Origin: Cloeon dipterum | Lineage: Eukaryota; Arthropoda; Insecta; Ephemeroptera; Baetidae | Assembly: GCF_949628265.1 (NCBI RefSeq) | Contig: NC_088789.1 | Coordinates: 19,337,883 to 19,401,882 of the forward strand | Length of the DNA: 64,000 bases | Reading direction: 5' to 3' | Part shown: positions 1 through 64,000 of the stretch, piece after piece | How the letters are laid out: the number at the start of each line of letters is the position of its first letter | Position numbering within the stretch: position 1 is the stretch's first letter | Position numbers and translations under genes: made by a program | The notes under the pieces: generated by a model | Told to the model about the DNA's origin: nothing | The model's input: only the letters and a program-made list of their open reading frames with translations | Database searches by the model: none

Positions 1-1909
1 GAGAAGAATCTTTCTCAAGGTGAGCCATGTGGATTAAATTGGCTAACAGGCAGAGGGCGTAGTTGCCTTCCAGGGTGTTAAATACGATGCGCAGGTTTTG
101 CTCAGTGGACAAAAGAACCATGCTTCTCTTGAACACTTCGTTTGTAACCAGTTGATTAAGACACTGAGAAGATAATCTAATTAATAACAAAAAAAAGCTG
201 GCAAGAGGAAAAATTTGATTATCCAGACTCAAAACAAATATGTCCCAGGAATTTGAAAAAAGATGTATAGAAAAAGCATTCAAAAGTAAAGCGTATTCAA
301 AGAGGATTTTGTCTAGAAAGCACTTCTAAATTTTCATGCTCCAGTAACAAAATTATAATTTAATGCCGGTCACCATTACTTGAGCAAAATTATTGACCGC
401 TTTCAGCCGAAGCCTTAAACCTCATGGCTGTTTATGAGACCTTACAAGGCAAAATTAATCAAGGAAATGAAACTGTCAAAATCAAACCACAAAATAAAAA
501 ATCTAGGAAGGTGAGACTCCAGAATACAATATTAAAAAAAAATATATAAAATCTGGGCAAAAAGTCAACCAAACGGAAAAAATCATGGAGGACGAAAATA
601 TAGAAATCAGGAATTCTGGTTTTTCCATCTCAGAATACGCTCTATCCGAACTCATCAATGACTATAGAAATAACTAATACCTCAGGTGAAGTCGAACTAA
701 GATGCAGAAGGAGGGCAGGAACACTGAAGATATTGATTAAAAACATTGAGAGCAGTTTGTCGGAAAACTCTGCCAAGACTAGAGGTCGCAGGGCCAATGT
801 GAAGAGTGCAGATAAAGAAATTTGTTTCAAGCTTGCTTTGGCACCACACAGGCCCTTGATAAGAACTCTCTGAAAACCGAAAATCAGCGTGATTCAAGAA
901 AGAAGTTTCAGAAGACCCACTTTAAGGGTTGCAAGAAATCCTTTGGTGACTAAATCGCCGATAATGTTGGCACAAAGCTTGTTCATGCCAGGCTTCAACT
1001 TCTCCATGGCTGGCGTTTTTAGCATGGCCCATGTGGAGGTTGAGGTGAAGGCAATTAGCGTGCGAAGGTACATAAGCAGTGATCGCGCGTCTGCCGAGAG
1101 CTCCGGCGAAACGTCTTCTAAATACTGACAGCATATCCAGAGCAGCTTTTTTATGTGGGCAATCCAGTAAATCGAGTGCTCTCTGTTCAGCGCCACGCCA
1201 ATGTAGCTCAGATGTGCCTTTTCTTCTTGCAGGCTGTCTACTAATAAACTAAACGTGTACAAAGTGTGATTACTATGCGTTTGGCATTGTGTGCATATCA
1301 ATGTGTTACCTGCATAATTTCTCTATCCTTTCTTTGTCCTGCTTTTTGTCCCATATTAAAAGAAGTCTTGTCGTGGAATGATAAAGTTGTATTCCAGGAA
1401 TTTTAGCGTTTTCATTTTGGGGTTTAAGGACAAGAGAATCAAACTCCTTGCTGTAAAATGAGAAACACTATATAGATGGAATTTGGGATGGGATATTATA
1501 AAAATTGGTTTATGATTGGGTAAATTATTCAAGAGATAGGTGTTGCTGCAAAAATGTAATCAAATAATAGAGGTGAAAATTGATAAAAAAAAAATAACTT
1601 AACTCAATTCAAATCCCAAAATGTATTTTTACAAGAAAATGTGCAAAAATAGTACCTTCCAAATTTTGTAGATTAAAAATGGTTCAGCAAAAAGTCAGCA
1701 AACAGGAGTAAGACTAGTAATGTTTAATAATCACTATTTTTCACTTACACAACATTCGAGCGAAATCTTTTCCTAGCACAGACGCCTTTGATAAAAGATT
1801 GGATTTTTAACGCTGCAGTGTCTCTTTTCTTTTCAAAAGCTCGCTCTTCTCTGGCAGCCTTTGTTTGCTCCAAAAAGCTGCCTTTTTTGGAGTCTGCAGA
1901 GGAGAACAT
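1..1909 (-). CDS. UBE3B: UBE3B-type HECT E3 ubiquitin ligase, 5' part (runs off the left edge)
   Basis: Five exons chain in phase on the minus strand: 1749-1909 (start ATG at 1909), 1310-1450, 921-1248, 681-869 and 163 down to the window edge. Exon 1 encodes a basic IQ-motif stretch (around AALKIQSFIKGVCARKRF), expected at the N-terminus of UBE3B. The later exons match vertebrate UBE3B in order: DKERIEKLCR, LKPGMNKLCANIIGDL, FTLALRPLVLAEFSDKLL and LEGNYALCLLANLIHMAHL. UBE3B transfers ubiquitin through a C-terminal HECT domain, and its IQ motif is thought to bind calmodulin. The HECT domain would lie left of this window, so catalytic residues cannot be checked. The gene diverges from EXOSC6, with 577 bp between start codons. 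Recognition is from remembered family sequence plus perfect phase continuity. Confidence 0.92.
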
Positions 1910-2486
1910 CTTCCCGCAGCAAATCTGGCAAGTAACAAGAATACTTAAAAACCGATGTATGTAGAGTGAGTAACAATAAAATTATAGATTTCCGCTTGAA
2001 ACTTATTTTTTCATACATACTTGATCACACAGTAATTTTTACGACAAAAAAATCTAGGGAAATTCTATATTTTACCTCTTTTAATACTTCTTGTCAAATC
2101 TTGTGTGTAATATTTCAACATCAATTTCACTTTAAAAAATCGAGCAGCTGAACGAAATTCATACAAAGATAAATCAAAATAAAATCGTTAACACACTTAA
2201 TTATTGCACAGGAAAAATATTGTTCTGCAAGTATGCAAAATCAGACGAACCGAGACGAACAAGATCAGTTGTTGCTGTTGCTGTCCAAAATCGAAAGACA
2301 GACAATTGAGTCAGCTGATAGCCACGCCTACTTTTGTCACGAGGCGCCGTTTGTTTTGTTGCATGTGCACGGCACGCTCAGGGCACAATCGCTCACCGTT
2401 GATCTGCTGTTGACCAACGCCAACTACATAACTTACATTGTAGTTTTTTTCTAACGATACCAATACCAAAACAAGAAATTCGTAAA
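1910..2486. promoter_or_regulatory. Shared divergent 5' region between UBE3B and EXOSC6
   Basis: This 577-bp gap lies between two start codons that point away from each other, so it must hold both promoters. It contains an ATG-initiated plus-strand ORF at 2233-2454 (73 codons), starting MQNQTNRDEQ, that ends 32 bp before the EXOSC6 ATG. The ORF could be an upstream ORF in the EXOSC6 leader. I do not recognise it and see no evidence that it is translated. No clear TATA box was picked out. Confidence 0.45.
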
Positions 2487-3505
2487 ATGCCTGTGGACCA
2501 TAGACGCATTCAGGGCCCAGAATGCAGTGAAGACTATCGCAAGCCGAAAAATCTTGATGCGGCTCTGCTGAAGAAAGGCGGCAGACGGGCTGACGGCAGA
2601 AAATGCGGCGAACAGAGAAAGATTTGTATGTTTCGTCCTGCTTCCACCTATTTAGGTGTTTAAAATTTTATATTTTGGTATCACAGTTTTGAAGCCGGGA
2701 GTAGTTTCTCAAGCCAAAGGTTCAGCCTACATCGAATTAGACCACACGAAAGTGATTTGCTCGGTCTTCGATCCACGAGAAAAAGCTAGTCGCAACGTCG
2801 AACAGCAAACCGTGAGGGGCGAAATTTTCTGCGAGTTCAAATTCGCATCATTTAGTGGTGTTCAAAGAAGAAGTCACCAGCAAGAGGCTGACGACAAAGA
2901 ATATTCCCTGCTGCTCAAAAATGCATTAGAGCCTGCAGTGTGTCTTGTAAGTAAAACTCAATCTACATAATGTGTGGACAAATAATTATTATTAATTATT
3001 TTGTAGCATGAATTCCCCAATTTCCAAGTTGACGTGCAAGTGCTGGTGCTGCAGGACGATGGTTCAAGTTTAGCTGCCGCCATAACTTGTGCTGGTTTGG
3101 CCCTGGCAGACGCAGCCGTTCCCATGTACGACCTTCCTGTGGGTCTGTCAAAGGTAAACATTGCTTTAGTTTTATGTAAACTTCAATTCTAGATTCGTGA
3201 TCCTATTTCAGGCCTTTACTGGAGATACAGAGTTTTATGACCCCACAGGAGCAGAAGAAAGACTGTGTCTTAGGGGAGTTGACGGTGAGAGTGACCACGG
3301 TGTGTTTACAGTCGGCTTTCTTCCCACCTTCAATCAGGTTAGCCAGCTTTTCCACTCAGGCCACATCTCACCTGACCGATTCGAAAAGATGATATCTGAA
3401 GTGGGAACTCTTGCTGCGGAAGTGCACAAAGCCGTGCAGGCAATTCTTTTGTCTGCGGTGAAGAGTTCAATTGACAGTTCTAATAATTCGAAGTTATTAT
3501 TGTGA
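2487..3505 (+). CDS. EXOSC6: Exosome core subunit EXOSC6 (MTR3), RNase PH fold
   Basis: Four exons (2487-2625, 2687-2946, 3007-3153, 3212-3505) join in frame to 279 residues, close to the usual length. The N-terminus MPVDHRRIQGPE matches vertebrate EXOSC6. The RNase PH signature blocks SQAKGSAYIELDHTKVICSV, LLLKNALEPAV, DGSSLAAAITCAGLALADA and PMYDLPVG follow in order. MTR3 is one of six RNase PH-type proteins in the ring of the eukaryotic RNA exosome, which degrades and trims RNA in nucleus and cytoplasm. The metazoan ring proteins are structural rather than catalytic. The stop is only 44 bp from the stop of the convergent gustatory receptor, so the 3' UTRs probably overlap. Confidence 0.95.
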
Positions 3506-3549
3506 GTGATTAAAAATTTAACGCAGGAAAAGATCCAATATTTTATTTT

Positions 3550-5509
3550 TTACTTCTTGGTTGATGGTGATTGAAACTGAATAAGTATAATCAAATATGT
3601 TGTGGCTGTACCTGCAATCTGATTTATTTTTATTTTAATTAAGTGGTTATCATTATTTAAGCATCAGCTCACTGTGTGCAGTATAGACAAGTTGAGTTCG
3701 GCGAATCCATGCAGTGAAAGGGATATTTTGTTTTGCAGGATTTGTCTTGAGAACTGTTCAATCTGGCACATCATTTTCAATTTATGAATCCAACTGATAG
3801 TGAAATTACCTCGTTAATAGCAAGTTCCGGAAGGTGTCTAGATTTAATTTTCTGTAATAATGCGCCACATTTATTTGCCTGAAGATTGAAAGAGAAAAAC
3901 AGCATTAAATCAAAAGATTTCTCAAACACTATATTTGCCTCCTGAATCGAGTTGTCAGTAACCCAAGAACTGAACACCAGTCGCAGGGAAAGCAGAATAA
4001 GCCACGCAGCGCCGTTTATCAATGTTGTGACTTGCCAGGCACCGTCATCTAAATCAGGGCTCAAGGCACTGCTCACCATGAAGTAGAGCAGGAAAATTAT
4101 TGCCAAGGACGAGTAGACTATCTGAGCTAGAAGAACACCTACAATTTTAATGAAGGTTAGGGAATTTTCATAATTTCACTATAAGACAAATTTTTGCTGG
4201 AATATGTTTTGATAGTTTCCATGATCGGTTTTTTCAGACGGTAGAATTTTTCTAAAATTACCAAAAACTGCAGATTAAAATCCCAATAAAGCAGCATTTC
4301 CAAGTTGTCCACGTACAACATTCATTTTTATCACAAAATTTAATCGTATTAAATAATGGTTGAAAAGGTCAATAATTATAGGTAGTTATTATTTTCGGGA
4401 AAATACACTTTGACAGTCTATTTTTTTAATGTCCGCCCTCATGCAAACCCTGCAGGATGCTAAATTTAAATTTGAGTTTTTTGTTTATAAATATAACACT
4501 TTATGAATAATAGGAATTTTCCCTATTTTTATGTGTTTAAAAAATTAAAAGGTTGGTAATTTCCAAAAGAAATTGAGTCTTAAATTTTGTCAATAGCACT
4601 GTGTGCCTTTTTGTGAAACCCTTTTCCGAATTACTCTCTTTTTGGTGATTAATCATAAATAATAGAGTTTGGGAAGAATTAAAAATACTTTCAAACTAAT
4701 TGTAATCACGATAATATCAATTTTTTGTCAATTTTCCCGAAAAATGTCTACTTTACCTTGAAAGGTTTCTCCTACTGAGCGAAAATGATGCACAATTTTC
4801 AGATGAAATTTTCGCAAGTCTCGTAGTTCCCTAGCTGCGTCTTTAACGATCTGCTTTTTCTGGTTCTGTCTAATGAATATCAGGTTCCCGTTGCAAGAAG
4901 AAAAGTTATTTCGACAGTCCAGCATGCAAGAAATAAACTGTTGTTCTAGCAGGGCGCCAATGAGCAGGCAGAGCGTATGACCTGCTGCACTTACGATACT
5001 CAGGTACGGTGTCGAGTAGAGCAAAATTGAGAATTCGTTGATGATAGCCAGAGGTACAATAAATATTATCGCCAAGTACTGTACTGCTTCGAGTTTTTTA
5101 GATTTTGAATTCTACACGATGTCCTGATTATTATATATATTTTAATTTAATATAAATTTTACCTGAGAATTAGCCATGAAGAGAGCAATTTTCCTCAACA
5201 TTTTGATACTTTTTGATTTCATCGTGACAAAATGTGCGTAGATAGATGCCAGAATCAATAGAAGAATGTTGTACATAAGGGGCAGATTTTCGATTGAGTG
5301 CTCTGATAGTTCTAGAAAAATGCTTCTACAAAAAATGATCTAATAAAATTAAGACCTTTACCGCAGCAGTATACAATCAAGCTTAAAGCACAGCAAATGT
5401 AAACAAGCAAATTGACACAGGAAATATACTTTTTGAACAGAGCAGTGGACATCGCCCATAAACTTGAATTTTGTTGCTGCATGGTGGGATGCCTGTTAAA
5501 ATATAACAT
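3550..5509 (-). CDS. Gustatory receptor (7TM_7 family), intact copy A
   Basis: Six exons keep phase to give 379 residues, the normal length for insect Grs: 5362-5509, 5163-5311, 4757-5111, 3810-4138, 3673-3762 and 3550-3618. The last two introns are phase 0, as is common near Gr C-termini. Exon 3 carries two membrane spans followed by a Gr-like intracellular stretch (LRDLRKFHLKIVHHF). Exon 5 reads IEQFSRQILQNKISL. Exon 6 ends with TATTYLIILIQFQ, matching the TYxxxxxQF hallmark of the family. These receptors are ligand-gated cation channels of taste neurons; the ligand cannot be inferred. The start could be the ATG at 5509 or the in-frame ATG at 5482. No frameshift or internal stop is seen. 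A broken paralogue lies at 12990-14773. Confidence 0.9.
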
Positions 5510-5950
5510 TATTTCTATTGAGACACTGTATTTATTTGCCAAATGGAGTTCTAGTGATAATGCAAGTTTTTGTTGGCATTCAAGATACAAATCAATTTTA
5601 AGATGACAACTCAAATTATAGCGATCTATACAAATTATATCCTTTTGAGTTTAAACTGGCCTGCTTCTCTTTTATCACAATCAGAACAGTTTGGCTTTTG
5701 AATATTAATAGCTTCATAATCCTACTATGGCTGACAAGTTAATTTGAATTGATTTTCAGCATGATAATTCAATACATTAGCTGTTTGCAGACTAACCAAA
5801 CATTCAATTAATTATTCAGACCATCAAGTTATTCTGTTCAAGTTTTATTCAAATGAGACTTGAACTATTGCACTTTCAGAGTTGATTTTTAACATCTATA
5901 ATCACAGCAGAAGCATTTTATTAACTGTCTCTTGTCTTTACTGTTGCTCA
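5510..5950. other. Gap between receptor A and SUPT7L-like A
   Basis: These 441 bp lie upstream of the receptor start and downstream of the SUPT7L-like stop, both on the minus strand. The segment should hold the receptor promoter and the SUPT7L-like 3' UTR. I see no further coding sequence. Copy B has an almost identical stretch at about 14774-15204. Confidence 0.6.
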
Positions 5951-6954
5951 TCATTTCTCTTGAGCTGACGCTGAATTTTCGTCTTTCAAAAGCAAGCGGT
6001 TCACCGACGCCTCCACAAACAAGTGTCTGTGAATAACGTTGCGACGATAGTAATGTACCACATCTGCAATGCCCTTGATTCCGACATTGTGTAGAGCAAT
6101 CTCAGCTTCTTCCTGCAAATAAGACACTGAATTTCTAGTTTTGTAAATAGCTCCACAGGAGCTCACCACGAGGATCGGCGCATTGGAAGCAGCACCGAAA
6201 GATGAAGCTAATGACAGCTGAACTCCTAAGTTCTTGATGAATTTTCCAGCTACGTCCACCAGGCACTCCAACACAGATCTCTTGCATTCTGAGAAATACA
6301 AGATATTGATTAATTTAACTGGATTCCAATATAAAGAGAAAATAGCTTACGGAAGATTTCATTGTGCATGAGAATGACAGAAATTGACTTTCTGAGTACG
6401 AGTCTGGCATCTTCAGGGTTGTCAATGGTAATAGCAGCACTGCCCGAAGATTGGGGAGGCCTAATATATTTTAAAAGTGTTATGGCAAAATTCAATCTCA
6501 TATCTGTCTGGCAATAAACCTTTTGTACTTGGGATGAAGTTCCGAGTTCTCAGAAAAATCTGCAATGATGAATGCAGCATCTCCAGCAATATTAGAGCCA
6601 CCAGAGTTTGAGAGTTTCTCCATCAGCTTTACAGAACTCATGAGATTTTCGTCAATTTCCGAGTCAAGGTCGAACGTACTGTTATTATGAATTAATTAGA
6701 AAATTACAGCCGACAAAAATTATTTTGCTCCATTACGATGTCTTGGTCGACGGGTCATCAGGCAAAAGCACCAACTTTGAAATGCAAGACTGTGTATTTT
6801 CTTTGCTAAGTTGTGTTGGCGTTTTGGACAGGTAGAAAATGTCTTCAATTATTGACTTCGTCGACTTTTCATTGGAGACAATCGGTGTGGCGTCAAACTC
6901 GCCCCAATGCTTTGTGGTTATTTCGTCTTCTTCTTTTCCATCGTTGGTGGCCAT
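5951..6954 (-). CDS. SUPT7L/Spt7-like SAGA (STAGA) subunit with histone fold, copy A
   Basis: Five exons (6737-6954, 6520-6678, 6351-6460, 6167-6288, 5951-6112) join in phase to 256 residues. The N-terminal KHWGEFDATPI resembles the RYWGEIPI start region of human SUPT7L. The core ARLVLRKSISVILMHNEIF, then KRSVLECLVDVAGKFIKNL, then EEAEIALHNVGIKGIADVV matches the SUPT7L bromodomain-associated (BTP) histone fold in order. SUPT7L pairs through this fold with another histone-fold subunit in the SAGA/STAGA coactivator. The start is supported by the Trp-Gly alignment and by an acceptor (TTTTTCAG) just upstream, at 6968-6975, which implies a 5' UTR intron. The last intron (6113-6166) is 54 bp, a multiple of three and free of stops. 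The protein is shorter than the 414-residue human one, mostly at the C-terminus. Confidence 0.75.
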
Positions 6955-7766
6955 CCCTACAGTTCGGCTGAAAAATACCAAATCATTGTAAGTAGATATA
7001 CATAATGATGATTGACTATGCATTTATGTATTGTGCGTTTTCCCTGTTTTCCCAAGCGAACATTTATGTTGTCATTTTCCATTCACACTTTATATGTGTG
7101 TGTGTTATGAAAATAATAAACCATTGTATGGTACATAAAGCTTATCTGAATGGTTATATGTAATTTTAAAAATTCTCATATTATGTAGGTATGTATGTAT
7201 GATATCTCTGAGCACAATTATTTTTAAAAATGTTAAAAACACATTATACATACGCGTCGATTTTTCTGCTCTGAGATCTGACCAGGATCTGACGGAGTCT
7301 TTATGTTTGGACTCGTGCCTTGTGTGTGTTGACCAAACATCCATTAGTCTGGCTCAGGTCTAGGTCTAGCGTCTGTCAGTGTCAGCTGTCGGCTGTCGGT
7401 TCTTGACGCTGTCAGTTTTGGTGTTATGCTCTCACTCTCTTCTCACTTTGTTGTTGCACGATTGACACTATTCACGGGGAGGGGGGGTGAGGAGTCACGT
7501 TTCTCGTTGCAGCAGAGTGAGCTGCTATCGGAATGCAAGCAGCATCAGCTTGATCGATCTTCGGAGCTTATTGTTAGTGAGTGAGCTACACAACACTTGA
7601 GTCCTACACAACACAAAAACCGCAGCACAGCCAGAGCAGTAAGGAGAGGAGAGTATCATCTCTAATCTCCTTCCTACATATGTAATATGTACATACATAC
7701 ATAGCAGTACGTAGGTTACACAGCACAACGTTTTATACAATTAGGGTTCTTTCTCCCATCGAGATT
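6955..7766. promoter_or_regulatory. 5' region of SUPT7L-like A
   Basis: This non-coding stretch lies upstream of the SUPT7L-like start. It includes a likely 5' UTR splice acceptor near 6968, a short TGTGTG run near 7100 and clustered CTGTCAG/CTGTCGG repeats at 7370-7420. The copy B equivalent is nearly identical apart from small indels. Short ORFs here (for example 7525-7740 on the minus strand) look like chance reading frames. Confidence 0.45.
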
Positions 7767-8153
7767 TCACGTGCGCTCCGTGAACCCCCTGAACCTCTTG
7801 TGCAGAGAGAAGTGTCTTGAGTTCTTTCTGGCCGTCAAACTTTCGTTCAAAGCCGACTCATTATCGCACTCTACCGACGGATCACTTAAGAGTTGAACAT
7901 CGGAGCCAAACCACTCCGAAGTAAGAGAACAGGTCAGGAGAAATTTGTGACGGCATGGGAGTTTACTTTCCGCTCGTTTACAAATTTGACAATTGAGAAT
8001 GCTCTCGGATTGCAAGTTACCTCTTAAAATATAAAAATCGGTATTGCTCCAAAGTTCAAGTTGCAATTCTGACTCGTCATCAGAAGCGCAGAGGGACAGA
8101 AGCGCAGACGTTATCATGGAATAATCAGAGTCAAGTTCCTTCTGATTTTCCAT
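7767..8153 (-). CDS. Unrecognised 128-residue ORF, copy A
   Basis: A single open frame starts MENQKELDSDYSM and ends RFRGFTERT. It is acidic and Ser-rich, with a short Cys/His cluster (CQICKRAESKLPCRH) that resembles half of a RING or zinc-binding site but lacks further ligands. The same frame is open over its whole length in copy B (17011-17397). A weak donor near the C-terminus would be in phase with the acceptor upstream of the SUPT7L-like ATG, so a 5' extension of that gene is possible. I prefer a separate ORF because the SUPT7L-like N-terminus already aligns from its own ATG. Function unknown. Confidence 0.4.
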   Translation of the reverse strand: MENQKELDSDYSMITSALLSLCASDDESELQLELWSNTDFYILRGNLQSESILNCQICKRAESKLPCRHKFLLTCSLTSEWFGSDVQLLSDPSVECDNESALNESLTARKNSRHFSLHKRFRGFTERT

Positions 8154-10609
8154 TGTTGTCGATTGCAGAAAGAGTTCGTAGACCACTAAAACAATCAAAT
8201 TCAAGGAACATGGAATTAATTAAATTTTAGGATTCTGAAAAAAATACTTAATATTACAACAGATAAAAACTCATTTTTTTTTCAATTTCTAACAGACATA
8301 ATAAGGGATTAAAGTTGTGCTTCGAATCAGGAAATATTTTTGGCACTGGCGTTTTCAAGTTCTAAATCATATTAATCATAGTTACAATAATTATATCAAT
8401 CGTATAATTAGTAAAATGTTATATCCTAACATTTATTTGGAATTTTTAATTGTATGCCAATCGAAATTCTCATTGTCTGAGTTGGTCTTTATCCCCAAAC
8501 AACAAACACTTTAAAATTATATCTAAATAGTGAAAATAACAACAAAGAAACGAATTTTGCACTACACTTAGACAATATAGTTTGGCTGGAAATTCGATTA
8601 TACCAAGTAACTTAAGATCCAAAAAATTAAATCGTGAGAAAAAATTGCCCGACGCATAAAAATTATTATGCTCTTATAAACATAGCAGATTAAACGGTTA
8701 AGCAGGGAGTTACAAGGTACAATATTTGCTTGAAATTGAATGTCTTAATATGTATTGTGCTTTATTTGATCCCCCTAGTTCGTAACTCGGATAATCATCT
8801 GTTTAAATTCCCCAAATCCCTGCCCCAACAATAAGCGTTTTACTTCCATTCATCGTTTGCTCCCCCTGATGGCTAGGTGCGTGTCACAAGATGAATGGCT
8901 ATTCAATAAAACACCCCTGCTCCGGGAGCAGTAACCAAGTGGAGGTTTCTACCTGGATCGTGCTCCCTCCCCCTCCAATGAGGCACGTGTTATTTAGAGT
9001 CCTTATAAGGACTTGTTATTTTGTTGTTGGGAGCATAAAAGAATGATCTATCTCATTGTCACACCGGGAGTCCATGCAAGTCAGCCCTCTTGCACTTGCA
9101 TCTTTCATTCCGCCATATTTGATATATTTTTAAAACTCAAAGCGTATGCTTGGGATATTTCTAGGGTGCAGGCATACTATTTTTAAAACCAAATTAAGAA
9201 GCTTTTACGTCTTTTAGGCAATATATTTTGAGGTGTGGTAATATATTATGTGCTAAAGAACCATCGTTTTCAATTTAATTTCCACTAATTGCACATTAAT
9301 ATCAAGAAACATATGGCATTATGGAAGTACGAAAATAATTTCAAATTATAATAATTAATTTGTGTAATTATTGTTTTTGCTAAAACGCCATTATATTTGC
9401 AACCACCGAATTCAAGTAAAAACCATTAATTCACAAAAATACTCACAACTAACTAAGGAAACGACGTCAAGTTTTCGATATTTTGGCAGATGAGCAAACG
9501 AAGCTGCAGCCTCTCCCCGACTGAAACATATACTCTGACTGATAAGTGCGATCCGGGCTTAGTGCAACCTGTAAGGTAGCACGCTTATTCTCTCTCCCTG
9601 CACAGCAACCCCCTCTTCAATTTCATTGTGTATGTTTTGTAAACTATTTTACAGGTAGAATTCCCAAAGGAGCTTTGAATGGGTTGTTTGACCACACGTT
9701 TCTCATCCTTTTTCACTCACCAGGGGAAAGAGCATTCGATCATATAACACACACGCGTGTAAAATTATTCTTTGACTGTCAAAAGTAACTTCCATTGCCG
9801 TTTCTAAATTGAGTTCAAAAATCGCATTTTCTCCATTTCATTGTATAGTGAAAGTTCTAGAATGCGTGTGTTTGATTTGATAATTTTTATAACTTGTAAT
9901 TAATAATTTGTTAAATTAGCTCCTCTGAACATCTGAAGTTTCTGAACTCTGGACGATTAATTGATATAAATAATGTACACGGCGATATAGCGCCTGCTTA
10001 TACAGTATATAGTGTCTAGTTGTCTAGTGGCAATGGAAAGTCCAGCGCTACAGAGTCAAGGAGACAATGGGCGCATTGTCGCTACTAATTGTTGCAGACT
10101 TCATAAAGTTATTTTAAAAAAAAAAAAAAATCGGTGAGTATGAATTGTGGCTGAAATAAAATTAAGAACGGTATTGTATGTGTGGGATGCAGAGCTCCTT
10201 TTTAATTGTTAGTTCATTTGTTTTGCCATGCAGTGTTGATTGTTATTAGGCGCTGTTTATTATAAATTAGAAATGAAATTTTGCTTTTTAATGAGAGTAA
10301 CCCTAAGTCTCCTTGTTTTTAATCAGAGTTTGCCGTTATGACCAGTTTTAGACCGCCAAGCGCTTAAACAGCAAAGGACCTGCTGGATCATTCTGTGTAA
10401 TTATTGTACTAATTTTAGTTTTTCTGGATTAAATTCAGATTGATGCCTTGCAAAATTAATTATAAAATGATTTTCAATAAGAATACAGAGTGCTCGCCAC
10501 TTGATTAGCATGCAAACTTTGGAGCCAATTTTCTCAGATATTGAAACGGTGCAAACTGGGAAAATTTTAGCTCCTTCTTTGAGAGGATATATAAATTTAC
10601 TTATTCAAC
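8154..10609. other. Long non-coding stretch in copy A with diverged similarity to copy B
   Basis: I see no gene here. Patches resemble copy B: 9245-9300 with 18905-18960, 9340-9490 with 19140-19300, and 9690-9735 with 19745-19795. The rest does not align by eye, in contrast to the near identity just to the left. An A-run lies at 10114-10128. Confidence 0.5.
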
Positions 10610-10612
10610 AAC

Positions 10613-11620
10613 GTTTTACAGCATCTCGTTCGCGTCTGGCGGCGACCCCGAAACGCTCGACTCCATGAAATACACACACCAGACATGAACCAGTGGTGGG
10701 TGTGCATGTTGATTGGGTGCGGCGGCGGAATGGCTCAGGATGTCATCACCACGGTGGGACAGGCGTTCGAGATCAGATTCAAGGATTACTTCAGGAAGAC
10801 GCCCAATCCGCCGCCGACCACCAAAATGCCAATGCTCGCTATTCCAACACAACCGTGCGCCGGGGGGATGGCGATGCGGCAGCCGAAGCCGAAGAGCCTG
10901 AAGCTGGAGTCGCCATCCACTTCTTGACCTGGAGTACACACATGTACAACGACCCGCTGGGCAAAGTGCCTTCGGACGTTGGCCCATCACCGGTGCCGCC
11001 CCTTCCGCAATACCACGCGCCCTCGGTGCCGCCTTCACAGCAGCAGTAGCAGCAGTTGGCCCGGCATTCCTTCGCCGCCCCAGCCTCTGAGCGAAAACGC
11101 GCCGCACCCGGCCAGGAGTAGCATCCTGACCGACTGCACCCTAGAGCTTTCGCGCCCGTGTGCAAGAAGAGCTGGGAGCACGATTATAATCGTATACGTC
11201 AACCACGATGTAGCTGACAAGTTTTGGACAACGGCACCAACGTCTTGGACATGCAACCGTTTCCGACAACCCTGACAGCCAGTGCCACTATCCTATAGCA
11301 CTGCAAAGACCTGGTTCCACGCGCCTATCAGCAGGAAGGAGGCGGAGAGAATTATAAAAAATAGGGATTTTGGTGAGGGAATCACAAGGCTCGCCCGGCC
11401 AATAGGTACTATCGACTGGACTCCAAGGTGGCGTGTGTGGCGTTACGAAACACTTACTACTAATTGACCCAGAAGTGGTGGTGCATGCAAAGGACAAGAT
11501 TTTTTAACTCGAGCCACCTGATGAACTACCACAGTGAGAAGAACATGCCGGGCCCATTATATCGGCGGAGAGAGCGCTCGGCCGGTGTCGCTCGACGGGC
11601 CACTCAAAAGAGCCTCTGAC
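10613..11620 (+). pseudogene. SHC-family adaptor pseudogene (PTB end, CH1, SH2)
   Basis: Broken plus-strand frames spell a SHC adaptor in the correct order. ISFASGGDPETLDS and GMAQDVITTVGQAFEIRFKDY are the second half of the PTB domain. HMYNDPLGKVP is the paired-tyrosine Grb2 site of CH1, with the first Tyr replaced. VYVNHDVADK is the second CH1 phosphotyrosine region. WFHAPISRKEAERIIKNRDF and SHLMNYHSEKNMP are the start and end of SH2. Several frameshifts and stops separate them, so no SHC protein can be made. No introns interrupt the CH1-SH2 stretch. The left edge follows TTTTACAG, which resembles a splice acceptor, suggesting a DNA-level exon copy; no clear 3' poly-A tract supports retroposition. 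It is GC-rich compared with its flanks, and no equivalent is visible in copy B. Confidence 0.82.
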
Positions 11621-12632
11621 GAGCGCTGACACGAGCATTTAATCGAATATCCAACTGCCAAGCATTTTCATTGGATTAATTTGGCTTGGAAGACGCTGTC
11701 GCCACTGCCAAAGTTTATCACATTGATTTTTCGTTCTGCTCTGGTTTTTGTTCCAGTGAACGTTGGCCATACTTTGGTTGCATTTGCACTAAATAAAAAG
11801 CAATATTTTTCGACGGCCACTAAACTTGTTGGTATGGCACCCTCGAGGAAAAGTAATTTTGCTATATCAATAATGAGAACAAGCGTCGCAAATAATGTTG
11901 AAATGTCTCCCTCAAATATATGTGTGATACAGTTAATAGGTACACATTAATAAATTTATACGAAATACGTGTGTACATATTATGTGTACTTCTTACTGAA
12001 ATTTGCTGTAATTTCAACCAACTTTTAATTTAAAAAAATAATTTTTTACATGAAAAACTCTTATAACCTTAATATTAATTAATTGCAAAAACATTTTTTA
12101 TTTAATTGCTTATTTTAAGACCCCGACTTTTACTATAAAAATTTGTATTTTAAAATCCCTGATCCTTGTCATTGATTGCAAACTTGTGCGAAATGACAAT
12201 CTTTTATAAAAGAAGGAGCATATATACATCATGGAGCCCAGTTTTTCCAGAACTTTTCAATTTAACAAATTTTGTCACCCCAAATCTGCTGGTTTCAATG
12301 TGCTAACTTTGGCATGTAGATTTTTAAAGGTCATTTCATATAATTAATCATTAAAACGAAGCCAAATTTTTTAGGAAAATAAGACATTTATTTTCATTAC
12401 ATCAGTTTCACCATTTAACGCTAATAATATGGCATAGAATTTGTTTGAAAAATCTGGACATGTTTCCTTGTTGCCAAGTTAGGATTTTTTGGTTTTGCTC
12501 TTTTCAGAAAATCAAAATCAGAAAAAGTGAGAATTGCGTAATAATAATACCGGATAATTAACCTTTGTTTTTTTTTTCAGGTAATACGCTCTAGTCAATT
12601 GCCTTGTAATTTACAAGTTAAATGTAAATTAC
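11621..12632. other. Non-coding stretch between the SHC pseudogene and the VWCE-like fragment
   Basis: I find no gene. From about 11915 onward the sequence matches copy B from about 20235. Relative to copy B it has lost the block equivalent to about 20742-21487, which contains the last three exons of the VWCE-like gene. A shorter deletion follows near 12480. Confidence 0.55.
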
Positions 12633-12897
12633 ATTGCATGTGCAAGAGCTGCAGGGGTCAGAGGGGTGACGGAAGGTCTCCCCATTGGCAAACTTCTTGT
12701 CCTGTCGCTGACAACCGTCGCATAGCGGGCAGCATTCCCCGGTCAAGAATTGGGGGTGCGTGCATTCAACGATGCAAGGCACAGGGTTGCACTCCACGGA
12801 GCCGCCCTCCCTGCAAAGGCACGCCTGGCATCCACCCTTTTTGGAGAGCATATGGAAGCGCCAGGCAAACTAAATCGGTGCACGTGGCTCGGCCATT
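12633..12897 (-). pseudogene. Decayed exon fragment of the VWCE-like gene (copy A)
   Basis: The fragment encodes the same vWFC stretch as the real exon at 21914-22285 (GCQACLCREGGSVECNPVPC through CQRQDKKFANGETFRHPSD). An internal deletion of about 110 bp with unrelated filler disrupts its 5' part. The donor is destroyed: AAG|GTAAG in copy B has become AATGTAAT here. The following three exons are absent, so this is a dead remnant left by the segmental duplication. Confidence 0.85.
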
Positions 12898-12989
12898 CTT
12901 AAATTAAACAAAAATTATTCATGTAATGAAAACTAATCTCAGTTTATGGGTAGCTTAGGAAAAGGTTGAAATTCTATGTCAAAATAAAG

Positions 12990-14773
12990 AGCAGGATTAG
13001 TCTTGAGAACTGTTCAATCTGGCACATCATTTCAATTTATGAATCCAACTGATAATGAAATTACCTCATTAATAGCAAGTTCCGGAAGGTGTCTAGATTT
13101 AATTTTCTGTAATAACGCGCCACATTTATTTGCCTGAAGATTGAAAGACAAAAACAGCATTAAATCAAAAGATTTCTCAAACACTATGTTTGCCTCCTAA
13201 ATCAAGTTGTCGGTAACCCAAGAGCTGAACACCAGTCGCAGGGAAAGCAGAATAAGCCACGCAGCGCCGTTTATCAATGTTGTCACTTGCCAGGCACCGT
13301 CATCTAAATCAGGGCTCAGGGCACTGCTCACCATGAAGTAGAGCAGGAAAATTATTGCCAAGGACGAGTAGACTATCTGAGCTAGAAGAACACCTACATG
13401 TTTAATGAAGGTTAGGGAATTTTCATAATTTCACTATAAGACAAATTATTGCTGGAATATGCTTTGATGGTTTCCATGATTGGTTTTTTCAGACGGTAGA
13501 ATTTTTCCAAAATAACCAAACACTGCAGATCAAAATCCCAATAAAGCAGCATTTCCAAGTTGTCCACGTACAACATTCATTTTTATCACAAAATTTAATC
13601 GTATTAAATAATGGTTGAAAAGGTCAATAATTATGTGGTTATTATTTCCGGGAAAATACACTTTGAAGTCTATTTTTTTAATGTCCGCCCTCATGAAAAA
13701 ACCCTGCAGGATGCTAAATTTAAATTTGAGAGTTTTTTGTTTATAAATATAACACTGTAAAATAGTTATTTTCCCTATTTTTATGTGTTTCAACAGGTTT
13801 CAAAAACTAAAAGGTTGGTAATATCCGAAATAAATTGAGTCTTAATTTTTGTCAATAGCACTGTCTGCCTTTTTTTGTGAAACCCTTTTCCAAATTTCTC
13901 TCTTTTTAGTGATTAATCATAAATAATAGAGTTTGGGAAGAATTAAAAATACTTTCAAACTAATTGTAATCACGATAATATCAATTTTTTTGTCAATTTT
14001 CCCGAAAAATGTCTACTTTACCTTGAAAGGTTTCTCCTACTGAGCGAAAATGATGCACAATTTTCAGATGAAATTTTCGCAAGTCTCGTAGTTCCCTAGC
14101 TGCGTCTTTAACGATCTGCTTTTTCTGGTTCTGTCTAATGAATATCAGGTTCCCGTTGCAAGAAGAAAAGTTATTTCGACAGTCCAGCATGCAAGAAATA
14201 AACTGTTGTTCTAGCAGGGCGCCAATGAGCAGGCAGAGCGTATGACTGCTGCACTTACGATACTCAGGTACGGTGTCGAGTAGAGCAAAATTGAGAATTC
14301 GTTGATGATAGCCAGAGGTACAATAAATATTATCGCCAAGTACTGTACTGCTTCGAGTTTTTTAGATTTTGAATTCTACACGATGTCCTGATTATTATAT
14401 ATTTATTTTAATTTAATATAAATTTTACCTGAGAATTAGCCATGAGGAGAGCAATTTTCCTCAGCATTTTAATACTGTTCGATTTCATCGTGACAAAATG
14501 TGCGTAGAAAGTTGCCAGAATCGATAGAAGAATGTTGTACATAAAAGGCAGATTTTCGATTGAGTGCTCTGAAAGTTCTAGAAAATTGCTTCTACAAAAT
14601 GATCTAATAAAATTAAGACCTTTACCGCTGCAGTATACAATCAAGCTTAAAGCACAGCAAATGAAAACAAGCAAATTGACACAGGAAAAATACTTTTTGA
14701 ACAGAGCAGTGGACATCGCCCATAAACTTGAATTTTGTTGCTGCATGGTGGGATGCCTGTTAAAATATAACAT
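12990..14773 (-). pseudogene. Gustatory receptor copy B, pseudogene
   Basis: This is the paralogue of the intact receptor at 3550-5509. Exon copies are 14626-14773, 14429-14577, 14022-14375, 13065-13393 and a truncated piece starting at 13018. Three independent lesions are visible. One base is missing in exon 3 near 14245 (354 bp against 355). In exon 4 a Gln codon has become TAG at 13197-13199. The duplication breakpoint at about 12990 removes most of exon 5 and all of exon 6, including the TYxxxxxQF signature. It cannot encode a full receptor. Confidence 0.9.
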
Positions 14774-15204
14774 TATTTCTATTGAGACACTGTATTTATT
14801 TGCCAAATGGAGTTCTAGTGATAATGCAAGTTTTTGTTGGCATTCAAGATACAAATCAATTTTAAGATGACAACTCAAATTATAGCGATCTATACAAATT
14901 ATATCCTTTTGAGTTTAAACTGGCCTGCTTCTCTTTTATCACAATCAGAACAGTTTGGCTTTTGAATATTAATAGCTTCATAATCCTACTATGGCTGACA
15001 AGTTAATTTGAATTGATTTTCAGCATGATAATTCAATACATTAGCTGTTTGCAGACTAACCAAACATTCAATTAATTATTCAGACCATCAAGTTATTCTG
15101 TTCAAGTTTTATTCAAATGAGACTTGAACTATTGCACTTTCAGAGTTGATTTTTAACATCTATAATCACAGCAGAAGCATTTTATTAACTGTCTCTTGTC
15201 TTCA

Positions 15205-16207
15205 TCATTTCTCTTGAGCTGACGCTGAATTTTCGTCTTTCGAAAGCAAGCGGTTCACCGACGCCTCCACAAACAAGTGTCTGTGAATGACGTTACGACG
15301 ATAGTAATGTACCACATCTGCAATGCCCTTGATTCCGACATTGTGTAGAGCAATCTCAGCTTCTTCCTGCAAATAAGACACTGAATTTCTAGTTTTGTAA
15401 ATAGCTCCACAGAGCTCACCACGAGGATCGGCGCATTGGAAGCAGCACCGAAAGATGAAGCTAATGACAGCTGAACTCCCAAGTTCTTGATGAATTTTCC
15501 AGCTACGTCCACCAGGCACTCCAACACAGATCTCTTGCATTCTGAGAAATACAAGATATTGATTAATTTAACTGGATTCCAATATAAAGAGAAAATAGCT
15601 TACGGAAGATTTCATTGTGCATGAGAATGACAGAAATTGACTTTCTGAGTACGAGTCTGGCATCTTCAGGGTTGTCAATGGTAATAGCAGCACTGCCCGA
15701 AGATTGGGGAGGCCTAATATATTTTAAAAGTGTTATGGCAAAATTCAATCTCATATCTGTCTGGCAATAAACCTTTTGTACTTGGGATGAAGTTCAGAGT
15801 TCTCAGAAAAATCTGCAATGATGAATGCAGCATCTCCAGCAATATTAGAGCCACCAGAGTTTGAGAGTTTCTCCATCAGCTTTACAGAACTCATGAGATT
15901 TTCGTCAATTTCCGAGTCAAGGTCGAACGTACTGTTATTATGAATTAATTAGAAAATTACAGCCGACAAAAATTATTTTGCTCCATTACGATGTCTTGGT
16001 CGACGGGTCATCAGGCAAAAGCACCAACTTTGAAATGCAAGACTGTGTATTTTCTTTGCTAAGTTGTGTTGGCGTTTTGGACAGGTAGAAAATGTCTTCA
16101 ATTATTGACTTCGTCGACTTTTCATTGGAGACAATCGGTGTGGCGTCAAACTCGCCCCAATGCTTTGTGGTTATTTCGTCTTCTTCTTTTCCATCGTTGG
16201 TGGCCAT
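15205..16207 (-). CDS. SUPT7L/Spt7-like SAGA subunit, copy B
   Basis: Five exons (15990-16207, 15773-15931, 15604-15713, 15420-15541, 15205-15366) reproduce copy A with all splice sites intact and again give 256 residues. The one amino-acid change noticed is Leu to Ser in the C-terminal NRLLxKDEN segment. The last intron is 53 bp, one base shorter than in copy A, so its retention would shift the frame here but not in A. Both copies therefore look able to make protein. Role as for copy A: a histone-fold subunit of the SAGA/STAGA coactivator. Confidence 0.75.
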
Positions 16208-17010
16208 CCCTACAGTTCGGCTGAAAAATACCAAATCATTGTAAGTAGATATACATAATGATGATTGACTATGCATTTATGTATTGTGCGTTTTCCCTGT
16301 TTTCCCAAGCGAACATTTATGTTGTCATTTTCCATTCACACTTTATATGTGTGTGTTATGAAAATAATAAACCATTGTATGGTACATAAAGCTTATCTGA
16401 ATGGTTATATGTAATTTTAAAAATTCTCATATTATGTAGGTATGTATGTATTATGATATCTCTGAGCACAATTATTTTTAAAAATGTTAAAAACACATAT
16501 TATACATACGCGTCGATTTCTCTGCTCTGAGATCTGACGGAGTCTTTATGTTTGGACTCGTGCCTTGTGTGTGTTGACCAAACATCCATTAGTCTGGCTC
16601 AGGTCTAGGTCTAGCGTCTGTCAGTGTCAGCTGTGGGCTGTCGGTTCTTGACGCGGTCAGTTTTGGTGTTATGCTCTCACTCTCTTCTCACTTTGTTGTT
16701 GCACGATTGACACTATTCACGGGGAGGGGGGTGAGGAGTCACGTTTCTCGTTGCAGCAGAGTGAGCTGCTATCGGAATGCAAGCAGCATCAGCTTGATCG
16801 ATCTTCGGAGCTTATTGTTAGTGAGTGAGCTACACAACACTTGAGTCCTACACAACACAAAAACCGCAGCACAGCCAGAGCAGTAAGGAGAGGAGAGTAT
16901 CATCTCTAATCTCCTTCCTACATATGTAATATGTACATACATACATAGCAGTACGTAGGTTACACAGCACAACGTTTTATACAATTAGGGTTCTTTCTCC
17001 CATCGAGATT
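16208..17010. promoter_or_regulatory. 5' region of SUPT7L-like B
   Basis: This is the nearly identical counterpart of 6955-7766, with small indels near 16440-16540 and 16720. It is non-coding as far as I can see. Confidence 0.4.
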
Positions 17011-17397
17011 TCACGTGCGCTCCGTGAACCCCCTGAACCTCTTGTTCAGAGAGAAGTGTCTTGAGTTCTTTCTGGCCGTCAAACTTTCGTTCAAAGCCGA
17101 CTCATTATCGCACTCTACCGACGGATCACTTAAGAGTTGAACATCAGAGCCAAACCACTCCGAAGTAAGAGAACAGGTCAGGAGAAATTTGTGACGGCAT
17201 GGGAGTTTACTTTCCGCTCGTTTACAAATTTGACAATTGAGAATGCTCTCGGATTGCAAGTTACCTCTTAAAATATAAAAATCGGTATTGCTCCAAAGTT
17301 CAAGTTGCAATTCTGACTCGTCATCAGAAGCGCAGAGGGACAGAAGTGCAGAGGTCAGCATAGAATAATCAGAGTCAAGTTCCTTCTGATTTTCCAT
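17011..17397 (-). CDS. Unrecognised 128-residue ORF, copy B
   Basis: The open frame is the same length as copy A, starting MENQKELDSDYSML. Two substitutions relative to A were noticed within it: Ile to Leu near the N-terminus and His to Asn near the C-terminus. The CQICKR Cys cluster is kept. No frameshift or stop is present, unlike the neighbouring receptor copy. Function unknown. Confidence 0.4.
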   Translation of the reverse strand: MENQKELDSDYSMLTSALLSLCASDDESELQLELWSNTDFYILRGNLQSESILNCQICKRAESKLPCRHKFLLTCSLTSEWFGSDVQLLSDPSVECDNESALNESLTARKNSRHFSLNKRFRGFTERT

Positions 17398-20300
17398 TGT
17401 TGTTGATTGCAGAAAAATATCGTAGATCACTAAAACAATCAAATTCAAGGAACATGGAATTAATTAAATTTTAGGATTCTGAAAAAATACGTAATAATAA
17501 TACAACACAGATAAAAACTCAAATGTTTTCACTCTCCAACGCACATATTAAGGGTTTAAAATTGGACAAGCGAGAACCTGGTTCATAGCAAACCGCGAGT
17601 GTTGGAACTGTCGGCGACAGTACTGTGTACAGAGCGGCTACCTTAGGGATGAGGAGAGGGAGAACGAGAGGTCATTGTTGGCCGGTCCAGCAGGAGGGTC
17701 CCGTCGCGAGTATGTGTGTGCGAGCGCTCCCCTCCGTGAGGGGAGGTTTTATCACCTGACTCTCCCTCTACTCTCCCCTTTGGGCGCCCAATTATTTTAC
17801 ATTGATTATCCTCGTTGCAAATAATATTGATCGTATTCTCGTCAGGTAAAACCCTAGCGCGGATTACTGCACCGTTTTTTGGCTCGACCTTGAAACACTA
17901 TGTACAATGCAAGCCTTAACGCCCATCGTTGCCATTTTTTGTCAAGGTTGTGAGGCCGTAAATCACTCTCCTGACAGTGCTTGACAATAATGTATTGACT
18001 GGCGCGATGCTGGGGGTGCGTGAAAAATCACGAGAGAACCGCTCTAGGTTTCTCATCCACAAAAATCGAAAATCAAGCGTGGGAAAATTTGTGCCGTACA
18101 CCAGTATATTCTAAATTAAAATCGATTTTAAAAAGTTAGCAATCAACCATACGAAACGATAATTGTGTGTACATTTATTTATAATTTTAAAATGTTGTGA
18201 AATGGCAAAATCTGAACCGTAAAAATATCAGGAAGGAACTGATATTCTTGCGTTCGAAGTTTAAATAAAAAATTTAAAATATAAATATTTCGATTAAAAT
18301 TTTCTTTTGACAGTGGTAATTTCCAGATCAATGAAAGCAATACATTTTTACTAGATAAACAACTGTCGTATTTTTAGTTGATTTAATATTTTAAATGTTG
18401 TAAAAATGGTGTTTTAATTAATATCTCGGTTAATAATTAGTTTAGCGGAAAATTGTTCACGACCAATTAATTTCTGAACTAAGAATTTAACTATATTTTT
18501 TCAAGTCCAAAGTGTTGACGCCGATTACAAACGAAAAAAATAGATTGGCGCAAAATAAAAGGAAGCACTATATACTCTTGAATGAATAGACGCGAGCTTG
18601 TCCAAGAAAGAGCAAAGTTTAGAGGAGAGAATGTTCCTTTCGTGATTTTTCACGGACCACCTGCATCGCGTCAAGCAAACATCATTGTCAAGCACACAAA
18701 AGCAGTCGGCTGCATAGAAAAAGTGACCTGAAAGTTACTATTTAAAATGTGCTGCGTTGCAAGCTCGTCTCTGTGTCACAGTTCAAGCGGGTGAATACTG
18801 ACTCGCGGCAATCGTGCCTAAAGTAAAACTTTAAGAATTTAATTAACTAAGAGCAGACTCGATTGTCATGTTATTATCTTGATATCAACACACATTATAC
18901 GGGCAAAAGAACCATCGTTTTCAATTTAATTTCCACCTAATTGAGCATTAATATCAAACAAACAAACTAACCAATGCAGTTATCAATAGCTAAGCAGTAT
19001 TCTCGATTTAGAATTTTCGCAATTCGATGTTTAAAAAGTCGAATTATTTATCGGTAGTTTTACGCGGTAAAAATTGGGCCGTTTGAATTTAGAGTCCGAT
19101 ATAACATGCATGGCAACACGAAAAAAATTTACAAACCATCCAAATTATAATAGTTAATTTTTTGTGTAATTATTGTTTTTGTTAAAACGCTATAATATGT
19201 TTGCGACCGCTGAGTTAAAAAAAAACAGTTAATTCACAAAAATACTCACGTAAAATGAAAACGGCGTGAAGTTTTTGATATTTCGTCAGGCGAGCAAACG
19301 ACAAACGACAGAGCTGGCCGGTTCTTCCCAACAGAATGAAATGCTTTAACTGAAGAATGTGTGTTAGAGCTAAAGGTGCGTATATAGTATAGTTCCCAGC
19401 GTATCCTCCTCTCCTGTCTCCCTACTCAGGAGCTTTCCATTCAATTTTTTCGTGAATGGGACCTTCAGCGCTCAAGGACATACCGCTTTACCGCAGCGCT
19501 ATTCCCCGATATACTCAAGCAGCAGCTGTAGAATGGGTTTTAAATTGTTTGTGACCGTCTAGTAGTGTATAGTTAATTCGAACCGGCGCATCGCGATGAC
19601 TTAGTCGGTCTGTTTCATCGGTTTTCCGCTAGCGTTGTAGCCTTTTTTCATCTGTAAATACATGACCTGTACATTATAATGTATTTTTTACTTTTAGATG
19701 AAAATAAATAAGTATGAATTTGTACGGGTAGAATTTGCAAATTGAATAGTTGTGAACCACGTTTCTCATCCCTTTTCACTCCCCCGATCAGGAGAAAAAG
19801 CTTTTCAAAGTCAACCTTTTCCAACGGAAAAGGTGACTTGGATGATTTTTATTTTTGGGGGTTCACGGCTGAAATGTAGCCCGTGAAATTCTGAACAAGC
19901 ACATCAAGTTTCACAGGTGCAATCGCGATAGTTTCGCTGCAATCCGAATTTTAATATTAAAAACCTGCTCGAGGCCGCTTGACCGCGCATATTATAGACT
20001 ATGAGCAGCGAGTTCGCCTCTCGTTCGTAAGGTAAATTTTTCTCGCATTTCACTTGCTTAGATCAAGAGGGCTTAGTGTAGACCAATGAAGGTTGAAATC
20101 GACCTTCAGGGCCTGTCCCTGACGTGACCCTGAGTGAAGAACTTCGTAAATTTCTAATTTCATCGAACTTCGTTTTCACCGCTGTGAAGAAGTATCGTTT
20201 CATATAAGTTTGAGATTTCAAAATTTTGACCATTTGACCTCAAATATGTGATCCAGTTAATAGGTACAAGTAAATAAATTTTAACGAAATACATGTGTAC

Positions 20301-20767
20301 ATATTTATTTATTGGGTGCTTCATACTGAAATTTGCTGCACTGTCAACCAACTTTTAATTTAAAAAATATTATTTTACATGAAGAACTCTTATAATCTTA
20401 ATATTAATTGATTGCAAAAACATTTTATTCAATTGCTTATTTCAAGACCCCGACTTTCACAATAAAAATTTGTTTTTTCAAATCCCTGATCGTGATCCTT
20501 GTCATTGATTGAAAACTCGTGTGAATTTACAATCTTTTTTATAAAAGAAGCAAGTTGAGCCCAGTTTTTCCAGAACTTTTCAATTTAACAAATTTTGTCA
20601 CCCCAAATCTGCTGGTTTGAATGTGCTAACTTTGGTATGTGGATTTTTAAAGGTCATTTCATATCATTAATCATTTAAACAAAGCCAACATTTTTAGGAA
20701 AATAAGACATTTATTTTCATTACATCAGTTTCACCATTTAACGCACTGCTGCAGGTGATTATTACTT
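17398..20767. other. Long non-coding stretch in copy B
   Basis: I find no gene here. It contains an inverted repeat at 17976-18710, patches similar to copy A (18905-19310 and 19745-19795), and from about 20235 a segment clearly homologous to copy A from about 11915. Confidence 0.5.
17976..18710. repeat. Imperfect inverted repeat, arms about 85-100 bp
   Basis: The left arm (about 17976-18062) contains GTGCTTGACAATAATG, GCGCGATGC and CGTGAAAAATCACGAG. The right arm (about 18620-18700) is its reverse complement with mismatches: CGTGATTTTTCACGG, GCATCGCGTCAAG and CATTGTCAAGCAC. The spacer of about 550 bp is AT-rich and non-coding. It could be a degraded MITE-like element or a local inverted duplication. 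No target duplication was found. Confidence 0.6.
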
Positions 20768-23700
20768 TTATTCATCATCTTCATCGTATTCTTCATCCTC
20801 GCTGCTGCACACATTATCACACTCAACATTTCCCCTTGTGCACTGACAATCCAAGCACTGTGACGTTGGGTCTTTGAAATGCTGTCCATCCCGATAAACA
20901 GATCCCTATTCAGTTAATTAAAATCGATTTCAGTATTTTGTAAAATAATTGGTCAATATTACCTTAAAATCACACATTGTGCACTGTATGCAACACGCGC
21001 CCGGCAACAAAACGCCGAATTCGCATTCCTCTTTGCAAGGCTGTGTTTGGCACTCAGTTATGTTGCCATCCAAACATTTGCACTTGGTACAGTGGTCGCT
21101 TGGTTTTACGAATCGCACTCCCGACGGTACCAATGTGCCGTTTCCAATGTCGCATGCTGTTGAACACTCAGCTGCCCAGCAGTGTACGTTTCCCGCCTGA
21201 AAATCCATTTTTTAATTCTGCTGTTAGAGTTTTAATTGGAGGTGATACCTTGCATGAGCATTCAGAGCATGTATCATTTTCTCTACCGAAAATTTGAGTC
21301 ATCCCTTCGGCGATGTGATGGTTCTCAAATAAACAGTCTGCACATTCGGGACAGCACTTGCCTTTCCGTTTGTGTGGGTGACTGCAGGTGCTCTTGCAAC
21401 TTTCCACGTGGCAAGTTATGTTACCATTCTGAAAAATATGGAATTTATAAATGGGAAAAGCAGCGAAATAATGCAACTTGAAATATGCTAATAATATGGC
21501 ATAGAATTTGTTTAAAAAATCTGAACATGTTTCCTTGTTGCCAAGAGCGTCAATTTAGTTTAATTTTATTTAGGGAAATAAATTGACGCCCTGAACAAGA
21601 AAAAATTGAAAAACAAGAAATATATAGCAATGTGCTGTACTTTTTGATCTTCCTGAAAAATATTACCATATAGGCATCCTGCAAATTTGCATATTTTGAT
21701 ATATGATTCCTCCTGACACATTAAATGAAAGAAAAAACCAAAAACCTAAATTCCAGTTAGAATTTGTTGGTATTGCTCTTTTCAGAAAATCAAAATCAGA
21801 AAAAGTGAGAATTGCGCAATAATATAACCGGATAATTAATCTTTGTTTTATTTTTTTTCAGGTAATACGCTCTAGTCAATTGCCTTGTAATTTACAAGTT
21901 GAATGTAACTTACCTTGCATGTGCAAGAGCTGCAGGGGTCAGAGGGGTGACGGAAGGTCTCCCCATTGGCAAACTTCTTGTCCTGTCGCTGACAACCGTC
22001 GCACAGCGGGCAGCATTCCCCGGTCAAGAATTGGGGGTGCGTGCATTCAACGATGCAAGGCACAGGGTTGCACTCCACGGAGCCGCCCTCCCTGCAAAGG
22101 CACGCCTGGCATCCGCCCTGCCGTTGCACCCACAGCTGTCCAGTGTAGAAGAACTGCTGGTTCCAGAAGCAGCCAGGACTCGGGGGAACGCACGACGGAC
22201 AGCAGTCGTCGGGCAGTTGCGCGCGGTGCTTTGGTGCGCAGGGAAGCGCCGGGCAAACTAAATCGGTGCACGTGGCTCGGCCATTCTTAAATTAAACAAA
22301 AATTATTCATGTAATGAAAACTAATCTCAGTTTATGAGTAGCTTAGGGAAAGGTTGAAATTCTATGTCAAAATACTGTTCTTTTAACAAAATTTGTCATA
22401 CAATTTTGACTCCGCCGCTAATGTTCTATATTTTCATATAAGTGCATTCAAGCAGAAAGTTGAAGACATGCATGCTGCGCAAAAATCAATAGGACGCATT
22501 AAACAATAATTAAATTTAAATCATAAAGACAAGGAAATAATAATACCTCGCACTGGCACTCTAGGCAAGGATTAAGCTCAGGCACGAAGGTTTCGCCTGA
22601 CTGGTAAACCTGATTGTCAATCACACAGTCTCCAGGGCAGTAGTTGCAACAAGTTCCAATTATGGGGTCGCTACACCGAACCGAGGGACAGTGATGGGGA
22701 TCGCAACGAAGCTCACCATTCTTGAACATGAATTAATTTAAGACTTTGCAAGATGTTATTTTTTAATTCTTACCTTGCAAAAGCATCTTGTGCAATTTTT
22801 CTCGTCCCTGTAAAAATGACTCCTTGACTTGATTTTCATCCGGCCGTAGTAGCAGTCTCGTTCGGGCTGGCTTGAAGGCAAAACCTTCAACACTGGCAAA
22901 TCAAAACCGGCCGACTTCAGTGTTGACTTTTCTGAAGCCTCATTGGCGCTGATCTCGTCAAAGTCTAATAAATCATATTGTTTCGCGTCGTGCTGCTGGT
23001 TGTCTAGACCAAATGTGTCGAGTATCTGATTGTAATATCGGTAATTCTTTCCAATCACAGAAGACCTCTGGTTGGCTTTTTTGCTTTTTGAATTTTTCTT
23101 TTTCTTGTTCTTTGGTTTCGTTTTCTTTTTCTTGGGCTTTGAGGGAACAGGAGCCGTAGATGACTCAGATATTGTTGTTGATGCAGTAGTTGTTGTCGTT
23201 GTCAATGATGAAGCTTTCTCATTATTTTCTTTATCCAACAACAACGTACCAACTTCCATTGGCTCAGAAGTGCTTTCTTCTTCCTGAATTAATTTAGAAG
23301 TAGTTTCTTCAGTAGGGATGAGTGACGATGTAGTGAAACTTTGTGTTGAGATATCCAATTCACTATCTGTCCGCTCAAATATTGCAGCACTCTTCGTTGT
23401 GGTTTCAAGTAGGGCAGAGTCAAATGTTGTTATTTCTTTCACCTCCTCATCTTGCTCTTCAGATATATCTACAGAGGTAGCTGTCAAAGTTATTTGTGTA
23501 GTAGTGGTGGTGTCTAGAGCCTCCGTTGTGGATTCTCCATATGGTTCGGTGGTCGTCGAGGTTTCCCTTTTATCCTCAATTAAAATCGGAGTGGACTTTT
23601 CAGTTGTCTGAGGAGGAGGAGGATGAGTGGTATCTCTGGTTGTTTCCAATGTTGTGTGTTTCTGAATATATTCAGTTGAGTGGGTTTTCTCTGTTGGCAG

Positions 23701-26700
23701 TACTGGGGTTTCTATCAAACTTTCATTGACATCTTCAATTGCTTCAAAATCGTCTTCATGGCTAGTGTCAGTCAAAAACGTTCGAGGAGCAAAGCTCTCA
23801 GTAACAGAGGGCAAAATCACAGGTTGATAATGATTTTCTTCTTCAGTCTTGACTCTTTGCGGCGCTTGACTAGAAACTGAATGCAAGGAAGGCTTTCTGT
23901 GTATGTGATTTTTCGAGTGATCAACGTGAAAGTACGTTTTCTCCTGCTCTTGATATAGAGGCTGGTAAGGGAACTCAGATTTGTGCACAAGACTGGTGGC
24001 TGGCGCCAAAGGAAGAACAGGAGTCATGTAATACCGAGTGAAACTGGAGCGGAGTTCGTCTTCGACCACCACTTCAATGACCACCTCTATTTGCTCGAGC
24101 TCGCTGTCTTTCACTGCTTGCTCATCAATAACGCAACTCGTTCTGTTGGACGTCTGCTTGAAGCCGCGAGGACAAAGGCACTGGAAGCTGCCTACCGTGT
24201 TCACACAGGCGTACATGCATGGCGACTCACGTTGCGAACATTCATTAATGTCTGGAAAATTTCAAAGATTTTTTATTATGAAAGGCCAAGAAAAAAATAG
24301 AGCAAAAACTGTGGTGTTGTATAATGTAATTACTGAAAAAATATTCTGAAGTACTATAGAAATTTCAATGAAGTTAATTATGTTAAAACTCTTCAAGGAT
24401 TAAAGTGAACATTTTTTCTTCTCACGTCTAGAAATTTATCTCACGGTTTAATTTTGAGTGGATTTTTACACATTAATTTGATTTTTGTATCAGTTTTTCA
24501 GTCAAACCCCGTTTTTTACGTGCAAGTGTCAATGTCAACCCTATCCTTAATACCTTAAATACGCGCTAGCTTTTAAAATTTCAAAGGCATGGAATTATAA
24601 AGTAATGATATTTTACCCAGCTGGCAAATGCGTCCGTGGAATCCCGGTTTGCAAACGCAACGCCCCTGGCGACACTCGCCTCCGTTTCTGCAATTTGGCG
24701 AGCATGAGGGCTCCTCGCAGCTTCTACCATCTTTGCCCAGTCGCCACTTTCCCTTGCAGAGACACACAAAGCTACCCAGAGTGTTGTAACAAATGTGATG
24801 GCAAGGTTTTCGTATTGCACACTCATCCACATCTAGAACAATACAATGTAAATAAGTGTTCAATTTTTCCAGCTGTAATAATCATTTAAATGAAATTTTT
24901 CTCAAAAACAAGTGAAAAACTAAAATTTCCCCCGTGAATTGTAAACAAACTAAAATTTTAAACCATTTTTCCTGCAAGAAAGTTCTATATAAAATGATAA
25001 AAATTAAAACTCATCTCCTGGTGATTTAATTTATGATCGCAGGAAAAAACTATTTACCAATTTCGCAAGCTGCGCCGGTCAGACCGTCAGAGCAAACGCA
25101 GGTACCACCTCTGCACTCCCCACCTCCCATGCATGGGGGACTGCATGCCACTGGGTCACAACTTTTCCCATCAGCTGCTAACACGTATCCTGATCTGCAA
25201 CCGCACCTGAAGCTTCCAAATGTATTGATGCAGGAATGAGAGCACTTCATGTCGTCTGGTAGAAGGGCACATTCATCCACATCTATAAAAAAATTAAAAT
25301 TTTAAAAAATGATACAAAAATAAGAAGAAAAGGAGCGAATGTTCATGAGATCTAAAAAAATATAAAGGGCTAAATAATATTCTGAAAAGCTGTTATTGAA
25401 ACTTTTAAGAAGGAAATTTTAAATCCCAAAATTTAATACTGCACACAGCGTCATTGATTTAGAATTATCTGCAGCTTGTGATTTTATTTTGAGGTTTGGC
25501 AATATTTATGAGAAATGCCGCAGCATTTAAGTTATTCTTAACCGAAATTTCACTATTAGCCCTCTATATCTTTGAGATTTTTTGACCATTTCGTAATTGA
25601 TTAGTTTCTATAATTTAAAATCAAATTAACCTTACCGTATTGGCAAACCCTGCCAGTGAGACCTGATGGACACTGACAAGCGGCGTCCCTGCACACCCCT
25701 TTGTTGAGACACCTGTGCGGACAGCGGTGGATGTCCTCTGGTTCTGGTCTTATGGGGGTGCGAGACAAAAGCGCCGGAGACTTTCTCTGCCTCTTTATCC
25801 CAGTGGTGCAATTTCTTTCATCCTCGGACAGACTCAGCGGCGCAGGACACCGACAGATGAAGCTGCCGGGCGTGTTTACGCACAGGTGGGAGCAGGCATT
25901 GTCGTCCTCGAGGCACTCGTTCAGGTCCTCACATTTTCCCGTCTGCTGGGACAGAACGTATCCTGTGTGGCAAGAACATTCGTAGCTGCCTAGAAATAAA
26001 TAAAAATTGCTTTGTTATTATAAAATTTTTCCTTCAAATTATTTTAGTGTTTTTAAGGCTAAAATTAATACTTATTTTCATTATGGTAACAATTTAGCAT
26101 GATTAATTATTTTCAGGGGAGCTTTTCTTGAAAATTACTTATGCATGGTAAGATGATTAATCTTCTTTGATGGAATTTTCCAATCAATAATTTTGTCAAA
26201 CTCGAGCAAAATTTAAAACGTTTCACGTTAATTTAAACGCAATTAAGTTTTAACCGTTGGTTTAGAGATTTAATCTAGTTTAGGATACATCTGAAGAAAA
26301 TCCAGACGGTGTTGACCAGGAAATTATAATTGTTTTTAGGGTTCATGGCTGACCAAATATTTTTTTTTTCAAATTGACAGTAGGTTAAAAAATAAATATT
26401 TTTGTAAATAAAGACGAGCTTTCATTATTTCACATGCGCTTATTTTGAAAACCACACTGCATAATAAGAAAAATAGTTAAAACGATTATTGTTAATTCCT
26501 ACCTGGCAAATTGGTGCAAATCTGGTCACACGGCTTTGAATTGAGTGCTAGGGCGCACTCGTTGATGTCGATGCACTTTCCAGAGGGCAGAGGCTGAAAT
26601 CCTGGTTGGCACCTGCACACATACGAGCCCAGGGTATTGATGCATTTGCCGTGCGCGCCGCAAATGTTTCTCTCCTGGCATTCATCCACGTCTATTGCAA

Positions 26701-29700
26701 TAGAAAACAGACAAATTGCGATACAGTTTCTTTTAATATGATTTTAAATTACCTTGGCAGTGAAACTCAGACACTTTGGTGAAGCCTCGAAAGCAAGCGC
26801 ACGCACTCTTGTCAGGTGAACAGAGCTGCGGGCATCTGTCGCACTTTGCCTCAAAGTGATCTTAAAAAGTGGCAAAATAAACACATTTATTTTTTAAGGA
26901 TGCGATTAACAGCGCCACTTTCTTTTTGATCGGCTTGCCAACAGGCGCGTAGTTCATTGACTCGTGATGTCAAGGCTGCAGGTGAATAATAAAATGCAGC
27001 AAGGGAAAGTGCGCTAAATTGACGAGATTCAAAGTCAAGTTTACCAGTATTGCTTGACTCCACGCCGTCCAGGATCACTTTATGTTGTAGGAATAAACTG
27101 CGCTCTGGCCTGAAAACAAGACAGTTAAATCAAAATAAATATTGTTTTAAGTTGCAAACAAATTTCGGATGCAACATTAATCAATGCAAATCTTTCTTTT
27201 TTTCAAAATATAGCCGAGATTAGTGGCGTTAATATTTAGATTTAAAATAATGTCCAATATTTAAACAAAAAATAATGGAATCCACTGCCTTTAATTTATT
27301 AATTTTCAAATTTGAAATTGTTTTTTCACATTTACTCTGAATGCGCGTTCACAACAAAATTGGAACACTTATTTCAACAATTTTTTAAAAAATATTTTTA
27401 TTAAAAAAATGCCACTTTGAATTAAAAGTTTTTATGATTTATTCTGACTAGGCGCCACTCATTAAACCAAATTAATGATTCATATAGAGGGCAACAATTG
27501 ATAGTAATTTGAATTGCTGACTACAATTTAGTTTTGTTAGTTATTGTTAGTTTTAATAATTAGCTCTGCAATGTGCAATATTTAAATTAGGACCTTGTAA
27601 GAATTAAAACTGCAGATTTGCCAAATTTCTCGAAAAAATAAACGGTTTTGTGAAGGATTTTTCGCTTGACTCAGGTTCCACTCGTCGCGATCTATCCAAA
27701 GGTGTGCGAAAGTGCTCAGTATGCAAACTTCGAAGCCAATTTTCTCAGAAAATTGACAGCAACTTGGAAATTTTATAGAGCTCGTCCCATTTTTGTTCAC
27801 AATTTTTCAGTATCAATGATCCACTTAATTAAACAAAACTTATAAAGTTCTACTCATTGTATCAATAGCTGTGAGCCTGTGTTAGTCCTTCATCAATTGG
27901 CTTTTGAATTGTTTGGTCAAACAATGAATTATCAAGCGTCATGCTAAAACAGCAAAAACGTCATTTCTTTCAGTGCCTATAAAAAATTCTCGTGTGTTGT
28001 AATAACAAAATAATCGTCTGTCAAAACTCCTTACGCATTGTTTGGATTCACGAATCAAACTCTGATTGTTGCAAATTCACAACTTTCGGTCCAAGCTCTA
28101 GTAAAGGCCCTTTTTTTCAAGGCAGAGTCGTCCCAATGGAAAACATCAACCCTAACGAATACGTGTTGAGCGCCGACATGAGCAAAATCACACGTGTGAC
28201 GACGCGTCTTAACGACGACTGCTCCACGCTGGACTGCGTGATGCGAGACAAAGATGGGCAGGACGTCACCTTCGTGACTACCCTTCCAACCGGGCCCAAA
28301 ACGCGCGTCATCAGGCAAACCATCGAAATTGTGAACAAAGAAAATGGGACTCAAGAGGAGAGAGCTCAGGTTGACGTTATTTTAAAATAGGAAAAAATGT
28401 TCAGAAATGCTGATTTTATTAATTAAGGCTGTTCGTGCGTTCGCTGAAAGTTTGATAAGCCGAGTAAACCGAATCCAAGAAGCAGTCTCGGAACCTGGGG
28501 TCAAGCAAAAGTGCGAAGGTCTGACAGCTGCCATCGCAGGGACGGTGGAACAGAAGTGTCCGTACAGCCAGCTCAGGAGCTTTGTGCAGGAGATCGATGA
28601 GCTCGAGCAAAACTCTCGACTGGCACAAGGTGGAGGAACGAGCGTTCAAAGTCAGTCTGATGCATCGGTGCAAGAACCAGAAAGGTATTGAGTTACCTGC
28701 GAGAGATTCACTTATCAGCGGAAGAGGCACTTTAATTTGGAGCGGCAGAAGATTTTAATCTCTGCACGCTCAATGCCCAAATTTTGCTTTTGTTAGATTT
28801 TCCTTTTTTTACAAATAATATCGTTCTGAAATAATCGCCTTTACCTTAACTAAATTCTGAAAATTAGGAATGAGTTAAAAAATCACAGATTGCTGCTGAA
28901 CTTTCTGAAAAATCGGCGCCAATATTTGCATTCTAAACAAGCGGCAAGCACTATTGATCTTTATTTAAAATAATGATATATTTCGTATGAAAGGATATTT
29001 GCACACCGTGTTGGATAGTTATCAACGTGACAAAATGAAATCAAGTGAAAAATCATTTAAAAAGCAATTATTTTTTTGAATAATATGGAAAAATCTGAAT
29101 ATTAGCTGTTAATACTAAACTTGGTCCCGATTACGTTATTGCACATGGCAGGGCAATTCAAATATTTCAACATTTGTTGCCTTATCTTAGTCAATCCACT
29201 TTAATTTTTCTGAAAGAATAATAGAGGAACAGAACAACAGTAGGAATGACGTTAAAATAAAATAAAAACAATTAATTGGCTGTTTTAACCACACAAAAAG
29301 CCTGAGAAGTATTTAAATCTCAGCTCTTCATCTTAAAATCGGTATGATTGAAAAAAATATTGGAAGTGACATAACCTTTCCAGTCTTAAAAATCTACACA
29401 TCTTATAAATTATCAACCGTTTTGCTACATTGTGTTTTTGTTTTTCAGCAGTGCAGGCCAGCTGGGCGAATTCCAAAAACTGATGAGCCTCGTGCAAAGC
29501 CAGCTGCACAACCTGCTGAGGATGATCGGTTTGGAAGGGCAGCCAGCCCAACCAGCGGTCGAGGATGACTTATTGGTGGTAAAAGTGGCCGTCGACCGCA
29601 CCTTGACTTCCGTCCTGCAGTTTATGGATGAGCAGCCTTCTGCCGAGTTTTTGCAAACCACAATCGACCTACTCGACCGGATGAACGGCTTCATCAAAAA

Positions 29701-32700
29701 GGGCGACGAGCAGCAACTGGTGCAGACCATCGCCGATATCAACAAGCACATCCAAGACGCCACATTCCAGATGAAATAAAAATTCGTTAAGTGCGCTCAT
29801 TGAAATTACCGATACATTGACTGATGGTTTCTCTGAATGTGCCAAATGTATTTTTATAGATAATTTGAGGAGCATCAATCACTCTAGGGAATTCAAAAAC
29901 AGTTATCAGGTCACCACTTCTAATTAGCAATGCAATCGGCGCGTCGTTTGGGATTGCGTGTTTGCTCAGTGCCAACAACAGTAGTCTCGCCTTTACTCGT
30001 TCCCGGCGAGTGCGTTATTCCGCTCACTATCGCCGTGATTTTTATTTGCACAGATTTGCGGGTAAAAAGGCGTGTATAAAGCCGCAAGGCCACCTCACAC
30101 AAGGTCCCCTAGCACTGTGTAACTCGATAGCAGGTTCGATTGCAGAATCAATATATTCTGGAACAAAAATTGTGGATATTTCTTTTCTTTTTTCCAAGTA
30201 TTTCGAAAAATTTGCTAAAGAGGAGCTGTACAGGCCAACATTTAAGAGCATTTTGCAATGTTGGCTAAAGGCAGGTGGTTCACGATGTCAATTTGTGGAT
30301 TTTAGCAAAATTTGACCCAGTAATTGTTTAATTCCAGTTTATGCCAAAGTTCTCGGAGAAATAAACGGTTTTTCAATCATTTTTTTGTTAAATTTTTATT
30401 CCTCTTGTATCGTTTTACCCAACATTGTGAAAATTTAGAGGTAAATTTCACTCCTGGCGAAAAAGACCATGATTTTCAATAAGGAACAGTGTCGTCGCTT
30501 TTTCATTTAAATTTGGGAGCCGCAAATTTTAACTGCAACCTTGGAATTTTTTCTGTACAGCTTTACTTTACGCTCAATATTTGAAAAAAATTGCTGAATT
30601 TTCTCTTTTTTGTTTACGAGCCAAGATCATAGCTCATACACATGGACTGCATTAAATTAGCACTGTTAAATGACGTACCAGATCTTTCCAGCTTGCATAT
30701 CACACGGCCGGACCTGCTGCTGTTGCTTTCAGTCATTAGTTGGCCTTGTTCATGCGTTTTGTGAAATTATCCGAGCAGATCATTTTCCTCTATCGTAATG
30801 ATCCCGTCTGTCGCGACTGCTGCCGGCTGCGAGAGGTTTCGCTCTGCTGCAAAACTTTCGCTTCCACGGCAGCGCTCCGCCAAAGGCTCACAATGCTCTG
30901 CGCTTCTTGTTTAGTTAAACGTCACACTAACTGCTTAAAAATGTGCTCCGCGCGCGGCACAAGATCGAGATGCGCCGCGTGAATCATGCGAGAGCGCGTT
31001 TTGAACGGGCTTTTCATCGACAAAACAGCACTTTCTTCTCACTCCGTGCCTTTTTTTATGCTTTGCGATTAATAGCTTTCAAATTCAGCAAAGACAATCG
31101 ATTGCACGACGTCGCCTCTCACCGCGAGACAATTTTTTTATCTGCGGAAATAATAACAGTATAAACAAACGCAGGCTCATTCATAAATAAAGTTCCGAGA
31201 AGAAATAATTCCGGCCATATAAGATAGACGAAAATCCAGACATGCCGTTTTATCTAGGTCATAGATGCCTTCGACGAAATTCTTTAACCAAAATAAACGG
31301 TAATGAAATTAGTATTTAATTACGAAAAATCGCAGAAGCAGCTTAGATTAAAAACGGCAAGTTTTTTGTTCGTATTAGCTGGTGGCGAGCAGTCGCACAA
31401 ACAAGATCAGGTCCAACTGGTAAAGAGGTGTTAATTACGCTGATTATGAGGCGTGCCGTCACAATTTTTGTATTCCAAATCGGTCAGAAAGAAATGTTTC
31501 AACGCGAGCCAAAGGTTTGAGAGCCTGGGGCCTTCTAGGTGGGGGCTCGAGAGCGGCAAAGTGGGCCGCGCGACCTTGCAGCGCCAGTCGCGACTCGTAC
31601 CTCAACAGAGTTGTGTCAGGGACCGAACCTGACGCCCCTGGAACCCTTGACATGAGGATATATGTAAGTTGAAATTTAACCATTTTGTTCTAAATTGGTT
31701 TTGTACTCATTAATAGAGCTAGACGCGAATTAGTAAAAGCACCGAAGCGGCTCTCCGCTTTGTTTACTCTGACTTTCTCCAGGACGCGTGACGGAGAACA
31801 AGTTGAACTAAATAATAACATTTCTTTATTCTCGCTATGGTTAAAAATAGTTCAGTCCAAAATTGGTATGAAAGTTTTCCTTATTGAATTGCAAAAAAAT
31901 GTATTTGGTTGCCAGCATACATGGTTTCGCAATGAGGGTGTTAAATGTCCACAAAAACGCACTAATTAATTAATTATAATTATTGTTTCTGCTCCATATC
32001 TTTCTCTGCATGAGCAAGCAAATCATGCGGTTCATTCAAGAATCTGTTAAGTCTTGTAATTTTTAAATAACAAATTAATAGCCAATTAGAAACTGTCAAA
32101 ATTAGAACGCCGAAAAAAAGAGACACGAAAATTGGGATAATTTTTTTGTCTGCGTGTAAATTGCTGGTGCTACACGCGTGAAAATAACTGTCCATGCAAA
32201 ACGTGATTGGCAAACTCAGTGCTAAACTATATCGGCACCGCTATAGCCCATGCAGGAGACAATTTCCGCATTAATTATTTGGTATGACTGTGCGATCGAA
32301 AATTAAGGCAGACGACCGGCGAGCAACGCGAAAGAGAAGAGTAATTTCGCGATGACATGCGCCATTCACCGCTCACACAGCTTCTCACAGTTTCACTTTC
32401 ATCCGACTACGTGCAGACTCACTCGAGATTTTCTCTGGCGACACATGATGTGCAGCTGTATTCGTACGCCTTCTCCATTGTTTTTCTCACCCCAATTAAA
32501 ATGATTGCCAATGACACATTTTTACTGCTGCGGGTGATCCCCAATAATTGTTTCCTTCGCATTGCTCAAGCACTTGCAATAAAATAAAATTTGGCCTTTT
32601 GTTAGGCAAGAAATCGAACAATAAAATGATCTAATTATAGGTTAAACGAATTGTGAGATCTATTCCAATGAAATATATGTATAGTTTAGTTAATATTTGG

Positions 32701-35700
32701 TAAAATTACCTTTTTTCAAGAATTATACGCGACAACTATTTTTTTATTATTAATTTGATTAGGATTGGGATTTTTAGGCAGTTGTTTCGACGAAAAAGAT
32801 GATTTTACGTCTGTTTTGTTGCCATGTTGACGGTTTTAGACGTTTTCCCCCAACTCTCAGGTCGTTATTCTGACCAAAAAATAACATTTTGGTAATTTCT
32901 TATTAATTTTATATTTTTTGTCTTAAAAATGAGGTTTTTTATTTTAGCTTCAGTGGTTTCATCAACTAATTTAGATAGTCTTTTTTATATTTCAGACTTT
33001 CTTATTTTCATGTGAAATAAAACACGTTTGTAAAAATTAGTACGCTGTCGCGGATTACAAAATAAATTCCCTTAATTGTTGACTCAATCTTTTGATGCTA
33101 ATTTAAGCAAAAGGTCTTAATTTGGTAGTATTCATTTCACTTTAAGAAAACATCAACGCCGAGTTGTTATTAATTAATATGTCAAGGTTTTAAAACTCGA
33201 ATTATCATTTTTAGTGGCTGCTGGCAGCATGGGTGACCATGGCGGCCGCCCTGCCATCGGGGCCGAGAGACATGGAGGTGGACGACGAGCCGTTCTACAG
33301 CGACCTGGAGCCAGGCCTCGACCTGATCGCTGAGGAGAGCGCGACGGCCGAGCCGGTCACACTGCCCGCCCCGATAGAGATGCAAAACCGCAACAACCGG
33401 ACGGAGAAGGAGCGGTCGTTGATGCTGGTGATGCCGCTGACGCCGTCCAACAACACGCACCTCGAGGAGCTGTACACGCAGAGGCCAGAAACGAGGCTCG
33501 TGGAGACGACGACGGCCGTGGTAACGGAGGCGCCGATCACGCACACCAAGTCGACCGTGGTGGTGCACTCGGTGCCGCCAAAGAGGCTGCCGACGCCCGT
33601 GCACATCACGCTGCCGCCGCCGGTCATCCGCCCCGACATCCAGGATCTCCTGGCGTCCATCGGTCTGCAACCCGCCGCAATGCCGACCACCACCACCCCT
33701 CCGCCAACCGAATCCTTCAGCCCTGAGATCCAGGAACTGCTGACCAAATACGGGCTGCAGAACAACGACCACAACCTGGTCAACAGCCAGCCGGTGGTGC
33801 CCTCTGCCGATGTCAGCTCCTACTCAAGCTTCAAACCCATTCCAGACCAGCTGAACGTGGACGATGAGATGAAGGACCTGCTCGCCCAGTACGGCCTAGT
33901 GGACAGGAAGACCTCCAGCAGACAGCTGACCACCGCCGCCACCCCTCCGGCCAAGGAGGACGTGGAGGAGACCACCACCGAGCACCCCGACTTCAAAATC
34001 CGCCCCAAGGAGCAGGCCGTGACTGAGCCGTCGCACCAAATCCCCACTCTGCACCCCCACAGCATGACCAACGAGATGAAGAGGGTGCTGTTTGACCTCG
34101 GACTGGCACCTCACATCTCCGCCGAGGAAATCGCGGAGGGAAACAACCAGGCGCCAGGGTCACTGCCGGAGCTGCTCGAGCGCTCTTCCAGCAACCAGCA
34201 TGAGTTTGTGTTCAACCCCACTGACGTGTCGCCGCTCAACGACACCATGGAGGAGAAGCTCAAGGATATACTCAATAACTTCAAATTCAACCAGGATGAC
34301 AAGGAGGAGCAGGCGCTCAGGCTCATCTCCAAATACAGGAAGGTAGAAAATTTTTACTTTATCTGACCAAATTGTTTGTCCTTTAAAGCAGGGTTCGCAG
34401 TTCACACAAGTGTCCTTCTGATTTTTTCCGGGGAATAGCAAGGATGTCCGGTTTTTTCCAGACGATATATATATTTTTTATAAATTATTGTTACAACCAT
34501 GACAAAGTAACCGGAAAATTGTAGATCAAGAGCTCAAAGGAGAACATATTATCTTTTCTAAATAATTTCCGTCCAGGGCGACGTCATCTTTTAATTTAAA
34601 ATTTCACACTTTTTAAGTTTGCTTCTAAATTAATTCACACTCAATTTTTAAACAAAAAATTACTTTCAACTTTAGCTATTTTTTATAAAAAATTTCAAAC
34701 ATCACAAAATTATTCGATTATTTAACAATGTTTGACAGTCAAATTTTTAAGACTTTAGTCGAATTTGCCTTTATTTAAGTAATTTAGCTGCTTAAAATTT
34801 GAGAATAGGAATAAAAAAATTTAAATATGAGAACGCATTTATCTATTGACTATCGTTCATTAATTTAAAAATAATTAGCAAAAATACATTAAACTAAAAA
34901 TATTCTAAATTACTTAAATATTATTTTCTTTTAACAATATTTAGCGGTTATCATAAAATGAAATGCATCATAAATTCTTGGCTGGAAACTGGAAATAACA
35001 AAATTATGAAATTCAGAAATGTTTTTTCACACACAGCAAAAATTCCCGAGTCTATATATATTAATTTTAAGTCTAAAATATTAATTTTGCTTTTCTTTTC
35101 ATTTGTAACCTAATTCTCTTTCCATTTTCAGTCAACTTTGAACCAAAACGACGGCCCAGACCCTCTATCAAACGAAGAGCTAGTTTCCGACTTCAGCAAC
35201 TTCCACAACGAGGTGCACAAAAGGCAGAACAAGGACGCCAAGGACGAGGCATCCAGCTCTGAAAACTCGACCACGAGCACAACAACGAGCACGACGACGA
35301 GCTCTTCAGCCGGCGCCGAGGAAAAGGAGACGAGCACCGAGGGCGGCGGGCCGTCCATCGCTGACCTCGAGAGCTCGTTCGGCGGAAGCGGCGACGAGGT
35401 ACCCGACGAAACTCTGCCCCCGCCCAAACCCAACGGCTTCTACTTCTTGCTCGATTTGAACACATTTTTGAATGTGGGCGAAGACGATAAGGGCGTGCAC
35501 TTGAGGCTGGCGCCCAGATTAGGAAACAGCAAGAACTTCCTGCCAATCACTGTGCCTTAATAGAAAAATATATCTAATTCATCCCGCTTTTCATCAATTA
35601 ATTTCTAGTGACGAGTGCGTTTTCTGACTGCTGGGATGATTGTCTAATTTATATGAACACATTTTAGTGTAAGTTAGCAGCTTGGAGAGTGCTTCCAGTG

Positions 35701-36095
35701 GCGATAATTATATATGAAAAGGCACTCGCTTGTGGCGTTGCCGCCCAGTGGCGGCGACGCTAATTGAATTTTCTTGATTCCAGTGCCGCGTCTACATGAT
35801 GGGATGATGATTTGAGTTTTGAATTTTTTGTACACGCTTTTATATTTGGCGCCTCCCTGGCGCCAGCCGCCTGCCTTTTGCTCAAATATTGAATTATTCC
35901 CCGTGTGTTTGGTGTTGGTGTGAATGTGATGAATATATAAAATGTGCTAATAAAGATTTTACCTCACTTCATACTTGATATTTAAAATTGTCCTTACCTT
36001 AAAATTAGCACATCCTGCTCCTCTTGTAAGCTTATCTCCAATATGAGAAAGAAGCAGACGAGACAGGGTAAAATCTTCACTCCTTTCTTATCCAT
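20768..36095 (-). CDS. VWCE-like secreted protein: EGF repeats, S/T-rich linker, vWFC domains
   Basis: Thirteen exons join in phase to 1276 residues: 35998-36095, 27045-27109, 26753-26860, 26503-26691, 25636-25989, 25058-25282, 24617-24832, 22774-24251, 22547-22720, 21914-22285, 21249-21428, 20963-21196 and 20768-20905. Exon 1 gives a signal peptide (hydrophobic ILPCLVCFFLILEIS). About nine EGF-like repeats follow, several with the calcium-binding DVDEC/DINEC start. Next is a long Thr/Ser/Glu-rich linker with a Lys-rich patch (KPKKKKTKPKNKKKK). About six vWFC modules with CCPxC endings follow, then an acidic tail (EDEEYDEDDE). This order matches VWCE; vWFC proteins of this kind often bind BMP ligands, but that role is inferred. 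Exon 1 is assigned by matching phase 2 and the signal peptide, across an 8.9-kb intron, and is the least certain part. Confidence 0.82.
28136..29779 (+). CDS. Unrecognised 273-residue protein nested in the VWCE-like intron 1
   Basis: Three exons (28136-28369, 28428-28684, 29449-29779) join in phase. The N-terminal third is mixed polar with two close Cys (DDCSTLDCVMRDKDG). The rest is predicted helical with heptad-like Leu/Val spacing, for example RAFAESLISRVNRIQEAV and LLDRMNGFIKKGDEQQLVQ. A Gln/Ser-rich linker separates the two helical parts. No membrane segment is visible. An in-frame extension upstream of the ATG at 28136 remains open, so an earlier exon is possible. It lies on the strand opposite to its host gene. 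I do not recognise the family. Confidence 0.65.
29780..31651. other. Intergenic/intronic stretch
   Basis: No convincing gene was found. A dispersed-repeat-like segment at about 30338-30560 resembles 27612-27790. The part at 31380-31651, richer in GC near its right end, is probably the 5' UTR and promoter side of the next plus-strand gene. ORFs at 29962-30315 and 30740-30982 look like chance frames. Confidence 0.45.
31652..35560 (+). CDS. Secreted low-complexity protein with repeated LLxxxGL motif
   Basis: Three exons (31652-31663, 33215-34342, 35132-35560) join in phase to 522 residues. The tiny first exon (MRIY) joins WLLAAWVTMAAALPSG to form a signal peptide; the exon 1 assignment rests on phase, a good GTAAGT donor and this fit. 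The body is Thr/Pro/Glu-rich and carries four related short motifs: DIQDLLASIGLQ, EIQELLTKYGLQ, EMKDLLAQYGLVD and EMKRVLFDLGLAP. After a Ser/Thr run, the C-terminus ends in a compact non-repetitive domain, from NGFYFLLDLNTFLNVG to FLPITVP. The exons are much more GC-rich than their surroundings. I do not recognise a named family; an extracellular mucin-like or matrix role is inferred. The gene is nested in the VWCE-like intron 1 on the opposite strand. Confidence 0.75.
31980..32195 (-). CDS. Possible 71-residue single-pass membrane microprotein
   Basis: An ATG-started ORF has a polar N-terminus (MDSYFHACSTSNLHADKK), one strongly hydrophobic span (IIPIFVSLFFGVLILTVSNW) and a charged C-terminal tail ending AEKDMEQKQ. 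It lies in intron 1 of the secreted protein gene (opposite strand) and inside the VWCE-like intron 1 (same strand). No homologue is recognised. The hydrophobic span could arise by chance in AT-rich DNA, so coding status is uncertain. Confidence 0.35.
   Translation of the reverse strand: MDSYFHACSTSNLHADKKIIPIFVSLFFGVLILTVSNWLLICYLKITRLNRFLNEPHDLLAHAEKDMEQKQ
35949..35954 (+). terminator. Poly(A) signal of the secreted low-complexity gene
   Basis: AATAAA lies 389 bp after the stop codon on the plus strand, with T-rich sequence after it. It is only 44 bp from the donor end of the proposed VWCE-like exon 1, so the two opposite genes probably overlap or abut here. Confidence 0.55.
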
Positions 36096-37672
36096 TGTTG
36101 AAAATTGTTGCTTTCATAACTCGGTGAAGGAGACCTGTGTGGCATTAAAATTCCAGAATGAAAATACAGCAATGAAAAAACATGAAATTTGACTAACTGA
36201 TGATTGTAAATATAGGGCTGTGAAATTAGATGGTTGAATATTTTTTCTGAGCTTCCAATCGTTCCGGGGCCATGAAAAAAGTATTCTTTTAGTTTTTTAT
36301 AGTTTGAAAATTTGGCACACTCTTTTGATTTAGTAATTGAAAATGAGTGAGTTGTCAGTAAAAATGTTATATTATAGCATAAAAAGTGTCAATGAGCTAA
36401 AAATTTATCTCAAAAAACCGTCGAAAACGATCTATATCAGCTCAAAATGACTAAAACAGTCTTATTAACAAGGAAAATCTGTCAAATTTTAATTTAAAAT
36501 TTAAAAAAAACGTTAATCTAATATTCATTACATGTTTAAAGCTATTTCCACAAAAAATGCAATTATTGGGAAAATTTTGCATTTTATTTGTACGAAAATA
36601 TATTTCTGATTTAATTTAAATCTTAATACCTAAATTTCATTTTCCTGTAAGATAAAAAATGGTTTTGATGGTTATTAACATGGTGAAAAAAACTGCTAGA
36701 ACAGTGATTTAATTTTAATAAATTATTAGTTAAAATCTAAGTTTATTGCATTCTGCAGATTAAACTAATAATTAATATATATTAAAAGAATCCCAGCCTT
36801 CATTAAAATCAATAAATTTTGTCTAGAATTTCAGCCTTAAAACAGAAAATTTGAGAGTAAAAATTAAGACCATTTTCTTTCATGATTTTACCGCAGCAAG
36901 AGCGGCTGCGGTTTTAAATGTACAAGGGGTGACTTAAATGTGCGCAATGTTAGTAAAACACAGTATATATATCTGGCCAAACTCTTAAGTCTGTCGCTGA
37001 CTTTCAATCAGGCAAATTTTTTAGTAAAAACGAGATAAACCTTTGCTCACCAATTACAACTGTCCAAGAAAGGAAATTGTTCTTCCGGATTTGGTACTGG
37101 AGCGGCGGCAACTTCTTTACAACACATGATCCCCGCTCTCTGCTGCTGCGCATCCTTAAAAAATAATCAAAACAAATTGGTAATGGCCCGCACAAGTTCA
37201 AACACGTCAAAAGCGTGGCAGCACTGTCTTACACCAAATTTATTTTTATGGTGCGCGAAGGCAATAAAGGCGATTCATTTTATTGTTTTTGGGTTCACGT
37301 GTGTTGACTTTCCAGTTCTCATTTGATCAATTACGGGCGGTGATTGCGTTTCAATCGATGCGATGAGGAAAGAACGAGTTATAAAACCCACGGCGTTTGT
37401 ACTAACAACAACTTTATTTTTATTAGTGTTATGGCGACGAGTATCAATAGCGTATCCTACTTTACGGGCTGGTAGTTTGATTCAAGATCACTTAAGAGTT
37501 AACAGGTAGCACAATGTTGCAATATATTATAAATAGTTTTAAGCAAGATGACATTCCGGCGTCAGTAAATCACTGCCATAACTTCATTTAGCGTGTATAA
37601 ATAATTTATAATCCGCGCTTACGACTAGGCTGGGCACATTTATATAATTATCCAGTTTTGACGGTTTAAGTC
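36096..37672. other. Intergenic region between the VWCE-like gene and BTBD9
   Basis: AT-rich, with no supported gene. It should hold the VWCE-like promoter on the left and the BTBD9 3' UTR on the right. A perfect 8-bp stem with a 7-base loop (ACCGCAGC/GCTGCGGT) sits at 36890-36912. Confidence 0.5.
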
Positions 37673-40600
37673 TTATTGTTCTGTGGAGTGGAAAACATCT
37701 TTCGCCTCCTCGGTATCGCTCTCATCAGTACTGCTCACAGTGACCAAGGCCTTTAAGCCGGCTGAGCATTCCTCCACACTCGCGTCTGGCTCCTCGTTCG
37801 CTTCCAATTGAGCAGGGCATTCGAAATGCACGACGTGAAACACCTGGAATCACAGGGAATGAACGTTGATATAGAAAAATCTCTCTTCTTATTTTTAAAA
37901 GCTTGCAAAACTTAATGCTTTTGTAATATGTAAGGCGGTTATACTTTTCCTTACCTCATTTGCAGTGTTGTGCACACCAACAATTTTGATGAACACGACA
38001 GGCTGCTTCTTGAAGCGCAAAATCTGCCAGGACCTGCACTGCTCTGAAGTTTTGTCGGCCACCATCACCCAGTCCGTGTTGTTGACAGAAATCTCCACGT
38101 AGTAGCTGTAGGCTCGCAGGTCGCAGTCCCATAGCAATAGCCTGAAGTTTTATTCAATTAAATTATTTTTTTCTTGAGTTTCACTAAGAAAATACTTCTT
38201 TAATTTAAAAATGTCAATTTAAAATCAAGTAAACAGGCAGTTACTTTCAAAATTTATCTCACGAGAAAACCCTGGTGATGGGATGTTCATTTTTTGCGAA
38301 ATTATTGATGTTGCATTCTAAGCAACGTGTAAAAATAGGAGAGTTCATCGTCTTTTAGAATATTTTAAGCTTTTAGCTCTATGGTTAGCCAATTAACATT
38401 TACACAGCCCACAAATACGTCAGGGAAAATTTAAGTAAAAATGATCCACTAGTCGGTTTGTCTTCTTGAACCTAAGTCTATGAACTAAATTTCACTTATA
38501 TAGAGCAAAAGCTGTATTTTTTTAAATCGATTTTGAAATTTTTGGTCATTTTCTTCAATTGCTGAATAATTTTTACCAGTTCACATGATGCGTATTATAA
38601 AAGCCAACACGAATTTAAAGGTTTCAAGAGAAACTAAAACGTCCAATCACTAAAAAATTACTTGAACTTCTTGTTTCAGAAAAATTAAATTAAAAATGAA
38701 GTCTGTTGAGAATAGGTTTCCACGAGTCTGGTATTCCTTGTGCACATACAAAATATTTTTTGTGTTTAAATGCCAACCTCATAGAATCGAGCATGTACGG
38801 CTGTCCAAGCTGGACGACGATGGCGCCGCTACCCAGCTGGTGACATGTGTAGCCCGAGTCCCAGTCGTAAGTCTTTGTGTCTCCATTCAAGAGTGCGTTT
38901 CGACTACGACTCACACCCTCGATCACAGACGCACTCAGGGTCTGCACTGCCACGTTTTCAGTAGGAGCTGAAATGCAGTCACTTTGAAAACAGGCTTTTC
39001 TTTTGGCGATTGTTTTTAAATTACCAATCATCCCCTTTTCGATGGTGAACTGCTTGTTGTCGTACACAGCCTCGAAGGCGACAACGTGAAACACCTTGTT
39101 CACTGTGTTGTGAGTACCAACGATTCTGATGTACTGGACCACTCTTGGTTCAAAGTACAAATACTGCCATGAGCGGCAATAATAGTACGTGTGGTCAATC
39201 ACTTTCACCCAATCGACCGTGTCCATCGACACCTCGATGAAGTAGCAGTAGGATCTGCAAATTCATAATATTATTGTAACTTTTGAGGTATTTCTTTAAT
39301 GACAAACTAAATTCAGCAACACAAAAATAGTTCAAAATAATTCATAGGCAATAAGAAATTTTAGAAGGATTATGATGCAAAACACTTCTCATTGTCAGAA
39401 GAGCAAAACATTTGCATTTAAGACGATTTTAAAATGCTCTTGGACGATTTTGATAGTAAAAGACAGTTTTAGATGAGGTTTAAATGGCTTAAAATTGTAT
39501 ACCATGACCCATGAAAGCTTAGAAAAAATTATTCGGCCGTCTTAAATTCACAGCCCGTGTAATGACAATCAGTAAAAATCTTGAAAGGATCATCATCAAC
39601 AAATAAGCTGTTGCTTTAAATCTTGAGTGATTATATTACCTGACATCCTTGTCCCAGAGGAGCATTTTCATATGGTTGATGATGCACGGCATTCCCAGTT
39701 TGATGAGAATGCCAGAGTCGCCGCCGGCAGTGATTCCATGTCTTGTGTAGCCTCTCTCCATGTCATAGTTAGTAGTGTCGCCATCCAAGAGGGCCGAACG
39801 CATCTCACCTTGCAACACCTGCGTTCCGTGTTTTACATGGGCCACATTCTCCTTAGGCACTGCGAATAGAAACAACAAATCTTTATTGAAAATAAATTGT
39901 TCCCAACCAGTCACTAATTTTATTAATTTCGAACAATTTGTGACAGTATGACGATGGACGCATTTCACAATTAAATAGCCTGTTTTTTGAACAACTAAAT
40001 TGAACCACTAAAATTTAAAAAGGGAAATTTTCATAGTTTAAATCTTCCTCCTTCGAGTTGAGACGAAAAATAAAACAAGAAGTTTAAGTTAAATAAAATA
40101 TACATATTTTGAAAAGGAAAGATAATTTTCATAAATGTCGCAAAAAAATGAGCGAGTGCTATTAAGAGTCCTCCACTGCCAATTTTGGCAATTATTTTAT
40201 GTTCTAAAATCATCAACCCTTAAAAAATAATTTATACAATAAAATGAATTAAACACTTTTAAATGAATGCAAATAAAATTTAGAAAACTCACGCATGAAG
40301 CCGCGGTACTTGAGGTCCGTGTTTTTCATGGCGGTGCGGTTCTGTATGGCGTCGAGTATGGCATCAGGGTTGATCAGCCCTGTGGGTCGGACCTTGTTCA
40401 GCAGGTCTGGCAGCTCGATCAGCGGCAGTCGGATAAGCGCCAGCGCCCTCTCAATAATTTCCTCATCATTGTTCTGAACCCATCGACCGATGGCTTCGAA
40501 AATCTGAACCTCTGGAGCGCAGAACGAGTCCCTAGACACCAACGTTTCCAGAGAAAACTGAAAACAGAAAAATCTCAAATTAACAGATTATAAAAATTTC

Positions 40601-42259
40601 ACAATTTAAATTTGTCGTAAGGAAACTACTCCCTTTTATTTCCGAATTAAACACACCATACTAGATAATTAAATTGAAAACTTCCATTAAAAATATTAAT
40701 TTCCTGAACAGAAATGCACATTAATGATTACAATTGTTAATAATAAATTAAATACCAGAGAAAGGCGAGTGAAGCCATCTTGAAGCAGAATTTCAGCAGC
40801 CTGTCTGTCCATGAAGGAGAGGCACATTTGGACCAGTGACCGCATCTGGTACAGTGTGGCAGCGTCAAAGATCATGCAGGCGTTGCGCACGTTCAAGATC
40901 TGCCGGAGGTAGTCGGCGAGTGAGTGCTCCAGCTCCTCGAAGCGGTACGTGTTGGCCAGGCCAAGCACCTCCAGCACCGTCTCCTCCTTCATGGCTGACA
41001 GAGACATTTGGCCCGTGTAGATGTAGCGCAGAAGGGCTTTGAACGCGTCGCAGTTGGAGCACATGAGCTCCACCTCGGCTTGCTGGGACTCTTTCATGCC
41101 ACCGTACAACAGAGCCCTGAAGAGGGAAAATAACTTTGATTATATTTTTTAGTGAAAAAAAGTCTCTGGCCTATTTTAAGAGTAGATGTAAAAATACAGC
41201 AGTTCAAAATGATATGAAGGGTCAGAAACGTATTATTCAAGGATTTAAAACAATAATTAAATTAAAAACATCAGTCTTGGTAGTTTGAATGTCCTTAGAT
41301 TTAGAAAAAATACCATTTATCATGTATGTGCCAAACACAATTCTACAAGGAATGGTGAAAAATGAAGATTTTTCTACAATAAAAATAATTTACGGAGCAT
41401 GTGAGAATCATGCTACCATGCTACAAACGTTGAGCTTAAAACCAACAAATTTTCAATGGAAAAATATTCAAATTCACAGCCGTAGTCATGATTAAACCAA
41501 TCAACTGTTGAAAATATTATTTAACGCTTTCTCAATTTGAAAGAATTAAAACCACAGTTCACAATTACATATTAAATACACAAAAATTAATCACTGTTAT
41601 CTTTGCAAGAATACAGCTAGATAGGACTGTGTATAAAAAATTATTTGAAATTTATTTTAAAAAAAAATCAATCCCCTATTGGAAAGTCGTGGCACTATTT
41701 TTTCAACAAAATATTTATGATTATAATAATATAATTATCTTCTATTCATAAGTACGAGTTTAAGAAAATGAGCAAAAGCTTAAGTGTTTTGGGAAGACAG
41801 TGGGATTTTTGAAAGAAATTCGAGTTTATGTGAAAACATCATTAAAGATAATACATACCATTTATCGCAAAATACTCTTTGTATCACATTTCACATTTAA
41901 ATGAAACTAGCGATGAATTAAAAAAAATAATGGTGGGTATTTTTATCAGGAAAAACTTTTAAGAATCTACAGGGCCATTAATTGATAACTTTTTAGCTTC
42001 CCCTTCAAATCAGATTAGATAAAAAATAACGATTTAAAATTGAATGTGACGATCAAGGTGAATTTTAGCACCTGAAATATTCGCTTCTGGCTGCCAGGAT
42101 GACTTTGTGCGCGTGGAACTTGTCAAGGCCATTGATGTTGAGGACCACGTCGCTGTATTCATCATTCAGGTACAGGGCACCGATGTTCGCAGACAGGGCC
42201 TGAATGTGTTCGACCTCGCCGTTGGGCGAGTTGGGCCCCAGTCGGTGATGGCTGCTCAT
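37673..42259 (-). CDS. BTBD9: BTBD9, BTB-BACK protein with paired F5/8-like domains
   Basis: Eight exons join in phase to 603 residues (human about 612): 42072-42259, 40756-41116, 40293-40557, 39640-39859, 39025-39254, 38778-38967, 37955-38141 and 37673-37843. The BTB domain (FHAHKVILAARSEYFR, ALLYGGMKES, LRYIYTG) is followed by a BACK domain (VRPTGLINPDAILDAI). Two discoidin/F5-8-like repeats follow, with near-identical matches to vertebrate BTBD9 such as SVIEGVSRSRNALLNGDTK and YDWDSGYTCHQLGSGAIVVQ. BTBD9 is a likely CUL3 adaptor linked to sleep and dopamine regulation in flies. No lesions are seen. The start codon is 399 bp from a large foldback transposon. Confidence 0.96.
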
Positions 42260-42657
42260 TTTCCAGCCCTCTTCGCAACGCAAAATCGCCTCTTAAAATG
42301 AGCAGTGGCAGGTGATTATTATTAGTGATGCTGAAAGTAATCATCTGTGTGGAGATGAACTAGGTCTTGGGTGTTACAAAAATAAAATCAATGTGGGCGT
42401 GGGCACAATGTGTTGACTGGGTCAAGAAGGTAAATTCTGGATAGAATATCCATATTTTCTAAAAAAAGCATGCAGAAAACCTGCTTATAAAGAAAACTCA
42501 CCGATTTTTAGTTTCCTCAAACCACTAAAGAGTGTGCAAATTCAACCAGGTATTTCTGCCGACTGACAAAAATGTTTTTGCCATTGAAACTTGCGGCCTG
42601 CCCGAAGTAAACTCAAGGTGAATTGCGAAGTATAAATAAACAAGAGAGAAGAGACAG
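42260..42657. promoter_or_regulatory. BTBD9 upstream region
   Basis: About 400 bp between the BTBD9 start codon and the left end of the foldback element. It should contain the 5' UTR and core promoter unless a 5' exon lies beyond the transposon. No motif stands out with confidence. The last nine bases (42649-42657) are the left copy of the target duplication. Confidence 0.45.
42649..42657. other. Left 9-bp target-site duplication
   Basis: AAGAGACAG directly abuts the left terminal inverted repeat and is repeated exactly at 52089-52097. Confidence 0.85.
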
Positions 42658-45255
42658 ACGATCGTGAAGATAGCCGTTCGAGTTAGCCGCTCGCGAGAAG
42701 ATAGCCGCTTTTTCAGCAATGCTGCCAACCAAAAATTTCTAACGCAAAAAGAGGGTCGTATGCATAAATTTAAGGGATGGGGGTGAATCGGATACTGCCC
42801 AAGTGAAGTAAAATGCAACTCTTATTCGTAAAATAAAAATTTGAGCAAAAGAAAAGGGTGCAAATTAAGGGCTTAAAATTCGAGGGGTGGTTCCTGAAGG
42901 GAGTTCAATCTTGGAACCCTTTGCAATTTATTTAAACCGATGAAAACAATATTTCCTGAGATTTTGAATTAATTTCAACGTTCCTAACCTGAGAAAATTA
43001 AATAAAACTCCGAAAAAGGGTCAATTTTGAGGGTTAAAAATTCAAGGGGTGGCTCCTGAAGGGAGTTCGATCTCCAAACCCTTGCCACTTCCTTCAAACT
43101 AATAAATGCAATATTTCCTGCAAGTTTGAATGAATTTCACCGTTCCTAACTTGAGAAAATTAATTAAAACTCCGGAAAAGGGTCAATTTTGAGGGTTAAA
43201 AATTCGAGGGGTGGCTCCTGAAGGGAGTTCGATCTCCAAACCCTTTTTAATTTATTTAAACCGATAAAAGCAATATTTCCTGCGAGTTTGAATAATTTTC
43301 ACCGTTCCTAACTCGAGAAAATTAATTAAAACTCCGGAAAAGGGTCAATTTTGAGGGTTAAAAATTCGATGGGTGGCTCCTGAAGGGAGTTCGATCTCCA
43401 AACCCTTTTTAATTTATTTAAACCGATAAAAGCAATATTTCCTGCGAGTTTGAATAATTTTCACCGTTCCTAACTCGAGAAAATTAATTAAAACTCCGGA
43501 AAAGAGTCAATTTTGAGGGTTAAAAATTCGAGGAGTGTCTCCTGAAGAGAGTTCGATCTCCAAACCCTTGCCACTTCCTTTACACTAATAAATTCTATAT
43601 TTCTTGCGAGTTTGAATGAATTTCACCGTTCCTAACTCGAGAAAATTAATTAAAACTCCGGAAAAGGGTCAATTTTGAGGGTTAAAAATTCGAGGGGTGG
43701 CTCCTGAAGGGAGTTCGATCTCCAAACCCTTTTTAATTTATTTAAACCGATAAAAGCAATATTTCCTGCGAGTTTGAATAATTTTTACCGTTCCTAACTC
43801 GAGAAAATTAATTAAAACTCCGGAAAAGGGTCAATTTTGAGGGTTAAAAATTCGAGGGGTGGCTCCTGAAGGGAGTTCGATCTCCAAACCCTTTTGAATT
43901 TATTTAAACCGATAAAAGCAATATTTCCTGCGAGTTTGAATAATTTTTACCGTTCCTAACTCGAGAAAATTAATTAAAACTCCGGAAAAGGGTCAATTTT
44001 GAGGGTTAAAAATTCGAGGGGTGGCTCCTGAAGGGAGTTCGATCTCCAAACCCTTTTGAATTTATTTAAACCGATAAAAGCAATATTTCCTGCGAGTTTG
44101 AATAATTTTCACCGTTCCTAACTCGAGAAAATTAATTAAAACTCCGGAAAAGAGTCAATTTTGAGGATTAAAAATTCGAGGGGTGGCTCCTGAGGGGAGT
44201 TCGATCTCCAAACCCTTGCCACTTCCTTTAGACTAATAAATGCAATATTTCTTGCGAGTTTGAATGAATTTCACCGTTCCTAACTCGAGAAAATTAATTA
44301 AAACTCCGGAAAAGGGTCAATTTTGAGGGTTAAAAATTCGAGGAGTGTCTCCTGAAGGGAGTTCGATCTCCAAACCCTTGCCACTTCCTTTAGACTAATA
44401 AATGCTATATTTCCTGCGAATTTGAATAATTTTCACCGTTCCTAACTCGAGAAAATTAATTAAAACTCCGGAAAAGGGTCAATTTTGAGGGTTAAAAATT
44501 CGATGGGTGGCTCCTGAAGGGAGTTCGATCTCCAAACCCTTTTTAATTTATTTAAACCGATAAAAGCAATATTTCCTGCGAATTTGAATAATTTTCACCG
44601 TTCCTTACTCGAGAAAATTAATTAAAACTCCGGAAAAGAGTCAATTTTGAGGGTTAAAAATTCGAGGAGTGTCTCCTGAAGAGAGTTCGATCTCCAAACC
44701 CTTGCCACTTCCTTTAGACTAATAAATGCAATATTTCTTGTGAGTTTGAATGAATTTCACCGTTCCTAACTCGAGAAAATTAATTAAAACTCCGGAAAAG
44801 GGTCAATTTTGAGGGTTAAAAATTCGAGGAGTGTCTCCTGAAGAGAGTTCGATCTCCAAACCCTTGCCACTTCCTTTAGACTAATAAATGCAATATTTCT
44901 TGTGAGTTTGAATGAATTTCACCGTTCCTAACTCGAGAAAATTAATTAAAACTCCGGAAAAGGGTCAATTTTGAGGGTTAAAAATTCGAGGGGTGGCTCC
45001 TGAAGGGAGTTCGATCTCCAAACCCTTTTTAATTTATTTAAACCGATAAAAGCAATATTTCCTGCGAGTTTGAATAATTTTCACCGTTCCTAACTCGAGA
45101 AAATTAATTAAAACTCCGGAAAAGGGTCAATTTTGAGGGTTAAAAATTCGATGGGTGGCTCCTGAAGGGAGTTCGATCTCTAACCTCTACTCAATTCATT
45201 TAGACTAATTAATACAATATTTCCTTGCGAGTTTTAACCAATTTAATCGTTCCTA
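42658..45255. repeat. Left inverted arm with array of 162-bp units
   Basis: After a unique outer segment of about 220 bp, 15 units recur at exactly 162-bp steps. The anchor TTCGATCTCC appears near 43066, 43228, 43390, 43552, 43714, 43876, 44038 and so on to 45172, with a degenerate copy near 42904. Two unit subtypes mix: one with CCACTTCCTTTAGACTAATA, the other with AATTTATTTAAACCGATAAA. Each unit contains CTCGAG, TTAATTAA and TCCGGA. Confidence 0.93.
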
Positions 45256-48200
45256 ACTCGAGAAAATAAATAATTGGCTAAAAAAGCGATTAAATGAAGT
45301 TTTAAAAATTTATAGAAAAAAGATAACAATATATATCTCTGAAACATAATATAGTGTTTAATTGTGTACATTTTTATTGTTTACGAGGGTATACAAATAG
45401 TATATGTTTTACTACATTAATATTATAGTCTGAAATCGAGATATTCAATCAATTTAAAAATTTGTTAGAGGAAACAAATGTTTTCAGCGCCTTTTTGAAC
45501 TCTAGAAATGAACTTCATTTCGCACCTGCTCTACGAGGTTGTTTTTTATGTCAAAGTATTAAGGAACGACCCTGTAAACAGGGGGCAACGTGCACCTGAT
45601 ATATATTGAATCATATTAAAAAAAAATTAATACGGGATCAGGTGCGGGCTTGGTGGTTAATATTGCAGAAAGTGCCAACATGGAAAAACTCCTTCAACGG
45701 GCTACTAATTGTAAGCCACCCTTCAGAAGATGCGCAGGGGTGCGCAGAGTACCGGTAAAGAATTGGCAAGTTACGGCCGCAAATTCAAAGGTTGAAGCAA
45801 ATTTCAAGTGTGTGCGATTAACAAAGGAGTGTCAAAGCAATGGGAGGTAAATTTGAGCAGTTGGGAGATGTAATACTGGCTACCCAATGTCAGACATGGC
45901 AAAAAGGTGGTTAGTTTATAGTGACTCGAAATGTCGAAATGCTCAAATTTCTCAACGGGCTTGGAGGCGAACCGGCGCCAACTCGCTACTTGCTGGTTTG
46001 CACCTTTTTCCAGCATGCGTGGCTTCACGGGACGATGTCTAGCGTTTCAATGCAGTCCTCGGTGCGAAGGCAAGTGGCCCTTCAGTGGGCTGGGTCCCTG
46101 TGCGGCCTGGTGCGCCCATGTTATCCGTTCGCGCTGTTATTGGGACCCGGGTTTCAGCATTCGTGCTAGTGCAGTGCGCGCCCTTCCCGCTCCTCGGACA
46201 GGGATAAAAAGAGCAAAAAAATCAATTCATCTTGTGACGTTTTTTGATAAATTATTGGCTCCTACATATAAAATAAAGGATCGGTTTACACTTTTGCACA
46301 GCCTTCCTTAACCAAAAGTAAGAGCCAAAAGTTCAGTATATGTGATATCATTTTCGTAAGCGTGTATACCGGATATACAGCTTTGCCTAATGTTCTTCCA
46401 ACCTGGCGGAGGTCTGTTTTTGCACGTTCAAAATGTTCATCGCGTTGTGCAAGGTTTTCGCAATTTTTATAGGTAGATGCGACTTGTCAGCTTTTTCCAC
46501 TTGACTTTAACCAAAAGGATCACCCTTTACCGACATGCCAGTCTGCGTCCGTAGCCTTTTACTTGATTTATTTTAAAATTATCGTACTTTTCTTTAAATC
46601 AGCAGTGCGACGTCACAACTTAAATTATTACGTGGCTCGCAAGCAACTCCAAATTCCCGGGGAACCATCGTTTTTGCGGCCGTAGCTTGTCCGAATATAA
46701 CGCTCTTACAATTAGAGTTGTGCGAAAACCGCCTGCAATTTTGGCTACAGAGATGCGACTTGATGGCGGTGTTTCGGGATGTTACACTTATGATATGTAA
46801 TGACGTGAATTTTAAATATTATGGGACAATCCAGCGGTTCATTGCGCGGGTCCAAATTAAGCAAAAAATCATTGCGGGAGCTCACCTTCCACAGTGCGGT
46901 TCTAAATTCTGAATAAATCGCGGAAACCGAAAAATGTTGCTGTGGCGCTGCGCGGCGCCGCACCGTTGCGGCTCTCTGCCAGAGCCAAATCCACTTAAAG
47001 GCGCCAATAATTAGCGATGATACCGACAAAACCACTTAAAAACAGTTCTCAGGTGGTGCGACCGGTTGGTGACAGGCGAGGGTGAATAATCGTCGCAGTG
47101 TATCGTCAAATGTGACAGAAATCGCAGGAAAAAGCATTAAGAACGCGCCGCAGATAGGATTTCCGGTCGAGTTACCCTGAAAAAGGTCGTTTTGGTATTC
47201 CAGGTAAAAGTCGGAAAAAGACCTATCCGATGAGGGGTCGTGGTCGACGATGGGACTAAGGGCAGAATTTAAACACAAATCAACCAAAAATGGTGTGCTT
47301 GCGCGCAGGCCGTAAACACGCGCCCTTGTGCACGGCACACTACAGCTGCACCCTGCACATCATCTCCGCGAGCGCAAAACAAAACAAAAAAAAACACACA
47401 AAATTAATTTTAGCAAAGTTCCAATGATTGAACTGTAAATTTAAGTCACTTGTTACTCCCCCAGTGTGATTCAATGGCCAAAACGGAAACAAATTGGCCA
47501 AGGAGGTCAGCGGCGCCCATGTGCTGCTCGTTGGTGTGGAGAGCAATGCCGACTTTTAAAAAATCGCCATATTTCGCTTATGTGGGATAGAAAAATACTA
47601 ACTAGGTTTCGCATCATTGTTCGTGTATTAGAAGACGATTTGGTAGTAATCGTAGCCGAATTATAATTAGTACTAAAAATTCCCATAATTTCCCATGTTA
47701 TCCATATTATGGGAAAACGAAAAGATAACATTTTTCAAACTTCAAAACTTCACTTGTTCTAGGATTTTGATTTGATATGACAGCTCATATTTAGTCTCAA
47801 ATAGATTCCAGATCTATTCCTCATCGACTCCAAATCTATTTTTTAAATTTTCTTCCTGGACCCAAGATATTGCCGCCGGAAATAGGAAGGTGTCTAAGCC
47901 TGAAAATACAAAAAAATAGTTTTCTTTTTTTTCTATGAGCTCTAAAAATCTGAAAATTGGTTTCTAGACAGGCCCGGACTGGCACCATTTTTTACCGGGG
48001 ACTGTTGATTTTCGCGGCCCACCGAGCCACCGCGGCCCACTAACCCCCCCCCCCCCCCTCCCCGAACTTTTATAATTTTCAAATGAAATAAAAGGTAGTT
48101 TCCTCGGTGGATAGAGAGCAGGGCTGCAAAAGACCGGCATTTAAAAAAAACAGTGCAGTGGTAAGAACGTTATTTTTTTCAATTTTTTACCATTTTCTTC

Positions 48201-49155
48201 CAGGCCATGTTTGCATTTCCGTTTTCAATAATTTTCTAATTATTTGCTGATGACCTCGACCTCAAAATTTTTTTAGGGAACTTTTTGGAGAAATTGAGGC
48301 AGCAAATATGGCAATTTAAAAGAAAAAAATGTGTACAGTTGAGGAAGATTAGACCACTTTCCACCGAAAATCTTAGATGTCCATAAGGGGAAAATGGAAT
48401 AAATTCATTTCTTGAATTTCTTGCGCAATAAATTGGTAAAAATTGGGTGGTAGAAACCGTTAAAAACCAGTGGTTGAAAAAATCGGGTGGTGTTATTAAT
48501 ACAAATACAACCCTGATAGCGAGCTGTTCTTTTATCCGCATTTCTACAGAAATAATGTCCTGCTCAGCCCCTAGTCGGGAGAGGAAGCTCATGAATTAGG
48601 ACTAGAACCAGTAGCCGAAACTAGTTGAGTAGGATATTTTTTCTGTTGTGTAGAAATACGGAAAAATATAAAGCTCGCTATTCATCGAGGAAGCTGCCAT
48701 TTATTTTCAACAGATTTTTCATTATACGGATTATGCGTATTTTAGTAGATTAGTATATTTATACGACATCAGAAATGTTTGGAGTGACGTCAAATACATC
48801 AGTAATCGACCTACTCTGGCCTCATTATTTTGGAAAACTGGGAAAATTTGACAGTTGAATATGGTTGCGCTACTAAAATCTGTGTGTTCCTCAAAATTCA
48901 CTCTTGTCAGAGGTTCAGAACAATAAATATTTTTTTTCAGATTAATATTACCTTTTTTCCCTTTTGAACAAATCAGTTCGACATTAATTTTTTTCTTGAT
49001 AATTTTTTAAATATTTGACTTCTAAATAAAAATCGAAACGTATACTAGAGCACTTACATCAGCCAGCCTCGCCAAATCTTGGCCATGCAGGCGCTTTGGT
49101 TCTAGCTCGCCAGGCACGCCAGCCGCCGGTCAAAATTTTGAAAATGGAAAAAATA
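45256..49155. other. Central region of the foldback element
   Basis: About 3.9 kb without a recognisable gene. It contains short random-looking ORFs on both strands, a 15-base C run at 48044-48058 and a GC-richer stretch at 46600-47350. No DDE-type transposase, zinc finger or helicase motif could be read. Confidence 0.55.
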
Positions 49156-52088
49156 AGTTTTAATTTTCTCGAGTTAGGAACGGTGAAAATTATTCAAATT
49201 CGCAGGAAATATAGCATTTATTAGTCTAAAGGAAGTGGCAAGGGTTTGGAGATCGAACTCCCTTCAGGAGACACTCCTCGAATTTTTAACCCTCAAAATT
49301 GACTTTTTTCCGGAGTTTTAATTAATTTTCTCGAGTTAGGAACGGTGAAATTGGATCAAACTCGCAGGAAATATTGCTTTTATCGGTTTAAATTAATTAA
49401 AAAGGGTTTGGAGATCGAACTCCCTTCAGGAGCAACCCCTCGAATTTTTACCCTCAAAATTGACCCTTTTCCGGAGTTTTAATTAATTTTCTCGAGTTAG
49501 GAACGGTGAAAATTATTCAAACTCGCAGGAAATATTGCATTTATTAGTCTAAAGGAAGTGGCAAGGGTTTGGAGATCGAACTCCCTTCAGGAGACACTCC
49601 TCGAATTTTTAACCCTCAAAATTGACTTTTTTCCGGAGTTTTAATTAATTTTCTCGAGTTAGGAACGGTGAAATTAGATCAAACTCGCAGGAAATATTGC
49701 TTTTATTGGTTTAAATTAATTAAAAAGGGTTTGGAGATCGAACTCCCTTCAGGAGCAACCCCTCGAATTTTTACCCTCAAAATTGACCCTTTTTCGGAGT
49801 TTTAATTAATTTTCTCGAGTTAGGAACGGTGAAATTCATTCAAACTCGCAGGAAATATTGCTTTTATCGGTTTAAATAAATTAAAAAGGGTTTGGAGATC
49901 GAACTCCCTTCAGGAGCAACCCCTCGAATTTTTACCCTCAAAATTGACCCTTTTCCGGAGTTTTAATTAATTTTCTCGAGTTAGGAACGGTGAAAATTAT
50001 TCAAACTCGCAGGAAATATTGCTTTTATCGGTTTAAATAAATTAAAAAGGGTTTGGAGATCGAACTCCCTTCAGGAGCAACCCCTCGAATTTTTACCCTC
50101 AAAATTGACCCTTTTCCGGAGTTTTAATTAATTTTCTCGAGTTAGGAACGGTGAAAATTATTCAAACTCGCAGGAAATATTGCTTTTATCGGTTTAAATA
50201 AATTAAAAAGGGTTTGGAGATCGAACTCCCTTCAGGAGCAACCCCTCGAATTTTTACCCTCAAAATTGACCCTTTTCCGGAGTTTTAATTAATTTTCTCG
50301 AGTTAGGAACGGTGAAAATTATTCAAATTCGCAGGAAATATAGCATTTATTAGTCTAAAGGAAGTGGCAAGGGTTTGGAGATCGAACTCCCTTCAGGAGA
50401 CACTCCTCGAATTTTTAACCCTCAAAATTGACTTTTTTCCGGAGTTTTAATTAATTTTCTCGAGTTAGGAACGGTGAAATTGGATCAAACTCGCAGGAAA
50501 TATTGCTTTTATCGGTTTAAATTAATTAAAAAGGGTTTGGAGATCGAACTCCCTTCAGGTGACACTCCTCGAATTTTTAACCCTCAAAATTGACTTTTTT
50601 CCGGAGTTTTAATTAATTTTCTCGAGTTACGAACGGTGAAATTGGATCAAACTCGCAGGAAATATTGCTTTTATTGGTTTAAATTAATTAAAAAGGGTTT
50701 GGAGATCGAACTCCCTTCAGGAGCAACCCCTCGAATTTTTACCCTCAAAATTGACCCTTTTTCGGAGTTTTAATTAATTTTCTCGAGTTAGGAACGGTGA
50801 AATTCATTCAAACTCGCAAGAAATATTGCATTTATTAGTCTAAAGGAAGTGGCAAGGGTTTGGAGATCGAACTCCCTTCAGGAGACACTCCTCGAATTTT
50901 TAACCCTCAAAATTGACTTTTTTCCGGAGTTTTAATTAATTTTCTCGAGTTAGGAACGGTGAAATTCATTCAAACTCGCAGGAAATATTGCTTTTATTGG
51001 TTTAAATTAATTAAAAAGGGTTTGGAGATCGAACTCCCTTCAGGAGCAACCCCTCGAATTTTTACCCTCAAAATTGACCCTTTTCCGGAGTTTTAATTAA
51101 TTTTCTCGAGTTAGGAACGGTGAAATTCATTCAAACTCGCAGGAAATATTGCTTTTATCGGTTTAAATAAATTAAAAAGGGTTTGGAGATCGAACTCCCT
51201 TCAGGAGACACTCCTCGAATTTTTAACCCTCAAAATTGACTTTTTTCCGGAGTTTTAATTAATTTTCTCAAGTTAGGAACGGTGAAATTCATTCAAACTC
51301 GCAGGAAATATTGCTTTTATTGGTTTAAATTAATTAAAAAGGGTTTGGAGATCGAACTCCCTTCAGGAGCAACCCCTCGAATTTTTAACCCTCAAAATTG
51401 ACCCTTTTCCGGAGTTTTAATTAATTTTCTCGAGTTAGGAACGTTGAAAATTATTCAAACTCTCAGGAAATATTGCTTTTATGGGTTTAAATAAATTAAA
51501 AAGGGTTTCGAGATCGAACTCCCTTCAGGAGCCACCCCTCGAATTTTTAACCCTCAAAATTGACCCTTTTCCGGAGTTTTAATTAATTTTCTCGAGTTAG
51601 GAACGGTGAAAATTATTCAAACTCGCAGGAAATATTGCTTTTATCGGTTTAAATAAATTAAAAAGGGTTTCGAGATCGAACTCCCTTCAGGAGCCACCCC
51701 TCGAATTTTTAACCCTCAAAATTGACTTTTTTCCGGAGTTTTAATTAATTTTCTCGAGTTAGGAACGGTGAAAATTATTCAAACTCGCAGGAAATATTGC
51801 TTTTATCGGTTTAAATAAATTAAAAAGGGTTTGGAGATCGAACTCCCTTCAGGAACCACCCCTTGAATTTTAAGCCCTTAATTTGCACCCTTTTCTTTTG
51901 CTCAAATTTTTATTTTACGAATAAGAGTTGCATTTTACTTCACTTGGGCAGTATCCGATTCACCCCCATCCCTTAAATTTATGCGTACGACCCTCTTTTT
52001 GTTTTAGAAATTTTAGGTTGGCAGCATTGCTGAAAAAGCGGCTATCTTCTCGCGAGCGGCTAACTCGAGCGGCCAACTTCACATTCGT
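49156..52088. repeat. Right inverted arm with array of 161-162-bp units
   Basis: About 17 units in reverse orientation to the left arm. The anchor GATCGAACTCCC recurs near 49251, 49413, 49574, 49736, 49897, 50058, 50219, 50380 and on to 51836, in steps of 161 or 162. The same two subtypes alternate. The outer segment (51845-52088) mirrors the left arm. Confidence 0.93.
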
Positions 52089-52097
52089 AAGAGACAG
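52089..52097. other. Right 9-bp target-site duplication
   Basis: AAGAGACAG, an exact copy of 42649-42657, immediately follows the right terminal inverted repeat. Confidence 0.85.
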
Positions 52098-55000
52098 AGT
52101 GGTTCGTTGGCGGACTCTGGCGGTAGCTGGAACAACTAAGCTAGAATTTGGCTCAAAAGAGCGGGATTGATATTCAGAAATTCACGACCTGAGATGACGT
52201 CCTGACACCATTTTGCGAGCTAGTTAATGGGTGAATTGTGGATTAAAAGGTGGTTTATATTTAAAAAAGTGCCTATTCCCCTTCATTTGAATTTTGGTTT
52301 GAAAGGAAGGCGGAAAGATACAAACAATAAAAATTAAAGTGAATATTATTTGTGTATTTATTTGCGGAATTCAATTTATAAAAAAGTATTTTTAACGTTT
52401 TTCTTAATCCTAAATAAAGAAGTTAATACATAGCTTTGAGGCAAAAATGTCCGTAATTTATAAATTCAATATTCTAAAAAATGGAAAAAATGGGAGAGAG
52501 CTAAAAATCATGGTTAAAAACCATTTAAAATTTCTTGGAAAATGAAATCGCGACAATAGGAATCGAAATCAAGAAGAAACAATATCGAAATATCGTTTAA
52601 TTTTTAGAGAAATTTGGCAAAATCAGAAAATTTACTGTTACTTGGTCCTGAGTTGACGATGGCGCAATTTCACCGCTGCCAGGAAGAATGAGTCTCATAT
52701 CACATACTTACAATTAAACTGACAATGAATTCCATTGTGACTAGAATAAGAGTCAACCATGAATACAAATTATTATTTCAATTTCAGTTAATTTAATGAA
52801 CAGATTTTATGAAATTTCATAGCTTTTCTCTTCTGAACTTTAGATAAAATACTTGGCATTATTTACAAAATTCTCATAATTAAATTTTTCATAAACAATT
52901 TTTAAATTAACAAAAACATTTTTAACGGTAAAATGAGATTTACAACAAACTTCAATATATGTACACGTGATTTTTATTTGTCACATGCAGCATGCGTTCT
53001 TCTTCGTTGTTGGAATAATTCGGCAGCTGCATTATTTTGATTCTTGGATATAATCAGAAAATATCCCCTGCGTTGCTATAACAAATAAAATAACAAATTT
53101 GATAAGAGTAATCATAGCAACGAATTCAAATTAACTTTCACCAGGCGCCGGCGCGCCGCAAATATTTTTACGCGATCAAGAATTCAACACAGCCCAAAGT
53201 GCCGTAAACCATTGAATGTATTAAATATAAAAAAACTTAGCAAGATAAGAAGCAAAATTTTTGCAAATAATGAATATTTTTTTATGGAAATTAATTCGAT
53301 TTTCACTGATTTATAACCATGCAAAATATTCCCATTTTATTTTCCAAGCATATTTGTGCCATTTCCTTAATTTATTTATATATTTTCGTAAAAACAAATT
53401 AATTGGTCATTGTGGCTCACTGGAGAGAGAGTAAATAAAAATACCGGAAATACATTTTTCTAGTACAATTCAAATAATCTTTATTAATACTTAATGCATC
53501 CATAACAACATCTACAATAATCATCTTTACTCGGTAGATTTTAAGTACAATTTCTGCTGCGTTTGACATAAATTGCGTATCCTTCCTCGTGTATTTAAAC
53601 GTTAATGCAGTTATGTATGAGAGTTTCATCTTCTAAAAGCTACACCAGAATGTCTCGTGTGTCAGGTGTGGAATATTAATTGCATCCTCTTCAAACGGTG
53701 TGTGTGTGTGGGTGTGTGTGTTTAATAATTTGATTTTCATCAATATCTACGTTGCACCAACTACGTGAAAGATTGAATGTGTGTGTGTTTGTGTGATTTC
53801 AAAAGACAAAAAGGTCAGCGCGTCGTTTAAAAATCTAAAAGCCAAACAAATGTTTTAAATTTTATATAATATATCTACGCTCATCGAAGCTTACATTCGA
53901 TCGTCTACTCTGTGAGTTTTTTGAGACTTTATTCATATTTCTTTAAAGATATACGACTTTAAATGCTACAACCCAAACCAGTGTTACGATATTATACGGG
54001 AACGCAAAAAGAAACAACAAACAATAATACATACGGGAACACAAATAACATTAATAATACTTAACAATCAATCAACAATTCGATAAAAAGATCACGTGTC
54101 TTCTTTTCAAACACAAAGCGCCATTAATTGCTGCGTACAGTACTACACAGATATTATTTTTCAACTTTCTCAGGCGGCGGGCGGGTCTACACTTCGTGGA
54201 AAGGAATGGGCGCTTCGTTCGTACATTCGTGAAAACAGCGTTTGTCCGCAAGACAAAATCGAATACAAAAATACGGCACTCGGTCACAACATTTCAGTAC
54301 TTCGTCCACACCAAAGTTTTCCATCGTGTCTAACAAACCTTATTTTCTTTAAATCGCAGAATGTGCAATGGAAGGAGAGAATCTGGATTTCTTTTTTTTT
54401 TAATTCTTATTTTTCTCAAAAGTCAAGCGGCGTGAGCGCGGCTAGCAGCAGTGGAACGGATTAATTACTCTTTTCTACTTGCGCAATAGCAACAACTAAC
54501 CATGGAGGCGGCGTGTGCACACATTTTCACCACATTTTCGCAAACATTCTGCACAAGAAAGGAGGGAATCAAGCGGAAAATGTAATGTGTGCGTGCACCT
54601 CTCGAGTGTGTGATTTTTTCGGCTACAAATCAGCAAAGTTGTATTATATTTATTATTATGTGCGGCGTTGCGGGGAACGCGTTTAAGTACGACAGTTGCT
54701 TATATGACTAGAGAGTCAGTTTTTCGATTTGACACACTGCAAACAGTGAAAAAAACAGCAGGCAACGCTCCAACATCAATTGACGCCCATATTAGATTAA
54801 ATTGTGAGTGTGTGTGTGTGTTCAATTTCCATGTCTAAACAAGATTTATTTATTTATTTATTTACTCGTCCGAGAACCGATTCAACTTTCTATATAAGTA
54901 TTTTTAAATAGATTTCCTATTTACAGCATGGTGTTTTTGTTGACTTTCGTACTAGACTAAAACTCGTTCAGTAAGGGCTAAAGTTATATATTTGCATCCT

Positions 55001-55550
55001 TGTTAGACTAGAGCACAACTTAAGTAATTCCATGTGAGTTGAGTGAATCTAAAGAGGGAGAGAAAAAAAATGCTGCATCTCAATCATTTTAAAGGCAGTT
55101 ATCAAAATTTTAAAAACTCCACGATGCATTCGCTGTTGGTATTTTTTTTTCTGTCGCAAATTGAAGAGTACACATGACAAAGACAATTTCATATCAAGCA
55201 AAATCACAGAATTGGAATGCTTACAAAAATTAAGTGGTTATATTAAAATTGGTACAAAATACTCTTTTTGCTTATACTTAGTTCCGTGTCTTCTTCTTTT
55301 TTGTTGTTTGTTTCTTTGTTTTTACTCACAATACAAAATTGGGTTTTCTTTTCCGGAATGTACAGTTATAATTGTTTCATGCGCGCACGATTAAGTACAG
55401 TTTTATCTCGAATGGAAGTTCTGCGGCTGAAAAATTCGTATGCTCGCCTCAGGACAGTGTAGCGTGTGTGTTTTAGTAATCATTATTGTTGCACGACGAG
55501 GGAAACAAAGAGGGCAAACACTGCAGTTCGTTGAGCGCTAACAGAGTGAC
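52098..55550. other. Region downstream of rugose/neurobeachin, probably partly 3' UTR
   Basis: No supported coding gene. The half nearest 55550 (from about 53400) lies directly after the neurobeachin stop on the minus strand and contains TG-rich microsatellites (53698-53722, 53775-53795 and near 54810). A long 3' UTR is likely here, but its poly(A) site was not fixed. ORFs on the plus strand (for example 54096-54464) look like chance frames. Confidence 0.45.
53698..53795. repeat. TG-rich microsatellite tracts
   Basis: Interrupted (TG)n runs at about 53698-53722 and 53775-53795, separated by AT-rich sequence. Confidence 0.8.

Positions 55551-64000
<8,450 letters not shown>

Follow-up and report, generated by a model that had tools for sequence, protein, structure and literature searches.

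The FB/NOF elements of Drosophila melanogaster have long tandem-repeat arms and make a 9-bp target duplication, as does the element described here, from which they differ in unit lengths and termini. Galileo, a Drosophila element that duplicates 7 bp of its target, differs from it in carrying a P-type transposase. The long arms of Galileo, like those studied here, contain internal tandem repeats, which are reported to hold extra transposase binding sites (PMC3688188). The Foldback shape is described as arising with different classes of transposase (PMC3169594, PMC4079207). Within the groups of Mutator-like elements (MULEs) shown in PMC6446971, target duplications measure 9-11 bp, and for Rehavkus, a Mutator relative of arthropods and annelids, that source lists a duplication of 9 bp and a PHD finger, along with a minisatellite located near one end.

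The window analysed here is a stretch of 64,000 nucleotides of Cloeon dipterum (C4:19337883-19401882), and the genome searched with it comprises 190 Mb in 10 contigs. We are confident that the window holds a non-autonomous Foldback-type cut-and-paste transposon that would be moved in trans, most likely by a DDE enzyme of the Mutator superfamily (Table 1).

Structure, copies and empty sites

An initial annotation had assigned a 9.4-kb foldback transposon to 42649..52097. An element of that size does lie there, although the span takes in the target duplication: the element proper occupies 42658-52088, and the 9-bp duplication AAGAGACAG, confirmed as exact, stands directly outside each end. The arms are indeed built from tandem units, and as inverted repeats they match at 92.3% along 2.6 kb (positions 1-2614 of the element with 9431-6825). 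An outer domain of about 190 bp begins with ACGATCGTGAAG at end A and with ACGAATGTGAAG at end B. These ends had been thought to match from the first base; the first four bases are identical, but mismatches at positions 5, 6, 13, 15 and 20 make five within the first 23. The differences between ends A and B are constant across all five young copies of the family (first 60 bp), and nine of the 11 two-ended copies show ACGAATG at one end and ACGATCG or ACGAGCG at the other, with C4f and C3d deviating. As read from the sequence, TAGCCG occurs three times within about 50 bp inside end A, and one of the three corresponding motifs at end B is TGGCCG.

The description of the centre as non-coding was upheld by Pfam, which gave no match in nine of the 10 distinct frames that run 100 aa or more from stop to stop in six centres (a 103-aa C3c frame was left out). 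A tblastn comparison of frames from four of nine MULE loci with the 15 elements analysed gave only one 17-residue chance match, none of the copies examined showed a transposase, and no host-gene capture was seen in the centre among the best 40 of 4134 candidates scored. Apart from the dispersed repeats listed in Table 1, the centre is found again in the five copies and also close to C4:33.1 and C4:33.4 Mb, likewise among the best 40 of 4134 candidates. An Rfam scan of the whole window returned nothing at gathering scores.

The element lies about 375 bp upstream of a frame with a BTB domain start (42065-42283, minus strand), beyond which are found a BTB/BACK frame and then a frame whose F5/8 C-type match is sub-threshold; the opposite flank carries a frame in which WD40/neurobeachin matches stay sub-threshold, and another that has a BEACH domain. 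Elsewhere in the window, a direct duplication of about 4.6 kb (3735-8317 and 12991-17564, 96.7% identity) repeats a 145-aa open frame (7767-8204 and 17011-17448), and an AG dinucleotide repeat of 21 copies occupies 63587-63627.

Table 1. Features of the element in window coordinates, and related loci in contig coordinates
Feature	Position	Strand	Remarks
Left target-site duplication AAGAGACAG	42649..42657	.	identical to 52089-52097; present once at two paralogous empty sites
Arm A outer domain	42658..42850	+	terminus ACGATCGTGAAG, followed by three TAGCCG motifs; alignment to end B and four further copies
Arm A array	42851..45271	+	14.9 units of 162 bp; Tandem Repeats Finder
Centre, 3.9 kb, without recognisable gene	45272..49159	.	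99.6-99.9% identity among five copies
Dispersed repeat of ~0.4 kb inside centre	45825..46221	.	88-92% to the other genomic copies listed (best 40 of 4134 candidates)
Centre segment of 1.12 kb	46321..47438	.	inverted duplicate present in copies C3a, C4b and C2
Dispersed repeat of 1.16 kb inside centre	47969..49130	.	about 80-90% to many genomic places (best 40 of 4134 candidates)
Arm B array	49160..51895	-	16.9 units of 162 bp (Tandem Repeats Finder, unit typing); 323-bp period too
Arm B outer domain	51896..52088	-	terminus ACGAATGTGAAG; alignment
Right target-site duplication AAGAGACAG	52089..52097	.	exact match to left copy
Short end pair	C2:14171384-14172197		
Five-copy MULE family L039-L043	C1:23.19 Mb; C3:2.30, 18.64, 34.59, 35.14 Mb
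Two-copy MULE family m44 (L044, L045, L047-L050)	C2:35601001-35612626; twin C4:8055860-8067617

Other copies with the same termini, which the initial annotation had proposed seeking, do occur in the genome: the outer 77 bp matched 35 places (all candidates scored), and the outer 252 bp at least 67 places (40 of 55 first-look candidates scored). Pairing of the 35 end matches by hand gave 14 head-to-head pairs and seven lone ends, one of which (C3:10167169), followed 6 kb inward, is a relic of C3c type. An additional pair, C4e (C4:32842597-32850863), was found with the 252-bp query and not with the 77-bp query, and 15 elements were analysed, the window copy included. Two recognisable termini are present in 11 of these elements; seven of the 11 (the window copy, C3a, C1, C4b, C2, C4e and C3c) are flanked by an exact 9-bp duplication, each different from the others. 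Against the transposon reading, the duplications of the remaining four are inexact (C4d, 7 of 9 positions; C4f, 6 of 9; C3d, 2 of 9; C5, 1 of 9), as would be expected if these copies are older or rearranged. Judged by the terminal motif, one terminus is missing from C3b, C5b and C2b, and C4c is one-ended. As a control, left and right flanks were combined across 10 of the 11 two-ended copies (C3d left out): none of 90 mismatched pairs matched, the best agreeing at 5 of 9 positions; given seven exact duplications in 11, chance is excluded as their source. The seven exact duplications agree in having a G or C at positions 3 and 9 and an A or T at position 4, a pattern that may be due to chance in so small a sample.

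Empty sites, also proposed as a check, were sought in the genome with queries in which the sequences on either side of each of the seven exact copies had been joined and the element omitted. Two places on C4, at 30593418 (87%) and 30620726 (89%), read across the target of the window copy, and both of these paralogous sites hold the target once, as AAGAGACCAG, with no arm sequence. To the extent covered by the other copies and these paralogous sites, neither refuting condition named in the initial annotation was encountered. As a counterpoint, the two paralogues are only 87-89% similar and have small indels beside the target. The joined flanks of C4e match C3c without interruption at 82% over 136 bp, where the outer domain meets the first unit, and match further C3c units at 70-82%; C4e therefore appears to be inserted in an arm of C3c type. 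The locus L021 (C4:32842397-32851063) corresponds to C4e, a copy that is nearly one-armed: 48 units run in one orientation, and its 9-bp duplication is exact. Overall, long inverted repeats of tandem units, shared termini, target duplications with empty sites, and variability of both units and middle were all found in this family, in keeping with its earlier assignment to the Foldback elements.

Array turnover among recently moved copies

Five long copies (the window copy, C3a, C1, C4b and C2) sit on four contigs, and pairwise comparison of their shared 3.9-kb centre, over about 3,875 sites, shows 1-5 substitutions (0.026-0.129%) plus some indels. Centres that differ by only 0.03-0.13% argue that these copies moved recently, which bears out the recent insertion earlier surmised from the intact target duplication. 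With insect substitutions accumulating at about 3e-9 per site and generation, their divergence corresponds to a time of the order of 10^4 to 10^5 generations. The arrays of the same copies contain 14.9, 17.9, 28.9, 31.9 and 35.9 units in arm A and 14.1, 16.9, 17.2, 20.8 and 36.2 units in arm B, a variation of up to about 2.5-fold in number, and the order of units varies as well. Near-identical centres combined with such differences in unit number and order indicate that the arrays change faster than point mutations accumulate.

Typing of 174 units, with those whose anchor was missed being skipped, resolved 64 distinct sequences in nine clusters. The A arms of all five copies have in common an outer order ADAA and the inner junction, and their differences lie between these; the B arms have little common order beyond the first unit or two, and a 323-bp period is seen in those of the window copy, C4b and C2. 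C3a, C4b and C2 contain an extra block of about 2.8 kb, set one unit deep into the B array from its inner edge, in which the 1.12-kb centre segment comes first, in inverted orientation; in C3a and C4b the block also shows as a spacing in the unit typing. This block is absent from the window copy and C1, having either been lost from them through the array or arrived later. C2 carries an additional insert of 2.3 kb.

In the diverged copies C5 and C4d the arms meet with almost no centre between them. Units resemble those of the window copy at 86-92% in C5, about 80% in C4d and C4e, and 62% in C3c, and the period of 161-162 bp is retained in the long arrays of the family down to that level of about 62% identity (one short C5 array has a period of 159 bp). 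Adjacent C3c units are 100% identical at the place sampled. Since the diverged units are homologous, and neighbours within C3c identical, the arrays are evidently old in the family and have been homogenised within copies. When the genome was queried with the 162-bp unit, at least 499 matches were obtained in 31 candidate places. The five young copies provide a natural clock for the expansion, shrinkage and homogenisation of Foldback arms, whose turnover has been proposed as a step that seeds satellite DNA (PMC4079207).

Arrays of near-identical units extending over 2-6 kb are hard to assemble, and their unit counts come from the assembly, so that the length differences among young copies could be assembly errors; the A arms of all five copies nevertheless keep the outer ADAA order and the inner junction, with changes confined between them, and we consider such errors an improbable source of the differences, this argument being weak for the B arms, with their scant common order. 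The arm arrays are moreover satellite-like and differ between copies, as might be expected if the structure were a satellite or a segmental inverted duplication and not a transposon. Against this stand the common termini at unrelated sites, the seven different 9-bp duplications and the paralogous empty sites; the duplications and empty sites effectively rule out such an origin, to which we attach almost no probability.

MULE loci and the transposase

The profiles PF10551 and PF21056 each detect the same nine MULE loci, and a protein search gave 12 matches in those nine. The initial annotation had proposed a search for an autonomous relative with a Mutator-like transposase. None with the termini of the window element was found at the nine loci: the ACGA ends of the family are absent from all of them (end profile applied to 10-16 kb each; best E = 2), and the loci were rejected as autonomous partners on this ground. 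Although some of the 31 ends cut automatically for this profile were off register (C3b_L among others), it still recovered the known ends. Three of the seven lone ends were followed about 6 kb inward in search of an autonomous copy, and two of these (C3:10167169 and C5:24598405) gave no MULE protein match among the matches listed. No MULE gene was found between ACGA ends in the 190-Mb genome.

Two families among the nine loci are themselves tandem-armed. The five copies of L039-L043 are 99.6-99.9% identical over their main aligned pieces and were probably active recently; they contain 172-174-bp tandem units in arms of differing lengths, as well as 43-44-bp units near one end. Their one resolved end, set where two copies part, is GGGTATAG (GGGT), and a second frame has a PHD match just below the Pfam cut-off. 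In the m44 family, the C2 copy has arms of 2,463 bp that are 100% identical and contain 173-bp and 44-bp tandem units; the pair has GGGT termini and 9-bp duplications, AACTAAAAT and AAACAAAAA, read by eye, and its transposase domain is split over separate open frames. Both GGGT-ended families have Rehavkus-like features. Neither of the two single MULE loci (C3:5.46 Mb, C5:0.97 Mb) showed terminal arms in a low-stringency self-comparison of the surrounding 10 kb. Two-unit samples of the ACGA-ended family and of the two GGGT-ended families gave no alignment with one another. As tandem-armed MULEs with 9-bp duplications (two copies checked) are present, this design goes with MULE transposases in the genome at hand. 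An arthropod MULE survey gives inverted repeats of 13-1193 bp (PMC13359780), a range that is exceeded by the 2.6-2.9-kb arms of the window element and by the 2.5-kb arms of m44.

The 9-bp duplication, of a length typical of the Mutator superfamily, together with the architecture of the element and the analogy with Tm1 and Tetris, makes membership of that superfamily likely. A transposase supplied in trans, most probably a DDE enzyme of this kind, would recognise the ends, ACGA..GTGAAG, together with the TAGCCG motifs repeated a short way in, excise the element and reinsert it where a staggered cut of 9 bp is made. By analogy with Galileo, the 162-bp units may act as extra binding sites for the enzyme. 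As an old and homologous arm component, the arrays would gain, lose and reorder units through unequal exchange, slippage or template switching, and be homogenised copy by copy.

Merlin-like transposases also make 9-bp duplications, and a non-Mutator enzyme of such a type could have moved the family, its Foldback shape then being a case of convergence like that of Galileo (P superfamily). The absence of an ACGA-ended element from the nine MULE loci, termini unlike the GGGT ends of the two MULE families, and the occurrence of the Foldback shape with several transposase classes (PMC3169594, PMC4079207) all speak for such an enzyme, which we nevertheless judge unlikely: all seven exact duplications are of 9 bp, the length described for Tm1, Rehavkus and several MULE groups, and tandem-armed MULEs inhabit the same genome. 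Cross-mobilisation by the Rehavkus-like GGGT-ended MULEs, one family of which has five near-identical copies, gains some credit from their recency, their similar design and the 9-bp duplications of the m44 pair. Their terminal sequences differ, however, the outer domain matches the MULE loci at chance level, and the unit samples do not align, which leaves this a rather remote prospect. We give similarly little credence to a third independent Foldback lineage, beside the two tandem-armed MULE families, moved by an undescribed transposase. The arm units of the three families have lengths of 161-162, 173 and 172-174 bp without detectable homology; were three lineages indeed involved, this would imply a convergent constraint on the length of Foldback arm units, for example a nucleosome-sized spacing of transposase sites, and unit turnover tied to transposition. 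Mobilisation in trans by a Mutator-superfamily enzyme is the reading we prefer, and the missing transposase poses a concrete question, for which the tandem-armed MULEs of the same genome offer a comparison.

Comparison with Rehavkus, Tetris and Tm1

The suspicion that the family had not been described before was supported, in that no description of it was found in the literature searched; repeat-library sequences were not part of the comparison. Rehavkus, as portrayed in PMC6446971, resembles it in the 9-bp duplication and in the minisatellite that it carries near one end, and Rehavkus-like elements share its genome. Rehavkus differs in possessing a PHD finger and a transposase, neither of which was matched in the nine centre frames scanned of the 10 that reach 100 aa, and the Rehavkus-like elements of this genome have GGGT termini, whereas the family described here has ACGA termini and arrays in both arms.

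Tetris (DAIBAM), reported from D. virilis and D. americana of the Drosophila virilis group, resembles the family in being a non-autonomous Foldback element with an outer flanking domain and internal tandem units (TIR-220); its account likewise gives a variable non-coding middle and duplications of 8-10 bp, and reports no autonomous copy (PMC4079207). By that description, its unit measures about 220 bp, as against 162 bp here. Tm1 of root-knot nematodes is described with inverted repeats that are composite and Foldback-like, duplications of 9 bp, and short motifs that differ between its two ends, in the manner of the A and B ends reported here (PMC3169594). It differs in its redundant units of about 14 bp and in one copy that encodes a Phantom-type transposase, of which none was seen in the present copies; and, unlike the family analysed here, it is characterized as having no present activity and no pair of identical elements (PMC3169594). 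The ACGA-ended elements are thus best viewed as a new family of a known kind, whose design, compared by description only, is close to those of Tetris and Tm1.
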